Positions 1-64,000 of a stretch of 64,000 nt of DNA are shown one piece after another. The notes beneath the pieces were generated by a model that did no database searches, was not told where the DNA came from, and worked only from the letters and a program-made list of their open reading frames with translations. The DNA lies in assembly GCA_944323615.1 (NCBI GenBank), contig CALUTG010000001.1:1-64000 (forward strand), written 5' to 3'. Position 1 is the first letter of the stretch; each line of letters starts with the position of its first letter. A program made the position numbers and the translations under genes. The DNA comes from Candidatus Gastranaerophilales bacterium. Lineage in GTDB: Bacteria; Cyanobacteriota; Vampirovibrionia; Gastranaerophilales; Gastranaerophilaceae.

Positions 1-71
1 TTAGTAGCTCTTTTTATTTTGTTGTACGAAGAAAAATCTAAATCGTGTTCCATCCCACTGTCCCAAAACAT
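1..71 (-). CDS. Possible 5' part of a gene running off the left edge
   Basis: An open frame on the minus strand starts with ATG at 71-69 and stays open to base 1 (about 23 codons). A second in-frame ATG lies six codons later, preceded by a GGGA-type ribosome-binding stretch, and may be the true start. The peptide is rich in Asp, Ser, Tyr and Lys and has no recognisable domain. It lies divergent to the LysM gene. The frame is too short to exclude chance in AT-rich DNA. Confidence 0.35.
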   Translation of the reverse strand, partial: MFWDSGMEHDLDFSSYNKIKRAT

Positions 72-180
72 GACACAATTTATTTTAACTTTTTTATTGA
101 AAATCGTTATCGTATGTTTGTATGAAATTGTTAACTTTTGTTAAGAAAATTATAAATAAGTGATTAAGCGATTGAAGGCT

Positions 181-227
181 CCCTCTCCTTTACATTTACC
201 CCCGGGAGAGGGCTGGGGTGAGGTGTC
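181..227 (+). repeat. Dispersed hairpin-plus-tail repeat, copy 1 (loop replaced)
   Basis: CCCTCTCC and GGAGAGGG form an 8-bp stem followed by the tail GGGGTGAGGTGTC found in the other copies. The usual 5-6 nt loop is replaced by a longer loop that contains TTTACCCCC, the second dispersed motif of this window. The copy lies in the 5' region of the LysM gene, upstream of its promoter. The rest of 72-278 shows nothing else recognisable. Confidence 0.8.
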
Positions 228-278
228 GTTAAAGTTTGCCTCGCAAATAAAGAAAAAAAGTACTAGAACACAAGATTA

Positions 279-307
279 TTGTAAATTTATGTAACAAATA
301 TTAAAAT
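279..307 (+). promoter_or_regulatory. Predicted sigma-70 promoter of the LysM gene
   Basis: TTGTAA at 279-284 is followed after 17 bp by TAAAAT at 302-307. The predicted start near 314 gives a leader of about 80 nt before the gene at 396. Confidence 0.45.
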
Positions 308-395
308 TTCTCTAAAGTTTTTCGAAAAATAGCCGTTAACCATATAAAAAAATAAAGGTAAACAGTGTTAAAATTTTCATAGAAGGAGTGTAACA

Positions 396-3300
396 ATGAC
401 GGATGGTTTAAATGAAGTAAAATTTTCGTTCAAGAAAGACCTTATGATTCAGGAAGGAGACAAGTATAAAGAAATCCTGAAAGATAAAAGGCTGCATGGA
501 TTAGGGCTTGCGCCGATATTTGAGGCAATTGATAAACTGGGTAAAAATGATAATAAAGTTACAGACGGAACAGAGCTGGAATATTTAGAAAAACTCTCCC
601 AAAAACTTGGTGATGAGATTGACGAAGGGAAAATAAAAGAGCTTGTAAAAGAATTTAAAGAATTAAAGAAAGCTTCCGGCGGAAACCCTGTTGCTGCGGT
701 TATAAAACTACTCAGCAATACAGAGCCGCCTGAAGTAAAAATAGAAGAAAAAACACCGGACGATGTTGTTCCGAAAGAAGTAGCAGGACCTGAAAGCACG
801 ATTAAAGACGGTAAGTTAAGAGAAGAGCCTGCAGGTGAAGAGACTCCTGCTACAGAAGAACATCTTTCTGATGACGGTAAAACTTCTCAACGAGCCTTCA
901 ATCAGGCAATTCAGACAACCGTAACAAAACTGGGAACAAAGAAAGATGAATTGACCGCTAAATATACAGAAACATATAAAGCTGTGAAAGGGGATAACTT
1001 ATATAAAATTGCGGTCAGGACACTGAAACAGGAAGGTATTGAAAAACCTAACTGGAAACAAATAAACGAACGAATTGCGGAAATTGCTCTGGTTAACAAC
1101 ATAAAAGATGTTAACCGTATACTGGTAGGACAGGAAATCAAACTCCCTAAAACCGGTGGAACCGAACCTCCTGCAGCCGGAACTGAACCTCCTGCCGGTG
1201 GAACTGAACCTCCTGCCGGCAGAACCGAACCTGCCGCATTTAATCCGGAAAGTAACGTCGCAAGAGATGCCGCCGGAGAAAGTTCTGTCAAAGTTACCGA
1301 CAACTTTGATCCGGAAGGCTGGACAGCGTCTGCCGTTGCAGGGGAAGCTGATATTACTAAGTATACCAAGAAGGAAGGTGAAGGCGAGTCTGCTGTAACA
1401 AAAGAAAAATATGCAGTTGAAGTCAGCGGTGTGACAATAGTTGCGGATACTCTTGAAGGTGTAAAAGCCTTGAAGCAAGAATTTGAAGCTAATCAGCCTG
1501 TCGGCAAACCTGAAGGCGAAGAATCACCGGAAGATGCGGCAAAAAGAAAGGATTTAAACCTCGATAAACTAAAAAGTCAAATGTCTCTGCTGCAGAATAC
1601 GGAAGATGTTATTCTGTACGTCATAGACCAGCTTAAGAATCCGGATATAACAGACAGCAGCTCTGATAAATTCAAAGCTCTTGTTCTCGATCTCCTAAAA
1701 ACGGGAGATCCGGAAGTGGTTGAAAAACTTATGCTGAAAGACTATGAGTTTGACAGCACATTATTTACAAAAGATGAAGTATCGTTCAAAACTGCAGCTG
1801 ATATGTACAAAGCCATCAGAGATAAAGAACTCCGCGGAGAAAGATTATCTGATACGGAACACTCATTGAAATATACTTTCCAAACATCAGACGATGAAAA
1901 CGGATTCAAAATCGAAGCTGACACTGAAAAAGGTGTTGTTGAAAAATATATGGGATTTGATGAAAACGGAGATGTTTATTACTACTATTCAAATGTACCG
2001 CCAGTTTTTGCTTATTCTCAAGAGCTGTTAGATGAATTTGCTGCCAAACTGAATTCTGCAGATACGGATGTAAAGAAATCCGCACTCTTTAAAGAGTATG
2101 TTAATACCCCTGATCCTGCTCTTCGTATGCACCTTGCATACAATACAGAAGATTACACAGCATCTAAAGAAGATATAGAAACTCTTATTAATAACTCTGA
2201 TCTGGAGACATTAAGTTGTCTTTATGTTAAAGACGAATACAAAGCAGAGCTTTATAAGAAGGCTGCTGAAAAGGCAAAAGAACTCTTCCTCGCAGACAAA
2301 GGTAACCTTGATAATGCAAGATATCTTTACGAGATATTCGACAGAATAGATGAATCCGGCTTGTCTGAGGCAGAAAAAAATGCAATAAAAACCGAGATAC
2401 TTGAATCCTACTTCACTGTCACAACAGCGGAAGACGGTACAAAAACATACAAATTTGAACCATCCAGACGCCCAACCTATGAAGAGATGGATGAATTAGC
2501 CGAAAATGCCACAGATGAAATGAAGAAAGCTCTTGTTGAATCAATCAAGCTCGAAGATATGGGTAAAAATGAATATACTGCGGGTATTGAAAAATGGGCA
2601 ACAACTGCTACAGTAGTACCACACTATGCGCAATTTATTGATGGTATGAGCGAAGAAGAAGTTATTAACTTTATTAAAAATAAAGTCACATACCCATCAG
2701 ACATACCTAATGACAAAATCCTTGAAAAATTCCATGATAATAAGGAAATAAGAGAGCTTCTTACCAGAGGGTATCATGATCTGGACGGTACCAAATTTGA
2801 CAGTATTATAAACGATGGAAATAGGATTTCACTTATTAAAGACTATATAACCGTTAATGAGGACGGAAGCTGGAGTTTGAAGAAGTCAGAACTACCTAAA
2901 TGGATATTCGTTGACGACCTTATATCTCTCTTGCCGTCTGAGTGTGACGAGGGCGAGGCGAGAAAAGTCTTTGATACTATATTAAAATCTCTCGGCAAAG
3001 AAGATTTAAATAGGTTAGTATCTCTTGGTGATCATCTAAAAGATAAGTCTATTATCCAAACAAGAGTTGGTGAATTAATAAAAGAAAATCCGGAAGATTC
3101 AGCATTTATAGAAAAAGTATTATCCGGAAAACATAACGAATACATACCGTTTGATACAATACTGGCTCTTGACGCGAGCAAATTAAGCCAAGATGTTAAA
3201 AATACAATGTTTGATAAATTTTTCAAAGAGAATGAATTTTCTCTCAAAACACTAAATTTGGCTATAAATAGAGGCTGGATAAAACCTCTCGGAAATAATA

Positions 3301-3782
3301 TTGTCGAAATTGACCCTAACTCAAAAATATTATATAGAGAAGTTTTTACAGGAACAGATGATAATATGGTGTTACAGCCTATATCAAGAGATGGCTACCA
3401 AAAAGGGCTAGACATCTATAAAGATGTTAACGGAGCCGGACACGGTTCAGTAAGAGATAAACTAAACGAGGATGGATACTTTACAAAAGATAATATTATA
3501 GGTATTATTACAACATTCAATAACAGAACAAGGGCTGAAAAGATTATTGAATACCTCAACAGAGAATGGGGTCCGTCAGCCAGTGAGATGAATGTTATCC
3601 CTAATACCCTGCTTGCCCTTGCAGCAGATAAAGGCTTGAGCTCTGATCCTACGTATAAAGAACTGTTAGCGCTTGTTACTCAATATCAAGACAGTACATA
3701 CTGGGATTATGGCAAAAACGAAGTTGCTGCAAAAATAGATAGCTTGATGATGGACTTGATAAATATAATAGAAGCACAATAA
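396..3782 (+). CDS. Large LysM-domain protein, 1128 aa
   Basis: Function unknown beyond the LysM module, which usually binds peptidoglycan or other N-acetylglucosamine polymers. The LysM lies at about residues 198-252 (begins YKAVKGDNLYKIAVRTL, ends LVGQEIKLPK). It is followed by a short Pro/Gly/Thr tandem repeat with the unit GTEPPAG. The N-terminus carries an EF-hand-like stretch (DKLGKNDNKVTDGTELEYL, about residues 46-64). About 800 residues after residue 350 match no family I know; they are acidic, helical-looking and soluble. There is no signal peptide or membrane segment, so if it reaches the cell wall it must use a non-Sec route. The start is set by AAGGAG eight bases before ATG. The gene stands alone, closed by a strong terminator. 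The product resembles large lineage-specific proteins of Gastranaerophilales (inference). Confidence 0.85.
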   Translation: MTDGLNEVKFSFKKDLMIQEGDKYKEILKDKRLHGLGLAPIFEAIDKLGKNDNKVTDGTELEYLEKLSQKLGDEIDEGKIKELVKEFKELKKASGGNPVAAVIKLLSNTEPPEVKIEEKTPDDVVPKEVAGPESTIKDGKLREEPAGEETPATEEHLSDDGKTSQRAFNQAIQTTVTKLGTKKDELTAKYTETYKAVKGDNLYKIAVRTLKQEGIEKPNWKQINERIAEIALVNNIKDVNRILVGQEIKLPKTGGTEPPAAGTEPPAGGTEPPAGRTEPAAFNPESNVARDAAGESSVKVTDNFDPEGWTASAVAGEADITKYTKKEGEGESAVTKEKYAVEVSGVTIVADTLEGVKALKQEFEANQPVGKPEGEESPEDAAKRKDLNLDKLKSQMSLLQNTEDVILYVIDQLKNPDITDSSSDKFKALVLDLLKTGDPEVVEKLMLKDYEFDSTLFTKDEVSFKTAADMYKAIRDKELRGERLSDTEHSLKYTFQTSDDENGFKIEADTEKGVVEKYMGFDENGDVYYYYSNVPPVFAYSQELLDEFAAKLNSADTDVKKSALFKEYVNTPDPALRMHLAYNTEDYTASKEDIETLINNSDLETLSCLYVKDEYKAELYKKAAEKAKELFLADKGNLDNARYLYEIFDRIDESGLSEAEKNAIKTEILESYFTVTTAEDGTKTYKFEPSRRPTYEEMDELAENATDEMKKALVESIKLEDMGKNEYTAGIEKWATTATVVPHYAQFIDGMSEEEVINFIKNKVTYPSDIPNDKILEKFHDNKEIRELLTRGYHDLDGTKFDSIINDGNRISLIKDYITVNEDGSWSLKKSELPKWIFVDDLISLLPSECDEGEARKVFDTILKSLGKEDLNRLVSLGDHLKDKSIIQTRVGELIKENPEDSAFIEKVLSGKHNEYIPFDTILALDASKLSQDVKNTMFDKFFKENEFSLKTLNLAINRGWIKPLGNNIVEIDPNSKILYREVFTGTDDNMVLQPISRDGYQKGLDIYKDVNGAGHGSVRDKLNEDGYFTKDNIIGIITTFNNRTRAEKIIEYLNREWGPSASEMNVIPNTLLALAADKGLSSDPTYKELLALVTQYQDSTYWDYGKNEVAAKIDSLMMDLINIIEAQ

Positions 3783-3808
3783 AACGGAGACTGAATCGGA
3801 AATAACTA

Positions 3809-3845
3809 AAAAGGTCTGGCGGCATTTAATGCCGCCAGACCTTTT
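3809..3845 (+). terminator. Rho-independent terminator after the LysM gene
   Basis: A perfect 17-bp stem with a 3-nt loop (arms 3809-3825 and 3829-3845), starting with AAAA and ending with TTTT. It works in either direction, and lies 27 bp behind the stop codon. Confidence 0.9.
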
Positions 3846-3850
3846 GGGTT

Positions 3851-3980
3851 GACACCTCACCCTAACCCTCTCCTCTTAGGAGAGGGAACTTAGTTACGAC
3901 TCACAAGTAAAACAGATTCCGGCTCAGGGCACTATATCTTCCACCCTCTCCTTACAGGAGAGGGACGGGGTGAGGTGTCA
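3851..3980. repeat. Inverted pair of hairpin-plus-tail repeats, copies 2 and 3
   Basis: Copy 2 (3851-3886) reads on the minus strand: tail GACACCTCACC, then the CCCTCTCC/GGAGAGGG stem. Copy 3 (3944-3980) reads on the plus strand: stem, then tail GGGGTGAGGTGTC. The two hairpins face each other, with tails pointing outwards. Copy 3 ends just before the stop codon of the small secreted protein gene. Confidence 0.85.
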
Positions 3981-3988
3981 GTTCCTAT

Positions 3989-4480
3989 TTATTCCCCAAT
4001 CACGCTATCACCGGAAATCTTTTCACCCTCAATCAGATACCGCGCATATTCCGTTTTCATCAAATGTTTATCAACCAGAGAAAAAGATTCGAGTGTCAGA
4101 CTGTTTATCCCGCTGAAAGTATTATCATTTAACCTTATTGTTACGGTATCCGTTAAAACTTTATTATTATCGTACGGAAGCTTTTTAGAAAAGACTACCA
4201 GATTTCCTTCTACCGTACTCACAGATATGTTGGCATTTGCACCGCTGAACGGGTTCTCAAGAGTAATCTTATCCCCCACTCTTGAAAGATTCCAGAAATC
4301 AACACTTTGAGGTTTAAACGTAGCAGGGCTGTTTGTGTCATCAAGTTTAGCGTTAACTCTCCAGCTCCCGTAAAGTGCTTTCGGTACATCTTCTACGGAC
4401 ACACCGGCTTTCAAAACCATATCCTGCGCCATAACAGGGAGTATTAACAGAAAAAATAAAATTAATAATATTCTTTTCAT
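3989..4480 (-). CDS. Small secreted protein with signal peptide, 163 aa
   Basis: The protein begins with a clear Sec signal peptide (MKRILLILFFLLILPVMAQ, cleavage probably after Ala18), so the mature part is expected in the periplasm or outside. No domain is recognised; the pattern of alternating hydrophobic residues suggests an all-beta fold. A longer frame opens at a TTG (4507), but ATG at 4480 is preferred because the signal peptide starts there. There is no Shine-Dalgarno; a TATAAT box lies exactly 6 nt before the ATG, so the mRNA is probably leaderless. The gene is flanked by repeat copies on both sides. Confidence 0.75.
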   Translation of the reverse strand: MKRILLILFFLLILPVMAQDMVLKAGVSVEDVPKALYGSWRVNAKLDDTNSPATFKPQSVDFWNLSRVGDKITLENPFSGANANISVSTVEGNLVVFSKKLPYDNNKVLTDTVTIRLNDNTFSGINSLTLESFSLVDKHLMKTEYARYLIEGEKISGDSVIGE

Positions 4481-4486
4481 AATTTT

Positions 4487-4514
4487 ATTATACAGATTTT
4501 TGGACAAATGTCAT
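4487..4514 (-). promoter_or_regulatory. Promoter for a leaderless mRNA (secreted protein)
   Basis: On the minus strand ATGACA (4514-4509), 16 bp, TATAAT (4492-4487), then 6 nt to the ATG at 4480. This spacing puts +1 at or next to the A of the start codon. Confidence 0.65.
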
Positions 4515-4523
4515 TAGTGTATG

Positions 4524-4558
4524 CCCTCTCCTTTGAGGAGAGGGCTAGGATGAGGTCA
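4524..4558 (+). repeat. Hairpin-plus-tail repeat, copy 4
   Basis: Stem CCCTCTCC/GGAGAGGG followed by a slightly diverged tail (CTAGGATGAGGTCA). It lies upstream of the secreted-protein gene. Confidence 0.8.
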
Positions 4559-4599
4559 TTAACTAATGAATCATGAGTTTGCGGGGCGATTAAAGTATT

Positions 4600-4636
4600 C
4601 CCTCTCCTTACAGGAGAGGGTTAGGGTGAGGTGTCA
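4600..4636 (+). repeat. Hairpin-plus-tail repeat, copy 5, overlapping the DUF559 stop codon
   Basis: Stem CCCTCTCC/GGAGAGGG, tail GTTAGGGTGAGGTGTCA. The last three bases (TCA, 4634-4636) are the complement of the TGA stop codon of the endonuclease gene, so repeat and gene are physically joined. The tail points into the gene. Confidence 0.85.
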
Positions 4637-4972
4637 ATTAATCAACCTGTTAAGCTCCTCATAAACTCCGGCAAGATTAGAATTAATATCATTGTTCCAA
4701 AACCGAACAACTCTGTATCCTTTGGAATTTAAAAATTCTGTTCGCATTTTATCGTATTCTTGTTCCTCCGGTTGGTTATGCTGTCCGCCATCCAGTTCAA
4801 TAATTAATTTCTTTTCTTCACAAACAAAATCAACAATATAATCTCCAATGGGAACTTGTCGTTTGAATTTTAGATTAAAAAATTGTCTGTTTCTTAAAAT
4901 ATTCCAGATAGCTAATTCTTCTTTAGTGGAATTTTTGCGTAATTTCCTTGCGAGAGTATATTTATTATCCAT
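4634..4972 (-). CDS. DUF559 endonuclease-like protein, 112 aa
   Basis: A single-domain member of the DUF559 family, related to very-short-patch-repair (Vsr) nucleases with the PD-(D/E)XK fold. Expected nuclease residues are visible: Asp48 in YIVDF, then Glu59 and Asp61 in IIELDGGQH, with His65. The C-terminal FWNND motif (about residues 92-96) is also typical, and the length is normal for the family. The biological substrate of DUF559 proteins is not established. The gene is bracketed by copies 5 and 6 of the hairpin repeat in inverted orientation with both tails pointing inwards, like a transposase between its ends. There is no Shine-Dalgarno; the extended -10 lies 6 nt before ATG. A stand-alone remnant of a restriction or repair system is an alternative. 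Confidence 0.85.
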   Translation of the reverse strand: MDNKYTLARKLRKNSTKEELAIWNILRNRQFFNLKFKRQVPIGDYIVDFVCEEKKLIIELDGGQHNQPEEQEYDKMRTEFLNSKGYRVVRFWNNDINSNLAGVYEELNRLIN

Positions 4973-4978
4973 AACCTT

Positions 4979-4987
4979 AGTATAACA
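4979..4987 (-). promoter_or_regulatory. Extended -10 promoter of the DUF559 gene (leaderless)
   Basis: TGT followed by TATACT (minus strand, 4987-4979), then exactly 6 nt to ATG at 4972. No -35 box is seen; the extended TGn motif can replace it. The box lies just inside repeat copy 6. Confidence 0.6.
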
Positions 4988-4994
4988 TATTTTT

Positions 4995-5207
4995 CACCTC
5001 ACCCCCAGCCCTCTCCTGTAAGGAGAGGGAGTTGCTTAGTCACTCAGTCTCTCAATCTCTCAGTCCCTTAATCCCTTCACCTTACTGACACCTCACCCCC
5101 AGCCCTCTCCTGTAAGGAGAGGGAGAATCTTAATTACTCAATTTCTCAGTCCCTTAATCACTTCACCTTACTGACACCTCACCCCGTCCCTCTCCTCAAG
5201 GAGAGGG
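4995..5207 (-). repeat. Three hairpin-plus-tail repeats in tandem, copies 6-8
   Basis: Copies at 4995-5029, 5087-5123 and 5173-5207 all read on the minus strand. The spacers between them are also related (shared CAGTCCCTTAATC and CTTCACCTTACTGA), so the array arose by tandem duplication of an 86-92 bp unit. No gene is seen in 4985-5395; the rest is the minisatellite. Confidence 0.85.
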
Positions 5208-5261
5208 AGTTACGAAAATTCATTCTCCTCCACGGAGCGCGATTCGCCCACGCAGCCTCAC

Positions 5262-5383
5262 TCCCCTCCCCCCTCCCTTTCCCCCTCCCTTTCCCCCTCC
5301 CTTTCCCCCTCCCTTTCCCCCTCCCTTTCCCCCTCCCTTTTCCCCCTCCCCTTTCCCCCTCCCTTTACCCCTCCCTTTACCCC
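5262..5383. repeat. C-rich 12-bp minisatellite (G-quadruplex-prone)
   Basis: About ten near-identical 12-bp units CCCCCTCCCTTT (some one base longer or shorter), changing to CCCCTCCCTTTA at the right end. The plus strand is pure pyrimidine over most of its length; the minus strand has dozens of GGG/GGGGG runs three bases or fewer apart. It ends only 27 bp before the glycosyltransferase start codon. Confidence 0.9.
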
Positions 5384-5395
5384 TTGGATCTATCG

Positions 5396-5404
5396 TGCTA
5401 GTAT
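5396..5404 (+). promoter_or_regulatory. Extended -10 promoter of the glycosyltransferase (leaderless)
   Basis: TGC directly followed by TAGTAT, then 6 nt to ATG at 5411. The upstream side is the C-rich minisatellite, so no normal -35 box exists. Confidence 0.55.
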
Positions 5405-5410
5405 TAACCT

Positions 5411-6232
5411 ATGCTATCAATAATAATTCCTGTATATAATTCTGAAAAATATCTCAAAGAATGCCTTACCAGTGTTAGTAACCAGACACTAAAAGACATC
5501 GAAATAATCTGCGTCAATGACGGCTCAAAGGATAATTCTCTTAAAATTCTGGAAGAATTTGGAGCGCAAGATTCGCGATTTAGAATTATAAACCAAGAAA
5601 ATCAGGGGCAGGGTTATGCAAGGAATGCAGGCTTAGAAGCTGCTAAAGGCGATTATGTTGGGTTTATTGATTCAGATGACTACATAAGTCCTGATTTTTA
5701 TGAAAAACTGTATTCTTATAAATCAGATATTGTGCTCACAACCAAACGCCAGTATCTTGAAAACGGCAAATTCAGAACCAAAGATTTTAAGGTAAAAGAT
5801 AAAAACAGTTTAATTATGAAAAACTGCAATATTTATAACAAAATCTACCGCAAAGATTTTTTGATAAAAAATAATATAAAATTCTACGGCAAAACCAACC
5901 CCGCAGAAGATAATTATTTTTCAGTACAAGCAATTCTCAAAGCTGATTCTATCAAAATTATTAATGAAGGAACTTATTTTTACAGAGTAGTTGAAGGCTC
6001 CACTATTCATAAAACCTATTCAAGAGAAGGGTTTGAGATTCTAAATATTATGAAAGAAATTAAGGGCTTTGCGCCAAACACAAAAATCCTGGATTCTAAA
6101 ATAAAACAGGAATTGAACAGCTTTTATAAAAGACTTGAGCCGGATTTAAAACCTGAATTCAAATCAGAAGTTGAAAAATTGTTTCCGAATGTAAAACTCA
6201 AAGAAAAATTTTCCCTTAAATTGTTTCGCTGA
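5411..6232 (+). CDS. Family 2 glycosyltransferase, 273 aa
   Basis: A GT-A fold inverting glycosyltransferase that transfers a sugar from a nucleotide donor to a glycan or lipid acceptor, at the cytoplasmic membrane face. The N-terminal nucleotide-binding part is typical (SIIIPVYNSEKYLKECL, residues 3-19; VNDGSKDNS about 35-43), and the metal-binding DxD motif reads IDSDDY at about 90-95. No membrane segment is present. It stands alone between the repeat zone and valS, so donor and acceptor cannot be guessed. No Shine-Dalgarno precedes the ATG; see the extended -10 box upstream. Confidence 0.9.
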   Translation: MLSIIIPVYNSEKYLKECLTSVSNQTLKDIEIICVNDGSKDNSLKILEEFGAQDSRFRIINQENQGQGYARNAGLEAAKGDYVGFIDSDDYISPDFYEKLYSYKSDIVLTTKRQYLENGKFRTKDFKVKDKNSLIMKNCNIYNKIYRKDFLIKNNIKFYGKTNPAEDNYFSVQAILKADSIKIINEGTYFYRVVEGSTIHKTYSREGFEILNIMKEIKGFAPNTKILDSKIKQELNSFYKRLEPDLKPEFKSEVEKLFPNVKLKEKFSLKLFR

Positions 6233-6275
6233 CTTTGTTTGTAGTAAAATTTAATTACTATAGAGAGGATATAAT

Positions 6276-8945
6276 ATGGAAACAAAAATAAAAACAGAAG
6301 ATTTGCCTACGGTTTATGACCCCAAATCTACCGAAGAAAAGATGTACAAATTTTGGGAAGATGGCGGATATTTCAAAGCGGATGCCCATTCTAACAAGCC
6401 TCCGTTTACAATTGTTATCCCGCCTCCTAACGTTACAGGGGTTCTCCATATGGGGCACGCACTTGACGGAACTTTGCAGGACATTCTTACCCGTTACCAC
6501 AGAATGAGCGGTTATGAAGCGCTCTGGATTCCGGGTACAGACCATGCAGGAATCGCGACACAAGCAGTTGTTGAAAAAGAACTCAGAAAGGAAGGACTGA
6601 CCCGCCACGATATCGGAAGAGAAGAGTTCTTAAAACGTACATGGAAATGGGCAAATGAGCATAAGTCAGCTATCCTGAACCAGTTCAAGAGACTCGGGGC
6701 ATCTTTTGACCTTTCAAGAGAAAGATTTACTTTCGATGAAGGCTGCTCAGAAGCTGTTAAAGAAGTTTTTGTAACTTTGTATAATAAAGGCTTAATCTAC
6801 AAAGGCGCCTATATAGTTAACTGGTGCCCTCGCTGCCAGAGTGCCATATCCGATATCGAAACCGAATACGAAACAGAGCAGGGGCATTTGTGGGAAATAT
6901 CATACCCGCTTGTCGGAGAACCGGGCGCTATTATTGTTGCAACAACCCGTCCTGAAACTATGTTCGGAGACGTTGCAATCGCTGTTCACCCGTCTGATAA
7001 AAAGTATTCTGAATTAATCGGCAAAACCGTTATGATTCCGCTTTCAGGAAGAAGAATTCCGATTATTGCGGATGAATACGTTGATAAATCTTTCGGAACA
7101 GGTGCCGTTAAAATTACACCGGCTCACGACCCTAACGACTACGAAGTAGGCAAACGTCACAACTTCCAGCCAATATGGGTTATTGACGAAGAAGGTAAAA
7201 TGAAATCATGCGCCGAAGTTCCGCCTGAATATCAGGGACTTGACCGCTATGAAGCCCGTAAGAAAATTGTTGATATGCTCAGCTACAATAACTTCTTGCT
7301 CAGAATAAAAGACCATGAACACAATGTAGGAAAATGCCAGAGATGTAACACCACTATCGAACCGCTTCTTTCAGAACAGTGGTTTGTAAAAATGGGACCT
7401 CTTGCTAAAGAAGCTATCGCAGCTGTTAAAGACGGAAGAATTAAATTCATCCCTGAACGTTGGGAAAAGAACTACTTAGGTTGGATGGAAAACATTCGTG
7501 ATTGGTGTATTTCGCGCCAATTATGGTGGGGACATCAAATTCCTGCATACTATCATAAAAAAACAGGAGAGATGGTTGTAGCCAAAGAAAATCCGGATCC
7601 TGAAAATTATGTACAGGATTCAGACTGTCTTGACACCTGGTTCTCTTCAGGGTTATGGCCGTTCTCAACAATGGGATTCCCTAATTCGGAAACCGATGAC
7701 TTCAAAAAATTCTACCCTACATCAGTTCTTGTAACAGGGTTTGATATTATATTCTTCTGGGTAGCAAGAATGATTACAATGGGACTTGAATTCACAGGGA
7801 AAGCACCATTCTCAACCGTTTATATCCATGGGCTTATCCGCGACGAAAAGGGTCAAAAAATGTCCAAATCTAAAGGCAACACAATTGATCCGGTTAAAAT
7901 TATTGATAAATACGGCTGTGATGCTTTAAGATTCACTATGACATCCCTTTGCACATACGGTGGTCAGGATATCAAGGTTTCAGACGAAAGATTTGAATAC
8001 GGAAGAAACTTTGCCAATAAATTGTGGAATGCTTCCCGTTTCGTATTAATGAATCTTGAAGGCGTTGACAGCAAGCCGATTGATAAAACCAAGCTCACAC
8101 TTGTTGACAAGTGGATTCTTAACCAGCTTAACGAAACAGCAAAAACTGTTAACAAGTATATGAAAGAATACAGAATCGGTGAGATTGCGCATACACTTTA
8201 TGACTTCTTTAGAAGTGAATACTGTGACTGGTATGTTGAAATAGCAAAAATCCAGCTCGCTGATCCTGAATTGAAACTCAACACCCAGAGAGTTTTAAGA
8301 TACGTTCTTGATATGTCATTAAGACTGCTTCATCCTATTATGCCGCATATAACAGAACAAGTATGGCAGGGTCTCGTCGGTATGTACGGATTAGCTGATG
8401 ATATAGACTCTCCGGAAGCATTGGTTATTGCAAAATATCCGGTCTACTCCGAAGACTTAAGCTACCCTAAAGAAGCAGAAGAAATGAAGCTTGTATTTGA
8501 GACAATTACATCTCTCAGAAACGTACGCCAAAGCTTTAATATTCCGGCTTCCGCTACGGTTGATGTTGAAATCAGAGCAGAAGGCAAGGAAAAAGCTATT
8601 TTTGAAGAAATTGAAGCTTATATCCACAGATTAGCAAGAGTTAACAATATAACTTTTGTAACACCGGATGCGGCTATTCCTCCAAAATCAGCTACCGCAG
8701 TTGTTTCAGCTTCTAAACTTATCGTTCCGCTTGCAGATTTAATTGATCTGGATTCAGAAATCAAACGTCAGGAAAAGAAACTGGAAAAACTTACCAACGA
8801 AAAGAATTCGCTTCTCGGCAGAATGAAAAACGAAAAATTTGTTGCTAATGCGCCAAAAGAACTCGTTGAACAAACAAATGCCAGAATAGAAGAAATTTCT
8901 GTTCAGGAAGCTGCTATTAAGGAATTGATAGATTCGCTTAAATAG
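6276..8945 (+). CDS. valS: Valyl-tRNA synthetase
   Basis: Class I aminoacyl-tRNA synthetase that charges tRNA-Val with valine in the cytoplasm. The HIGH motif appears as HMGH in PPPNVTGVLHMGHAL (about residues 49-63). The KMSKS loop is intact (GQKMSKSKGN, about 527-536). The editing domain lies between them, and the C-terminal arm ends in the coiled coil typical of ValRS (about 820-889). Length (889) is normal. The start is supported by GAGAGGA nine bases upstream. A terminator follows directly, so the gene is probably transcribed alone. Confidence 0.98.
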   Translation: METKIKTEDLPTVYDPKSTEEKMYKFWEDGGYFKADAHSNKPPFTIVIPPPNVTGVLHMGHALDGTLQDILTRYHRMSGYEALWIPGTDHAGIATQAVVEKELRKEGLTRHDIGREEFLKRTWKWANEHKSAILNQFKRLGASFDLSRERFTFDEGCSEAVKEVFVTLYNKGLIYKGAYIVNWCPRCQSAISDIETEYETEQGHLWEISYPLVGEPGAIIVATTRPETMFGDVAIAVHPSDKKYSELIGKTVMIPLSGRRIPIIADEYVDKSFGTGAVKITPAHDPNDYEVGKRHNFQPIWVIDEEGKMKSCAEVPPEYQGLDRYEARKKIVDMLSYNNFLLRIKDHEHNVGKCQRCNTTIEPLLSEQWFVKMGPLAKEAIAAVKDGRIKFIPERWEKNYLGWMENIRDWCISRQLWWGHQIPAYYHKKTGEMVVAKENPDPENYVQDSDCLDTWFSSGLWPFSTMGFPNSETDDFKKFYPTSVLVTGFDIIFFWVARMITMGLEFTGKAPFSTVYIHGLIRDEKGQKMSKSKGNTIDPVKIIDKYGCDALRFTMTSLCTYGGQDIKVSDERFEYGRNFANKLWNASRFVLMNLEGVDSKPIDKTKLTLVDKWILNQLNETAKTVNKYMKEYRIGEIAHTLYDFFRSEYCDWYVEIAKIQLADPELKLNTQRVLRYVLDMSLRLLHPIMPHITEQVWQGLVGMYGLADDIDSPEALVIAKYPVYSEDLSYPKEAEEMKLVFETITSLRNVRQSFNIPASATVDVEIRAEGKEKAIFEEIEAYIHRLARVNNITFVTPDAAIPPKSATAVVSASKLIVPLADLIDLDSEIKRQEKKLEKLTNEKNSLLGRMKNEKFVANAPKELVEQTNARIEEISVQEAAIKELIDSLK

Positions 8946-8955
8946 AGCAGTAACG

Positions 8956-8987
8956 AAAAAAGCCGGAATGAAAAATCCGGCTTTTTT
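8956..8987 (+). terminator. Rho-independent terminator of valS
   Basis: AGCCGGA and TCCGGCT arms (8961-8967, 8976-8982) with an 8-nt loop, followed by a T-run to 8987. It lies about 15 bp behind the valS stop. Confidence 0.92.
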
Positions 8988-8996
8988 ATTATATTG

Positions 8997-9002
8997 TATA
9001 AT
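8997..9002 (+). promoter_or_regulatory. -10 box of a leaderless gene
   Basis: Perfect TATAAT, 6 nt before ATG at 9009. No convincing -35 box. Confidence 0.6.
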
Positions 9003-9008
9003 ATAAGT

Positions 9009-9263
9009 ATGAAAAAATTTTTAATTCTATTCTGTATGCTTCTATTCTCATCTGCCGCTTTTGCCGACAGCATAAACCCTTACGTCTACAAAACTATGAC
9101 TAACCAGTCATACAGAAACAATTACAACAGGCAAATAAACAACAAGCCGATGCCGTACTGGCAGAGACAGTCTAACTTTGCAACAAGAAGCAGAGGATAC
9201 ACAAACTATTCAAATTATAATAACTATTCATCACAGCAGTATTACAGGGGTAGAAGATATTGA
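9009..9263 (+). CDS. Small secreted Asn/Tyr/Arg-rich protein, 84 aa
   Basis: A Sec signal peptide (MKKFLILFCMLLFSSAAFA, cleavage before Asp20) precedes about 65 residues rich in Asn, Tyr, Arg, Gln and Ser, with repeated YSNYNNYS-type stretches and a basic C-terminus (YYRGRRY). The mature part is low-complexity and probably disordered or adhesive; no family is recognised. A frame starting five codons earlier exists, but ATG at 9009 starts the signal peptide. It lacks a Shine-Dalgarno and follows a TATAAT box by 6 nt. Its stop codon overlaps the TTG start of rqcH by 4 bp, so the two are co-transcribed. Confidence 0.75.
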   Translation: MKKFLILFCMLLFSSAAFADSINPYVYKTMTNQSYRNNYNRQINNKPMPYWQRQSNFATRSRGYTNYSNYNNYSSQQYYRGRRY

Positions 9264-10693
9264 TTAATATAGACTACCTGACTTTAAGCAAATTTTTTGA
9301 TGAAAACATAGACTTCTTTATCGGCTCAAGACTCCAGAAAATTCAACAGCCGACAAGGAGAGATTTTATATTGTCTTTCCGCAATAACGGCGAGAGCAGA
9401 AAACTATACATCAATATTTCTCCGCAAACATATCATATCTGTTTTATGACAAAAGAAGGAGAGGAAAGACGGAATATAAAAATCCCGCAGCATCCCCCTA
9501 TGTTTTGTATGCTCTTAAGAAAATATCTTGAAGGTGCAAGGATTTCAGATGCTCTGACTGTAGAAAACGAAAGAATTTTAGAGCTGCATTTTGAAACTTA
9601 TGATGAGCTTTCTCAGCTGCGTTCACTTTGCCTGTGCGTTGAGCTTATGGGAAAACATTCAAATGTTATACTCTATGATAGAGAAACCTCTCAAATTATA
9701 GGCTGCGCCCACAATGTAGGAGCCGAAAAAAGCCGATATAGAGAACTGCAAGGCGGTCTCAAATACATTTACCCCCCGGGGGTAAATAATACAGGTAAAA
9801 TAGCAAGTTCTCTGTTTGAACTATTAGAAAAAGAATACCCGAATCTTTCATTAAACGATGCTCTTGATAATTATTATTCCAAAATTCAAGAGGGGGTAAA
9901 TGTAAAAAGCGAGAAATCTAAACTCCTTGCGATTGCGGATACAAAACTAAAAAAGGTTAAAAACTCATCCTCCAAAATAGAAACTCTGCTAAAGAAACGG
10001 GATAATACAGAAAAATACAGGCACTTTGGAGACCTTTTGACCGCAAATTTATATCTTAAAGCAGATTACAAACCTTCCGTGAAAATCCTTGATTATACAA
10101 CGGGCGAAAATGTAATCATTGAGCTTGACAGTACCAAAACAATGAATGAAAATGCTCAAAGGTATTACAAACTCTATAACAAATCAAAAACAACAAAAGA
10201 AAAATCCGCTCAGATTCTTGAAGGTCTGAATATTGAAAAAGAATATCTGGAAAACCTTATTTACAGCATTAATACAGCGGCAAGTATAAAAGAGCTTGAG
10301 GAGATAAAATCTGAACTTGGAGTTGATGAAACTCAAAAAAGCAAAAAGAATATCCCTCCGATTGTCTCTAAAATTGATATTGAGGGTTTTGAAGTTTATA
10401 TCGGCAAAAACAATAAACAAAATGATTATATAGTATCAAAACTTGCAAAAGACAATGATTACTGGTTTCATACCAGACTTTGCGCAGGTTCTCACGTGCT
10501 TTTAAAAGTTAAAGACAAAGAACCAGATGAGAAAGTTCTTTTTGAATGCTGCAAACTTGCTCGAGAGTATTCTTCCGCGACTCAGCCATCCAAAGTCGGC
10601 GTAATTTATACTAGAGCAAAATATCTGCGCAAGCCGCCTGCAGCACCTTTGGGCTACGTAACGTATAAAAATGAGAAAGAAGTTCTCGTATAG
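9260..10693 (+). CDS. rqcH: RqcH/NFACT family ribosome quality-control protein
   Basis: The bacterial RqcH (Rqc2 homologue; also annotated fibronectin-binding protein) binds stalled 50S subunits and recruits tRNA-Ala to add C-terminal Ala tails. The NFACT-N domain spans about 1-200 (MGKHSNVILYD near 130), followed by a coiled-coil and HhH-type middle region. The NFACT-R domain is at the C-terminus (DYWFHTRLCAGSHVLLKV, about 398-415). Length 477 is slightly short for the family. The start is TTG at 9260, overlapping the preceding stop codon (TTGA), with a GGGG stretch upstream; another start is possible. Two GGGGTAAAT motifs lie in frame as GVN (9777 and 9893), the first as part of a near-perfect palindrome. 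Confidence 0.9.
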   Translation: MINIDYLTLSKFFDENIDFFIGSRLQKIQQPTRRDFILSFRNNGESRKLYINISPQTYHICFMTKEGEERRNIKIPQHPPMFCMLLRKYLEGARISDALTVENERILELHFETYDELSQLRSLCLCVELMGKHSNVILYDRETSQIIGCAHNVGAEKSRYRELQGGLKYIYPPGVNNTGKIASSLFELLEKEYPNLSLNDALDNYYSKIQEGVNVKSEKSKLLAIADTKLKKVKNSSSKIETLLKKRDNTEKYRHFGDLLTANLYLKADYKPSVKILDYTTGENVIIELDSTKTMNENAQRYYKLYNKSKTTKEKSAQILEGLNIEKEYLENLIYSINTAASIKELEEIKSELGVDETQKSKKNIPPIVSKIDIEGFEVYIGKNNKQNDYIVSKLAKDNDYWFHTRLCAGSHVLLKVKDKEPDEKVLFECCKLAREYSSATQPSKVGVIYTRAKYLRKPPAAPLGYVTYKNEKEVLV

Positions 10694-10694
10694 A

Positions 10695-12200
10695 TTATGA
10701 GTAAACAAACGGCGGTCCGTTTTTAATCTCAAACAGAATATTATCAGCCATTATTTTTAGTTCTTCCGGAGATTTACCGTTTTCTTTCTGTTTCATAAAT
10801 TCATCACACAAAGGTTCAATAACGGATTCTTTTTTAGCTTTAAAGTTTCTGAGTTCAGTTGATACAAGTCTTCTCTGGAGGTTTAATTCAATATCAGCAG
10901 AATATTTTTTTACCTGAACTTCTTTAACAGCTTCCGCCAAAGCTTTACCGCCGTAAGCTAAGGCTGAAACCCCTGCAATTCCGAAAAATAAATTCTTAAA
11001 CTGAGGATTTTTAGGGTTCATAAGCCAGTCATAGAAGAATGATAAGTAATCGTTTACGTGCGAAAAATAAGTAATTTTATTCCTTCCTGATCCGCCAATA
11101 GCACTATTTACCTTTTCAGTTGCCTGATTCATATAAGACTTAAGCTGTTTTATAAAAGCTTCTTTTTCTTCCGGAGGTAAATTCATTTTGTTAACGTATT
11201 CTTCAATCTCGGCAGGCTTTGCGTAAATCGACTCAAGCATATTTTCCATAACATGTTTATAAGCCTCTTTTCCCGTTAAAATTTGTCCTTCGTGGTTTTG
11301 AACAGGGTTAATGCCCTTCCCTGCGTTAAATTCTTTTATCAAATTATCCAGACCGATTTTAGTATTATCTATTCCTTTTTTAATAAATTCTTCGCTTTTT
11401 CTTATATTCCTCATTGAAAAATAGCCTAAAGCCAGTATTCCGCCCAGAGTTGCAAGCCCGATTCCTATCAGAGGAATCATTAACCCTGAATCTTTTTTGC
11501 CCTTTTCCTCTTTACCCTTGTTCCCTCTAAAAGAAGTGTTATTCTCCAACTCTGATTTAAAAATTTTGGCCTTAGAAGAGAGCATACTCCTTATTATCTG
11601 GTTTTTGCCTGCAAAGGACTGGGTTTCAACCGCAATTAAATTTTCCTGCAAATTTTTCTGAATATCTGCCTCACGTCTTTTAACCCAAACTTCTTTAAAT
11701 CCGTCAATAAAGATTTTCCCCATAAAAGCCATCGCACCGAGAGTTATAACCCCTAAAGAAGCAAGTATTGTTTTTCTGTTAGGAGACTGAATCATACTGA
11801 ATATGCTCTGATGAATTTCATTATTAATACAGTGGTTTCTTGTTATCCCCGGAAGCAGATATTCCTTAGTAGATTCAAGCCGGTTCTTGGAAAAACTCTT
11901 AACCATATAAGTAAATCCGCCGAGAAGAGCCATAACACCTGTTGTTGCCGCGCAAATTGGAAGAAGTGCCGTATTCTTTTTCTCCTCCTTCTCATAAACT
12001 TTCTGAGGTAAATCTATCTGCGTATCTGAAATCACAAGAGTATCAATTGTTTCGTCCAAAGAAAGCAGTGGATCTTTCACAAAAGCGTTAACAATCTTGC
12101 CTTCCTTTATACTATTGCTATTTTTCTTTTGAGTGTCTGTCATATTGCGCTGGAGTCTTCTGGACTCGGCATCATTATCTATCTTCGGTACTGCGTTCAT
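10695..12200 (-). CDS. Membrane protein with internal duplication, 501 aa, cobalamin-riboswitch operon
   Basis: Unknown function. Two related halves are visible. In each, membrane segments are followed by an amphipathic stretch: GFKEVWVKRREADIQKNL (about 160-177) and AVKEVQVKKYSADIELNL (about 425-442). Hydrophobic segments lie at about 78-98, 137-157, 242-262 and 405-425. A central SFRG motif (about 221) resembles the SFKG motif of other membrane proteins in this window. The start codon overlaps the end of the upstream gene by 26 bp, which implies translational coupling and shared control by the riboswitch at 12905-13011. It ends one base from rqcH, tail to tail. It could act in cobalamin-linked transport or membrane organisation, but the sequence does not show this. 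Confidence 0.8.
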   Translation of the reverse strand: MNAVPKIDNDAESRRLQRNMTDTQKKNSNSIKEGKIVNAFVKDPLLSLDETIDTLVISDTQIDLPQKVYEKEEKKNTALLPICAATTGVMALLGGFTYMVKSFSKNRLESTKEYLLPGITRNHCINNEIHQSIFSMIQSPNRKTILASLGVITLGAMAFMGKIFIDGFKEVWVKRREADIQKNLQENLIAVETQSFAGKNQIIRSMLSSKAKIFKSELENNTSFRGNKGKEEKGKKDSGLMIPLIGIGLATLGGILALGYFSMRNIRKSEEFIKKGIDNTKIGLDNLIKEFNAGKGINPVQNHEGQILTGKEAYKHVMENMLESIYAKPAEIEEYVNKMNLPPEEKEAFIKQLKSYMNQATEKVNSAIGGSGRNKITYFSHVNDYLSFFYDWLMNPKNPQFKNLFFGIAGVSALAYGGKALAEAVKEVQVKKYSADIELNLQRRLVSTELRNFKAKKESVIEPLCDEFMKQKENGKSPEELKIMADNILFEIKNGPPFVYS

Positions 12201-12861
12201 CTTTTTTCTTCCGTCTTAATTTGTGTAGTATGGTTTTTAGGTTAAAAATTCGTTTATCGTCATCTATCTTAGTATCTTCGTCATCTGTATTATTTCGTTT
12301 AAAAATTTTAAATAAACCTTCAAGCTTAGATTTTAAAGCGCTTACAAGTTCTGAAACCTTCTTTTCGACAAAAGCCTTTGCTTCGCCAAAAATTGCATTG
12401 AGTTTATCTGTAATATCAACAAGTTTTTCCTTTAAAGCGACAATTTTTTCAGCAAAGTTTGCCACAGCAAGCGGAATGTTTCTGATAAAATTAACAACCG
12501 GCAGGGCTATATTTTTTATTACAAATGCAGCCGGTTTTAAAAGAATATTATTAGAAATCCTTTGAGCGAATTCCTGCATATTGGCAGCCAATTTAGCCAT
12601 AGTATTTTCAAAATTCTTAAGCGCTTCCAAATGTTTTTCAAGGTTCTGTTCGTGAGCTTCCAACCTCTGTTCCCTTGCCCTCATCATTGCACCAATCATT
12701 GCACACTGATGATAACTCATTTCGCCGGGCTTTTGAGGGCGTTCTCCGACCCTGCCGCCCCCTCCGCCCATTTTTGAGCAGACAGGACAAGCACCCGGAG
12801 CTAGTCCGTGCGGACATGTACCTGAATTTACTTTATTAACATTTTGGACCGGATTCGACAA
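12175..12861 (-). CDS. CPHG...CPVC motif membrane-associated protein under a cobalamin riboswitch, 228 aa
   Basis: Unknown function. The N-terminus holds a compact metal-binding-like motif, CPHGLAPGACPVC (residues 16-28), followed by a run of glycines. A coiled coil follows (about 60-95), then a hydrophobic region of one or two membrane-touching helices (about 105-140), an amphipathic helix and a strongly charged C-terminus. The start is TTG at 12861, placed 7 nt after AAGGG; no better ATG is available. It is the first gene behind the riboswitch, with about 45 nt between the aptamer and the start. Cysteine/histidine ligands beside a cobalamin switch suggest metal or corrinoid handling, but this is inference. 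Confidence 0.78.
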   Translation of the reverse strand: MSNPVQNVNKVNSGTCPHGLAPGACPVCSKMGGGGGRVGERPQKPGEMSYHQCAMIGAMMRAREQRLEAHEQNLEKHLEALKNFENTMAKLAANMQEFAQRISNNILLKPAAFVIKNIALPVVNFIRNIPLAVANFAEKIVALKEKLVDITDKLNAIFGEAKAFVEKKVSELVSALKSKLEGLFKIFKRNNTDDEDTKIDDDKRIFNLKTILHKLRRKKKDERSTEDR

Positions 12862-12904
12862 TCTTTAACCCTTTTTATACCCTCTGCCGCTCCAAAATCT
12901 CCAA

Positions 12905-13011
12905 AAACCAAACAATACTTTGACTCGAAGTATTGCTAAAATCAAGGTATTCCGGCTATAACGGCTGCGGCACAGTCACGGATTTTCACCGTTGTTTCCC
13001 TATATCAAGTT
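12905..13011 (-). ncRNA. Cobalamin riboswitch (compact type)
   Basis: On the minus strand the core matches the cobalamin aptamer consensus in order: AGGGAA (13001-12996), the P5 loop GGTGAAAATCC (12990-12980), GTGACTGTGCCGCAG for P6 and its junction, then the B12-box AGCCGGAATACC (12957-12946). A hairpin with arms CAATACTT/AAGTATTG (12935-12913) follows, as the P13 stem does in known aptamers. The peripheral stems between P6 and the B12 box are missing, as in compact class-II switches. It is followed by a T-rich stretch and then the Shine-Dalgarno of the first gene, so control may act on translation. Binding of B12 would be expected to repress the two downstream genes. Confidence 0.87.
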
Positions 13012-13017
13012 TACTTT

Positions 13018-13046
13018 ATCGTAAAATAACGGGAGGGAATAGTCAA
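13018..13046 (-). promoter_or_regulatory. Promoter of the riboswitch operon
   Basis: TTGACT (13046-13041), 17 bp, TACGAT (13023-13018) on the minus strand; the predicted +1 lies at the first bases of the aptamer. Confidence 0.7.
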
Positions 13047-13064
13047 TAAAATTTTATTATTTCT

Positions 13065-13167
13065 CCCTCTCCTTACAGGAGAGGGGAGGGGTGAGGTGTC
13101 AATGGCTCGTGAATCGTGAATTGGAAATTATTACCCTCTCCTTGAGGAGAGGGGAGGGTGAGGTGTC
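13065..13167 (+). repeat. Two tandem hairpin-plus-tail repeats, copies 9 and 10
   Basis: Copies at 13065-13100 and 13134-13167, both with stem CCCTCTCC/GGAGAGGG and tail GGGTGAGGTGTCAATGG. The following AATGGCTCGTGAAT is also repeated, so this is a tandem duplication of about 68 bp. Confidence 0.85.
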
Positions 13168-13244
13168 AATGGCTCGTGAATTGTGAATGGTGAAGTGTGG
13201 TTATAAAAGAAATGTACCCAAAGAAAAAGAAAGCACGCACTGCT

Positions 13245-13266
13245 GCATTTTTCGACAGAAAAATGC
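13245..13266. repeat. Perfect 9-bp inverted repeat
   Basis: GCATTTTTC and GAAAAATGC around a GACA loop, in gene-free DNA between repeat copies. No T-run or neighbouring gene explains it. Confidence 0.5.
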
Positions 13267-13326
13267 CTGATATTCTCCCGTACCTCTTTACACTACTATC
13301 CATGACAAATTCATCATTGCTAATCT

Positions 13327-13419
13327 TCCTCCCTTGTGAGGGAGGATTGAGGTGGGTGTTGATTATATAGAATTATAAAGACTAATACCCATCCCAACCT
13401 TCCCTAACCAGGGAAGGAG
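13327..13419. repeat. Inverted pair of diverged hairpin repeats, copies 11 and 12
   Basis: Copy 11 (13327-13360, plus) has stem TCCTCCC/GGGAGGA and tail TTGAGGTGGGTGTT. Copy 12 (13387-13419, minus) has tail ACCCATCCCAACC and stem CTTCCCT/AGGGAAG. They are a variant subfamily of the main repeat. Apart from these, 13168-13570 shows no credible gene. Confidence 0.7.
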
Positions 13420-13570
13420 ATCTTTAACACAATTCATTTACCTCTGGCTGCTAAAGGAATACAGTCGCATTTTTGGGTGCATAACCTTCGATTATTTATT
13501 GTCTCAACATTTTTTCAGGATGACATAATAATATTACTCTAGACCCCACGCCCGCTTCTTTTGTCTCCCT

Positions 13571-13603
13571 ACAAAACTCGAGAGCCCCTCTTCGGGGCTC
13601 TCG
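13571..13603 (-). terminator. Rho-independent terminator
   Basis: Perfect 10-bp stem CGAGAGCCCC/GGGGCTCTCG (13579-13603) with a 5-nt loop. On the minus strand it is followed by GTTTTGT, so it serves the gene ending at 13771, about 170 bp away. The interval contains an 8-bp inverted repeat GTCTGCCT/AGGCAGAC (near 13696 and 13743). Confidence 0.8.
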
Positions 13604-13770
13604 ATCATTTTCGACTATATGTGTCCCTTAACAGGGGATTCTAGATATGGAGTGTCTTTCTTGTATTTTTATCCTTTCTTTCATTTTTACTCTTGTCTGC
13701 CTGCGTAGCTCTGATTCGTTTCCAGTTTGTAGATTCACCTTTGAGGCAGACTTGTTTACGTGCGTAGCAC

Positions 13771-15207
13771 TTAGCCGGAGAATGTTTTGTATGAAGCTTC
13801 AATGTTATCATCAATTACCTTAGAAACGGCTTCAATTTCTGTTGTTATCTGAGTTCTTTCGTTATCCAATCTCTGGAGTTTTAATTCAAGGTTTCTATCT
13901 TCCTTTTGGATAATTTCAGTTTTAGCATTGATTTCCTGTTGAGCTTTATCATACTCATACTGTGCGTATTCGTATTGTGCATAAGCATCCTGATATGCTA
14001 ATTCATCTGTAACAGTAGCTGCTTCTAATGGTATTTCGGTATAACCTGTAATATTACCCTGAGAATCTCTTACCGGCTGGGACATAGAAGTAATTCTTCC
14101 TGATGTATCAAAGGTTAATTCGCATCCTTCAATAGATTCAGTGAATGTATATGTACCATTTGCCATATAGTCATATACCACAGCTCTGTCATCGGAGCCT
14201 TGAACATCTTGAGCAAGAGCGAAGTGCGGTACTACAGCCCCGCTATCGGAAGTTGTAAAGTAAACCATAAAATCATTTGTATCATAGTTGTCGCCAAAGG
14301 TATTGAGAATAGCTTGCTCATAGCCGCCCCAACCTAGATCTTGATATTGAGGGAGATTTTTTGCTTCTTCAAATGTATAGGCAGTATTACCTGCGATAGT
14401 GTAAGAATTCGGATTAGGGTTAGGAATTTCATCTGAACCCTGTCCTCTGACAAAATATTCTAAACCTGATTTATACTGATAGCCGCCTTCAACTTTGGTA
14501 AAATCATCTACTGTTGCAGCTCTCCAGTTTCCAGAAGAGGTTTTTACAAATAGGTTTTCAATAGAAGATATTGTGTTGTAAGCCGGTTCGGATACTTGAT
14601 TTACAGGCACATTAACATCTTGAGTAAATTCTTCTTCCGGATTGTTCAATCTATAGTAATCTTTGCCCTCTTCATATGATGTTGCTTTTTCATAGCGGCC
14701 ATTTTCAAGGGTGTAGTACTCGCCGTCACCAAAGTTATCCGCATTGACATCCGGATTATGGATTAGGAAGCGGTCACCCTCTTCATAATTAGATTTTGCT
14801 TCATAGGCATCAATTGGCTGCATTGTTGTAGTTTCGCTTGAATCAAGCAAATTCCCTGTTAGATTTGCGGAAGGAGATGTTACTATTGCAGAACTATACC
14901 TTTGTGAAAGTGCATCTCCCACTTGAGTAGTTTGTTTTTCGACAATATAAGAGTTCCCATCGGCGGATGGTTTAATATTACCTAAAGTAAAATTAGTTGC
15001 ACCGTCAGAACCTGAGTATTGTACTGTTGTAAAATCACTTGTTGATGGAGGTGTCGGAACCTGCATAGCTAATAAGCTGTTATACAAAGCTGTACTTTGT
15101 TGAGAAAGAACTGTTCTTTCCTGGTTGATCTGCTGTCCTTGATACTCCAAATTTGACTGTCTTGCAATTAACCCTAAATACCTTGCTTGTGATGCTGACA
15201 TACCCAT
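13771..15207 (-). CDS. Protein with coiled-coil ends and variable centre, 478 aa
   Basis: Unknown function. The N-terminus (MSASQARYLGLIARQSN, residues 3-19, then a Gln-rich helix to about 50) and the C-terminus (about 400-475, rich in Gln, Glu, Tyr) are helical coiled coils. They enclose a Tyr/Asn/Asp-rich, beta-type middle region. This layout is that of flagellin-like and hook-associated proteins, whose two ends pair, but I cannot place it in a flagellin family. There is no signal peptide. The start has AAGGAG nine bases upstream; an ATG two codons later is possible. Similar N-terminal motifs seem to be common in Gastranaerophilales (recollection, not checked). The gene is monocistronic. 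Confidence 0.75.
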   Translation of the reverse strand: MGMSASQARYLGLIARQSNLEYQGQQINQERTVLSQQSTALYNSLLAMQVPTPPSTSDFTTVQYSGSDGATNFTLGNIKPSADGNSYIVEKQTTQVGDALSQRYSSAIVTSPSANLTGNLLDSSETTTMQPIDAYEAKSNYEEGDRFLIHNPDVNADNFGDGEYYTLENGRYEKATSYEEGKDYYRLNNPEEEFTQDVNVPVNQVSEPAYNTISSIENLFVKTSSGNWRAATVDDFTKVEGGYQYKSGLEYFVRGQGSDEIPNPNPNSYTIAGNTAYTFEEAKNLPQYQDLGWGGYEQAILNTFGDNYDTNDFMVYFTTSDSGAVVPHFALAQDVQGSDDRAVVYDYMANGTYTFTESIEGCELTFDTSGRITSMSQPVRDSQGNITGYTEIPLEAATVTDELAYQDAYAQYEYAQYEYDKAQQEINAKTEIIQKEDRNLELKLQRLDNERTQITTEIEAVSKVIDDNIEASYKTFSG

Positions 15208-15384
15208 AATGTAAGTCTCCTTTCCTTTTTTTCGTTTCTTTACTATGTATTACGGCATTTTTTCTAAAAGCTTTAGGATTCTGTTACATTTTTTTACAAA
15301 ACTTTATATTTTGTTACAAAATACAAGTCTTTGTAATAACCGGATAGAACAAAAAAACATTCTTTGGGTTAGAATAGAGATATT

Positions 15385-16707
15385 ATGTTTAAAAAGAATT
15401 GGTTTTATATTAAAGACATATTACACTTAGCCTGCCCCGTTATACTTGGGAATCTTGGTTTTATACTAATCGGGGTTGGTGATGTTATTGTTGCAGGCAG
15501 ACATTCAACTAATACACTTGCAGCTATAAGTATCGCAACGGCTATTATTAACTGCATTATGACATTCGGAATCGGGGTTTTAACCAGTATTTCTCCGATT
15601 CTTTCTAACTACCGAGGTGCAAACAAGGAACCGGAAAAATACTTTTATCCGTCTTTAAAGTTCACCGCAGTACTTTCTGTTTTAGCTTCGGTAATTATTC
15701 TGGCTTCAATACCTTTTATAGATAAATTTGGGTTTTCACAAGAATTAAACCCGATTATTAAAGATTATTTCTTTGTTACAGCATTCTCTACTTTTGGTGC
15801 ATATCTGCACACAATGGCAAAAGAGTTTTTACAGGCATTTGAAATTGTAGTATTCCCTAATATTCTGACCGTAATCTGTATATTTGTTAACCTGTTTTTA
15901 AATATAGCTTTTGTCTTTGGGTTTGGTCCGATACCCGGGATGGGTGCTATAGGTTTGGCCGTTGCAACACTTGCAACAAGATATATTATGGGAATTGTAC
16001 TTTTTATATATTGTTATAAAAAGGTAAAAATTAAACACCATAAAGACAAGAATTACTACAAAGACTTAATAAAGGTCGGAGTGCCGTCTTCGCTTGCAAT
16101 ATTAATAGAATTTGTAGCATTTAACAGTATTACGGTAATTATGGGAAGGGTAGATGGAATTTATGCGGCAGCTCAAAATGTCGTCTGCACAATAACTACG
16201 GTATCCTTTATGGTTCCGCTCGCCATAGCTAACGCTGCAGCCGTAAAGGTAGGCTTTTCAAACGGAGCAAAGGATCTGTTTTCTTTAAGGCGGTATTCTT
16301 ACGTTGCGATGGGAATGTCTGTTGCCTTTATGACAGCAAGCGCTCTTTTTGTAGCGGCTTTTCCTGGAATATTAATTAGTCTGTTTACAAAAGATTTACA
16401 TCTTATAGAAGTAGGTATTCCAGTTATGTATATACTCTGCTTCTTCCAGGTATTTGACGGGCTGCAGGTAACTCTTGCGGGAATTTTCAGGGGATTAAAA
16501 CAAACTGGAATCGTTATGATTGCAAATTTTATTGCCTACTGGCTTGTATCAATTCCTCTAGGCTGTGTACTTGCTCTGCATTTTAAGTTCAACCTTGCAG
16601 GGTTCTGGTACGGATTAATTGTTTCAGCTATAATTTTATGTGCAATAATGTTTACTAATCTTATGTTTAAGTTCAATAAACTGAGAAAACTGCAAAGAGG
16701 TCAGTAA
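15385..16707 (+). CDS. MATE family efflux transporter, 440 aa
   Basis: An integral inner-membrane protein with about 12 hydrophobic segments in two similar halves, typical of MATE antiporters that export drugs or metabolites using Na+ or H+. The N-terminal motif (LACPVILGNLGFILIGVGD, about 10-28) and the length fit the family. The upstream -10-like TAGAAT lies 9 nt before ATG, giving a very short leader and no Shine-Dalgarno. The stop codon is one base from rsmE, so it heads the operon with rsmE and the tRNA nucleotidyltransferase. Substrate unknown. Confidence 0.92.
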   Translation: MFKKNWFYIKDILHLACPVILGNLGFILIGVGDVIVAGRHSTNTLAAISIATAIINCIMTFGIGVLTSISPILSNYRGANKEPEKYFYPSLKFTAVLSVLASVIILASIPFIDKFGFSQELNPIIKDYFFVTAFSTFGAYLHTMAKEFLQAFEIVVFPNILTVICIFVNLFLNIAFVFGFGPIPGMGAIGLAVATLATRYIMGIVLFIYCYKKVKIKHHKDKNYYKDLIKVGVPSSLAILIEFVAFNSITVIMGRVDGIYAAAQNVVCTITTVSFMVPLAIANAAAVKVGFSNGAKDLFSLRRYSYVAMGMSVAFMTASALFVAAFPGILISLFTKDLHLIEVGIPVMYILCFFQVFDGLQVTLAGIFRGLKQTGIVMIANFIAYWLVSIPLGCVLALHFKFNLAGFWYGLIVSAIILCAIMFTNLMFKFNKLRKLQRGQ

Positions 16708-16708
16708 C

Positions 16709-17440
16709 ATGCCGCATTTTTTTATTAAATCGGAAGATAAAAAAGATAATCAAATTACCATAACGGACAGCGAAAACTACCGTCATCTTGCAAAAGCCTT
16801 GAGGATTAGACGGGGAGAAAAGCTGCTTTTAATTGATGAAGATCAAATCCAATATGAAACCGTCGTAACAGATATTGATTCCTCAAAAATTATCTGTAAT
16901 ATTGAAAAATTTTACCCGTCCAAAAGAGATCTTGAGTTTGATTTATATCTGGCGCAGTCCCCTTTAAGAAGCGATGCCCAGTTAACAATAATGGAAAAGT
17001 CTACGGAACTTGGTGTAAGAGGTGTTTATCCGGTTATTACGGACAATTGTGCGCTGAATCAGTCAGTACTGGCTAAAAAGCAGGAAAAGTGGCAAAAGGT
17101 TATGTATGAAGCCTCAAAACAATGTGAAAGAGCTAAAATGCCGACCTGCTATAATATAACCACTCTTGAAAAAGTGCTTGAAAATAAGTTTGATAAAGTA
17201 ATTGTTTTTGCAGAACGCTCAGCGGACGAATCCTTAAAACAATATCTTACAAAAAATAAAATAGAAAAAGGTGAAAAAGTTCTGGTAATTATCGGACCGG
17301 AAGGCGGGTTCTCTAAGAGAGAATTTGATTTATTCAAAGCAATGAATCTTCCTCTCTTAACTCTCGGCGACTTGATTCTGAAAGCAGAAACCGCCGTAAT
17401 TGTCGGATTAGGGAATATTATTTATGAATATCAGGGATGA
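16709..17440 (+). CDS. rsmE: 16S rRNA m3U1498 methyltransferase
   Basis: A SPOUT-class methyltransferase that methylates N3 of U1498 in 16S rRNA using S-adenosylmethionine. The N-terminal PUA-like part carries HLAKALRIRRGEKLLLID (about 27-44). The C-terminal trefoil knot is clear: IIGPEGGFSKREFD (about 195-208) and LTLGDLILKAETA (about 217-229). In the last motif the family's usual Arg residues are replaced (LGDLILK rather than LGxRILR), which is worth noting. It sits between the MATE gene and the tRNA nucleotidyltransferase, overlapping the latter by 17 bp. Confidence 0.94.
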   Translation: MPHFFIKSEDKKDNQITITDSENYRHLAKALRIRRGEKLLLIDEDQIQYETVVTDIDSSKIICNIEKFYPSKRDLEFDLYLAQSPLRSDAQLTIMEKSTELGVRGVYPVITDNCALNQSVLAKKQEKWQKVMYEASKQCERAKMPTCYNITTLEKVLENKFDKVIVFAERSADESLKQYLTKNKIEKGEKVLVIIGPEGGFSKREFDLFKAMNLPLLTLGDLILKAETAVIVGLGNIIYEYQG

Positions 17441-18875
17441 TTTTATTATTTCACAACTTAATAAAGGATATCTTGTAGGCGGCGCTGTACGTGATTTTTT
17501 CATTGGCGGCGAAAAGGAAATACTTGACCGTGATATTGCAATAAAAGGCGCAGAAGAGTTTGCAAAGAAAATAGCAAATAGGTTTGACGGAACTTTTATT
17601 GTTCTTGATGAAGTAAACAAAATCTACAGAGTGGTTCTCAATGACAAGCTCAATTTCCTTGATATATCTGAAATAGAAGGAGATTCTATTGAAGAAGATC
17701 TTTTAAGACGCGATTTTACAATAAACGCAATAGCTTATGACCTGCAAAAGGATGAGTTTATCGATATTACAGGTGGTATAGAAGATATTAAAAACAAAAA
17801 ACTCCGTCCCATAAGAGAACAAAACTTCAAAGATGACCCTCTAAGGATTTTAAGAGCTTTCCGGTTTTTGGCCACAACCGGATTTGATATGACAGACGAA
17901 TTGAAAGAAGGAATAACCAAGTATTTACCGCTTGCGCTTGAACCAGCCAAGGAGAGAATTCATTATGAATTAATGAAACTCTTCGGAGGGGGTAGGGGTA
18001 AATGTAGGGAAGAAAAAGATTTTTGTGCTAAGACTCTGGCATTGATGGACGATTGCGGGATTTTAGAAAGGCTTTTTCCTTGTGTGAAAGAGTTAAAGCT
18101 TGTCCCGCCGAACACACACCACCATTTGGATTTATTCCACCACGTACTTGAAACGGTAAGTAATATTGAAAAGCTTTACGAAGAGCTTCCGCCGGAAGCA
18201 AAAGAACACATGGACGGGATTGATTTCGGAGGTTTTCCGAGGATTAATCATCTCAAATTAGCAGGATTTCTGCACGATATCGGGAAATATTCCACCTGGA
18301 CTATTGAAAACGGCAGGTGCGATAAGTTTGACTGTCTTTATAACAAGCCTGAATGCTCAGAATGCAACGCCCGCCATCGTTTTATAAAACATGATGAAGT
18401 CGGATCGAAAATGTGTATTCCGCTTCTAAGAGATTTAAAATTCTCTAAAAAACAAATTGAATATATTTCACAAATGATAAAGTACCATATTTATCCCTCA
18501 AGCGTCATTGCAGCACCGGATTTAAACGACAAGGTTATGATGCGGTACCTGAGGAAAATGGGAAATAACGTCATTGATAATATTATTCTTGCAAAAGCAG
18601 ACAGACTCTCCGCAAGGGGGCCGGCAATAACAGAAGAGATGATTAAAAGTAATATCGAAGGTTTAGACAAGCTTATGAATTTCTATCTTGAAAAGAAAGA
18701 TACTTTAAAACCCCTTCCAAAACTCATTGACGGAAACGAGATTATGGAAATTCTCGGGATTTCCCAGTCTCCGAAACTCGGTGAAATAATCTCGCAGCTT
18801 AAAGAAGCACAATTAAACGGTGATATTACAACCAGAGAAGAAGCAGAGACCTTTATAAAAAATTATTCTTTATGA
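17424..18875 (+). CDS. CCA-adding tRNA nucleotidyltransferase/poly(A) polymerase with HD domain
   Basis: A class II nucleotidyltransferase that builds or repairs the tRNA CCA end (or adds A tails); the two activities cannot be separated by eye. The head domain shows YLVGGAVRDFFIGG (about 12-25) and the metal pair in DRDIAI (about 31-36), then DLLRRDFTINAIAYD. The RNA-binding flexible loop reads DPLRILRAFRFLAT. An HD phosphohydrolase-like domain follows (FLHDIGK, about 284-290), with an inserted Cys cluster (C-x5-C-x2-C). A GGGGTAAAT motif is inserted in frame at 17985-18005, encoding GGGRGKC in a normally ungapped region. It overlaps rsmE by 17 bp. Confidence 0.92.
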   Translation: MNIRDDFIISQLNKGYLVGGAVRDFFIGGEKEILDRDIAIKGAEEFAKKIANRFDGTFIVLDEVNKIYRVVLNDKLNFLDISEIEGDSIEEDLLRRDFTINAIAYDLQKDEFIDITGGIEDIKNKKLRPIREQNFKDDPLRILRAFRFLATTGFDMTDELKEGITKYLPLALEPAKERIHYELMKLFGGGRGKCREEKDFCAKTLALMDDCGILERLFPCVKELKLVPPNTHHHLDLFHHVLETVSNIEKLYEELPPEAKEHMDGIDFGGFPRINHLKLAGFLHDIGKYSTWTIENGRCDKFDCLYNKPECSECNARHRFIKHDEVGSKMCIPLLRDLKFSKKQIEYISQMIKYHIYPSSVIAAPDLNDKVMMRYLRKMGNNVIDNIILAKADRLSARGPAITEEMIKSNIEGLDKLMNFYLEKKDTLKPLPKLIDGNEIMEILGISQSPKLGEIISQLKEAQLNGDITTREEAETFIKNYSL

Positions 18876-18904
18876 TATAATTTGAAAAAAAGGAATAGTG
18901 TGTT

Positions 18905-19402
18905 ATGAAAATCCAACCAACAATACTTGTTTTCAGAGGAATCCCTGAAAATTACGCAAAAGTAGATAAATATCTTTCTCGCTCAGCCCAGCCGATGAAA
19001 GAAGATTTTTTGTGGCTGAAAGCCAACGGGGTTACTGATATTATTAATTTCAGAACAATGCATAATCCAAAACTGGATTTTGACGAAAGAAAAGTTGTGG
19101 AAAATCTCGGAATGAAATATCACAATATCCCGTCAGTGAGTGCTTCTCCTGATGAAGGGAAAGTCTTTGAGTTTCTTAATCTGATTAAAAACATAAAAGA
19201 TTCAAACGGGAAAGCCCACCTCCATTGCAGAGCCGGAGCCGACAGAACAGGAATGTATTCATTTCTGTACAAAGGAGTAAATAAAATAGGAAATTTGCTC
19301 CAAAATAAGAGAGAATGGGTCAGGCTCGGACATGATACAACCCGGTATCCTGAAATGATAGGCTGGGCAGAGAATATGCTCAAAAAAATCCTCCGTAAAT
19401 AA
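18905..19402 (+). CDS. Dual-specificity/tyrosine phosphatase, 165 aa
   Basis: Cysteine-based phosphatase of the DSP type. The signature HCxxGxxRT is intact: LHCRAGADRTG at about 101-111, with Cys103 as nucleophile and Arg109 binding phosphate. YLSRSAQP (about 24-31) is the typical N-terminal motif of the atypical DSP group that includes inositol-phosphate and protein phosphatases, so the substrate stays open. There is no signal peptide; the enzyme should be cytoplasmic. A TATAAT box at 18873-18878 and AAAGGA before the ATG suggest its own promoter, although it follows the tRNA nucleotidyltransferase by 29 bp. It ends in a bidirectional terminator shared with rpsP. Confidence 0.88.
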   Translation: MKIQPTILVFRGIPENYAKVDKYLSRSAQPMKEDFLWLKANGVTDIINFRTMHNPKLDFDERKVVENLGMKYHNIPSVSASPDEGKVFEFLNLIKNIKDSNGKAHLHCRAGADRTGMYSFLYKGVNKIGNLLQNKREWVRLGHDTTRYPEMIGWAENMLKKILRK

Positions 19403-19482
19403 TGTACATTTTCTAAACTTGTTTTTCTCAAGAGCCCGAAACAAGTTCGGGATGACAGTACTGTGTCTAACGGAGGATTTTT
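19384..19482. terminator. Bidirectional terminator split by an inserted palindrome
   Basis: Arms AAAAATCCTCCGT (19384-19396) and ACGGAGGATTTTT (19470-19482) are perfectly complementary but 73 bp apart. T-runs follow in both directions. The interior carries a separate small palindrome, CCCGAA...TTCGGG (19435-19451), followed by ATGACA, resembling another dispersed element inserted into the original loop. It separates the convergent phosphatase and rpsP genes. Confidence 0.65.
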
Positions 19483-19501
19483 ATATTTTTTGTAATCTAA
19501 A

Positions 19502-19921
19502 CTAAGCTTCCGGAGCTGCTTCTTCTGCCGGAGCTTCTTCAGCAGGTGCCTCTTCAGCTTCAGCTGCTGCTTTTGCAGCCTCTTCTGCAGCTTTTGCTTC
19601 TTCTGCTGCCTTAGCTTCTGCTTCAGCTTTCTTAGCAAGAGCTTTTTTAGATAATTTAACTTTTTCAGATTTTTTGTAGTTCAAAGAACCGTCATCATTG
19701 CAGTTTGCAATAAGATATTTGACTGTATCAGTAGGCTGTGCACCTTTTTTAATCCATTCAAGTGCGTGTTCTTTGTTTAATTTCATTTCTTTAGTTTTAG
19801 GATTGTAGTAACCTAATTCTTCAACAGGTTTACCTTCTCTTTTTGTTGTTGAGTTAATAACGATAACTCTGTATGTAGGAGCTTTTTTAGCGCCTAATCT
19901 TTTTAATCTGATTTTTAACAT
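19502..19921 (-). CDS. rpsP: 30S ribosomal protein S16 with Ala/Glu-rich tail
   Basis: Small-subunit protein S16. The first 80 residues match the family ([20 protein letters not shown]; later [12 protein letters not shown]). The protein is 139 residues, about 50 longer than usual, because of a Lys-then-Ala/Glu-rich low-complexity tail with AEEA and EEAPAEEA repeats. The track-length frame begins two codons earlier at a TTG; ATG at 19921 is chosen, eight bases after AAGGAA. A stem-loop lies in its leader (see 19979-20015). Confidence 0.97.
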
Positions 19922-19978
19922 TTTCAAATTCCTTCTTTATAATTCAACATTCATAAGGATTTAGCCGCTTAACCCTTA

Positions 19979-20015
19979 TATCAGACAGACCCAAGAGGAT
20001 ATGATCTGCCTGATA
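19979..20015 (-). promoter_or_regulatory. Stem-loop in the rpsP leader
   Basis: TATCAGACAGA and TCTGCCTGATA pair over 11 positions with one mismatch, around a 15-nt loop. There is no T-run, so it is more likely a leader structure (possible autoregulation) than a terminator of the upstream thiF-like gene. Confidence 0.5.
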
Positions 20016-20065
20016 TTAAATAACCACAAAAAAAAATCAGAATCAATAGGTTTGTAACAAAGTGT

Positions 20066-20746
20066 TTAACAAATACAGTGCGGATTTTTTGAGAAATTAA
20101 TTGTTCTAAATGAACCCTCTTTAAAATTCACAAAAAGTACTTTATTTAAAAGAGGTTCTCCTTCTCCGGTCAGGAGTTTAAAAACTTCAAGGCTTTCAAT
20201 GGATGCTATTGCAGAAACAGCGGGAGAGATAACACCCGAATTTTCCGGCTCGTCCTGAGTTTCATCAAGAACACACCTTAAGCAGGCTGTTTTATGAGGA
20301 ATAATACTCATAATCTGCCCGTTAATCCCGCTTACACCGGCATGAATAAAAGGTTTATCCGTATTAAGAGCAAAATCATTAAGTTGAAATTTTGTTTTAA
20401 AATTATCCGTGCAGTCCACAACAAGATCATAGTCCGGAAACATTTTTTCGGACACAGGTTCCGAGTAGGTTATAACCTCAATCTCCGGATTATAGGCATT
20501 AATCCATTCTTTGGCGGATTCAGACTTATATTTGCCTATATTTTCATATCTGTGAACAAACTGACGGTTTAAGTTTGTTATTTCTACTCTATCAAAATCA
20601 CACAGACCGAGAGTTCCGATGCCAAGCCCCGCAAGATTTGCTATCACGCCGGAACCAAGCCCGCCGCAGCCGCAAACAAGAACCTTTGAGTTCAGAAGCT
20701 TCGTTTGAACTTCTTTAGATAAATTGTTTTTTGCGTATCTGTTCAT
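20066..20746 (-). CDS. thiF: ThiF/MoeB-family E1-like adenylyltransferase
   Basis: ATP-dependent activator of a ubiquitin-like sulfur carrier; its neighbour is the carrier ThiS, so thiazole (thiamine) synthesis is the likely pathway. The nucleotide-binding loop reads VCGCGGLGSGVIANL (about 24-38), and DFDRVEITNLNRQ (about 50-62) is the family's second motif. DCTDNF (about 111-116) is also present. Zinc ligands are the pair CLRC (about 155-158) and the C-terminal CIC. Length 226 is at the short end, lacking extra rhodanese domains. The Shine-Dalgarno AAAGG lies 8 nt before the start and follows the thiS stop directly. Confidence 0.9.
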   Translation of the reverse strand: MNRYAKNNLSKEVQTKLLNSKVLVCGCGGLGSGVIANLAGLGIGTLGLCDFDRVEITNLNRQFVHRYENIGKYKSESAKEWINAYNPEIEVITYSEPVSEKMFPDYDLVVDCTDNFKTKFQLNDFALNTDKPFIHAGVSGINGQIMSIIPHKTACLRCVLDETQDEPENSGVISPAVSAIASIESLEVFKLLTGEGEPLLNKVLFVNFKEGSFRTINFSKNPHCIC

Positions 20747-20757
20747 CTCAAGAACCT

Positions 20758-20955
20758 TTACCCCCCGCCTACAAAGCCGACGATTTCTAAAGAATCACCG
20801 TCGTGAAGGATTTCGGTTGAATAATCTTCTTTGTTAATAATTTTAAGATTCTTTTCAATGGCAAACATTCCGTTCAGGTTTCTGTCCTGCACAAACTCTC
20901 CTAAAGACATTTCATATTCCAGCTCTACACGTTTTCCGTTAACCGTTATATGCAT
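20758..20955 (-). CDS. thiS: Sulfur carrier protein ThiS
   Basis: A 65-residue ubiquitin-fold protein whose C-terminal Gly-Gly is adenylated by ThiF and converted to a thiocarboxylate, the sulfur source for the thiazole ring. The start (MHITVNGKRVEL) and the end (SLEIVGFVGGG) are typical, the end having three glycines. GGAG stands before the ATG. The last two Gly codons, the stop codon and the ribosome-binding site of thiF lie within GGGGGTAAAGG, a form of the motif dispersed in this window. The spacing to thiF is 11 bp. Confidence 0.92.
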   Translation of the reverse strand: MHITVNGKRVELEYEMSLGEFVQDRNLNGMFAIEKNLKIINKEDYSTEILHDGDSLEIVGFVGGG

Positions 20956-21002
20956 TATTCACTCCATTATATTAAAAACTGCAGATGTGATTATTGTATT
21001 AC

Positions 21003-21647
21003 CTAGATATTAAAACTTTTTCTTGTACCTTCTTCGTGGTACAATCCGCCGCCGCAAATAGTCTCAACAACTTTCAGTACAAATTCTCTTGATGCATCGG
21101 AAGAGTTTAGGAAAAACTCTCTGTTTGAAAGGTGTCTGATCTTAAAGATGGAATTCTGGGTTTTATCGGCAGGAACAAACAATGAGGCGACTTCTTTATC
21201 CAGAAGCCTTTCCATCATATCCTTGCGGGAAGTAATTCCTTCCATAAGTTCGTTGTAATCGCCGTTAATCGCCATTATACGACCGGAAAACATTGGAGGA
21301 TTATTTTCTCTGAACAAAGCCTGAGGCTCATAGTTGCATCTTGTAGTAAGACTGATGGTATGCCAGAGAATATTTATAATAACAACGCTTTTTTCCTTAT
21401 CGTGCTCTACATAGATATTTTCAGTCGTTATTCCGCGTGAAGAAAACGACTGTTTAAGAGAATCGGCGATAGCTTTTAAATCCTCAATCATTTCCGCAAA
21501 AATCTCTGTAGTATTCAACGTTGCGTGCTGGTAGTCCAAAAACTGCTTGTACATATGAGATGATACAAGACCTATTCTTTCCTGGATTAGTGTGGATTTT
21601 CTGAATGATGTTTCGGAATTATTAAAACTTTCGTAGCCTTTAGACAA
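21003..21647 (-). CDS. Unknown protein, 214 aa
   Basis: No family recognised. The protein is soluble-looking, helical in its first half (about 25-70), with a beta-type centre (EKSVVIINILWHTISL, about 84-99) and a C-terminal stretch ending near GLYHEEG. No signal peptide or membrane segment. The longest frame starts at ATG 21665, but the promoter TTTACA-N18-TACAAT ends only one base before that ATG, so the mRNA must start inside it. AGGAGG stands 7 nt before TTG at 21647, which is therefore the chosen start. It precedes thiS by 47 bp and may be co-transcribed with it. Confidence 0.7.
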   Translation of the reverse strand: MSKGYESFNNSETSFRKSTLIQERIGLVSSHMYKQFLDYQHATLNTTEIFAEMIEDLKAIADSLKQSFSSRGITTENIYVEHDKEKSVVIINILWHTISLTTRCNYEPQALFRENNPPMFSGRIMAINGDYNELMEGITSRKDMMERLLDKEVASLFVPADKTQNSIFKIRHLSNREFFLNSSDASREFVLKVVETICGGGLYHEEGTRKSFNI

Positions 21648-21801
21648 GATAAAGCCTCCTGACATGATTGTACACTCAAAGAATAACTAATGTAAACCAT
21701 GAATTGTAAAGAATTGTAACAATTTTTCAAAAAAGTGTTATTAAAATTCAAAAATGTGGAATTAAGAAATTAGAGACTTACGTTTAGGAAAGGAGTCTAA
21801 A

Positions 21802-21888
21802 ATGGAAATTATTAATGTAGTGTTACTAGGTTGTGTTTTTTACTTAGCATTTATCGGTATTCCAAGCCTTTGCGAAAAGAAACACTAA
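21802..21888 (+). CDS. 28-residue single-pass membrane peptide
   Basis: A short frame begins at ATG 21802, preceded by GGAAAGGAG with good spacing. It encodes one hydrophobic helix (begins MEIINVVLLGCVFYL) and ends in a short charged tail (CEKKH). Two cysteines are present. The stop codon overlaps the end of the convergent 1102-residue gene by 4 bp. A strong ribosome-binding site and a clean membrane helix support a real gene; function unknown, possibly a small regulatory or toxin-like membrane protein. Confidence 0.6.
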   Translation: MEIINVVLLGCVFYLAFIGIPSLCEKKH

Positions 21889-24800
21889 TTCAAAATTCTA
21901 TTTAAATAATTATCTGTATTGGCAGAGAGAAGTTTTTGCTCTTCTGTCTCTACATCTACTGCGGAAATATTCAGGTCTTTTGCAGTTTGAATATAGAGTT
22001 TTTCAAAAAGTACATACATAATCTTTGATTGGTTATTGTACTTTTGAAGAAGAGCGAGCGTATCATTGATTAAAAGCAGAGCTTCTTCAACACTGCCTGA
22101 TGAAATCTTAAGAATAGAGATAAAGTACCTTGCAAGTGCAAGAATATTAAACATTGCGGATTTTTCAGCCGTTTCAAGAACATCGGTATAAATTGAAAGT
22201 GCTTTCTTTTCGATACCTATTTTTGAATAAGAATAAGCTATTAAAAGATCACAGAAGAGTTCAATTTCATACTGATGAAGGTCTCCGGCAAGCAGTTTTG
22301 CCTGATATACATTCTGGGCAAAACGTTTATAATCGTCTTTAAGCACAGAAAACTCCTGCAAGATAAGGAAAATAACCTTAGAAAACGGAGAAGCTTCTTC
22401 AATATTGGAAGGAGCATAGTTTTTACCGGCAAGATAATCTTTAATAGCTAATATACAATCTTTTTCCGGCAATTCTGCGTTTAAAGAGGCTTTAATCTTA
22501 TCAAAGAAAGCTTCTATATCGCTGTCTAAAAGATAAAGTTTAGCAAATCCGGCGAGTCTGAATGTTTCAAGAATATGCGATACAAAGAGATTTGCCGAAA
22601 AACTTGCGGGCTTAACTTTATCCAATATTTCAGGAGAAAGCACTTCCAGTATTTCGACTGCAGTATCGGCACATTGTCGAAAATCACCTATATTATAGAG
22701 AATCTCAATATTTACAAGGGAAAGCAAAAGAAATTTTGTATTAACAGCGCCGTCTACAAGCATAACAGGGTTTTCCATTCTTGAAAGGATATTATGTAAA
22801 AGAGCAAGCGCGTCCGTATAATTTGAAGATATCAAGGCTCCTTGCAGCATAAGGTTTGAGAGTTTAACAATTTTTTCATCATCTCCGTCTTTTATGGCAT
22901 CAGCAAGAAGCAGGTTTTCTATATAGTAAATTTTAGCCGGAGAGTAACTGTACAAACACATTAAAATATTGCTGTAAACTTCTTTTTTGTTATTTTCAAT
23001 ATCTTCCGGACTTATGTTGTCACTAATATGCTCTACCAGAGATAAGAATCCGAGACAGTTTTTCAAATACGCATCATAATCCCCCGTCTTCATACTAAAC
23101 TGGGAATTGCGCCAGAGTAAAAGGTACTCTTCTTTAAAGCAGGAAAGTTTGCCCATTATAAGTGCGGAGGTTGTATCATCAAGTCCTTTTCCGAGTTTTG
23201 CCAGAATATTTTTACATAAAAACTCTAAAATATCTTTCCTTAATGCTGAAAGAACTATGTCTGAAACCAAATTATAATTATTTATATAGATAAAACCATC
23301 CTTAACACGGGCAAGTCCGGATTTTTCCAATACAGCAGCGTTTTTTTCAATATCTTTTACTTCAAGAGCAGCAAGAACTGCCATATCTAATCTTGGAGAT
23401 AAAAGCGCCGAATAAGCAAGTATCAAAGATAGATCCATATTCTTGCTCAAATGCTTTATTCTGGCTTTCAAAAGTGCTTTTAAGCCGGCAGGAAGGATTA
23501 CTGATTTCTTACCTTTTATTATTAATTTATTATCAAAATCAAGCAAGACCCCTGTTTCTTCAAGATATTTTATTGCATTATTAAAATATAGAGGCGAACC
23601 TTCAAAATTTTCTTTAATTTTTTCAAAATAGAATGACTGTATAAAATCTGCCGCATCCGACTTAAGGTTTGAGAGCAGTGAATCCATAGGAGAAGCTTTC
23701 AGCGTGATTTCCGTATAGAAAGGCGTTCTTAAGAGCCCTTTTATCTTGGAATGAACAGAACACTTATTGGAAGTCAGAAAAACAAAGTTCGTTTTTACGT
23801 TTTTAAATCTGTCAAAATAAAGTTCCAAAGTTTGAATAGAAGTATCATCCAGATATTCAAATCCGTCAACAAGAATAACTGTTTTTTTCAAAGATGACAG
23901 AAATTTTCCTATATACTCCATATAAGCAAATCTTGCATCCTCAGGAGACATTGCCTTTACAGCTCTGTTCATAACAAGATCATACAGCTCTTTATGAGAC
24001 TGTGGGGCTTTTTCCTGATTAAATTTGTTATGAAAAGAGAGTTTAAAAGCTTCTCTTATAAGAGTATCAAAAAATCCCCAAGGCTTGTAGTTAGAACTTT
24101 CCCTACATATTATCTGCAGTACATTAAAGTCCTGTTTTTCAAAGAAATTAACAAGCTCTGCTGTATTTGGCTTAAATTCTTCATTTACTCTTAATGAAAG
24201 GATTTTGTCCTTTTTATCAAAATCCAGAGACGAGAGTTTGGTAAAAACGGCGTTTGAGTGGATTCTGTCGAAAGTACATTTTGCATTTATATCAAATACT
24301 TTAAATGAATATAAATCTTTATCATCAACAGCTTTAGTTTCTTTTTTGATTGTTCTTTCTATAGCAGGAGCAGCAACAGTCTCTTCGTCTTTTGAAGGAG
24401 GAAGAACATAGCTTTCAAGTACAATTTCATAAAACATAATACTTTTGCCGTTTTCCTCTATTGAATAAAGAGAGTCTGTTTTGTAATCCTTACCGACGTT
24501 ATCGCAGACCTCCTGATCAAGAATAATTTGCAGTCCTTTCAGATATCTTTTATTGTTCTTTTTTATATTTAAAAGCTTCACATTATTTTCATAAACCGTT
24601 AAATCCTGCAAACCTTCCGCAGATTTTTTAACTATGGTCAAAGTCAAATTTAACGGGCAACTAAGCTGTTCAATTATGTTGTTGTTTAATTCGGAAAATG
24701 CGTTAACTATCTTCACTGCAAGCCTGACGGCTTTGTTAGAGGAGGTTGCAAAGGAAAGTTCCTTACACATATTAACCACAAAAGTATCGCCATATGTTAT

Positions 24801-25193
24801 AAAATTGCACTCAACCCCTTTTAACTGAGCATAAAGTAGATTTTTAAGCTTAAAATAAAATTTGGAATACAGTTCCTGAGATTTTAGTAAACGTCTTATA
24901 TTTTTTAGAGAACCGAACTTTATTGCAATTGAGGCAAAATCGTCTGTTTCGCATTCCTGATAAGCAAGACTGGTTTTAACCGGGAATTTGCATTTTGTGC
25001 ATAGTTCTTTTGTTACTGGATTAATTTTACCGCATTTGGAACATTTTACCACAATTGTATAGCCGCACTTTTCACAAACCGGAGTTTCACTAAGGCTGTG
25101 GCAATTCGGACACTCAAGATATATGACCTTATGGCACTTAGGACATACTGTTTGATTATCATCAAGCTTGGTGTGGCATTTAGGACATTCCAT
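21885..25193 (-). CDS. Zinc-ribbon, cyclase-like, ATPase-like, TPR-like protein, 1102 aa
   Basis: The N-terminus holds nine or so CxxC knuckles (about 3-75), making tandem zinc ribbons. Residues about 85-200 resemble a class III nucleotide cyclase domain (FASIAIKFGSLKNIRRL; FITYGDTFVVNM), but the metal-binding aspartates are missing. Residues about 340-560 resemble a signalling ATPase with a Walker B-like LVDGFEYLDD (about 445-454); no P-loop GxxGxGK[ST] is seen, so ATP binding is doubtful. The rest is helical and TPR-like to the end. The layout equals that of cyclase/AAA/TPR regulatory proteins with both catalytic centres degraded. TTTAAC-N17-TATAAT stands upstream. It is divergent from the ZorA-like gene, 118 bp away. 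Confidence 0.75.
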   Translation of the reverse strand: MECPKCHTKLDDNQTVCPKCHKVIYLECPNCHSLSETPVCEKCGYTIVVKCSKCGKINPVTKELCTKCKFPVKTSLAYQECETDDFASIAIKFGSLKNIRRLLKSQELYSKFYFKLKNLLYAQLKGVECNFITYGDTFVVNMCKELSFATSSNKAVRLAVKIVNAFSELNNNIIEQLSCPLNLTLTIVKKSAEGLQDLTVYENNVKLLNIKKNNKRYLKGLQIILDQEVCDNVGKDYKTDSLYSIEENGKSIMFYEIVLESYVLPPSKDEETVAAPAIERTIKKETKAVDDKDLYSFKVFDINAKCTFDRIHSNAVFTKLSSLDFDKKDKILSLRVNEEFKPNTAELVNFFEKQDFNVLQIICRESSNYKPWGFFDTLIREAFKLSFHNKFNQEKAPQSHKELYDLVMNRAVKAMSPEDARFAYMEYIGKFLSSLKKTVILVDGFEYLDDTSIQTLELYFDRFKNVKTNFVFLTSNKCSVHSKIKGLLRTPFYTEITLKASPMDSLLSNLKSDAADFIQSFYFEKIKENFEGSPLYFNNAIKYLEETGVLLDFDNKLIIKGKKSVILPAGLKALLKARIKHLSKNMDLSLILAYSALLSPRLDMAVLAALEVKDIEKNAAVLEKSGLARVKDGFIYINNYNLVSDIVLSALRKDILEFLCKNILAKLGKGLDDTTSALIMGKLSCFKEEYLLLWRNSQFSMKTGDYDAYLKNCLGFLSLVEHISDNISPEDIENNKKEVYSNILMCLYSYSPAKIYYIENLLLADAIKDGDDEKIVKLSNLMLQGALISSNYTDALALLHNILSRMENPVMLVDGAVNTKFLLLSLVNIEILYNIGDFRQCADTAVEILEVLSPEILDKVKPASFSANLFVSHILETFRLAGFAKLYLLDSDIEAFFDKIKASLNAELPEKDCILAIKDYLAGKNYAPSNIEEASPFSKVIFLILQEFSVLKDDYKRFAQNVYQAKLLAGDLHQYEIELFCDLLIAYSYSKIGIEKKALSIYTDVLETAEKSAMFNILALARYFISILKISSGSVEEALLLINDTLALLQKYNNQSKIMYVLFEKLYIQTAKDLNISAVDVETEEQKLLSANTDNYLNRILN

Positions 25194-25274
25194 ACTCTGT
25201 TACTAATCTTCCTTATAACTTTTATTATTATAGTTCAAAATTCTTAATAGTTAAATAATCTAAACGGTTTATGA

Positions 25275-25280
25275 TATAAT
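25275..25280 (+). promoter_or_regulatory. Extended -10 promoter of the zorA-like gene
   Basis: TGA followed by TATAAT; the leader is about 25-30 nt with CGGAG before the ATG at 25312. It lies back to back with the promoter of the divergent 1102-residue gene. Confidence 0.6.
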
Positions 25281-25311
25281 TTATTGTGAAGAGATTTACG
25301 GAGTTTGATTT

Positions 25312-26193
25312 ATGACGATAATCGGGATACTTACTGAACCTGCAATACTTATCATAACAGTGTTTTTTCTGTTTTTTATAATGACAGTGCTAAAGAATTA
25401 TACCAGAATTGAAAAAAATCTTAAGGCTGTTTATCTTTTTCTTCAATCTTTAAATAAAAAGGAGATTTCATACCGCTTTCCTCAGCTTGACGAATTTATG
25501 ACAAATAATTCTTATACATCAACAAGCTGGGAGGATTTTAAGAAAGCTCTTGTATTTCCTGAAAAAATATTTGTTAATCAGAAAACGAACACATCCGGAA
25601 GTTTTTCTCCGGAAATATATTTGACAATTGATTCTTCTTACTTTTTTAATGAAGAATCTCTTATTAATTCAAACATTAACCACAAATTTATACAGGTAAT
25701 GCCGACTCTTTTAACCGGATTAGGTCCGTTTTTTACATTCTTAAAAATGGCTATCGCCTTTGCGGGGTTGGATTTTGCCGCAAATAACGCCGAAAAATCC
25801 TTAACAAGTCTTATGGCAAATATCCAGATTGCTGCACTTTGTTCTGTTTTTGCGGTAGGTTTTTCACTTCTGTTTATATTTGTTGAAAAAATTCTATATA
25901 ACAGAAAATGTAAAAAATACTATCTTTTAATCCAAAAAGAATTTATAAGATTATTTGATGTCTGCACAAGTGAACAATTCCTGCTTGATTTGGTAAAAGA
26001 ATCAAAAGTTCAAAATGTAAGCAACGAAAAAATTCTTAAAGCTTTGCCGGAGGATTTTGCAAAAGCAGTTTCAAAATCAATCAGCGAAATGACAACTCCA
26101 TATCTTGAAAATATACTCTATAGTTTAAACAAATTAAACGAAACTATGGATAAAGGCTCCGGGGGCGGAGATGTAGTAGATAAACTTTTTTAG
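25312..26193 (+). CDS. ZorA-like MotA/TolQ/ExbB-type proton channel subunit, 293 aa
   Basis: Inner-membrane protein with three hydrophobic segments (about 8-28, 129-152 and 172-194). The second and third carry the channel signature: MPTLLTGLGPFFTFL (about 130-144) and AVGFSLLFIF followed by EK (about 181-192). This fits ZorA of the Zorya anti-phage system better than MotA, because the first two segments are separated by a 100-residue cytoplasmic domain. The cytoplasmic tail is only about 100 residues, much shorter than in described ZorA proteins. It is followed after 9 bp by the partner gene. A general ion-driven motor of unknown role is an alternative. Confidence 0.72.
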   Translation: MTIIGILTEPAILIITVFFLFFIMTVLKNYTRIEKNLKAVYLFLQSLNKKEISYRFPQLDEFMTNNSYTSTSWEDFKKALVFPEKIFVNQKTNTSGSFSPEIYLTIDSSYFFNEESLINSNINHKFIQVMPTLLTGLGPFFTFLKMAIAFAGLDFAANNAEKSLTSLMANIQIAALCSVFAVGFSLLFIFVEKILYNRKCKKYYLLIQKEFIRLFDVCTSEQFLLDLVKESKVQNVSNEKILKALPEDFAKAVSKSISEMTTPYLENILYSLNKLNETMDKGSGGGDVVDKLF

Positions 26194-26202
26194 GCAATAC
26201 AA

Positions 26203-26871
26203 ATGAGAGTACGTCCAAAAACAGAAGATAATTCGGATAATAATATATTCTGGGTCACGATGACAGATTTGATGACCGGGCTTGTTCTTGTGTTTATTGT
26301 ACTGTTTTTCTATACATATATGACCAGCCATTATCAGAAATTCCAGCAGGAAATAGCTAAAGAAAATGCTGCAAAAAGTTTGCAGGAAACGCTTCGAGAG
26401 CAGAATATTGAAGCAAGTATTGATCCGGCATCCGGCGTAGTGAAGATTTCTGATCTGGAACTTTTTGAGGTTAACAGCTACAAGCTTTCAAACAAGGGAA
26501 AAGCTTATCTTGATAAGTTTGCGCCTGTTTATTTAAACTCAATATTTTCTAATGATTATCTTAAAAACCATATTGCAAAGATTATCATACAGGGGCACAC
26601 GGATTCCCAAACCTTTAAAGGCACATATTCAGACGACGAACAGTATATGAAGAATATGGAATTATCGCTTAACCGTGCTTTTGAGGTTGCTAACTATATG
26701 ACAAATACTCCGTATAACAAAGAAAACGGGAATAAATTAAGAAAAATGATTATTGTAGAAGGTGCAAGCTTCTCAGATCCTGTATTAGTTAACGGAAAGG
26801 AAGATTACGGCAAAAGCCGGAGGGTCGAACTCAAGCTTGTCATGAAAGGTCAGACAGAAAAATCTGATTAA
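26203..26871 (+). CDS. ZorB-like OmpA/MotB-domain protein, 222 aa
   Basis: One N-terminal membrane helix (about 22-42) bears the conserved ion-carrying Asp22 in FWVTMTDLMTGLVLVFIV. A linker follows, and then a C-terminal OmpA/MotB peptidoglycan-binding domain: IIIQGHTDS (about 127-135), MELSLNRAFEVANYM (about 152-166), YGKSRRVELKL (about 205-215). The Arg pair of the last motif and the Asp of GHTDS, which hold diaminopimelate, are present. The gene starts 9 bp after the ZorA-like stop without a clear Shine-Dalgarno, pointing to coupled translation. It ends 4 bp before the SNF2 helicase, tail to tail. Confidence 0.78.
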   Translation: MRVRPKTEDNSDNNIFWVTMTDLMTGLVLVFIVLFFYTYMTSHYQKFQQEIAKENAAKSLQETLREQNIEASIDPASGVVKISDLELFEVNSYKLSNKGKAYLDKFAPVYLNSIFSNDYLKNHIAKIIIQGHTDSQTFKGTYSDDEQYMKNMELSLNRAFEVANYMTNTPYNKENGNKLRKMIIVEGASFSDPVLVNGKEDYGKSRRVELKLVMKGQTEKSD

Positions 26872-26875
26872 GGTA

Positions 26876-29800
26876 TTAATCTACTGAGAAGATGTCTTTC
26901 AAATCTTCCATAGTAAGAGATTTTGTAATATTTCTGTCAATAGAAACTACGCTGTCAACAAGGTCTCTTTTTCTGCCTTTGATTTTCTGAATTTTTTCTT
27001 CAACAGTGTTCTTGGTAATAAGTCTGTATACAAATACCTTCTTAGTCTGCCCGATACGATACGCTCTATCAGTTGCCTGATCTTCAACAGCCGGGTTCCA
27101 CCATGGGTCATAATGGATAACATAATCTGCCCCCGTCAGGTTCAAACCAGTACCGCCGGCTTTCAAGCTTACAAGGAATATCGGAATGTTCGGGTTATTG
27201 TTGAAGTTCTCAACTGCTTTCTGTCTGTCTTTTGTCTTACCTGTCAGATATTCATACGGAATACCTTCTCTTTCCAGCCATCCTTTGATAATATCAAGCA
27301 TATCTACAAATTGGCTGAATAAAAGAACTCTGTGTTTTTCTTGAATAATTTGTTCAAGCATACCTTTCAAGTATTCAAACTTACCTGACTTCATAACACC
27401 TTTAACGTGTTCTTTGTCATAAAGTTTAGGGTGACAGCAGATTTGACGGAGTCTGAGAAGCGCAGAGAATATAGACATTCTGCTCTTTTCCAGACCGTTA
27501 AGCTCAATACTCTTAAAGAGTTCTTCTTTAGTGCTGTCAAGAACTTCAAGATAGAAATCTCTCTGCTCGTCGGTAAGTTCACAGTATGCCATATTTTCCA
27601 CTTTATCCGGCAAGTCTTTTGCAACGTCTCTTTTCATACGTCTCAAGATGAACGGGAATATTTGGAGTTTCAAACGCTTTTCAACTGTTTTATCCTGTCT
27701 TTCCATAATCGGAGCAACATATCTGTAATTAAACTCCGCAACATTGAATAAAAATCCCGGCATCAAGAAATCGAATACAGACCATAACTCTTCCAGCTTA
27801 TTTTCAATCGGAGTACCGGATAAAGCAAGTTTGTGATCCGATTCAAGTGTTTTAACTGCTTGCGCTGTTTGAGAAATAGCATTTTTAATATTCTGAGATT
27901 CATCAAGAATTACATACCTGAATTTGTATTTCTTAAGTTTTGCAATATCTCTTCTTACAAGCGCATAACTTGTGATTACAATATCGTACTCAGGAATCTT
28001 TTTGAATAAATCTTTTCTGTCAGCTCCGGAAATCTTGAGACAACTTAAGCCCGGAGTAAATTTCTGAATTTCAGCCTCCCAGTTAAACACAACCGTAGTT
28101 GGAGCTATAACCAATGTAGGCTGAGGACCGTCGACTTCTTTTGCTTTTTGTAAAAGACTCAAGGCCTGCAAAGTTTTACCAAGACCCATATCGTCCGCGA
28201 GAATTCCGTTTAAACCGTATTGATACAGGAACCAGAGCCAATGGAAACCCTTAATCTGGTATTCACGAAACTCGGCATTAACCCCGCTTGGCAATTCCAC
28301 ACCTTCAGATGTAGTAGAGAATGTAGAAATCTGCTCCCAGAATTTCTGGAACTTTTCGCTCATAACAAGTTCAAAACCTTGGTTCTGGAGCTCTGATATC
28401 AAACCTACGCGGTAAGTTTTAACAAGGAATTTGTTTTCGTTGTTTCTGTACGCATCAAAAGAGTTAAAAGAACGCATAACCTGATAAATATTCTGCGCCG
28501 GATATTCCACAAAACCTAAACTACGTACACGTGCATATTTCTCGCCGTTCTGAATAGTTTCGTAAATATCGTCAAAGTTAATAACCTCATCTCCAACCTG
28601 ACCGTAAATTTGGATTTCCATGCTGTCAATTGATTCTTCGGAGAAGTCAATTTTTGCACACATTTTGAACGGTTCCGGAATAAGTTTAAAGAAAGACATG
28701 TCGTCGCGTTCTTCAAACTTCCAGCCTTCTCCAGCCTGTTGGATATAATAGTTATAAAAATCAATTGCGTTTTCTTTTTCAAGAGCAAGGTTGTTTGTCT
28801 GCATAGGAACAAATTTGCAGGCAAGAAGCATATTATAAGCCATCTGCTCATGCTGATAATCTCTTTTTATCCAGTAAACAAGATCTTCTTCCTGACTCTT
28901 TACTGATAAATAAGGAGATTTGTCATTACTTTTGGAATACGGAACTCTCACTCCTGAATAATCAAATTCCAGAGAAGCTTTAAGAGATTGATCATAGTCA
29001 ATACCAAGAGTGACAATATTAAGCGGAGGTTTGTGATCCATCAACAACTTGGAAATATTCTCCGCAATTGTTACATTCATAATCTCTCTGAGGTGAGGCA
29101 GCTCTTCATATACAAACTTACCTCCGTCAGCATCCTTAAGATCCGTAAAAGTAGATTTAATAATATTTTGCGGAAGTTCATTCATCGCAACATTGATAGG
29201 GAAAATAATATTTTTATATCTTCCCCACTTAATCTGCCTTGAGAAATACTTAACCTCTTCAAACGGATATGTTTCATCCTTGTCAGGACGAGTCCAGAAG
29301 AGTTCAAGAACAATATTTGTTCCGCCATTTACAGATGTAGTTGATACATCAAGGTTCAAGCTCCATTCCTGATTTGTGAATCTGATTCTTTCTTTGGTTT
29401 TTTCGTCCAAGACTTCATCCAATTCTGCCATCAAAGGAAAGACCGGAGCGAATTTTGTAATCGGAATATCATACCAGCCTGCTTTTTTATCCTGCTTAGA
29501 GATTTTTAAAAGGGTTTGGAACAAAGCTAATTCCGCTTTTTGAGAAGAATTTAGTTCAAAATCAGGATTTTCTCTTTGAATATCAATTAATGCTCTTAAA
29601 ATTGTTTCAAGAGATCTTACTATTTTATTAGTAGAGCGGTCTCTGACGAGTATTGAAAAGAAGTTTTGGCGTCTTTTAGGATTAAAGTGGAAAATGTAGC
29701 TTCCTTTAGGAGTTTCGGTTAATTCATTATTGATATCAGACAAATCCGGCTGAATATCATATTTTTCCAGCAGCCATTTTTCATAAGCGTTTTCCTCAAT

Positions 29801-30064
29801 AGCTTTAAGAGCAATAGCTACTGAATGTTTGCACCATTCTTCTTTCAAAGGACAATTACAGCGAGCTTCGACTTTATTTTTCTTAAAGATTAAATCGGTA
29901 ACGTAAAAGTCCTGATAATTACCTTTTACTTTACCTTTAAAAAAGTTCTTTTCAGGATATGATTCAAGAATCATATCCTTTTGATAATATTCATACCCTC
30001 TGCGCCAGCTTCCGGGTGTTGCGTTCTTTCTTAGAAAATCGTAGTTAAATTTGAATTCACTCAT
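26876..30064 (-). CDS. SNF2-family helicase with SWIM zinc finger, 1062 aa
   Basis: Swi2/Snf2 double-stranded DNA translocase. The SWIM finger near the N-terminus has Cys69, Cys71, Cys78 and His80. A long family-specific middle region follows. The helicase core begins with LADDMGLGKTLQALSLL (about 621-637), motif II is DESQ (not DEAH), then LSGTPIENKLEELWS, and motifs V-VI (VSLKAGGTGLNLTGAD; ATDRAYRIGQ) are near the C-terminus. All ATPase motifs are intact. Bacterial SWIM-SNF2 proteins are often core genes of unknown role; ZorD of Zorya also contains a SNF2 core, so the position facing ZorAB-like genes is notable. The opposite orientation argues against one operon. Confidence 0.93.
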   Translation of the reverse strand: MSEFKFNYDFLRKNATPGSWRRGYEYYQKDMILESYPEKNFFKGKVKGNYQDFYVTDLIFKKNKVEARCNCPLKEEWCKHSVAIALKAIEENAYEKWLLEKYDIQPDLSDINNELTETPKGSYIFHFNPKRRQNFFSILVRDRSTNKIVRSLETILRALIDIQRENPDFELNSSQKAELALFQTLLKISKQDKKAGWYDIPITKFAPVFPLMAELDEVLDEKTKERIRFTNQEWSLNLDVSTTSVNGGTNIVLELFWTRPDKDETYPFEEVKYFSRQIKWGRYKNIIFPINVAMNELPQNIIKSTFTDLKDADGGKFVYEELPHLREIMNVTIAENISKLLMDHKPPLNIVTLGIDYDQSLKASLEFDYSGVRVPYSKSNDKSPYLSVKSQEEDLVYWIKRDYQHEQMAYNMLLACKFVPMQTNNLALEKENAIDFYNYYIQQAGEGWKFEERDDMSFFKLIPEPFKMCAKIDFSEESIDSMEIQIYGQVGDEVINFDDIYETIQNGEKYARVRSLGFVEYPAQNIYQVMRSFNSFDAYRNNENKFLVKTYRVGLISELQNQGFELVMSEKFQKFWEQISTFSTTSEGVELPSGVNAEFREYQIKGFHWLWFLYQYGLNGILADDMGLGKTLQALSLLQKAKEVDGPQPTLVIAPTTVVFNWEAEIQKFTPGLSCLKISGADRKDLFKKIPEYDIVITSYALVRRDIAKLKKYKFRYVILDESQNIKNAISQTAQAVKTLESDHKLALSGTPIENKLEELWSVFDFLMPGFLFNVAEFNYRYVAPIMERQDKTVEKRLKLQIFPFILRRMKRDVAKDLPDKVENMAYCELTDEQRDFYLEVLDSTKEELFKSIELNGLEKSRMSIFSALLRLRQICCHPKLYDKEHVKGVMKSGKFEYLKGMLEQIIQEKHRVLLFSQFVDMLDIIKGWLEREGIPYEYLTGKTKDRQKAVENFNNNPNIPIFLVSLKAGGTGLNLTGADYVIHYDPWWNPAVEDQATDRAYRIGQTKKVFVYRLITKNTVEEKIQKIKGRKRDLVDSVVSIDRNITKSLTMEDLKDIFSVD

Positions 30065-30225
30065 CTGCGTGAAAAGACATCCTTTTTCGGGTTAGTCATA
30101 ATACCAAAAAGGTAAGGATAAAAGTATTCAAAACTCCAACTTCTGTTAAGGCTCCCTACCTTGATTTAATTATTGCATAGTTTTATTTTAAATGCAAGAT
30201 ACACATAAAATTTTTTTTCTACCCC

Positions 30226-30254
30226 TTGTAAAAACATATAAACCATGCTATACT
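30226..30254 (+). promoter_or_regulatory. Strong promoter of the giant fliD
   Basis: TTGTAA (30226-30231), 17 bp, TATACT (30249-30254) with an extended TGC before the -10 box. A sigma-70 type, not the TAAA/GCCGATAA pattern of flagellar sigma-28. The leader is about 156 nt and contains several short complementary stretches, but I recognise no known riboswitch in it. Confidence 0.72.
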
Positions 30255-30416
30255 AAGTATATAAAATAGCGATGCAATATTTTCAACTGGAAACACAAGT
30301 ATAGTATATTAAATAAGAGAAAGAAACTTTCAAAACAAGGCAGTTACCCCGATATGAGAATAGGTGCAGCTATTGAGTTAATGGTAGACTAGCAAACGGC
30401 GCAGGATAGCAGCTTT

Positions 30417-33400
30417 ATGACGATTTCATTCAGCGGATTAGCATCAGGTTTAGATACATCATCTTGGGTTGAATCGCTTGTAGCATTGAAGCAGGCGAAG
30501 GTCACCGAGCTTGAAGACGAAAAAGATTTAATTACAACGACCCGTGAGGCAGTTGCTAATATTAAATCATTTTTTACGTCGTTTCGTTCTGTTTTGGAAA
30601 AGGTTACGGATGCTAAGTTTAATATAGGCTCTATGGATATCTTTGCGCAGAACCTCGCTACATCATCCGATGTGGATATCTTATCTGCTATTGCTACTGC
30701 AGATGCAAAAGAAGCTACTTATGATATAGAAGTAGATAATCTTGCTACTGCGACACAGGCTATAAGTGGTTATAAATATACTACAACAATTGTTTCCACA
30801 ACGACTGCGACAATTGATTCAAAATTAGGAAATCTTGGTGTTAAGGCCGGCAATATAGGAATTGATATTAATGGTATCCAGCAGAATCTGTATATAAGTG
30901 AGAATGATACTATTAAGACATTTATTAATAAATTAAGTGAATTAGGGGTTAGTGCAAGTTTTAATAATGATACTGGAGTTTTTAATATAAATATTGGAAT
31001 TGACGATATTAATGATATTGATAATACTGGTATAATTCAAGCCTTGCATCTTGAAGGCGTAAATGAAGGATATCAGAGCGGAAAACTTCAAATCACCGAT
31101 ACTGAAACGACTTATGAAGCAGCAAATGAACAAACTCTAATGTCTGATTTAGGGGTAAAAGCTGGCACGGTGACAATAGAGGCAAATGATGCTATTTATA
31201 ACGTAAAAATAGATAATACAACAACAATTGGTAAATTTATTCAGGATTTACTGAATAAAAATATTAATGCCTCCATAGATGAAAATGGTGTATTTAAGAT
31301 TGAAGATGCCGTGATAACAAATGACGGTACAACAGACTTGATTGATACTTTTGGTCTTACACAAGATGCCAGCAAAAACACACAGCAGAGCGGAGATTTA
31401 GTATACAATACAGTTGTTACGCAGGTTACTGAAGCTACACTTGATACATTGCTTACTGATATATCTGATGAAAAGCTTACAAACGGTGCAACCGTTATTG
31501 TCAAGAATTCTAATAATGAAACATCCGTAATAACTTTAAATTCAACCAGTACGCTTGGAGATTTGTTTGACGGATTCAAGGCAGCAGGATTAAATGCTGC
31601 AATTAATGACGATGGAACCGTTATTATATCTGGCGGCGAAATAACCGGCGGTACATATGATGTTGCTTCGGCATTTGGCTTGGTTTCAAACCCTCTTACA
31701 GGAAATGTTATAGGAGATTCGTTGAAGGAGACCATAACCCATAAAGTTGTTGCAACCGAGGATACAAATCTTATTGCGGATTTAGGGGTAAAAGCCGGTA
31801 CTGTAACAGTAGAAGCAAATGATACGACATATACGATAAAAGTAGATGACACGACAACCCTCGGGTCATTTATAGAAGATTTGCAAGATAATAATATTAC
31901 GGCATCACTGGATGAAAACGGTGTATTCAAGATTGAAAATGCTGTAATAACGAATGATGGTACAACGGACTTAATAGATGCTCTAGGAATGACCGAGGAT
32001 GTTAGTACAAATATACAGCAGAGCGGTGATTTAACATATGATACGGTTGTTACGCAGGTAACAGAAGCGACATTGGACAGCCTTCTCAAGGACTTGTCAG
32101 ATGAAAGTATTACAAACGGCTCAACTGTTGTTGTTAAGAATTCTAATAATGAAACATCCACAATAACTTTAAATTCAACCAGTACACTTGGAGATTTGTT
32201 TGATGGATTTAAAGCTGCAGGCATGAATGCTTCTTTAAGTGATAATGGAACAGTAACCATATCCGGCGGGGCGATTGTAGGCGGATCTTATGATGTAACA
32301 GCTGCATTCGGATTAACTTCAGGAATTTTATCAGGAAATGTTATAGGTGATTCTTTGCAAGAGACCATAACCCATAAAGTTGTTGCAACCGAGGATACAA
32401 ATCTTGTTGCGGATTTGGGAGTAAAAGCGGGTACTGTAACAGTAGAGGCGAATGACACAACTTATACAATAAAAATAGATAATACAACAACCCTCGGGAC
32501 GTTCATAAAAGACTTGCAGGGTAAAAATATTACTGCATCATTGGATGATAATGGTGTATTCAAGATTGAAAATGCTGTAATAACAAATGACGGTACAACG
32601 GACTTAATAGATGCCCTTGGAATGACAGAGGATGTTAGTACAAATATACAGCAGAGTGGTGATTTAACTTATGATACGGTAGTTACCCAGATAACTGAGG
32701 CTACCCTTGACAGCCTGCTCAAGAATTTATCTGATGAAAGTATTTCAAATGGTTCAACAGTTATTGTTAAGAACTCCAATAATGAAACTTCTACAATAAA
32801 ATTAACGGCAACCAGTACGCTTGGAGATTTGTTTGACGGCTTTAAAGCTGCAGGCATGAATGCATTTTTAAACGATAATGGGACAGTAACTATATCCGGC
32901 GGGGTAATTGTCGGCGGATCTTATGATGTAACAGCTGCATTTGGATTAACTTCAGGTATTTTGTCAGGAAATGTTATAGGTGACAGTTTGCAGGAAACTA
33001 TTACTAATGAAATGGTTGCGACTATTGACACCCGTCTTGTAGAAGACTTTGGAGTAAAAGCAGGTTATTTCAAGGTTACTAATAGTAATGGGGATGTGTA
33101 TTATGAAAAAATATACAGTGGTATGACTATCGGGGATCTGATTAACGATTACAGGTCAATGGGAATAACTGCAAATCTTGATACTAGTACCGGTGTTTTA
33201 ACTGTATATGGCGGAACATTTGATGAATTAACAGATACGGAAGTTCAAAATCTTGTTAGTCAGGGTAAAATCTCAGAAAGCAATCAAAGCCTTAGAAAGG
33301 GTACAGATTTATTAACTAAATTATATGGTTCAGATCTTTCAGATAATATGTCTGCTGACTCTGCCTATTCCAAGTCTGATGCATTAAAATATCAAATATC

Positions 33401-36400
33401 TGAAACTGTTAAAGCATCTGGAACTTCTACACTTGGCTCCTTAGGACTTTCTGGAAGCAATAAGGCTGTTGTATTTTCTGTATACAATGCCGGCACAGTT
33501 ACTGTTACGGTTTCTTCAACAACAACAATAGACAGCTTTGTTAGTGCATTGAAAAATAAAGGTGTTCAGGCATCGTTTGATTCAGCAACATCAAGACTTA
33601 TGATCACTGATGCTACTCTTACGTCATCTTCTTCATCTAATGCTAATAAAGAAATTAATGATATATTCGGATTTACATCAGAATTAACCGGCGCATACGC
33701 ATCATCAAATCCTGTATATGGTATGCAGACAATAATAGAAGCTGTTACAACAGGAACTACGCTTGAAGACCTTGGAATAAAGAGCAAGCAGATACTTACT
33801 CTTACTGTTGACGGTACTGTATCTACAAAAACGTTTAATACAACAGATACACTCGGGACTGTCATTAGCTGGGTAAATTCAACTACAGATGCTACTGCAA
33901 AATTAGAGAATGGTGTTTTCAGTGTTTCTGGCGGGATAATAAGTAATAGTACATTTGAAAATGCTTTAGGTTTATCGGATTCATCATCAAGTGTAACCGG
34001 TGTAGCTTTAATTGCACCGACAACAAAGCTCATTGCTGCAACGGAAAGCTCTACTCTTGGAGATATTGTTAAGGCTCTGGGAAATGAGAAAGATATTGTT
34101 ATTGCGGGTTATACATTGAGTTCTGCCAGCTTTAGTTTGACATTCCAAGAGGACACAACTGTTAGTTCCTTTATTTCAACTCTGAAAGGTAAAGGTATAA
34201 CCGCTTCTTTTGCATCCGGGAAACTTTCAATTACGGGTGATATTGAGTTGAGCGGGTCTCTGGTAGATGCATTGGGCTTAAAAGCTAAATATAAAACAAT
34301 ATCTTCTTCGACCAGTTATGCAAATTTGACGGACAAAGTCTCCGAATGGATATCTCCTGATAATTATCAGATTACTTTTAAATCATCTAGAACAGGGGAT
34401 ACTCTTTCTGCAACGACCCTTTCTTCAGATACAACATTTGCAGATCTTGTATCTATTTTTAGTGCAGAGGGTATTGATGTGACACTGGATCAAGGACAGT
34501 TAACATTTGATAATTTAACCGGTGTTTATGCTGAAGGCGCTGTTATGGAAGCTCTTGGTGTACAAACTCTGAGTAAGGCTGCTACAATTGCAGAGAAGGT
34601 TACTTCTACTACAATAATGTATAGAACTGTTGTGGCTACTAAATCGACAACTTTGTCTGATCTGGGAATCACCAAGGTTGATAATTCCTCACTTGAAATT
34701 CGGTACACTCCTAATGTAGCTTCATATTTACCATTGGCAACTAAAGGGATAACTACCTCCTCTACATTAGGTGATCTGTTTGATGTATTAGAAGAATACG
34801 GCTTTGAAGGTTCTATCTCCGGTGGAAAGATAATCATAAAAAATACAGAATATAATAATGCTTATCTAGAAGGATCTCTTTTTAATTCTCTTAACTTCTC
34901 AGCCTATACAAAACAAGTTGTAAGTAATCCGATGGGTATGTATTCTAATAGTGTGGTAAGGGAGATTCTTAAGCCGGGTGCTACTCTTCCATCAACACCA
35001 TCTAGACCGAGCTATTCTCCGGCATCAGCCAGTTTCTCCTCAGGTAATCAGTCGGCAAATACTACAATAAGTACAAATCCTACAATTCCGGGTATTGGTG
35101 GCGGCGGAACAACACTCCCGGGAGGAGGAACTGTAACTATTGTTCCTCCTGTAAATACTATTCCTGGTGGTGGAACAACTCCAGGTGGTGGCTCTGTCGT
35201 CACTTTGGGGTCTACTGCAACAGCCAGTTCAACGGTGGCAGATCTGGGCTTAGATTCTATTACTGTCAATATTCAAAGCACGGGAATAATTAATGCTTTT
35301 TCTAAAATAACTCTTGCAGCCGATGATACACTCGGGGATCTTGCTGATAAACTGGCAAATTATGATATTTCATTTACAATAAAAGATGGTATTATTGAGA
35401 TGTGGGAGCTTGGTTCTCATCGTCTTGTTGGATTTGATGCGGCCTCTACGGAAGCTTTACATCTGGTTGCTATAGGGGCGGCTGTGCCTAAGACGATATA
35501 CTCCACATCAACAAGTGCTTCAGCAACTTTAGTCCGTAAATATACGGAGGATGATGTCATAATTGCGAGCACTTCAGCTTCCGCTATGGGATTTGTCTTA
35601 GAAAATTCTATAACCGGTGAGAGAGTTATTATAAATCAAGATAGTGGCGATACTCTGGGTGATATAATTGACAAATTAAATGAGTATGGCATGGGTGCAT
35701 CATATAGCAACGGCTATTTAACCATTAATAATGATTCGGATTATTATATAGCAGAAGTCGCGGAAAAATTAGCTAATATTTTAAAAATTCCAACGTCAGG
35801 TCTGTCCACCACCGGAGAGATTTCTTATATGTCACAACCGACAAAAACTTTATCAAAAACAAATTCTGGATATGAAGAAATATCAGGCTATGAAAGTTCA
35901 TCACTCGTAACATATGCAGATGGTCCTATCACCAGAAATACAAAGCTATCAGAACTGGGTATTAATAATAGTATAATTAGTGTACCTGAAGGCCAGAACC
36001 TCTCCCGAACCCTGAATATTACTTCTGATTTTACAATCGGTGAATTCCTTGATTTATTAAGCAGCAACGGTTTTACTACAAGTTTGGATTCTAACGGTGT
36101 AATATCAATTTCTTCTAATTCCGGTTCGGTACTTAATACTGTATCAGGTAATTTGTTGGATAAGCTGGGTCTTACTGATTGGAATATCGGCAGCCAGACA
36201 GGAACTGCCATAATGCAGACAATATTTTCAACAACAACAGTTTCAATGTCAACAGCTCTATCAGAGCTCGTTGATTCATCAGGTAAAAATCTTGGAATAA
36301 CTTCCGGACAAATCTATGTTTATACTAATGGCAAGTCTACTCCTGATTTAATAGAAATTAACAGCAATGATACATTGCAGTCATTAGCCAGCACTTTGGC

Positions 36401-39400
36401 TGCGTATGGGATCTCTCTTACTATAGGATCAGGCGGTAAGCTTAATTTGAGCGGAAATACAGGAAGCTACCTCTCAACCAGCGGCCTCTCCAGCAGTGCA
36501 GCTTCTAATATTTTGACTAAAATAGGTGCTACTTCCTGGAACTATAGATATGATATGTCTTCTGTTTCTATGACAGAAGAAGGGGCCTCACAGGTTGCTA
36601 TAACGGCAGATACCAAGTTGCTCGATTTGCGTAATTCAAGCGGTAATTCTCTGGGAATTACGGCAGGCAGTTTTTATATTTATGAAAACGGGGTTAGAAT
36701 TTCTGAAACTATCACTGCCGATACTACCGTTGGAGATTTCCTTTCAATGTTAAATTCACACGGTATTACTGCATCTTTGGGTGCTGACGGTTCTATTTCT
36801 CTAAGCGGTAAGAATAATTCATATATTGATTCTCAATCAGGTGGCAGCAATATTGTTGATAAATTATTCCCTGATTGGAAATATGTTAATACATATGTTT
36901 CTGACAGTATAAGGTATAAAGACGAAGTAGTACAAAATATTACAAGTGATACTAGACTAGCAGATATTAATGGTATTACTTATCAAGCAGGCTTTATAAC
37001 TGTTAATAATAATGGTGTTAAAACAAATGTTTCTCTCTCTGCTGATGAAACAATCGGCTCTTTGATTAATAAGCTTAATTCCTATGGATTTAGTGCAAGT
37101 CTGGATCCTAATGGAAGTTTGAATATCAGGGCTAATGGCAACCTTACTCTGGAAAATTATACAGGCTCAGGGCCTGCTTCAAATGCATTGTCTGCACTCG
37201 GTATAGCTCCGTCAGAGTGGGTATTCTCAAATATCTATGATAGTGAGAACTTGGATAAAGTTGAAACCTCTACTGTAGAAACAGCCGTAACCCGTGATAC
37301 TAAGCTTTCAGAGCTTGGCATAACTGCCGGAGAATACTATATTTATAATAATGGAACAAGGCATACTGCGATGGTATCATCAGATGATACAGTAGAAACA
37401 TTTATGCAAACTCTGCAGCAGTTTGGTATTCAGGCAAGCTTAAATATTGAAGGCGGTAAATCAACTCTGACAATTGTCGGCAGCGGAAATTCTTATGTGG
37501 CAAAATCAAATTCAGTATCAAGCGCATCAAACATTGTTGATGTATTACTCCCTTACTTAGAAAATAATAATAAATATACATCAGAAGGTTTGATAACAGA
37601 GGAAGAAACTTCGGAATTTATAACCGGAGATACTAGACTAGCAGATATTAATGGTATTAATTACCAAGCCGGATTTATAACTATTAACAATAATGGTGTT
37701 AAAACAAATGTTTCTCTCTCCGCAGAAGAAACAATTGATTCCTTTATAAATAAATTGAATTCTTATGGGTTTAGCGCAAGCATAGATCCTAACGGAAGCT
37801 TGAATATCAGGGCTAACAGTAACCTTACTCTTGAAAATTATACTGGCTCCGGGCCTGCTTCAAATGCATTGTCTGCACTCGGTATAGCTCCGTCAGAGTG
37901 GGTATTCTCAAATATCTATGATAGTGTGGATTTGGATAAAGTTGAAACCTCAACTGTAAAAACCGCTGTCACACGTGATACTAAGCTTTCAGAACTTGGT
38001 GTGACCTCAGGTGAATACTATATTTACAACAATGGTGTAAGATATACTGCGATGGTATCATCAGATGATACGGTCGAAACATTTATGCAAACTCTACAGC
38101 AGTTTGGTATTCAGGCAAGCTTAAATATTGAAGGCGGTAAATCAACTCTGACAATTGTTGGTAACGGAAATTCTTATGTGGCAAAATCAAATTCAGTATC
38201 AAGCGCATCAAACATTGTTGATGTATTACTCCCTTACTTAGAAAATAATAATAAATATACATCAGAAGGTTTGATAACAGAGGAAGAAACTTCGGAATTT
38301 ATAACCGGAGATACTAGACTAGCAGATATTAATGGTATTACTTATCAAGCAGGCTTTATAACTGTTAATAATAATGGTGTTAAAACAAATGTTTCTCTCT
38401 CCGCAGATGAGACAATAGATTCATTTATAAATAAATTGAGTTCATATGGCTTTAAGGCAAGCCTTGATCAAACAGGCAGTCTGGTTATCAGAGCAGAGGG
38501 TGCTCTTACTCTGGAAAATTACACAGGCTCCGGAACTGCTTCAAATGCATTGGAAGAACTTGGCATTGATCCTTCAGAATGGGTAATTTCAAATACATAT
38601 GATAGTGAGGATCTTGATATTGTTGAAATTTCTACAGTGGAAGCAGCCGTCACACGTGATACTAAGCTTTCAGAACTTGGTATAACTGCCGGTGAATACT
38701 ATATCTACAACAATGGTGTTAAATATACAGCTATGATCTCTTCCGATGATACAATTGATTCATTTATTCAAACACTTCAACAGTTTGGTATTCAGGCAAG
38801 TTTAAATATTGAAGATGATAAGTCAACACTGTCAATTATAGGGAATGGAAATTCATACGTAGCCAGATCAAACTCTGTAGCGAATGCATCTAATATTGTG
38901 GATATATTGTTCCCAGGCGGTATGGAGTCGACTTATAATTACAGCGGCTCTCTTACAAAAACTATTACAACAACTACAACAGAACTTATCAATAGAGATA
39001 CTTTGCTTAGCGACCTTGACAAGCCTTGGGGAAATTCAACTCTTAAATCAGAAGGAAAACTTGTCTTTAATGTTAACGATGAAGTTAGAAGTATTGAAAT
39101 TACATCTGACGAAACAGTAGGATCTCTTATTGATAAATTGAGCGGTATTGGTATTGCTGCTTCGGTATCAAACGGTGTATTTACTATACAAAGCGGATTT
39201 GATGAAATAAGTATAAATACGATTTCATCTACGTCTAATCTGATAACAAACCTTGAATTAACTTTCCATGACGATTTAGGCGGTTACGCAGCAAGTTCCG
39301 ACACGGTTATGCAGACTACTACAACCTATGAAGAAAGAACCTTGTCAATTTCAAACTATGCGGATGATTCTACCAAGTTAAGTATGATGAATATATCCTC

Positions 39401-40730
39401 CGGTTCTTTAACAATGTACAAAAATGGGCAAAAGGCAACAATTCAGATAGATTCAGAAGAAACTTTTGCAGAGTTTAGAGCCCGTGTAGCTTCGGCACTT
39501 CAAGGGGTTGATGTTAAAATTGAAGACGGTATTTTGAAATTTACAGCAACGGACGGTGCAGATCTTCAAATAGGTGCTACAACAGATACAAGCAATATTA
39601 CAGCTGTAACCGGACTTATAAAAAATGAAGACGGCTCAATTACCAGTGCAAGAGAATTGTATAAGGTTAATGGTACTTCTCGGATTATGGATTCAGGCTT
39701 ATTCAGGCTCGGTGATGTTACGGAAGGTACTTTTACTATTGGTGATGCTGTATTTACAATTGATAGCAATACTACAATTAACAGTTTGATTTCACAAATT
39801 AATTCAAGTGAAGATTCAAATGCAAATGCTTATTGGGATAGTATTGATGGTGAACTCGTTCTAACTTCACGTGCAACAGGCTCATCTCTTATTAATATTG
39901 AAGCAGGTACAAGTAATTTTACGGATATAATGGGGTATACAGTTACCGAAACAGCTGCAGACGGTTCTACCGTAAAAAGACTTATGGTTAATAATCAAAC
40001 CCTCGGGGCTAATGCAAGCTTTACTATAAACGGTACAAGACATACTTCTGCATCTAATACCATCTCAAGCGATATCTCAAGAATTGAAGGTGTTACTATT
40101 AATCTTAAAAAGATTACAGAGGAAGGTCCTGTTACTCTTACAATTGAAAAAGACAAAGAAGCTGTCGCTGATGCTATTCAAGAAGTAGTAGATGCTTATA
40201 ATGAGTTGTTGACAAATGTTAATGATGCAATTTCTATAGAAGGTGATTTGCATGGCGAAACAACTCTTAAACTCATAAGAACCCAGTTAAGAAGTTTAAT
40301 GACAAGTTCTTTATCCGGCAATGGCACATATAGAAATCTTGATGCTATAGGAATAACTTCAGAAGCTGCAAGCGGAACTAATATTTCTACAGAAAATGTT
40401 GATATGCTTTATTTTGACAGGGAAAAATTCATTGAAGCTTATGGTGAACATCCTGAAGAGCTGAAATCTTTCCTTGTCGGAACTGAAGAAAATCCGGGCG
40501 TCCTTTCCAAGGTTGAAGAACTCATTGAGTCAACATTAGCCTCTGTGACAGGTTATTTTGACTCTACGGATTCTTCTTTTGCATCCCAAATTCAGCGTAT
40601 TGATGAAAAAATATCAAGACAAACCAGAGCGGTTGAACGTTATAGAACTAGATTAGAAGCTAAGTTCCAATCTATGGACTTATTGATTGCCAATATGCAG
40701 AATCAATATAGCTCGTTCCTTAGCTTCTAA
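30417..40730 (+). CDS. fliD: Giant flagellar hook-associated protein 2 (filament cap), 3437 aa
   Basis: FliD caps the flagellar filament and helps flagellin fold at its tip. The N-terminal FliD domain is clear (ISFSGLASGLDTSSWVESL, residues 3-21, to about 110). The C-terminal FliD domain spans about 3130-3437 (SRIEGVTINLKK; VVDAYNELLTNVNDAI; final coiled coil). Usual FliD proteins have 400-900 residues. Here the middle is made of 27 units by eye of 85-115 residues, each with a T(L/I)GxxIxxLxxxGIxAS core, like expanded flagellin-hook IN motifs. Two blocks are recent tandem copies (633 bp and 681 bp periods). A Pro/Gly-rich linker lies near 1520-1600. No signal peptide, as expected for the flagellar export route. 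AGGATA stands before the ATG. No other flagellar gene is in the window; an adhesin derived from FliD is an alternative. Confidence 0.85.
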   Translation: MTISFSGLASGLDTSSWVESLVALKQAKVTELEDEKDLITTTREAVANIKSFFTSFRSVLEKVTDAKFNIGSMDIFAQNLATSSDVDILSAIATADAKEATYDIEVDNLATATQAISGYKYTTTIVSTTTATIDSKLGNLGVKAGNIGIDINGIQQNLYISENDTIKTFINKLSELGVSASFNNDTGVFNINIGIDDINDIDNTGIIQALHLEGVNEGYQSGKLQITDTETTYEAANEQTLMSDLGVKAGTVTIEANDAIYNVKIDNTTTIGKFIQDLLNKNINASIDENGVFKIEDAVITNDGTTDLIDTFGLTQDASKNTQQSGDLVYNTVVTQVTEATLDTLLTDISDEKLTNGATVIVKNSNNETSVITLNSTSTLGDLFDGFKAAGLNAAINDDGTVIISGGEITGGTYDVASAFGLVSNPLTGNVIGDSLKETITHKVVATEDTNLIADLGVKAGTVTVEANDTTYTIKVDDTTTLGSFIEDLQDNNITASLDENGVFKIENAVITNDGTTDLIDALGMTEDVSTNIQQSGDLTYDTVVTQVTEATLDSLLKDLSDESITNGSTVVVKNSNNETSTITLNSTSTLGDLFDGFKAAGMNASLSDNGTVTISGGAIVGGSYDVTAAFGLTSGILSGNVIGDSLQETITHKVVATEDTNLVADLGVKAGTVTVEANDTTYTIKIDNTTTLGTFIKDLQGKNITASLDDNGVFKIENAVITNDGTTDLIDALGMTEDVSTNIQQSGDLTYDTVVTQITEATLDSLLKNLSDESISNGSTVIVKNSNNETSTIKLTATSTLGDLFDGFKAAGMNAFLNDNGTVTISGGVIVGGSYDVTAAFGLTSGILSGNVIGDSLQETITNEMVATIDTRLVEDFGVKAGYFKVTNSNGDVYYEKIYSGMTIGDLINDYRSMGITANLDTSTGVLTVYGGTFDELTDTEVQNLVSQGKISESNQSLRKGTDLLTKLYGSDLSDNMSADSAYSKSDALKYQISETVKASGTSTLGSLGLSGSNKAVVFSVYNAGTVTVTVSSTTTIDSFVSALKNKGVQASFDSATSRLMITDATLTSSSSSNANKEINDIFGFTSELTGAYASSNPVYGMQTIIEAVTTGTTLEDLGIKSKQILTLTVDGTVSTKTFNTTDTLGTVISWVNSTTDATAKLENGVFSVSGGIISNSTFENALGLSDSSSSVTGVALIAPTTKLIAATESSTLGDIVKALGNEKDIVIAGYTLSSASFSLTFQEDTTVSSFISTLKGKGITASFASGKLSITGDIELSGSLVDALGLKAKYKTISSSTSYANLTDKVSEWISPDNYQITFKSSRTGDTLSATTLSSDTTFADLVSIFSAEGIDVTLDQGQLTFDNLTGVYAEGAVMEALGVQTLSKAATIAEKVTSTTIMYRTVVATKSTTLSDLGITKVDNSSLEIRYTPNVASYLPLATKGITTSSTLGDLFDVLEEYGFEGSISGGKIIIKNTEYNNAYLEGSLFNSLNFSAYTKQVVSNPMGMYSNSVVREILKPGATLPSTPSRPSYSPASASFSSGNQSANTTISTNPTIPGIGGGGTTLPGGGTVTIVPPVNTIPGGGTTPGGGSVVTLGSTATASSTVADLGLDSITVNIQSTGIINAFSKITLAADDTLGDLADKLANYDISFTIKDGIIEMWELGSHRLVGFDAASTEALHLVAIGAAVPKTIYSTSTSASATLVRKYTEDDVIIASTSASAMGFVLENSITGERVIINQDSGDTLGDIIDKLNEYGMGASYSNGYLTINNDSDYYIAEVAEKLANILKIPTSGLSTTGEISYMSQPTKTLSKTNSGYEEISGYESSSLVTYADGPITRNTKLSELGINNSIISVPEGQNLSRTLNITSDFTIGEFLDLLSSNGFTTSLDSNGVISISSNSGSVLNTVSGNLLDKLGLTDWNIGSQTGTAIMQTIFSTTTVSMSTALSELVDSSGKNLGITSGQIYVYTNGKSTPDLIEINSNDTLQSLASTLAAYGISLTIGSGGKLNLSGNTGSYLSTSGLSSSAASNILTKIGATSWNYRYDMSSVSMTEEGASQVAITADTKLLDLRNSSGNSLGITAGSFYIYENGVRISETITADTTVGDFLSMLNSHGITASLGADGSISLSGKNNSYIDSQSGGSNIVDKLFPDWKYVNTYVSDSIRYKDEVVQNITSDTRLADINGITYQAGFITVNNNGVKTNVSLSADETIGSLINKLNSYGFSASLDPNGSLNIRANGNLTLENYTGSGPASNALSALGIAPSEWVFSNIYDSENLDKVETSTVETAVTRDTKLSELGITAGEYYIYNNGTRHTAMVSSDDTVETFMQTLQQFGIQASLNIEGGKSTLTIVGSGNSYVAKSNSVSSASNIVDVLLPYLENNNKYTSEGLITEEETSEFITGDTRLADINGINYQAGFITINNNGVKTNVSLSAEETIDSFINKLNSYGFSASIDPNGSLNIRANSNLTLENYTGSGPASNALSALGIAPSEWVFSNIYDSVDLDKVETSTVKTAVTRDTKLSELGVTSGEYYIYNNGVRYTAMVSSDDTVETFMQTLQQFGIQASLNIEGGKSTLTIVGNGNSYVAKSNSVSSASNIVDVLLPYLENNNKYTSEGLITEEETSEFITGDTRLADINGITYQAGFITVNNNGVKTNVSLSADETIDSFINKLSSYGFKASLDQTGSLVIRAEGALTLENYTGSGTASNALEELGIDPSEWVISNTYDSEDLDIVEISTVEAAVTRDTKLSELGITAGEYYIYNNGVKYTAMISSDDTIDSFIQTLQQFGIQASLNIEDDKSTLSIIGNGNSYVARSNSVANASNIVDILFPGGMESTYNYSGSLTKTITTTTTELINRDTLLSDLDKPWGNSTLKSEGKLVFNVNDEVRSIEITSDETVGSLIDKLSGIGIAASVSNGVFTIQSGFDEISINTISSTSNLITNLELTFHDDLGGYAASSDTVMQTTTTYEERTLSISNYADDSTKLSMMNISSGSLTMYKNGQKATIQIDSEETFAEFRARVASALQGVDVKIEDGILKFTATDGADLQIGATTDTSNITAVTGLIKNEDGSITSARELYKVNGTSRIMDSGLFRLGDVTEGTFTIGDAVFTIDSNTTINSLISQINSSEDSNANAYWDSIDGELVLTSRATGSSLINIEAGTSNFTDIMGYTVTETAADGSTVKRLMVNNQTLGANASFTINGTRHTSASNTISSDISRIEGVTINLKKITEEGPVTLTIEKDKEAVADAIQEVVDAYNELLTNVNDAISIEGDLHGETTLKLIRTQLRSLMTSSLSGNGTYRNLDAIGITSEAASGTNISTENVDMLYFDREKFIEAYGEHPEELKSFLVGTEENPGVLSKVEELIESTLASVTGYFDSTDSSFASQIQRIDEKISRQTRAVERYRTRLEAKFQSMDLLIANMQNQYSSFLSF
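31146..33044 (+). repeat. Three tandem 633-bp repeats inside fliD
   Basis: The landmark for Asp-Leu-Gly-Val-Lys-Ala-Gly recurs at 31146, 31779, 32412 and, diverged, at 33045, always 633 bp (211 codons) apart. Each unit contains two IN-like domains. The second and third are almost identical at protein level, indicating recent duplication. Confidence 0.9.
36948..38990 (+). repeat. Three tandem 681-bp repeats inside fliD
   Basis: GATACTAGACTAGCAGATAT starts at 36948, 37629 and 38310, exactly 681 bp (227 codons) apart. Units one and two share long identical stretches; the third is more diverged in its second half. Confidence 0.9.
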
Positions 40731-40769
40731 AATCTAATGATTATCTGAGCTATGATTAAGTGATTAGTA

Positions 40770-40786
40770 TCCCCCCTATTGGGGGA
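40770..40786 (+). terminator. Weak hairpin behind fliD
   Basis: TCCCCC/GGGGGA stem with a 5-nt loop, 40 bp after the stop, without a proper T-run. It may end fliD transcription inefficiently. The following 40790-41030 contains only AT-rich DNA and the inverted repeat noted next. Confidence 0.4.
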
Positions 40787-40933
40787 GCAATCCTTATTAA
40801 ACCTTTTCCCCAAGTTGGTAGCAACTATTATGAAACAGAAGCTGTATGGAATAGTATATAAAAAATAGTATGCAGTTATTTTTATAACTGTAATAATTAA
40901 TCTCTTTTATAAAACCTCTAACTATGTCTGGTA

Positions 40934-40955
40934 ATGTGTTTAGTCTTAAACACAT
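40934..40955. promoter_or_regulatory. Perfect 9-bp inverted repeat upstream of rph
   Basis: ATGTGTTTA and TAAACACAT around GTCT, about 100 bp before the rph start. It has the look of an operator or a transcript hairpin; no T-run follows. Confidence 0.4.
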
Positions 40956-41056
40956 GTATATTTTATATATATTTGGTATTTCAGTCAACTGAATTTTTAT
41001 AAAATACGCAACATGGATGAGTCTTTATGTTAAAATATTTTTCAGGAGGAGTTTAT

Positions 41057-41752
41057 ATGAGGATAGATGGAAGAGAAAATAATCAACTGAGGAATATTAA
41101 ATTTACCCATAATTTTACTAAACACGCTCTCGGCTCTGTTTTAGTTGAGTTTGGTGATACAAAGGTTATTGTGACGGCATCTGTCGATTTAAAGAAGCCT
41201 AAATGGATGGCGGAAGATGATGAAAGAGGCTGGGTAACGGCTGAGTATTCTCTTCTTCCGGCTTCTACAAATACCAGATGCAGAAGAGAAAGAGACAAAG
41301 TTTCCGGAAGAACCCATGAGATTCAAAGACTTATTGGCAGAAGTTTGAGGGCTTGCGTTGACTTAAGTAAGATGCCTAAAATGACAATAACGATTGATGC
41401 GGATGTTATTCAGGCAGATGGAGGTACAAGAACAGCAAGTATTTGCGGAGGGTTTCTTGCTCTCAGGGATGCTGTTAATAAACTCCTCGAGTCGGGTGAT
41501 TTAGCTGAAAACCCGATTATTGAACCTGTAGCTGCTATTTCAATAGGAATAGTTGACGGAGAAATTAAACTGGATTTGAATTATGAAGAAGATTCACATG
41601 CAAGGGTGGATTCAAATGTGGTGCTGACTAAAAGCGGTAAAATTGTAGATTTTCAAACGACTTCCGAAGGTGAACCTTACGAGTATGAAAAGATGCTTGA
41701 ATTATTTGCCCTTGCAAAATCAGGTGTTGATAAAATTATTGAAATGTATTAA
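41057..41752 (+). CDS. rph: Ribonuclease PH
   Basis: Phosphate-dependent 3'-to-5' exoribonuclease that trims tRNA 3' ends. The whole protein matches: MRIDGRENNQLRNIKF at the N-terminus, GSVLVEFGDTKVIVTASV, RERDKVSGRTHEIQRLIGRSL split over about 80-100, and the C-terminal phosphate-binding stretch. About 231 residues, near the usual 240. A longer frame starts at 41027, but AGGAGG at 41044-41049 places the start at ATG 41057. The next gene begins about 65 bp later. Confidence 0.97.
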   Translation: MRIDGRENNQLRNIKFTHNFTKHALGSVLVEFGDTKVIVTASVDLKKPKWMAEDDERGWVTAEYSLLPASTNTRCRRERDKVSGRTHEIQRLIGRSLRACVDLSKMPKMTITIDADVIQADGGTRTASICGGFLALRDAVNKLLESGDLAENPIIEPVAAISIGIVDGEIKLDLNYEEDSHARVDSNVVLTKSGKIVDFQTTSEGEPYEYEKMLELFALAKSGVDKIIEMY

Positions 41753-41817
41753 CTGCTTGTTGACGGGCTTTTATGTTGCCTGTAAACTTGTATTATAGAA
41801 TGTGTGGGGAAAAGCTT

Positions 41818-43200
41818 ATGGAAGAGAATGCACTTAAAAAATTTACCACGGCAAAATTTATCAGCTTTGCAATAGGTTTTTTTGGTCTCCAGTTTGCCTG
41901 GCAGATGAGAATTATTTTATCAGGGCCGGTTACGGAAGAACTTGGTGCATCTCCTTTCTTATTCGGGTTAATTTGGCTTGCCGGTCCGTTTACCGGTATG
42001 GTTGTTCAGCCTGTTATCGGTGCATTAAGCGATAAAACCAGAACTGTTTTCGGGAGAAGAAGACCTTATCTTTTAGGCGGGGCTCTTCTTTCTGCTGTTG
42101 CACTCTGGGCGCTTCCTAATTCTTCTCCTATAACAGATTGCTTTGCCGGTGTTTTGCATGTTCAGCTCCCGGCTTGGTCAGCTTTATTATTCGCGGCTAT
42201 TATGATTTGGATTTTGGATGCCTGTGTTAATATTGCTCAGGGACCTTATAGAGCGTTGGTTCCGGATGTTGTTCCTCCTGAACAGCATTCCATAGCAAAC
42301 TCTTATATAAGTCTTGCTATCGGGCTTGGTTCTGTATTTGCAGCAGGGGCAGCACCTTTCTTAAAATGGGCGCTTAATTATCAAATGCCTATCACAGCTC
42401 AGTTTATTATGGCTGCATTAGCATTCTCTCTCGGTATGCTCTGGACGTGTTTAGCGATACAGGAGAGGACTAATCCTGGCAGTAACGAAACAAAAAATGA
42501 TGAAAAATTTGATATAATTAAATCTTTGAAAGACTTCTTTGCTCTTTCTCCAGAAGTCGGTAAAATTTGCTGGATGCAGTTCTTTACCTGGATCGGAACT
42601 ATGTGTATGATGATGTATTTTACTCAGTATGCCGTTCATACAGTGTTTGCGGTTCCTGACTTATCCGATGTTCACGAGACTATGAAAGCAGCTTATGACA
42701 GCGCTGTGCTTGCCGGAACAAATTTTTCATCAGTATGTTTTGCTATATTCAATCTTATTTGTTTCCTCGTTGCTATTCCAATTGGAGTTTTATCTGTAAA
42801 ATTCGGGAACAAAAAGGTTCATATTATATCAATGCTTTCTATGGCTGCAGCATATATCGGAATGGCTGTTACCATTAATCCGAAACTTATTGCTCTGTTT
42901 ATGGCGATTTCAGGTATCGGCTGGGCAAGTATTTGCGCGCTCCCGTTTGCAATGCTTTCTCAGTTTATTAAACCCGGTACGGAAGGTTCTGTGATGGGTA
43001 TTTTTAACATCTTTATCGCAGGTCCTCAGGTGTTTGTATGTACTCTTGTTTCATGGTTAATTAACAAGAGTATGTTTATAATGGATGAAGGCGTTAATTA
43101 CCATTGGGAATATACCTTTGTTGTCGGCGCAATATGCTTAATTGCAGCTTCTATAGTTGCTTCAAAGGTTAAAGAAAAAACAATTCCTCAAAATTCATAG
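41818..43200 (+). CDS. GPH/MFS-type sugar transporter, 460 aa
   Basis: An inner-membrane symporter of the major facilitator superfamily with about 12 hydrophobic segments. The N-terminal part (FGLQFAWQMRIILSGPVTE; GALSDKTRTVFGRRRPYLL, about 52-70) is close to the sucrose/maltose-type glycoside-pentoside-hexuronide and SLC45-like carriers. The central loop carries a hydrophilic stretch. Substrate not shown by sequence. The longest frame starts at 41773; ATG 41818 with GGGGA upstream is preferred because homologues start near MEENALKKF-type sequences (inference). TTGACG upstream at about 41760 could be the -35 box. Confidence 0.87.
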   Translation: MEENALKKFTTAKFISFAIGFFGLQFAWQMRIILSGPVTEELGASPFLFGLIWLAGPFTGMVVQPVIGALSDKTRTVFGRRRPYLLGGALLSAVALWALPNSSPITDCFAGVLHVQLPAWSALLFAAIMIWILDACVNIAQGPYRALVPDVVPPEQHSIANSYISLAIGLGSVFAAGAAPFLKWALNYQMPITAQFIMAALAFSLGMLWTCLAIQERTNPGSNETKNDEKFDIIKSLKDFFALSPEVGKICWMQFFTWIGTMCMMMYFTQYAVHTVFAVPDLSDVHETMKAAYDSAVLAGTNFSSVCFAIFNLICFLVAIPIGVLSVKFGNKKVHIISMLSMAAAYIGMAVTINPKLIALFMAISGIGWASICALPFAMLSQFIKPGTEGSVMGIFNIFIAGPQVFVCTLVSWLINKSMFIMDEGVNYHWEYTFVVGAICLIAASIVASKVKEKTIPQNS

Positions 43201-43217
43201 TTGGGAGATAGTGCAGA

Positions 43218-44615
43218 ATGTCTAAAAAAATCTTTTTGATTTATCCGCCGTCGCCTGTTATGAACAGAGAAGACCGCTGTCAGCAGCCTACTAAAGAACT
43301 TCTTGTTATTCCGCCTTTGCCGCCTACGGATTTAATGTATCTGGCAGCTATTGCAGAACAATTGGGTTTTGAGGCAAAGATTAAGGATTACAGCCTCGGT
43401 GGAGACCTTGATAAAGACTTACGGGAATTTAAGCCGGATTATGTTGTTGCAAATATTGCTACTCCTACTTTTAAATCCGATATGGAAGCTGTTAAGAGAA
43501 TAAAAGATAAACTTCCTTCCTGCACAATGATTGTAAAGGGTGCGCCGTTTCTTACATATAATACTAACGTAATTTATGAGCATCCTTATATTGATTATGT
43601 CATTATGGGTGAGCCTGAACTCACGCTTAAAGAAATTCTGGAAGGGGTTCCTGATAATGAGATTCTGGGTATTTGCTACTCCGAAAACTTCCAAGGGGTG
43701 AAGAATGAGCCGAGACCGTTTAACGAAGATTTAGATTCGCTTCCGTTCCCTGCAAGACATCTGGTGGATAATACTATTTACAAAAGACCAGATAACGGCA
43801 AAGTTCAGGCGGTTATAAAGGTTTCGAGAGGTTGTCCTTTTCATTGCTTTTTCTGCCTTGCATCTCCGGTTTCAGGGGTAAAAGTAAGGAAACGTTCTGC
43901 CGAAAATATTATTGCAGAGATTAAAGAGTGTGTTGAGAAGTATAATATTAGAAATTTTCTTTTCTGGTCGGATATCTTTAATATTGATAGAGACTGGACT
44001 CTTGATTTATGCAAAAAGATTATTGACAGCGGTCTAAAAATCACATGGTCAGCTAATACAAGGGCTGATACGATGGATGATGAAATGGCATCTCTAATGT
44101 ATAAATCAGGTTGCAGACTTGTCAGTATCGGTGTGGAAAGCGGCTCTCAGGAAATTTTGAATAATATCGGTAAGAGAATAACTCTTGATGATATCAGAAA
44201 TACAGTTAGAGTATTAAAGAAAAATAAGATTAAAATTTATAACTATTTTGTGCTGGGACTTCCGTGGGAAACGGAAAAAACGGCGGAAGAGACTATAAAG
44301 TTTGCAATAGAGCTGGATAGCAATTTTGTTAGTTTTTATACAGCATCACCGCTTCCCGGAACAAAGTTTTTTGCCTACGCTTTAGTGAATAAGCTTGCTG
44401 AAGACGGGTTGAATTTTGACGGGGCTTATTTTGTTCCGGCAGTCAGATCTCACGATTTATCAAAAGAAAGAATTCTTGAGATTCATAAGTCTGCGGTGCG
44501 CAGGTTCTACTTACGTCCAAAGTTTATTTTAAAAACCCTATTTTCGTTGAGGTCTTTTGCAGAGTTCAAGAACTATTTTAAAGCCGGGATAAATTTAATC
44601 TTACAGGAGAGATAA
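43218..44615 (+). CDS. B12-binding radical SAM protein, 465 aa
   Basis: An N-terminal cobalamin-binding-like Rossmann domain (about 1-150; LIYPPSPV, then LMYLAAIAEQLGFEAKIKD) precedes a radical SAM core with CPFHCFFC (about 204-211), the CxxxCxxC ligands of the 4Fe-4S cluster. The C-terminal part (about 370-465) is a family extension of the BchE/P-methylase type. Such enzymes methylate unactivated carbons or form rings in many pathways, including lipid and tetrapyrrole modification; the substrate cannot be inferred. The gene starts 17 bp after the transporter with GGGAG upstream, so the two are probably one operon, closed by a strong terminator. Confidence 0.88.
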   Translation: MSKKIFLIYPPSPVMNREDRCQQPTKELLVIPPLPPTDLMYLAAIAEQLGFEAKIKDYSLGGDLDKDLREFKPDYVVANIATPTFKSDMEAVKRIKDKLPSCTMIVKGAPFLTYNTNVIYEHPYIDYVIMGEPELTLKEILEGVPDNEILGICYSENFQGVKNEPRPFNEDLDSLPFPARHLVDNTIYKRPDNGKVQAVIKVSRGCPFHCFFCLASPVSGVKVRKRSAENIIAEIKECVEKYNIRNFLFWSDIFNIDRDWTLDLCKKIIDSGLKITWSANTRADTMDDEMASLMYKSGCRLVSIGVESGSQEILNNIGKRITLDDIRNTVRVLKKNKIKIYNYFVLGLPWETEKTAEETIKFAIELDSNFVSFYTASPLPGTKFFAYALVNKLAEDGLNFDGAYFVPAVRSHDLSKERILEIHKSAVRRFYLRPKFILKTLFSLRSFAEFKNYFKAGINLILQER

Positions 44616-44654
44616 AAATAAGGGCGGGATTTTGAAGAAATCCCGCCCTTATTT
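44616..44654. terminator. Bidirectional terminator between the radical SAM gene and rpsT
   Basis: Perfect 17-bp stem (44616-44632, 44638-44654) with loop TGAAG. AAATAAGGG on one side and CCCTTATTT on the other serve both convergent genes. Confidence 0.92.
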
Positions 44655-44669
44655 AATAATACTCAGAGC

Positions 44670-44936
44670 TTACTGTTGAGCTCTTTTAATAGCAAGAACA
44701 AGTCTTGATTTCTTTCTTGCAGCTGTATTTTTGTGTAAAACACCTTTTGATACAGCTTTGTCGCATAACTGATAAACTTTTGAAATTGCGGCATTCAAAG
44801 CTTCTTTATCAGAATCAGTTGCTAAAGATAAAGCTTTTTTTACAGCTGATTTAATAGAAGTTTTGAAAGCTACGTTTCTTTGTCTGTTAGCTTCTGCAAT
44901 AAGAACTCTTTTCTTTGCTGACTTAATATTTGCCAT
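44670..44936 (-). CDS. rpsT: 30S ribosomal protein S20
   Basis: Small basic helical ribosomal protein, 88 residues, MANIKSAKKRVLIAEANR at the start and KNTAARKKSRLVLAIKR near the end, fully typical. AAAGGA precedes the ATG. Transcribed alone from the promoter at 45023-45051. Confidence 0.98.
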   Translation of the reverse strand: MANIKSAKKRVLIAEANRQRNVAFKTSIKSAVKKALSLATDSDKEALNAAISKVYQLCDKAVSKGVLHKNTAARKKSRLVLAIKRAQQ

Positions 44937-44958
44937 TTTATATTTCCTTTCGCTTGTA

Positions 44959-44994
44959 ACAATTTAAACGGTTAATGACTCCGAGTTAAATTGT
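44959..44994 (-). promoter_or_regulatory. Stem-loop in the rpsT leader
   Basis: ACAATTTAA and TTAAATTGT pair perfectly over 9 bp around an 18-nt loop in the 80-nt leader. S20 represses its own mRNA in other bacteria, so a translational control structure is plausible. Confidence 0.45.
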
Positions 44995-45022
44995 TTATCA
45001 CATGAGGATTGTGAGTACAATT

Positions 45023-45051
45023 ATTGTAATAGTAACAAACTCTTTTGTAAA
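45023..45051 (-). promoter_or_regulatory. Promoter of rpsT
   Basis: TTTACA (45051-45046), 17 bp, TACAAT (45028-45023) on the minus strand. Confidence 0.7.
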
Positions 45052-45080
45052 GAGGGGCTTGAGCTGCAGAATAAAGTTTC

Positions 45081-47654
45081 TTAACTTTTCTTAATTTCTG
45101 TCAAGGTTGGGTCAAGCAGCCGTCTCCCGATATCATCAAAATTTATTGAATAAAGCGTCTTTGTACCGTATTTAATCATTTTTTCCACTACGCCTGTGCC
45201 GTATTTAGCGTGGGTTACGGTGTCACCTTGTTCGATAGGATCGCTGGATACCATATCTTCCGGCGGGATATCTGCATCGTATACAGGAACTATAGGGGTT
45301 GAAGAATTTCTTGTTTCAAGAATTTCTCCGCTGTCATCAGGCTCTGGTTTGTTTCCCACCTCTTCTAACGGTTCTAAAAAACTATCATCATCTTCCGCTT
45401 CTTCTATGGGCTGGAGCTCTTCCAACCCTTCATTGGAGGATGTAAGATCTTCAATTACTTCCAGCTCTTCCGGATGGCTTTCTTCATTTAATTCGTCTAT
45501 AAAATCTAAATCGGAGTCAGATATGTCATCATCTTCTTTCATTGTTGTAAAGACTTTATCCACATCTTCAACAATTTGTTTGTCCAGTTCTTCTTCTGAT
45601 AATTCTTCACTTTCATCCCCAATATCTACAAGAATTGGTTCTTCGTCTGTGTCAGAATCCGGATCAAGTTCTATTAATTCATCCAGCTCGCTGTTATCTT
45701 CATTGATAGGTATAACGGCAGTTTCACCGGAATCTTCTTCAAATTCTTTTAAAGCAGGAATTTCTCGGCTCTGTTCAGGTTCTTCATCAATGAGGTCAGA
45801 AATTTCTTCAGGAAGAGTGATTTCTTCTGCTTGCTCAATTTCTTGTAATGAATCTTCCGTTACATTTTCAATGACAGGTTCTGCCAATTCAACATCTGTA
45901 TCCTGTAAATTAATCTCAAGGGTTTCTTCTTGAACTATTTCATCTGTCTGCAAGTTCTCAGTTTCGGTAGGTTCGGTAAGTTCAGTAAGCTGTTCTGATC
46001 CCTGATGAACTATTGTTTCAAAATTTTCTGTTACGGGAGTTCCTTCTGAAGTCTCAGGCTCTGTTTCAATTACTACCTCTTGCAGTACTTCTTCATCCGG
46101 CGCTGTCAAAGCTTCACTAAGATTTTTTCCCTGGTTATCAATATCAATATTTACCCCTGCATTTACCCCTGCATTTACCCCTATATTTACCCCTATATTT
46201 ACCCCTGATTCCTCGGATTCCTCCTCGAAGAGGTTAAGGTTAGCAGGAATTTCCGTGCTTTGAACTTCTTCTGTTAATTTTTCAATCAAATTATCAGATT
46301 TCTTTTCAATCGCTTCGGCTGCCGGTTCAAGTTCTTGCGTTGAATCTTCTTGGGTTTCAAGATCTTCTTCTTTTATAACTTCTTCTGTGACTTCATTTTC
46401 AAGTTCTTCAACAGTCAATTCTTCTTCAGGAACGTATTCCTGTTCTTCCGGCGCAGGTGTTACTTCCTGTTTCGGTTTTATGGTTTCTGTTATTTCTTCC
46501 AGATTTGACACAAGCGGAATATAGTTTGTTCCTTCTCCGACCAGAAGATAAGTATCTTTTGGCATAGAGTTTAGGAAAGTATTATAAATATTGAAAACCT
46601 GATTTGCCGTAAATGATGGTTCAATTATAAAGTTGTCAAAGAGGTTTTTAATTTCGTTAATGTATTTGAACCTTGAATGAGTCATAAACACTGTGGATAT
46701 GGAGTCATTCGTCAGTGCGGTTTTCATATTTTTCTTATTTATTAAATTTGAGCTTTCCAAAAATATCTGAACGGAATCTTTTTGCTTTGCAAGTGATGAA
46801 AGAATACAGCTCAGATATCTGTTTTGGAATATTGAATCTAATTTGGAAAGGTCAATGATTGCAAAATCAGATTCAAGAATTTTATCGAGGTTTTCGGCAT
46901 CGGCTTTTGTTTTAGCAAAACAGCCGTCTTTATCAAATTTTGCGAGTTTGTTCTTTAAGACAAGAAGTTTAAATATATGAGATTTGTCAACTAAATCATC
47001 AACGACGGTTTTAAGCGCGCTAAACGGCAGGAACGGAACAGTTTTTGCATATTCTCCCAGATCAAGGAAGATTTCTTTTATCATCGCTTTACTTTCAGGA
47101 GTTGTGTCGTTCAGACAGTCTTCATACATAAAGGATAAGCCTTCAAGGTTTAAAGGCAGACTGAAGTCAACTCCGGCTCTGTATTTCTTGCCTTCCACAA
47201 CCCCGAGCATATCAATTACTATAACTCTTCCGTAAGCTTTGAATTGCCGCGCAAGATTAGATAAAATGAGATTATTCGTCTCAGGCTTATCAACACAGAT
47301 AAGTGTTTTTTTGTTAAAGCATTCCTTATCAATAGGAATATTAATGTTTTTATCAAAGAATTTTCCTACAATGATCGGATTAGTTGAGATAAGAGAATTA
47401 CTTAGAATATCGGCTGTAAATTCTGAAATCTCGGAATTTTTATCAGGAAGAGATTTATCATAGTTTCTGAGAGTCCCGTCATACAAAAATAATATTTTTG
47501 CATAAGCAATGAGGTTTTCGCCGGATTTTTTTACCTGAATAACCTGTGCTATATATTGTTTGTCAAATCCGTTAACAAGAATAAAAGATGATAGTGAAAT
47601 CTTTTCTCCGGATTCAAATTTTATAAAACCGTCTCTTACTTCTAAAATTCTCAT
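45081..47654 (-). CDS. Acidic protein with ATPase-like N-terminus and Tudor-like C-terminus, 857 aa
   Basis: Residues about 1-390 resemble a HerA/VirB4-like ATPase in layout (VIVIDMLGVVEG near 143-154; DFAIIDLSKLDS near 270), but no P-loop is seen; this assignment is weak. Residues about 400-805 are a long, strongly acidic, low-complexity region (Glu, Asp, Ser). It includes five GVN[I/A] repeats from a 12-bp DNA repeat. The last 50 residues (GDTVTHAKYGTGVVEKMI, then FDDIGRRLLDPTLTEIKK) match the Tudor-like tail of PcrA/UvrD helicases, which binds RNA polymerase. GAGGT precedes the ATG. Monocistronic; function unknown. Confidence 0.72.
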   Translation of the reverse strand: MRILEVRDGFIKFESGEKISLSSFILVNGFDKQYIAQVIQVKKSGENLIAYAKILFLYDGTLRNYDKSLPDKNSEISEFTADILSNSLISTNPIIVGKFFDKNINIPIDKECFNKKTLICVDKPETNNLILSNLARQFKAYGRVIVIDMLGVVEGKKYRAGVDFSLPLNLEGLSFMYEDCLNDTTPESKAMIKEIFLDLGEYAKTVPFLPFSALKTVVDDLVDKSHIFKLLVLKNKLAKFDKDGCFAKTKADAENLDKILESDFAIIDLSKLDSIFQNRYLSCILSSLAKQKDSVQIFLESSNLINKKNMKTALTNDSISTVFMTHSRFKYINEIKNLFDNFIIEPSFTANQVFNIYNTFLNSMPKDTYLLVGEGTNYIPLVSNLEEITETIKPKQEVTPAPEEQEYVPEEELTVEELENEVTEEVIKEEDLETQEDSTQELEPAAEAIEKKSDNLIEKLTEEVQSTEIPANLNLFEEESEESGVNIGVNIGVNAGVNAGVNIDIDNQGKNLSEALTAPDEEVLQEVVIETEPETSEGTPVTENFETIVHQGSEQLTELTEPTETENLQTDEIVQEETLEINLQDTDVELAEPVIENVTEDSLQEIEQAEEITLPEEISDLIDEEPEQSREIPALKEFEEDSGETAVIPINEDNSELDELIELDPDSDTDEEPILVDIGDESEELSEEELDKQIVEDVDKVFTTMKEDDDISDSDLDFIDELNEESHPEELEVIEDLTSSNEGLEELQPIEEAEDDDSFLEPLEEVGNKPEPDDSGEILETRNSSTPIVPVYDADIPPEDMVSSDPIEQGDTVTHAKYGTGVVEKMIKYGTKTLYSINFDDIGRRLLDPTLTEIKKS
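46150..46206. repeat. Five tandem 12-bp TTTACCCCT units, in frame
   Basis: TTTACCCCT recurs five times at 12-bp steps, with CATA/GCA variants between. On the coding strand the unit reads as Gly-Val-Asn-Ile or Gly-Val-Asn-Ala, keeping the frame of the acidic protein. Confidence 0.92.
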
Positions 47655-47734
47655 TCTAAAACCTCTAAAGAGATATTATCATGAACATGCCTGCATTTTA
47701 AAGTTTTTTTTACAATTCTATAACAAATTTTTAA

Positions 47735-47763
47735 TTGAAGTCTGATAAAATTTGTGATTTAAT
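47735..47763 (+). promoter_or_regulatory. Promoter of the M16-like gene (leaderless)
   Basis: TTGAAG (47735-47740), 17 bp, TTTAAT (47758-47763), then 7 nt to ATG 47771. No Shine-Dalgarno fits between. Confidence 0.6.
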
Positions 47764-47770
47764 TCTAGCT

Positions 47771-48979
47771 ATGAGAGAAATTTTATTAATAAACGGAATA
47801 AATACTTGCTTAAAAAGAAATAATGATACACCAAGGACAGCTCTTTCATTAAACTTTTTGATTGAAAGACCTGAAAAATTTCCGGGTGAATATCTGTTGA
47901 TGAACAGGCTCCTTTTAAAAGGAACTCAAAAGTACACCTCAGAAGAACTTTCAGCAATATTGGATGAAAATGCAATTGATATGTATACGGAAATGAAATA
48001 CGATTATTTAAGGTTCCGGTTTGTATCATTGAACGAAGATTTTGAACTTGCTCTTTCAATTCTTTCTGATATTATACAGAATTCGACTTTTGAAGAGTTT
48101 GAAAAAGAAAGAGAAAAATTAAAGGGAGAACTTTTTGCCGAGTTGGATTCTGCAAGAACCAAAGTGTCTGACTTGTTTACAAAAACCATTTATAAGAACC
48201 ATTTTTACAGTGCAAGTTATACAACTATTCTTGAAGAAATTGACAAAGTTACTCTTGAAGATGTAAAAAAATCTTATTGCGAAATTCTAAATAACAGTAA
48301 GAAAACACTTGCTTTTGTGGGTGATATCGAACCTGAAAAAGCACAGGAACTTTTAAATAAATATATTGGTATAATTCCAAAATCACAGGATGGAATTTCT
48401 AAAATAAGTGTTCCAGAGGCTTTGCATCAGGGAAAAGTAGAGCTTATAAAAGAAGATGCCCAGCAGGCGCAAATTATACAAGGCTGGCTTGTTCCTACAA
48501 TAGGAAGCAATGACTATTTTAAAATAATGCTTTTAAATACGATTCTGGGCGCAAGCGGACTCTCTTCAAGACTTTTTATGGAATTAAGAGAGAAAAAGGG
48601 CTTGGCATATACTGTCAGAACTTCTTACGAAACACACCAAAAAGCGGCGGTATTTAGTATTTATATAGGTACGGAACCTTCTAATATTAAGACTTCTATT
48701 GACGGATTTAAAGAAGAAATAGAAAAAATTAAGACTATTCCGGTTTCGGAAGAAGAATTGCATAATGCTAAGAATAATATTATCGGGAAACAACAGTTTA
48801 TAACTGAGACAAATTCGCAGCAGGCAAATTTAATGGCTTATTATTCTATTTCAGGTAAACCTTTTGATTACCAAAAAGAAGTGATAGATAGGCTAAGGGC
48901 TGTTACCTCTCAAGAGCTGCTGGAATGTGCCAACAAATATTTTACTGATGATTATGTAATTGCAATTTTGAGACCATAG
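47771..48979 (+). CDS. M16-family peptidase-like protein without the zinc motif, 402 aa
   Basis: Two M16-type halves are visible. In active enzymes the first half carries HxxEH; here the place reads GEYLLMNRLLLKGT, so both His and the Glu are lost. The second-half Arg/Tyr motif is intact (SSRLFMELREKKGLAYTV, about 260-277). This is the state of the inactive partner subunit in two-protein M16 peptidases (as in the mitochondrial and bacterial pairs), but no active partner is next to it. The longer frame begins with TTG at 47735, inside the -35 box, so ATG 47771 is chosen. It starts an operon with the M14 amidase and uppS. Confidence 0.85.
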   Translation: MREILLINGINTCLKRNNDTPRTALSLNFLIERPEKFPGEYLLMNRLLLKGTQKYTSEELSAILDENAIDMYTEMKYDYLRFRFVSLNEDFELALSILSDIIQNSTFEEFEKEREKLKGELFAELDSARTKVSDLFTKTIYKNHFYSASYTTILEEIDKVTLEDVKKSYCEILNNSKKTLAFVGDIEPEKAQELLNKYIGIIPKSQDGISKISVPEALHQGKVELIKEDAQQAQIIQGWLVPTIGSNDYFKIMLLNTILGASGLSSRLFMELREKKGLAYTVRTSYETHQKAAVFSIYIGTEPSNIKTSIDGFKEEIEKIKTIPVSEEELHNAKNNIIGKQQFITETNSQQANLMAYYSISGKPFDYQKEVIDRLRAVTSQELLECANKYFTDDYVIAILRP

Positions 48980-48986
48980 GCGGATT

Positions 48987-49595
48987 ATGAATCTTACACC
49001 CGGCGGAAATAAGATAGAACTTTTCAATCCTTCTTTAGGAGCTGTTCTTGTCATTGGGGTTTTTCACGGCGACGAACCTCAGGGTGATTACCTTGTAAGA
49101 AGATACTATGAAGTTTTTCACGATACCAAGTTAATGATGATACCTTGTCTTAATCCTGACGGTATGGAGAAAAAAACGAGGACAAATTTTAACGGAGTTG
49201 ATTTGAACAGGAATTTCCCTGCGAAAAACTGGGTTTTGGGTGTGAAGGATGATTATTATGGAGGTGAAAAACCGGCTTCCGAGGTTGAGACAAGATTTTT
49301 GACCGAAGTTATTGAAAAGTATTCCCCAAAGGCTATACTTACGCTTCATGCGCCGTATAAAGTTGTTAACTATGACGGGAATGACAGAGCAAAAGATTTG
49401 GCATTAAGAATTTCTGAAATTATAGGATATCCTGTAGAAGAAAATATTGGTTACCCGACTCCGGGAAGCTTCGGCACCTGGGCAGGTATTGAAAGAAAAA
49501 TTCCGGTTATTACGCTTGAGCTTGATGAAAATATAGAATTAATTGAGCTTGAAAACCCTGTTTTTGGTATATTAAAGATGTTGGAAGATTATTAG
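48987..49595 (+). CDS. M14-family murein peptide amidase-like peptidase, 202 aa
   Basis: Zinc carboxypeptidase fold close to MpaA, which removes meso-diaminopimelate from the murein tripeptide during cell-wall recycling. The zinc ligands appear in GVFHGDEPQG (about 24-33; His, Glu). The substrate-binding Arg/Asn region is NFNGVDLNRNFP (about 67-78). The third ligand lies in ILTLHAPYK (about 113-121), and the catalytic Glu in VITLELDE (about 175-182). No signal peptide, so it is cytoplasmic as MpaA is. It begins 7 bp after the M16-like gene and precedes uppS by 7 bp. Confidence 0.87.
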   Translation: MNLTPGGNKIELFNPSLGAVLVIGVFHGDEPQGDYLVRRYYEVFHDTKLMMIPCLNPDGMEKKTRTNFNGVDLNRNFPAKNWVLGVKDDYYGGEKPASEVETRFLTEVIEKYSPKAILTLHAPYKVVNYDGNDRAKDLALRISEIIGYPVEENIGYPTPGSFGTWAGIERKIPVITLELDENIELIELENPVFGILKMLEDY

Positions 49596-49602
49596 GACAG
49601 AT

Positions 49603-50319
49603 ATGGAAAATATAAGAGAGATTGTAGTAAAAAACGATTTAAAACATATAGCAATAATTATGGACGGTAACAGGCGCTGGGCTAAGGAGAGAAATCTTCC
49701 GTCAGCGATAGGGCATAAAAAAGGCGTAGATGCACTTAAAGCAGCAATGAGAGCTTGTGATGATTTCGGGATAAAGTACTTAACCGTGTATGCTTTTTCT
49801 ACCGAAAACTGGAATAGAAAACCGGAAGAAGTTAATTTTCTAATGGATTTATTGGGGCAGACTTTAAAAAACGAACTCAAAGAGATGCATGAAAATAATG
49901 TAGTTATCTCTTTTATAGGTGATACAACAAAGCTGAGTCCGAAGTTACAGGAAATTTTAAAAAATGCCGTCGAAACAACAAAAAATAATACGGGAGTAAA
50001 TCTCCAAATAGCGTTTAACTATGGTTCCAGAGCGGAAATTGTAAGAGCGGCGGCAATGATTGCGGAAGATTATAAGTCAGGAAAAATAAATAAAATAACT
50101 GAGGATACCGTTAACTCGTATCTCTATACATCAAAAATTCCTGATCCTGACCTGCTTATCAGAACCGGAGGTGAAATGCGGGTTTCAAATTACCTCCTCT
50201 GGCAGATTGCTTATTCGGAATTTATAGTTTTGCCTCTGTTCTGGCCTGAGTTTAATAAAGAAACCCTTGCTGAATGTGTATTGGAATTCAATCGCAGGAG
50301 TCGCCGTTGGGGTGTTTAA
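49603..50319 (+). CDS. uppS: Isoprenyl transferase (undecaprenyl diphosphate synthase)
   Basis: cis-Prenyltransferase that makes C55 undecaprenyl diphosphate, carrier of murein and O-antigen precursors. The active-site motif HIAIIMDGNRRWAKERN (about 16-32) with Asp at the metal site, VYAFSTENWNR (about 64-74), and DLLIRTGGEMRVSNYLLW near the C-terminus are intact. Length 238 is normal. The position behind a murein amidase fits a cell-wall operon. It ends with a 4-bp overlap of the convergent gatD. Confidence 0.96.
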   Translation: MENIREIVVKNDLKHIAIIMDGNRRWAKERNLPSAIGHKKGVDALKAAMRACDDFGIKYLTVYAFSTENWNRKPEEVNFLMDLLGQTLKNELKEMHENNVVISFIGDTTKLSPKLQEILKNAVETTKNNTGVNLQIAFNYGSRAEIVRAAAMIAEDYKSGKINKITEDTVNSYLYTSKIPDPDLLIRTGGEMRVSNYLLWQIAYSEFIVLPLFWPEFNKETLAECVLEFNRRSRRWGV

Positions 50320-51011
50320 TAGGTCTTATTTATTAGCGATTCGTGTGTAAGAGTTTCAATCTCGTCGTTTAGCGGTTCCGGCTTTTCGCCGAGTGCCAGC
50401 TCAAGCATATAGTCTGCAAATTTTACATTTTTAGGCAGGAAAGATCCGTGGAGATAAGTTCCGAATACATTTTTGTATTGTGCACCCTCTGTTTTATCCT
50501 TGCCGTTATTTCCGTTTCCTGTTAAAACTTTTCCTAAAGGTTTTGTCTCTCCTTCAAGGTAAGTAAGCCCGCTGTGGTTTTCAAATCCGACAAGAGTTCC
50601 TCTCTCCGTTTCTACCGTAACATTTCCTATAAAACGTTTATCTCCGGCAATTGTGTAAGCATCTAATAAACTAATCCCCTCAAGCCGGTCTCCGTTATGC
50701 GGCTGATAATAGTGCCCCATGAGCTGGTATCCTCCGCAAATACCTAAAAATACCGCGCCTCTATTACGTTCAAGAGTTAAAAATTCTTTGTGTCTTTGGA
50801 GTTCTTTTGAGACTTCTATCTGCTGCAAATCCTGTCCGCCGCCGATAAAATAAATATCGTGTTCACCTATAGGGTCAGAGATATTAATTTCATCAATCTC
50901 TATTTCAATTCCTCTCCATTCGCATCTTTTTTTTAGGGTAAGAATATTTCCCCCGTCGCCGTATATGTTTAAAAGTTTTGGATATAAATGTGCCAGCCTG
51001 ATTTTTTTCAT
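50316..51011 (-). CDS. gatD: Lipid II isoglutaminyl synthase, glutaminase subunit
   Basis: GatD supplies ammonia for amidation of D-Glu in lipid II by its partner MurT. Class I glutaminase fold: Cys in FLGICGGYQLMG (about 89-100), His in YLHGSFLPKN (about 186-195), and the N-terminal LYPKLLNIYGDGGNILTL. Length 231 fits GatD and not the larger CobB/CobQ enzymes. MurT is not next to it, which is unusual. The start ATG overlaps the recO stop by one base (TAATG), so pilT, recO and gatD form one operon. Confidence 0.92.
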   Translation of the reverse strand: MKKIRLAHLYPKLLNIYGDGGNILTLKKRCEWRGIEIEIDEINISDPIGEHDIYFIGGGQDLQQIEVSKELQRHKEFLTLERNRGAVFLGICGGYQLMGHYYQPHNGDRLEGISLLDAYTIAGDKRFIGNVTVETERGTLVGFENHSGLTYLEGETKPLGKVLTGNGNNGKDKTEGAQYKNVFGTYLHGSFLPKNVKFADYMLELALGEKPEPLNDEIETLTHESLINKTY

Positions 51012-51775
51012 TAGACGGCAAGCTCCTTAAGTACTTTTAAAGTCTTTTGTTTTTTGCTACTATGAACTTTAATATAGTCATCTAAAAGATCAAAACAGAC
51101 CTGACAGACCTTTTCGGTTGCCTTTCTGTCATAGTCGCTTTCGTAGTCAAAGTCAAACTGGAGCATTGCAAGAAGAAAATCCCTTATCTTATGGTGCATC
51201 TTAAGCTTAACCCCGAGAGTTTCGTTGCATTCCTTGCAGATTACTCCGCCCATAGCGGAAGAGAAGTACATTTCTTCATCCAAAATCTGCTCGCGGCAGC
51301 ATAAGCAGGTATCTAGTTCAACGCAGAACCCCATTATTAAAAGGAGTTTGAGCTGGAATTTTATTACTGCAATAAGTGCATCTTTTTTCTCTTTAGAATC
51401 CGCAATCCTGTTTAGAGCTTTGTATAGAAGTTCATATATCTCCTTTGATGCGGCTTCCGAGCCTTCTCCAAAGTTTACGATAAGTTCGGAAACATAAGAA
51501 GAGAGCATAAGTTTATCCATATCTTCTCTGGTTTTTCTGAAATTATTAACCGTTTGAGCCTGAATAATAGTATCCATACTTCTGCCCTTAAGGAGCTGCA
51601 AAGAATTAGCCACAAGTAAATCCATTCTTGCCCCGAGTTTGCTTTTAGGCTTCTTAATTCCTTTTGCTACTCCCTTGATCAGACCGTTATCTTTCGAGTA
51701 CATAACGATAATTTTATCTGCATCATTTAGGTTATATGATTTAAGATTAATAGCTTCTGTTACGTAATTATTCAT
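51011..51775 (-). CDS. recO: DNA repair protein RecO
   Basis: RecO anneals single-stranded DNA and loads RecA with RecR. The N-terminal OB fold (EAINLKSYNLNDADKIIVMY) and the zinc module CLCCREQ...CKEC (about 154-186) are typical. Length 254 is usual. It overlaps pilT by 8 bp. Confidence 0.96.
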   Translation of the reverse strand: MNNYVTEAINLKSYNLNDADKIIVMYSKDNGLIKGVAKGIKKPKSKLGARMDLLVANSLQLLKGRSMDTIIQAQTVNNFRKTREDMDKLMLSSYVSELIVNFGEGSEAASKEIYELLYKALNRIADSKEKKDALIAVIKFQLKLLLIMGFCVELDTCLCCREQILDEEMYFSSAMGGVICKECNETLGVKLKMHHKIRDFLLAMLQFDFDYESDYDRKATEKVCQVCFDLLDDYIKVHSSKKQKTLKVLKELAV

Positions 51776-52865
51776 AATAAGCTTTTGTTCCCTGATATAC
51801 TCCTCTGAAAACCTTTTCTAATTCTTGCTCATCATTTGAGTTAGCAAGAGCTTCTTCCTGCGAAATATAGCCGCTGTCTGCCAACATTGCTAACGATGAG
51901 TTCATAGAAAGCATATCATCAACGGTGTTGTCTCTTATTAGTCTGTAAATATCCTCAGAACTATCTTTTGTTATGTAATCTTTAATAGTAGGTGTAACAA
52001 CCATAACCTCACAAGCAGGAAATCTTCTTTTCTTTTCTTCAGAATAAATAAGTTTTTGGGCAATAGTTGCTCTTAATGTTTCAGCAAGCTGCTTTCTTAC
52101 AATTTGTCTGTTAGACTCTTCAAACATATTGACTATTCTGTTAATAGTTTGAACTGCATCATTAGTGTGAAGTGTTGTGAGCACAAGATGCCCTGTTTCA
52201 GCGGCTTTAAGAGCTGCTGACATGGTTTCTTTATCTCTGATTTCACCGATAAATAAAACATCCGGATCCTGTCGAAGTGCATATTTTAGTCCGTCAGTGA
52301 AGTCTGCGGTATCAACACCAACTTGCCGTTGCGAAATTATACTCTTCTCGCTATAGAATACATATTCAACAGGATCTTCTATTGTTACTATATGTTTTGT
52401 CTCTGTCTTATTAATCTGGTTAATAAGGGAGGCTATAGTTGTTGATTTACCGCATCCTGTAGGTCCTGTAACCAGTACGATACCGTTCTGGTGCTTTATA
52501 ACTGTTTCTAATAACTCAGGCAGCTGTAATTCTTGCAGCGTCGGAATTTTATAAGGAATATTTCTTATAACTAATGCCGGCATGCCCATTTGCCTGTTAT
52601 AGTTAATTCTGAATCTTGATACACCCTTAATTTCGTACATAAAATCGACATCCATTCTGGTTAGAATGGCATCTCTTATGGATGTAGGGGCTATTTCAAG
52701 AACTGCATTATCAATATCACCTTTAGTTAATTCCGGCAGGCTTGTTCTCAAAATAAATCCGTTTCGTCTTAAAAACGGAGGATAACCAACCTTTAAATGT
52801 TCGTCTGATGCTCTGTTCAAAGCTGCATCTTTTAAAAAATGTTCAATATTAAATATTTCACTCAT
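51768..52865 (-). CDS. pilT: Twitching-motility ATPase PilT
   Basis: Hexameric ATPase that retracts type IV pili. PAS-like N-terminal domain, then Walker A GPTGCGKSTT (about 130-139), the Asp box IEDPVEYV, Walker B DPDVLFIGEIRD (about 199-210) and the His box GHLVLTTLHTN (about 221-231), all intact. A longer frame opens at 52883; ATG 52865 is chosen because GGGAGAAGG stands 7 nt before it. Assembly genes of the pilus are not in the window, and the gene is combined with recO and gatD, not with pil genes. PilU is an alternative name. Confidence 0.93.
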   Translation of the reverse strand: MSEIFNIEHFLKDAALNRASDEHLKVGYPPFLRRNGFILRTSLPELTKGDIDNAVLEIAPTSIRDAILTRMDVDFMYEIKGVSRFRINYNRQMGMPALVIRNIPYKIPTLQELQLPELLETVIKHQNGIVLVTGPTGCGKSTTIASLINQINKTETKHIVTIEDPVEYVFYSEKSIISQRQVGVDTADFTDGLKYALRQDPDVLFIGEIRDKETMSAALKAAETGHLVLTTLHTNDAVQTINRIVNMFEESNRQIVRKQLAETLRATIAQKLIYSEEKKRRFPACEVMVVTPTIKDYITKDSSEDIYRLIRDNTVDDMLSMNSSLAMLADSGYISQEEALANSNDEQELEKVFRGVYQGTKAYYE

Positions 52866-52923
52866 TATAAAACCTTCTCCCATTAAATCGTATCATTTAT
52901 AAAATCTTTTGACAACAAGTTTA

Positions 52924-52955
52924 CATAAAAAAAGCGGATTTGAAATCCGCCTTTT
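52924..52955 (-). terminator. Terminator of the Cys/Gly-rich peptide gene
   Basis: AAGCGGATT and AATCCGCCTT arms with a 3-4 nt loop; on the minus strand a run of seven T follows (complement of 52927-52933). Confidence 0.88.
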
Positions 52956-52978
52956 AAATTAAAATCTTTTCTTTTTTA

Positions 52979-53338
52979 TTAACAGCTATAGCTGCATCCT
53001 CCGCTGAATCCTCCTCCCGAAGAGAAAGAATATGATGCTGATGCTATTGAACCGCAAGATTCGCCGGCTCCTGAGTAAGCGATAGAACCGCTTGTTTCTC
53101 CACCCATATATGCGATAGAACCTGTAGTTTCATAGCTTTCACCGAATGCCATAATTGCTGCATCTGATGGACCTGAGTAGAAGCTGCAAGTATCAATACC
53201 GTCGTCTGCTGAAACTGAAGGTGATATTAACGAAGTATTATTTGAAATTAAATGAGTTGTTGTTTCAGTATTTGTATTTGCGCCTATAAATTTAAAGCAA
53301 GTACTTTGTCTTTCTTCTGAAGCTGTAAATGTTAGCAT
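52979..53338 (-). CDS. Ser/Gly/Cys-rich repeat peptide, 119 aa
   Basis: Unknown. The first half is ordinary in composition (MLTFTASEERQSTCF at the start); the second half holds three repeats of a GSIA core (TGSIAYMGGE, SGSIAYSGAGE, CGSIASAS) and ends in GGGFSGGCSYSC. Six cysteines in all. No signal peptide or membrane segment. A leader-like N-terminus with a Ser/Gly/Cys-rich repeat core is the design of precursors for modified peptides, but no modification enzyme is adjacent. ATG 53338 is chosen because AGGA lies nine bases upstream; the longer frame starts at TTG 53347. TTGAGT and TATATA boxes stand upstream. The gene has its own terminator. Confidence 0.7.
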   Translation of the reverse strand: MLTFTASEERQSTCFKFIGANTNTETTTHLISNNTSLISPSVSADDGIDTCSFYSGPSDAAIMAFGESYETTGSIAYMGGETSGSIAYSGAGESCGSIASASYSFSSGGGFSGGCSYSC

Positions 53339-53426
53339 ATCTTTCAAATCCTATCTCAGTGTTTACATATATATAAAGTCTAAAAAAAATACTCAATTTC
53401 ACGACTTATTTATTTCTTTACAAAAG

Positions 53427-54404
53427 TTAACATTGCCCGTTTCTGTAACCTATACCTGCTCTGTAGCCCGATATTGCATACATAAAAGGAAGTGCCGGTT
53501 CAATCCATTTTAGCCCTGACATAACTGCTACGGTTGCAATATCGTCTGTATGAAGTCCTATGTCCAGAGCTTCAGGGTGCCTTTCGGCATAAATGTTGTT
53601 ATCTTCGCTTTTCTTTTTAAATATAGGATTAATTATTTTGTTCCCGATAAGATTTGCAATTGCACTTCCTCCGATTATGCCGGTTGAAACTATTCCGCCA
53701 ACCATGCCCAGTGCTTTTGCTCCTTTTGATTTTACTCCAAGTTTTTCCATTATTCCAAGAGCCATGCCTGCTCCTGCATTACAGAGAAAAATATTAGCCA
53801 GATACTGGTAAGCTCCTTCCTTAATTTTGTCAGATATCCTCTCTTTCCAGCTTTTAGAGCTTAAGAAATCTCCCGTTATTCCTCCCGCAATTCCTCCAAG
53901 AACAGGAATAAGTCCAAATACTGACAGTCGTCCGATTTCTGAAAAGATTTCTTTTGAGGTTATGTTTTCCGGCTCCGGAATAAGTTCGTTTAAAAAATTT
54001 TTGTCTCCGATTTCTTCATGAAGTCTTTTTACCTCTTTAAAACTCAGTACCTTATTTTTTGCTTTATTAAGAGTTTCTTTTACGGAAGCCTTCACGGTAT
54101 TGTTTTTAACAAATTTATCAATAGCTTCCATATTGTTTTCTGCTATTTTGTTTATATTCGGAGCTGCTTTTTTAAATAATTTGTTTGTAATTGCAGGTGC
54201 CGCCAGTGCCGAAACTATTGTGAACATCATTGTGGTTCCGACTCTTACTGCTGCCCGGTTTTTATGCTTCTCCGGAGCTTTTTTTACTTCATGGATCCCG
54301 TAAAGACCACCTGCCGTTAATAAAATTGCCGGTACTGTTTTTTGAAATTTTGCAACTAAAAGCGGCTGGTCAAGGAACTTGCCTGCTATTTTTAATATGT
54401 TCAT
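53427..54404 (-). CDS. Membrane protein, 325 aa, in operon with the DtxR-type regulator
   Basis: No family recognised. Several hydrophobic, Gly-rich segments (about 24-40, 57-75, 160-180, 205-222, 228-250 and 295-315), some in Ala/Gly-rich patterns such as GLIPVLGGIAGGITG. A charged helical segment lies between (about 85-150). It follows the regulator gene by 12 bp on the same strand and so shares the metal-responsive promoter. That suggests metal-related membrane function (inference). It resembles in style the other lineage-specific membrane proteins here. Confidence 0.75.
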   Translation of the reverse strand: MNILKIAGKFLDQPLLVAKFQKTVPAILLTAGGLYGIHEVKKAPEKHKNRAAVRVGTTMMFTIVSALAAPAITNKLFKKAAPNINKIAENNMEAIDKFVKNNTVKASVKETLNKAKNKVLSFKEVKRLHEEIGDKNFLNELIPEPENITSKEIFSEIGRLSVFGLIPVLGGIAGGITGDFLSSKSWKERISDKIKEGAYQYLANIFLCNAGAGMALGIMEKLGVKSKGAKALGMVGGIVSTGIIGGSAIANLIGNKIINPIFKKKSEDNNIYAERHPEALDIGLHTDDIATVAVMSGLKWIEPALPFMYAISGYRAGIGYRNGQC

Positions 54405-54416
54405 TTAAAATTCTGC

Positions 54417-54797
54417 CTATTTAATGTAGTTTTTTGTAAATTCAGATATCTTCTCAAATGCTTTTTCGGAGATTACATGTTCAATTCTGCAAGCATTTTG
54501 GGAAGCTTCATCCGTGTCCAAATTCAGGACTTTTTCAAAGAATTTTTGAAGAGTTGTGTGTTTTGATATCACTTTTTTTGCTTCTTCAAAGCCCTTTTCT
54601 GTCATTGTTATACTGCCGTATCTGTCATATAGAAGCAGATCTTTTGATGCAAGTTTCTTTAGTGCTTCTGTTACAGATGCTCTGCTTACATTCAGCTTTT
54701 TTGAAATATCTATTGCGCGAACAGTTTTGTTTTCGTTCAAATAATTGCAGATAACTTCAAGATAATCTTCAAGGCTAGATGTTAACTTTTCCTGCAC
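54417..54797 (-). CDS. DtxR/MntR-family metal-dependent transcriptional regulator, 126 aa
   Basis: Winged-helix regulator that binds DNA when loaded with Fe2+ or Mn2+. The N-terminal helix-turn-helix (ISKKLNVSRASVTEALKKL, about 30-48) is typical. Metal-binding residues in the dimer domain are visible: Glu and His in CRIEHVISEKAFEKI (about 103-117). The SH3-like third domain of DtxR is missing, as in MntR-like short forms. Start GTG at 54797, seven bases after GGAG. A palindromic operator overlaps its own promoter, so autoregulation is expected. Confidence 0.9.
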   Translation of the reverse strand: MQEKLTSSLEDYLEVICNYLNENKTVRAIDISKKLNVSRASVTEALKKLASKDLLLYDRYGSITMTEKGFEEAKKVISKHTTLQKFFEKVLNLDTDEASQNACRIEHVISEKAFEKISEFTKNYIK

Positions 54798-54832
54798 AAG
54801 TTTACTCCATAATTATGATTTCATTACGGAAT

Positions 54833-54861
54833 ATTGTAAGGCATGCCTAACATTTTGTCAA
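54833..54861 (-). promoter_or_regulatory. Promoter with DtxR-type operator in the spacer
   Basis: TTGACA (54861-54856), 17 bp, TACAAT (54838-54833) on the minus strand: near-consensus. The spacer holds the palindrome TTAGGCATGCCTTA (54850-54837), one base from a perfect TTAGGCATGCCTAA. A metal-loaded regulator bound there would block RNA polymerase. The -35 box overlaps the stop codon of the upstream membrane-protein gene. Confidence 0.85.
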
Positions 54862-56384
54862 GCTCTTGTATAAGTTACATTTTGTCCTTCTTCAAGACCT
54901 GCCGGGAATCCTTCTATTCCGGTTGTTTTTCTTGTTATGTAGTATTGAATTTTAGGGATAAATGTTGATAAGAAGGCTGCTGCAACCAAGAATCCGGCAA
55001 CAAAATTAATACCATTGTATGCAAGGTTATCACTCTTCATTTTATTAAGAAGTTTTTTATTAACTTTCCCGTCTTTTGCGGCCTTACAGATATCTTTCAC
55101 ATAATCTTCCATAGAATTTTTGAGATTATAGAGTTTTTTGTTTGAAATATATTTGTAGCTGTCAGTGCTGGTTCCGCCTGAGAATTCAGAGAATGCCTGA
55201 TCTAAAAGTTTTGGATTATGAATTTCGCTTCCGCTGAGAGCTTCAAGCAGCTGTCTTTTTGTAATAACGGCTCCGTCAACTCTCTGAGGCTGCAGGGCTG
55301 ACATTTGACGTATTCGCATTCTGGTTGGTGCATCTGTGATAACTTTTTCTATGTCGCTAACTTTTGCAACTTCAAGCGTTTCTTTCGGCTTTTTCCTGAA
55401 GTTATTCATAAATTTGGTGAAAGCTGAAGGTTTATCAGATTCAAATTTTATACCTTCAGGAATTTTGATTTCTTTTATATCCTGTCCGAGTACAGCTTTT
55501 TTAAATTCTTCAACGGACATTTCTCCGTTATTCTTTTCAAGGAAGCCTTGTAAGTGTTCATCAAGAATTCCTGCAGTTGTTGGATTAAGTCTTGTGAATC
55601 TGCCGCTCTGGACAAAGTTAAGGATGTTACCAACATGACCTTGAGCCCACATATAGAAATAAATTGAGCTAATATCTCTAAACCCTATTTCTCTTCTTTC
55701 CTCTTTAGTTCTTGCATTATACATCCTGCCGCCTGCAATACCAATGTCAGTAGAAAGAAGTTTACCTACATTGGTATTTTCAATAACATTTGTGAATGTA
55801 TTCATTGCACTTATAGCGCTGCCCTTGAAAGAAGGACTGTTATGTTCAGTTTGTTTGGTATTTATAGCATACTGTGTTGTAGGGTGGTTCAAAGATCTAT
55901 TCTGTTCTTTTGCTTTTTTACGTTCAATCGCATGATTAGTAAGTGCGTGATTTATTTTAGGTACTGCAAAACCTATAAACAAGTTTGCAATAATAATGCT
56001 GGATAAAATTTTTATACCTTTAAGCATTGCAATTGTTGTTTGGCTCAGTCTCTTAGGATTATTGGCAGCTTTTTTTACAAAGTTGTCAAAAGGAGTTCTG
56101 AGTTTATCTTTACCGACATCAAAATTGACGTTTTTATTTTTTAGAATTTTTTGAAGTATTTTATCTCCAAGTTTGCTAAGGACTCCGACTCCAAAAAGCC
56201 AAACAACAGAACCTGTTGATTCTTCAATAAATCGTTCTCTTGCTTCGTCTCCCTTACCCCTTCTGTAGGCCTGATAAGTACGACCACCTACTACAGTTGC
56301 TTCCAGAGCAATAATCGGTGCCAGGGCATCTGCTTTTGTCATATATGTTACAACTTTTGCTATATTATTAGAAATCGGCTTCAA
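54858..56384 (-). CDS. SFKG-motif membrane protein, 508 aa
   Basis: Unknown function; same family as the 404-residue protein at 60495. Both have an N-terminal half with a membrane segment after a charged RERFIEE/RERLIDE motif, an SFKG motif in the centre (here about 188), then a second GGR/GRVA-type half that repeats the first. Hydrophobic segments lie at about 60-75, 130-150 and 465-485. TTG at 56384 is the start, 7 nt after AAAGG. No signal peptide. Separate from the regulator operon, whose promoter overlaps its end. Confidence 0.75.
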   Translation of the reverse strand: MKPISNNIAKVVTYMTKADALAPIIALEATVVGGRTYQAYRRGKGDEARERFIEESTGSVVWLFGVGVLSKLGDKILQKILKNKNVNFDVGKDKLRTPFDNFVKKAANNPKRLSQTTIAMLKGIKILSSIIIANLFIGFAVPKINHALTNHAIERKKAKEQNRSLNHPTTQYAINTKQTEHNSPSFKGSAISAMNTFTNVIENTNVGKLLSTDIGIAGGRMYNARTKEERREIGFRDISSIYFYMWAQGHVGNILNFVQSGRFTRLNPTTAGILDEHLQGFLEKNNGEMSVEEFKKAVLGQDIKEIKIPEGIKFESDKPSAFTKFMNNFRKKPKETLEVAKVSDIEKVITDAPTRMRIRQMSALQPQRVDGAVITKRQLLEALSGSEIHNPKLLDQAFSEFSGGTSTDSYKYISNKKLYNLKNSMEDYVKDICKAAKDGKVNKKLLNKMKSDNLAYNGINFVAGFLVAAAFLSTFIPKIQYYITRKTTGIEGFPAGLEEGQNVTYTRA

Positions 56385-56510
56385 TTTACATACCTTTCAT
56401 AATCGGCTGACATGTTAAATCTCGTAAAAGACTTTTTTTGATAATTCTATATGAAAATGTTACAAAAGTAAAAAAATGTTTACAATAGGTTTATTTTTAA
56501 CGCAGGCTAC

Positions 56511-56539
56511 TTGTATTTCGTTTTTGTTTTATTTATGAT
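56511..56539 (+). promoter_or_regulatory. Promoter of rplS
   Basis: TTGTAT (56511-56516), 17 bp, TATGAT (56534-56539); the leader is about 38 nt with AAGGAA before the start codon. Confidence 0.6.
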
Positions 56540-56583
56540 GAAACTAAATGTAAGCAGTAGTCAAAATATAAGGAATAGCAAAA

Positions 56584-56937
56584 ATGAATCCTATTATTAG
56601 CAATTTAGAGAAAGAATACACCACAAGAGAATTACCAGATATGAATCCCGGTGATACAGTTAAGGTGTTTGTAAGAATCGTAGAAGGTAATAAAGAAAGA
56701 ATTCAGGCATTTGAAGGCGCTATTATCGCTGAACACGGTTCCGGTATTAATAAAACTATTACAGTAAGAAAAGTATTTCAGGGCGTTGGTGTAGAACGTG
56801 TATTCTTAGTATATTCTCCGCGTATTGAAAAAATCACTGTTTTAAGAAAAGGTGATGTAAGACGCGCTAAATTATACTATTTAAGAGAACGCTCAGGCAA
56901 GGCAACTCGTATTAGGGAAAAAATCGAAAAAAGATAG
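56584..56937 (+). CDS. rplS: 50S ribosomal protein L19
   Basis: Ribosomal protein at the subunit interface. PGDTVKVFVRIVEGNKERIQ (about 22-41) and the FEGAIIAEHGSG to GVERVFLVYSP stretch are fully typical. Length 117 is normal. Followed after 39 bp by ylqF. Confidence 0.98.
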   Translation: MNPIISNLEKEYTTRELPDMNPGDTVKVFVRIVEGNKERIQAFEGAIIAEHGSGINKTITVRKVFQGVGVERVFLVYSPRIEKITVLRKGDVRRAKLYYLRERSGKATRIREKIEKR

Positions 56938-56961
56938 GGGTAAATGATTAAGGGGTAAATA
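56936..56961 (+). repeat. Two GGGGTAAAT motifs between rplS and ylqF
   Basis: GGGGTAAAT occurs at 56937-56945 and 56953-56961, 16 bp apart, in the short intergenic stretch. The rplS stop codon precedes them directly. Confidence 0.85.
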
Positions 56962-56976
56962 ATAAGGTGAAATGTG

Positions 56977-57822
56977 ATGGCTAAAGAAAAATTACATATT
57001 CACTGGTATCCCGGTCATATTGCAAAAGCGGAGCGTCAGCTAAAGGAACAGTTAAATTTAGTTGATGTAGTGATTGAAGTCAGAGATGCGAGACTGCCTC
57101 TAAGCAGCAGTTATACTAACATTAAGAAGCTCTTGGGAGAAAAACCAAGGCTTCTTTTGTTGAATAAAGCTGACTTAACTGACAAAACTGAATTGAAAAA
57201 GTGGGTTGACTACCTTAAAAATTCTACCGGCTGCCCTGTTATTATAACGGAGGCAAAAGGGGCTAAAGATTTAAATCAGGTTGTTAAAACTGCTGTAGAG
57301 CTTGCAGAACCAAAGATACAGTCTCTTATGGCAAAAGGTCTGTTAAGAAGAGCTGCAAGAGCTATGGTTGTCGGGATGCCGAATGTTGGGAAATCGAGTA
57401 TTATTAATAAGCTTACAAAATCATCAAAGACTAAAATTGGGGCAAAAGCCGGTGTTACAAGACAGCAGCAGTGGGTAAGAATTAACCCTAAGCTGGACTT
57501 ATTAGATACTCCGGGTATTATTCCAACCCGTCAGGACGACCAGATTCAGGCGGCGAAGCTTGCCTTTGTAAGCTCTGTTTCTGAAAATGCATATTCTCCG
57601 GCACCTGTTGCTGCTGCGCTTTTAGAAATGCTTGAGAAATATCCGCAGGTTAAAGAGTATTACAAGACGGAAAACCTTACACTGGAAGATATTTCAAAAA
57701 GCAGAAATTGGGTTATAAGGGGAAATGAACCCGATTTAGAGCGGACTGCAATTTATGTTTTAAAAGATTTTCGTGAAGGAAGATTAGGTTTATTTATATT
57801 AGATGAGTTACCGGAAGAATGA
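56977..57822 (+). CDS. ylqF: Ribosome biogenesis GTPase YlqF/RbgA
   Basis: Circularly permuted GTPase needed for late 50S assembly. Motif order is G4 (LLNKADL, about 60-66), then G1 (GMPNVGKSS, about 127-135), then G3 (DTPG, about 166-169), as in the family. The N-terminus IHWYPGHIAKAERQL is the family hallmark. The C-terminal RNA-binding helical part is present. ATG 56977 is chosen, seven bases after AAGGTG; a GTG directly before it is the alternative. It overlaps tag by 4 bp. Confidence 0.95.
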   Translation: MAKEKLHIHWYPGHIAKAERQLKEQLNLVDVVIEVRDARLPLSSSYTNIKKLLGEKPRLLLLNKADLTDKTELKKWVDYLKNSTGCPVIITEAKGAKDLNQVVKTAVELAEPKIQSLMAKGLLRRAARAMVVGMPNVGKSSIINKLTKSSKTKIGAKAGVTRQQQWVRINPKLDLLDTPGIIPTRQDDQIQAAKLAFVSSVSENAYSPAPVAAALLEMLEKYPQVKEYYKTENLTLEDISKSRNWVIRGNEPDLERTAIYVLKDFREGRLGLFILDELPEE

Positions 57823-58361
57823 AGAGATGCTTTTGGGCGGATGAAAATTCCGAAATTTATTTAAAATACCATGATGAAGAGTGGGGAGTCCCTAAATATG
57901 ATGACAGGGAACTTTTTGAACTCTTGATTTTGGAATCCTTTCAGGCAGGACTGGCTTGGATAACGGTACTCAAAAAACGGGAAGCTTTTAGAAAGGCCTT
58001 TGATAATTTTGATGTTAAAAAGGTTGCTTCTTATGATGAACACAAGGTGGAAGAACTGCTGCAAAACGAAGGAATTATAAGGAGCAGAGGGAAAATTAAT
58101 GCCGCCATTAATAACGCAAAGATTTTTATGGAAATCCAAAAAGAATACGGCAGTTTTTCAAACTATATATGGGGATTTACAGATAATAAAGTTATAAAAA
58201 ATACTTCAGGAAAAATCCCCGTAAGTACCCCTTTGTCTGATAAAATTTCTAAAGACTTGAAGAAACGCGGTATGAAATATGTTGGAACTGTTATAATCTA
58301 TTCGTATTTGCAGGCGATAGGAGTTGTAGACGATCACGAAAAAGATTGTTTTAAATACTAA
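57819..58361 (+). CDS. tag: DNA-3-methyladenine glycosylase I
   Basis: Removes 3-methyladenine from DNA. The family's zinc ligands are in place: Cys4 (KRCFWA), His17 (KYHDEEWG), and the C-terminal His/Cys of DDHEKDCF (about 171-178). The helix-hairpin-helix region lies between, and Glu in LLILESFQAGLAW is the base-binding residue. Length 180 is normal. Start by ATGA overlap with ylqF. Confidence 0.96.
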   Translation: MKRCFWADENSEIYLKYHDEEWGVPKYDDRELFELLILESFQAGLAWITVLKKREAFRKAFDNFDVKKVASYDEHKVEELLQNEGIIRSRGKINAAINNAKIFMEIQKEYGSFSNYIWGFTDNKVIKNTSGKIPVSTPLSDKISKDLKKRGMKYVGTVIIYSYLQAIGVVDDHEKDCFKY

Positions 58362-59179
58362 GACAGAATAATTATACAGGCTCCGGCTGCCATAATTAAA
58401 GCTCCTGCTAACTTTTTTATTAATCCTGTTTCATGGAATATATTTACACCGAGAAATACGCTTAAAAGGGTTGATAATTGGAATAAAGCCAGTGCGTAAG
58501 ATACGTTTATTTTAGAAAACACATAGTTTGTAGCATACTGCATTATTCCGACCGAAAGAATTAAAAACAGCTGATACTTGTATGAAGAGATTTTTAGTTT
58601 GTTTCTGCCGGCTAAAACAAAAAATAATGAAAAAATTAATCCTGAAAAAGTCCAGAGAAAAAATGCGCTTGTAATATCACTTAGAAGTATAACTTTTTTG
58701 ATAAATATAGCCTCCGTACCGGAAAATATTAATGCAAGAACTCTGTAAAATATGGCTTTCTTATCAGGAGCATTGTTTCTATCCAGAACAAATCCCGTCC
58801 CTGCAATAATCATAATAATTCCGATAAGTGCTGCCAAGGATGGAATTTCTTTTAGATAGAATATTCCTATAATAAGAGCGACAATAGGTTTGTACGAATT
58901 TATCGGTGCAAGAGTTGAAAGTTCACCTATGGATAAGGCTTTTATGATAAAGTAATTTCCCAGAGCTCCTAATAATCCCATAATTAAAACATTAAAAGCA
59001 ATGTCAGGGGTGAAATTGATTTTATTAATAAAAAATAAGCCGATTAAGGACAACCCCAGATAAGTATAAAAATTTACAACAGAGGATTTTTCCCCTCTTG
59101 TGGTTAAAATCTTTTGAAATACATTCAGATAAGAGTTTGAAAATATTCTTATTATTACGCCTAAACATGTTGTGAACAT
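58358..59179 (-). CDS. EamA/DMT-family transporter, 273 aa
   Basis: Ten-helix drug/metabolite transporter with two EamA repeats; the second begins near the middle (IFSGTEAIFIKKVIL). Substrate unknown. Each half has the family's Gly/Pro-rich helix ends (NSYKPIVALIIGIFYLKEIP). The longest frame begins at 59287, but the first 36 residues are not typical and MFTTCLGVIIRIF starts the first helix. ATG 59179 is preferred, with TATAAT exactly 6 nt upstream and no Shine-Dalgarno. It ends convergent with tag, overlapping by 4 bp. Confidence 0.82.
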   Translation of the reverse strand: MFTTCLGVIIRIFSNSYLNVFQKILTTRGEKSSVVNFYTYLGLSLIGLFFINKINFTPDIAFNVLIMGLLGALGNYFIIKALSIGELSTLAPINSYKPIVALIIGIFYLKEIPSLAALIGIIMIIAGTGFVLDRNNAPDKKAIFYRVLALIFSGTEAIFIKKVILLSDITSAFFLWTFSGLIFSLFFVLAGRNKLKISSYKYQLFLILSVGIMQYATNYVFSKINVSYALALFQLSTLLSVFLGVNIFHETGLIKKLAGALIMAAGACIIILS

Positions 59180-59185
59180 ATCATT

Positions 59186-59191
59186 ATTATA
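59186..59191 (-). promoter_or_regulatory. -10 box of the leaderless EamA gene
   Basis: TATAAT on the minus strand, 6 nt before ATG 59179. The -35 region is weak. Upstream (59234-59266) an imperfect hairpin with a T-run on both strands separates it from lpxA. Confidence 0.6.
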
Positions 59192-59327
59192 TTTGAAAAT
59201 TAGGTTTAAGCTAATAATTATTTCAGAATGTTTATGCATAAAAAAAACCACCCGGTGTGTGTGTCGAGTGGGTTTTGTTTTCTGCATCCTAATGGTCTTT
59301 TTTAGTGTTTATTATCTAGGAGTTTAT

Positions 59328-59426
59328 ATGATTTTTGGGGTTTATTATTTGCTATTTAGTGTTTCGGCTACACTTAAAGTGTGTAATATTATTATCCCAT
59401 GTAAGAATTTAAAGTCAATAGGCTGA
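59328..59426 (+). CDS. Possible 32-residue membrane peptide
   Basis: ATG at 59328, with TAGGAG eight bases upstream, opens a short frame with one hydrophobic segment (begins MIFGVYYLLFSVSATL) and a basic end (PCKNLKSIG). It lies in the gap between the EamA gene and lpxA. No promoter is evident, so it may be chance. Confidence 0.35.
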   Translation: MIFGVYYLLFSVSATLKVCNIIIPCKNLKSIG

Positions 59427-59497
59427 TAAAAATTTGTATTTACAAAAGTTTACAATGTCTTAAATGCTCGAAAATAAAGGGTTTTTCCTTTTAAAAT

Positions 59498-59531
59498 AAA
59501 AAGGGTAATATTTACAATTATTACCCTTTTT
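59498..59531. terminator. Terminator behind lpxA
   Basis: AAAAAGGGTAATA and TATTACCCTTTTT (59498-59510, 59519-59531), 13-bp perfect stem, A/T-runs on both sides; 43 bp after the lpxA stop. Confidence 0.9.
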
Positions 59532-59573
59532 ATTAAATTTTATTAATGAGTTTATGAATCTCTCTTATTTGGA

Positions 59574-60410
59574 TTACCCCTCAAGTGATTGGTATCCGGA
59601 TTTATGACTTTTAAGAAGAACCCCTCTTTTAGAAGTTTGAATAAAGTTAATCATCTTTTCAATATATTCATTCATCGGAATTTCTTCTTTGATTTTTTCT
59701 ATAGCTTGAGAGGTGTTGTACTCTTCTGAAATCAAAAGCTTAAAGGCTTCATTAACAGCTGTTCTGACTTCTTGAGGAACTCCTCTTCTTTTCATTGCTA
59801 TAACGTTTAATCCTCTTGGAACCGGAGGTCTGCCTTCACCTTTAGAGTAAGGAAGAATATCCTGACGGGAAGCTGAGAATCCGCTGATAATAGCCATGTC
59901 ACCAATTCTTATATTCTGATGGAATACGCTCATACCGCCTACGAAGGCTCCGAATCCTACATGAACATGTCCGCCTAATGTTACGAGATTTGCAAGTATA
60001 ACCTGATCTTCTAATACACAGTTATGTGCGATATGAGATCCTACCATCAATAAACATTTGTTACCGATTCTTGTTGTAAAATCTCCGCATGCTGCTCCGC
60101 GGTGGATGGTAACATTTTCTTTAATAATCGTTTCATTTCCGATTACAACTTTTGTAGGTTCACCTTTGTAACCTAAATCCTGAGGTTCTGAACCTATTGT
60201 AGAAAACGGAGAAATTGTACAATTTTCACCAATTTCTGTGTATTCAATATATGCATTAGCTATAACTCTTGTGCCTTTTCCTATTTTTACCCCTTCTCCT
60301 ATAACAACGTTAGGTCCTATTGTTACGCCTTCTGAAATTTCCGCAGATGGGTGAATAACCGCAGAAGGGTGAATTGAACATTTTTCTAAAACTGATGAAT
60401 TATTTGTCAT
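59574..60410 (-). CDS. lpxA: UDP-N-acetylglucosamine acyltransferase
   Basis: First enzyme of lipid A synthesis, O-acylating UDP-GlcNAc. The left-handed beta-helix with hexapeptide repeats is plain throughout (SAVIHPSAEISEGVTIGPNV), the catalytic His sits in LLMVGSHIAHNCVLED (about 119-134), and the C-terminal helical part carries RGLNVIAMKRRG. Length 278 is slightly above the usual 262. GGAG precedes the ATG. Its presence shows an outer membrane with lipid A. Other lpx genes are not in the window, so the gene is separated from the common lpxD-fabZ-lpxA-lpxB cluster. Confidence 0.96.
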   Translation of the reverse strand: MTNNSSVLEKCSIHPSAVIHPSAEISEGVTIGPNVVIGEGVKIGKGTRVIANAYIEYTEIGENCTISPFSTIGSEPQDLGYKGEPTKVVIGNETIIKENVTIHRGAACGDFTTRIGNKCLLMVGSHIAHNCVLEDQVILANLVTLGGHVHVGFGAFVGGMSVFHQNIRIGDMAIISGFSASRQDILPYSKGEGRPPVPRGLNVIAMKRRGVPQEVRTAVNEAFKLLISEEYNTSQAIEKIKEEIPMNEYIEKMINFIQTSKRGVLLKSHKSGYQSLEG

Positions 60411-60494
60411 TATCTTTCTCCATAATTTCCGTTACGTTTCAAGTATAGTACAAAAAATTTCTCTTTTAGGAAATTTTTATATTATCTTAATACG

Positions 60495-61709
60495 CTATTG
60501 TACAAGTCCCGGTTCCGCATCGGAGCCCGTAACTTTCTTTCTTAAAATAAACGTTACTTTCGGAAGAACTATTGCCAGCAAGAAACTGCTAAGTGCTACA
60601 TTGGTAATGATATTTCCGGATTTTACTTTGAGAGCTTTTTTTGCAAATTTTTCTATATTCCTGCTTTCTTTTGCTTGAGAAGCAAACTTCTCGATTTCCT
60701 TTAGAAATGCCTGTATTTTTTTCTCGTTAATAAATTGTCTCGGGTCTCGGGTTCTGTTTTCAAGATATTTTACACCGCAGAACTTTTCTGCAAGTTTAGA
60801 AAACTTTTCATTCGGATTTTTTTCTAAGAACTCAATAATATTTTCTTCAGGAAGTTTCAGCGTATTGTTTTTAATTGAGCTGATAAATTCTTTGTCATTC
60901 AATATTTTAGGATCAAGATTAACATTTGTTTTAAAAAGTGCGTTGGAAAGCTTATCGAACCCTGCCGCAATCCACCAAGGTGCAACAAAGTTCAGGAACA
61001 TCATCCCTGCCATTTTGAATGCCATTTCAAGTTTTTCATATTTATTTCTTGCTGTTGCTACCCTTCCGACTGTTAAGCCTCCGTCTGTTATTGCCATCTT
61101 GTTAACGGTTGACATATTGGCGAACACAGATGCCGCTCCTTTAAAAGAGACGTTTTTTCCGCTTTTAATTTCAGTTTTAGGCTCCGGTTTCTGTAATTTT
61201 TTGTTTTGTTTTTCTCTTAATTTTGCGGTTAGAGCAAAATTCATTTTAGGCAGGCAAAAACCCATTAAAATAACAGGAATAGCTGTAGATAACAGAAATT
61301 TTCCTGCAAGAAGTTTTTCGTAGGTGTTTTTGTTCGCCAAAACTTTTTTCATTTCTTCAACTTCTTTTGGTGCAAGATCTTTAAATTTTTCAATATTGAA
61401 TTTGAGCCCTTGTTTGGAATTTTCTTTAAATAAATCAGGGTTAATTTTAGGGTTATAACCTAGCTTTTCAATTCCTTTGCTGCATAAATAATCAATAGCA
61501 GGAATTCCGCCAAGCCAGATTGCAGAAGTCCCGTATTCATCAATAAGACGTTCTCTTACGGCATTTTTTGCCATAAGTTTTGAGTCTTTTAAGTTTTGTT
61601 CATAAGTCATTCCAACTTTAGCAGGAATTTCTATACCGCAGTCTCTGACTAGGAGGGGGTAGATGCTGGAATTGTTTCCGATTGCTGAAATTATGTTGAC
61701 TAGTGACAT
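60495..61709 (-). CDS. SFKG-motif membrane protein, 404 aa
   Basis: Paralogue of the 508-residue protein at 54858. Shared features, in order: an N-terminal RERLIDE motif (about 53-59) with an adjacent membrane segment, the segment near KLLAGKFLLSTAIPVIL, the SFKG motif (about 191-194), the repeated half with GGLTVGRVATARNKYEK, and a C-terminal hydrophobic segment ending in the Arg/Lys-rich end. AAGGAG precedes ATG 61709. Function unknown. It lies downstream of the GH13 gene on the same strand, possibly one transcript. Confidence 0.75.
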   Translation of the reverse strand: MSLVNIISAIGNNSSIYPLLVRDCGIEIPAKVGMTYEQNLKDSKLMAKNAVRERLIDEYGTSAIWLGGIPAIDYLCSKGIEKLGYNPKINPDLFKENSKQGLKFNIEKFKDLAPKEVEEMKKVLANKNTYEKLLAGKFLLSTAIPVILMGFCLPKMNFALTAKLREKQNKKLQKPEPKTEIKSGKNVSFKGAASVFANMSTVNKMAITDGGLTVGRVATARNKYEKLEMAFKMAGMMFLNFVAPWWIAAGFDKLSNALFKTNVNLDPKILNDKEFISSIKNNTLKLPEENIIEFLEKNPNEKFSKLAEKFCGVKYLENRTRDPRQFINEKKIQAFLKEIEKFASQAKESRNIEKFAKKALKVKSGNIITNVALSSFLLAIVLPKVTFILRKKVTGSDAEPGLVQ

Positions 61710-61743
61710 TTTTTAATTCTCCTTTATTACCGTACTCTTTATA

Positions 61744-61887
61744 CTACCTGAATATCCCGAAAGAGCCGGTTGAAGGAGTGCTTACAGGAACAGCAAAACT
61801 CCAAGCCCTTTCGGGTTCGGATGAAAATGATGCTGTTGTCTTGATATTTTTGTCATAGTCCTTCCTTTGTTCTTGTAATATTATCAT
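61744..61887 (-). CDS. Possible small protein between GH13 and the SFKG gene, 47 aa
   Basis: A frame from ATG 61887 encodes a soluble peptide with Ser/Pro/Gly-rich second half (ends GSFGIFR). No Shine-Dalgarno; a rival 24-codon frame inside it has AAGGAAGG before its ATG (near 61852). One of the two may be real, or this is leader RNA of the next gene. Confidence 0.3.
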   Translation of the reverse strand: MIILQEQRKDYDKNIKTTASFSSEPERAWSFAVPVSTPSTGSFGIFR

Positions 61888-61908
61888 GGGTCTGTCTTAT
61901 TGTAAATA

Positions 61909-64000
61909 CTATACTTTTTTAAGTATCTGCAGAGAATTTGGAGCGAGGTTTAATCCCTGATTATTCCTAGTGATAGGAGTTTCTCTATCGCTGTTGATAT
62001 AACCCGAACCTCCATACTTTTTTTCATCTCCGTTGAAAACTTCTTTCCACTCTCCGTCAGGGAAATTTGCTACTCCGTATTCTTTAGAATGGAATCTGTC
62101 ACCGAAGTTTTTAATTACCATATATTCTTCGTTGTTATCTGAAAGAATGTGAGTATGGACTTTATGTGTATAATCTTTTATGGTTGATTTAATTTCTCCT
62201 TTTAATAAGGCAGGAGTATTTTTTACCAAATCTGTGAGATCTTTTATATAATCTTTCATCTCTTGAATAAGAGCCGGATCTTTTGGCTTAATTCTGCCCA
62301 ACATTGATTTAGGTCTGGCAATTTCTTCTAAAGTATCATAGCCTTTTTGCTTATACAGGTTCAGTATCTCGGAATCGTTCTTTGCTCTTTTTTCCCGCTC
62401 ATCAGATAGTTCACGGAAGAATTTAAAAGTGGATAAATCCATTTCGTCATCGCCCTGAAAATACATTTTAGGACCGGGAACTGTCATGATAGTTCCTAAG
62501 CAAAGTTTTTGTTTTGCTTTTGATGTTTCAAAGGCTGTTTTAATTCTTCGGGGTGATAGGTGTTCATTATCCTTAAGCCCTGCTTCTTTAGCCTGTCTGT
62601 GAAGCTCCTCCATACTCATTTTATCCAATTCTCCGGATGCGGTCTTTTCAACAAGCCATTGTGCTAATTTTGCTGCATTCTGCCATTGTGTACTTTCTGT
62701 ATTGCCTTTTGCTTTGTTGACAAGAGCTAATTCCGGAACGAGAGCTTTTGCCACAAATCTGGTGCCGTCATAGTTACCGATTTCATCATGGCTCAATGCA
62801 AATTTCGTCCGGTACTTTGAATTCCAAATAGTTAAATCCAACTCATCCAGATTAAGCTTATAAGGCTCAGAAAGAGGGTCTTTTAGAGCATGCATAAGTT
62901 TAAAATCCCATTCACTGTCAAATCCAATATCACCCGGATTGGAATTAAACCTTTTGTATGCAATATTATCGACTCCCTGATCTATCATTGCAAGTTCATT
63001 ATCATGTGTCATTTCAAATTTATTGTATCGTGTAACTTTTTCAAGGTTGTTTCTTCCATCTTCCGCAATTAAAAATACGTTTGGATTATGTTCATTTACT
63101 TCTGCTACAATTTGTTTTAATAAATAATCTGAATAACATAGTTTTGTCATATCAAGACGGAGTCCGTCCACCTTGAATTCATTTGCCCACCAGAGAGCTG
63201 CGTTAGCCATAAAATCTCTTACATATCGATTATTTATTCCTTCATAGTTAAACAAACTTCCAAATTCTCCGGATCCTTTTTCGTATGGTCCTGTTTTAGA
63301 AAGGAAATCTCCATCAGGACCCATGTGATTTGGAACCATATCCATAATTACATTTAAGCCTTTACCATGGGCATAATCTATTAACTCTTTTAATTCAGCT
63401 GCTGTTCCGAGATTCCCGTTGACTGCGAATTTATCTACCCCGTCGTATCCCCATTGTTTCGAGAATGTGTTTTCAACAGGTAATATCTCTATTGCGGTTG
63501 CGATTCCTTTTTCTGCAATTTTATCAATATAGCTTTTTGCACTTTTAAAAGTTCCTTTTTCTGTTATCGTAGGAATATTTATTTCCTCAATAATAAGATT
63601 TTCTAAACCTCTCAAAGGTTCTTCAGGTTTTCTGACAATTCTTCTCTTGTCTTTTCCTTCAAGCCAGTCGGTGTTTTTCCATTCATAATTATCTGAATTA
63701 TAAATTTCACTCCACCCCTTAATATTAGGCTGCTGCTTGCTGTAAGGGTCTTTAACTAGGTTTACCTGATTATCGGCAGTTACTATAATATATCTGTATT
63801 GGGAGTTTTCTTTTGCAGGTATGCTTTTGGCTTCGAAAATTCCATCACCTTTATTTTCCAGCTCATATACGGAAGTGTTTTCATTTTCAGGCAGCGCTTT
63901 TTCTATTGAGAAAGCCGCACCTTGGATTGCAATAAGTTTTACAATTTTTTCCCAGAGATTTCCAAACTTACTTTCGGCGTTTTTGCCTATTTCTACAAAG
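61909..64000 (-). CDS. GH13 alpha-amylase-superfamily enzyme, 5' end outside the window
   Basis: The frame is open to base 64000, so at least 697 codons; the TTG that can be read as a start at 63615 lies inside it. The N-terminal visible part is a beta-sandwich-like domain as in CBM48-containing enzymes (GDGIFEAKSIP; DPYSK). The GH13 barrel follows: DMVPNHMG, nucleophile Asp in GLRLDMTK, acid Glu in LIAEDGRN, and the third Asp in ALSHDEIGN. The catalytic triad is intact. The pattern is nearest to malto-oligosyltrehalose trehalohydrolases and glycogen branching enzymes; which one is open. A long charged helix (about 430-490 of the barrel part) is an unusual insertion. It probably acts on glycogen-like alpha-glucans. 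Confidence 0.85.
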   Translation of the reverse strand, partial: FVEIGKNAESKFGNLWEKIVKLIAIQGAAFSIEKALPENENTSVYELENKGDGIFEAKSIPAKENSQYRYIIVTADNQVNLVKDPYSKQQPNIKGWSEIYNSDNYEWKNTDWLEGKDKRRIVRKPEEPLRGLENLIIEEINIPTITEKGTFKSAKSYIDKIAEKGIATAIEILPVENTFSKQWGYDGVDKFAVNGNLGTAAELKELIDYAHGKGLNVIMDMVPNHMGPDGDFLSKTGPYEKGSGEFGSLFNYEGINNRYVRDFMANAALWWANEFKVDGLRLDMTKLCYSDYLLKQIVAEVNEHNPNVFLIAEDGRNNLEKVTRYNKFEMTHDNELAMIDQGVDNIAYKRFNSNPGDIGFDSEWDFKLMHALKDPLSEPYKLNLDELDLTIWNSKYRTKFALSHDEIGNYDGTRFVAKALVPELALVNKAKGNTESTQWQNAAKLAQWLVEKTASGELDKMSMEELHRQAKEAGLKDNEHLSPRRIKTAFETSKAKQKLCLGTIMTVPGPKMYFQGDDEMDLSTFKFFRELSDEREKRAKNDSEILNLYKQKGYDTLEEIARPKSMLGRIKPKDPALIQEMKDYIKDLTDLVKNTPALLKGEIKSTIKDYTHKVHTHILSDNNEEYMVIKNFGDRFHSKEYGVANFPDGEWKEVFNGDEKKYGGSGYINSDRETPITRNNQGLNLAPNSLQILKKV

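Follow-up and report, generated by a model that had tools for sequence, protein, structure and literature searches.

Described targets of cobalamin riboswitches are genes for B12 synthesis, for B12 or cobalt transport and for B12-independent isozymes (PMC3766115). In many prokaryotes the membrane proteins for B12 uptake are not known, and one transporter that has been characterized, BtuM, is a solitary S-component-like protein that occurs almost only in organisms without ECF modules and ligates cobalt through a cysteine (PMC6072759). No paper joining riboswitches with Gastranaerophilales was found in the literature, and two that mention Melainabacteria together with riboswitches concern other matters.

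The window (the whole stretch of 64,000 nucleotides of Candidatus Gastranaerophilales DNA that was analyzed) contains a cobalamin riboswitch directly upstream of two genes, here called P1 and P2, for which the original prediction had proposed a possibly new corrinoid-related membrane system. As a riboswitch it is a typical representative of its class; what stands out is its target, which matches no known family.

The aptamer and its linkage to P1 and P2

12937..13018, minus strand: cobalamin (AdoCbl-II type) riboswitch aptamer, assigned by RF01689 (46.2 bits) and covariation

The RF01689 (AdoCbl-II) covariance model matched positions 13018 to 12937 over the full model (1-81) with E = 5.9e-8 and a score above the gathering score of 36.5 bits, and all the core motifs quoted in the original prediction were present. 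RF00174 reached 23.9 bits at this site, which is below its cut-off. The window genome has one AdoCbl-II site, and no second cobalamin switch was detected in it with RF00174 or the AdoCbl-II model. Among 36 aptamers from relatives, 90.5% of helix cells were paired, the covariation score was 0.407 (0.120 in shuffles; reached by 0 of 500) and double-sided changes occurred at 7 of the 14 pairs. The window aptamer is a genuine cobalamin riboswitch, far beyond chance. Binding of a corrinoid and a resulting change in expression would be expected of its leader as properties of the switch class.

The aptamer was found to be kept before orthologous pairs. Switches (E ≤ 0.001) were detected in 55 of the 58 genomes of the genus, one in each, and P1, the CPHG gene, lay behind the switch on the same strand in all 30 of the genus genomes inspected. 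At 79 named related loci, which come from Candidatus Gastranaerophilales of rumen and gut metagenomes, a strict aptamer core lay no more than 480 nt upstream of P1 in 76 cases, with 79 strict cores in total over 1.24 Mb of both strands. Across the family, P2 was present in 92 of 97 sampled genomes; among the matches listed, 88 of 90 genomes had the switch on the P2 strand and 661-881 nt ahead of that gene, and in the other two the P2 contig had no switch among those matches. Switch and P2 tended to be present or absent together (91/1/1/4, Fisher p = 7e-6). Of the two exceptions, G177 does carry a core ahead of P1-P2-P3, visible in the sequence but not picked up by the filtered search, and G226 has kept the switch, P1 and a third gene, P3, and lost P2. 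Outside the family, the first gene behind an AdoCbl-II match in family f4 (L075) is related to P2 in its C-terminal portion (E = 1.8e-5), and in family f10 (L182) an RF00174 switch (35.9 bits) is followed at a distance of 15 nt by a borderline P2-like gene (E = 9.8e-4). As judged from these comparisons, the target is conserved family-wide, with distant traces in two more families of the class. The switch and its conserved linkage to the gene pair are regarded as virtually certain.

Leader elements and predicted switching

13018..13046, minus strand: sigma-70-like promoter TTGACT-N17-TACGAT, 9/12 matches
12913..12935, minus strand: P13-like hairpin CAATACTT-CGAGTCA-AAGTATTG, which probably forms a kissing loop with the aptamer
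12885..12890, minus strand: anti-aptamer element GCGGCA, complement of aptamer UGCCGC
12869..12873, minus strand: ribosome-binding site AAGGG, recognized by sequence, 7 nt before the TTG start

The promoter that had been proposed for the switch is present; as evidence by itself it is weak, with one promoter-like site found where 0.6 would be expected by chance in a region of this size. Leaders of relatives have a TA-rich, -10-like element at the corresponding place. The intergenic region upstream of the switch (13050-13450) contains repeated CCCTCTCC..GAGGAGAGGGG..GTGAATTGTGAA units.

In the AdoCbl-II class, the loop of a downstream hairpin is expected to pair with a loop of the aptamer. A hairpin with a 7-nt loop, most commonly CGAGUCA, followed the aptamer in 78 leaders, nearly all of the genus, and in 67 of the 78 its last three loop bases were complementary (3/3) to the UGR loop of the aptamer. 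Changes in the triplet were compensatory (UGA/UCA to UGG/CCA or CUA). Such pairing is what the known kissing hairpin (L13) of the AdoCbl-II class would predict.

Most leaders of the genus also carry, nearer the start codon, a GYUGCGGCA element complementary over 6-10 nt to the aptamer core, and this element tracks changes in the core (AGC/GCU to AAC/GUU, UGCC/GGCA to UACC/GGUA). In the window the complement is 6 nt long (shuffle fraction 0.05), and it is paired to the core in the predicted minimum free energy structure of the leader. A stable hairpin encloses the equivalent GGAAG ribosome-binding site of many relatives; that of the window leader is weak, and there the evidence for repression consists of the anti-aptamer element and the predicted fold. 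The missing strong hairpin is what one might cite for an aptamer that arose by chance or is a decayed relic; such an origin is almost certainly wrong, refuted as it is by conservation in 55/58 genus genomes, together with the covariation and a covariance score above threshold.

Under corrinoid scarcity, the GYUGCGGCA element would be base-paired to the core of the aptamer, and ribosomes would have access to their binding site. With corrinoid bound, the aptamer and the kissing hairpin would form, the anti-aptamer element would be freed and the ribosome-binding site buried, reducing translation of P1 and P2, so that the module would be produced under B12 limitation. Because many leaders of the genus combine a hairpin that buries the ribosome-binding site with an anti-aptamer element that competes with the core, B12 very probably represses the module, at the level of translation. 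An activating corrinoid switch is on record (PMC10653944), and the sign proposed here is a prediction from these elements.

The P1, P2 and P3 proteins

12175..12861, minus strand: P1, 228 aa, CPHG-x5-CPxC, TTG start (open reading frame and orthologue alignment)
10695..12200, minus strand: P2, 501 aa, membrane protein, two-fold internal repeat, C-terminal PPFVYS (open reading frame and 25 orthologues)

The open reading frames run as originally described, from 12861 to 12175 for P1 and from 12200 to 10695 for P2, both on the minus strand and sharing 26 bp. Their description as proteins without a recognizable family also held: neither P1 nor P2 had a match above noise in Pfam, NCBIfam, PHROGs or PADLOC, the PADLOC, PHROGs and NCBIfam hits being dismissed as coiled-helix noise, and P2 matched no PDB chain by sequence. 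FecCD, TonB-receptor, ATPase and binding-protein domains were found in neither protein (Pfam and NCBIfam), nor did either show homology to B12-binding proteins or to B12-independent isozymes such as MetE, ribonucleotide reductases of class I or III and enzymes of the methylcitrate type.

At its N-terminus P1 carries a CPHG-x5-CPxC cluster; a Gly-rich linker connects this to the rest of the protein, which is helical and amphipathic. C16, P17, H18, G19, C25, P26, C28 and C53 are invariant across 53 orthologues. Searched against the PDB by sequence, its profile gave weak helical hits only, with no S-component-like (BtuM-type) chain, and its likeness is confined to amphipathic helical proteins (apolipoprotein, 0.0019). 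The AlphaFold2 model is all helix and weak (pLDDT 66, pTM 0.36). A comparison of P1 with a small Gly-rich protein of family f7 found no homology.

P2 has two to three predicted membrane segments. Its halves align with each other at E = 2.9e-10 and a probability of 96.8, a value that did not exceed 0.5 in 20 column-shuffled controls. The AlphaFold2 model is nearly all long helix and is likewise weak (pLDDT 65, pTM 0.43), and a fold search with it gave no match below E = 0.09. Several membrane proteins of the window, P2 among them, have a low-complexity loop that contains a short S-F-(K/R)-G motif, possibly a recurrent signal of the group:

11489-11515, 54858-56384 and 60495-61709: regions with the S-F-(K/R)-G motif

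Elsewhere in the window, a 3437-aa repeat protein (30417-40730, plus strand) has an N-terminus that resembles a flagellar cap protein (FliD-like) by eye only.

In most other genera (L060, L063, L068, L077, L178, L180, L183) P2 is followed by P3, a protein of ~140-190 aa that ends in ..DPNEEIGGAIL.. and has no family match; it is missing downstream of P2 in the window's genus. Other genera (L060, L068, L092, L093) have, immediately behind P1-P2-P3, paralogues of a MGMSASQARYLGLIARQ.. protein that the window encodes at 13771-15207 (minus strand).

The invariant CPHG..CPxC motif and C53 of P1, the few membrane segments of P2 and the use of a cysteine as axial cobalt ligand in BtuM (PMC6072759) could be explained if P1 and P2 store, chaperone or modify corrinoids inside the cell, import proceeding through an unrecognized carrier such as BtuM. 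This is quite improbable: the P1 motif could equally be a zinc knuckle, and neither protein has a cobalamin-binding signature.

Other switch targets in relatives

All other switches inspected in the family precede nrdDG except one, in G114, where btuB-btuCDF stands behind its own switch alongside P1-P2. Targets such as nrdDG and btuB-btuCDF make up the set expected of a B12-shortage regulon. In genomes of family f3, switches precede class I nrdAB and methylcitrate-type genes. One f3 locus (L073) has two near-identical, facing cobalamin switches (2337-2429, plus strand, and 10276-10368, minus strand), which precede two gene clusters, one of the acyl-CoA dehydrogenase type and one resembling the methylcitrate cycle.

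These targets bear on whether P1-P2 is a B12-sparing module that, as nrdDG does, covers for a process that fails without B12. Among the other switch targets in the family the B12-independent reductase NrdDG is the most frequent, and those of f3 include class I nrdAB and methylcitrate-type genes, but P1 and P2 contain no enzyme domain and few conserved residues that look catalytic, and are membrane and amphipathic in character. To our knowledge, there is no B12-dependent process that two such proteins could replace, and a sparing role is considered unlikely.

In families f7 and f5, the AdoCbl-II switch precedes a different protein of ~500-580 aa (L065:1249-2952, L066:1114-2856, L070:1653-3170) with six or so internal repeats of the form R..xH..(D/E)S plus a conserved glycine. 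It has no match in Pfam or NCBIfam, and P2 was compared with the f7 protein and found not to be homologous.

B12 use and importers

Importers were surveyed as FecCD and EcfT in 46 genomes. Among these, NrdJ scored above the cut-off in 23 family and order members, and CobA was present in exactly the same 23. FecCD (BtuC) was missing from 22 of these 23, of which 20 have P2 and G226 has P1; overall, FecCD was found neither in G000 nor in 43 other genomes of the 46, and EcfT in none. One genome (G231) has NrdJ and CobA with P2 and the switch undetected, possibly through a gap in the metagenome-assembled genome. In three NrdJ-positive genomes examined, no cob cluster lay beside CobA, which stands alone; NrdJ-positive genomes (L271-L273) mostly have two stand-alone CobA paralogues, near clpP/tuf and rpsB/tsf. 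No PduO-type adenosyltransferase was detected in any genome tested.

The window's genus differs from the NrdJ-positive members. NrdJ and CobA were absent from the 12 genus genomes tested, and MetH-like matches occurred in 4 of 38. The genus's clearest candidate corrinoid user is a B12-binding radical-SAM protein encoded in the window at 43218-44615, whose best match is HpnJ (223 bits, under the cut-off of the HpnJ model); proteins of this type were also seen where the module is missing. PF02310 (B12-binding) did not discriminate as an indicator of B12 use, since genomes with and without the module alike had radical-SAM matches. QueG was likewise rejected as an explanation, being present in families f7, f5 and f4 and not found in the family. 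In the window's genus the module is thus kept where the need for B12 appears small, and its ligand there may be something other than AdoCbl.

Retention without NrdJ or CobA would also suit a membrane-shaping or envelope module, P1-P2-P3, for which B12 serves merely as an environmental cue, as would the likeness of P1 to amphipathic helical proteins (the apolipoprotein match and the weak helical PDB hits) and the long helices of the P2 model. The weak hits of P1 are, however, of a kind that any helical protein may give, the remaining targets identified in the family are all genes of B12 use or B12 uptake, and the switch and P2 are lost together. An envelope role is considered unlikely, though, like a B12-sparing role, it is a serious rival.

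Proposed role of the module

Most AdoCbl-dependent members have neither a FecCD nor an ECF importer, and the module is a conserved target of a B12 switch; on these grounds, corrinoid acquisition or membrane-associated corrinoid handling is proposed as a tentative role, somewhat below an even chance. In this scheme P2 would supply the membrane component, with P1 as its partner at the membrane surface, where the invariant Cys/His cluster of P1 might bind a metal or possibly the cobalt of a corrinoid. The suggestion of a possibly new corrinoid-related membrane system draws support from the orphan pair, the family-wide switch, the two to three membrane segments of P2 and the 22 of 23 genomes without BtuC and none with ECF; contact of P1 or P2 with corrinoids, including transport or binding, is something we only infer.

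Several findings weaken the acquisition reading. The window's own genus, without NrdJ or CobA and with few MetH-like matches, has kept both module and switch, and G231 has NrdJ and CobA without a detected P2 or switch. Two to three membrane segments are few for a permease, the operon encodes no ATPase, and neither protein is homologous to any B12-binding protein. G114, which carries btuCDF as well as the module, weakens the idea of a simple replacement of one by the other.

Taken as a whole, a B12-repressed P1-P2(-P3) module for corrinoid acquisition or handling is judged to fall not far short of an even chance. Doubtful, in its more specific form, is the proposal that P1-P2(-P3) is a new Gastranaerophilales uptake system, unrelated to BtuCDF, ECF-CbrT and BtuM and made under B12 shortage through a translational riboswitch, with other membrane proteins behind the same switch in related orders.

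Here a gene pair that lacks a functional annotation and is kept by a whole family of gut bacteria is marked by an RNA element whose kind of ligand is known, which gives a concrete candidate of two or three genes for B12 acquisition, amenable to tests in E. coli. In other orders of the class this switch stands before a second repeat protein, unrelated to the first, which suggests that several corrinoid genes may be marked in this way. Should the link be to something other than uptake, the pair would represent a new category of cobalamin-switch target.

Comparison with known systems

The btuB/btuCDF operons likewise place a corrinoid switch before membrane-protein genes, and G114 has exactly such an operon, but P1 and P2 differ in having no TonB-receptor, FecCD, ATPase or binding-protein domain. 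ECF-CbrT represents another class of B12 importer; EcfT occurs in 0 of 46 genomes, and P1 and P2 are unrelated to it. Although nrdDG and other B12-independent isozymes share this switch class in the family, P1 and P2 belong to no recognized enzyme family. The M. tuberculosis ppe2 switch (PMC11260477) also senses B12 before a gene of uncertain function, in another organism, with another switch architecture and an unrelated protein family. BtuM differs in that P2 has 501 aa and two to three membrane segments, is paired with P1 and resembles no PDB chain by sequence; the likeness to BtuM lies in the missing ECF modules and in the invariant cysteines of P1.
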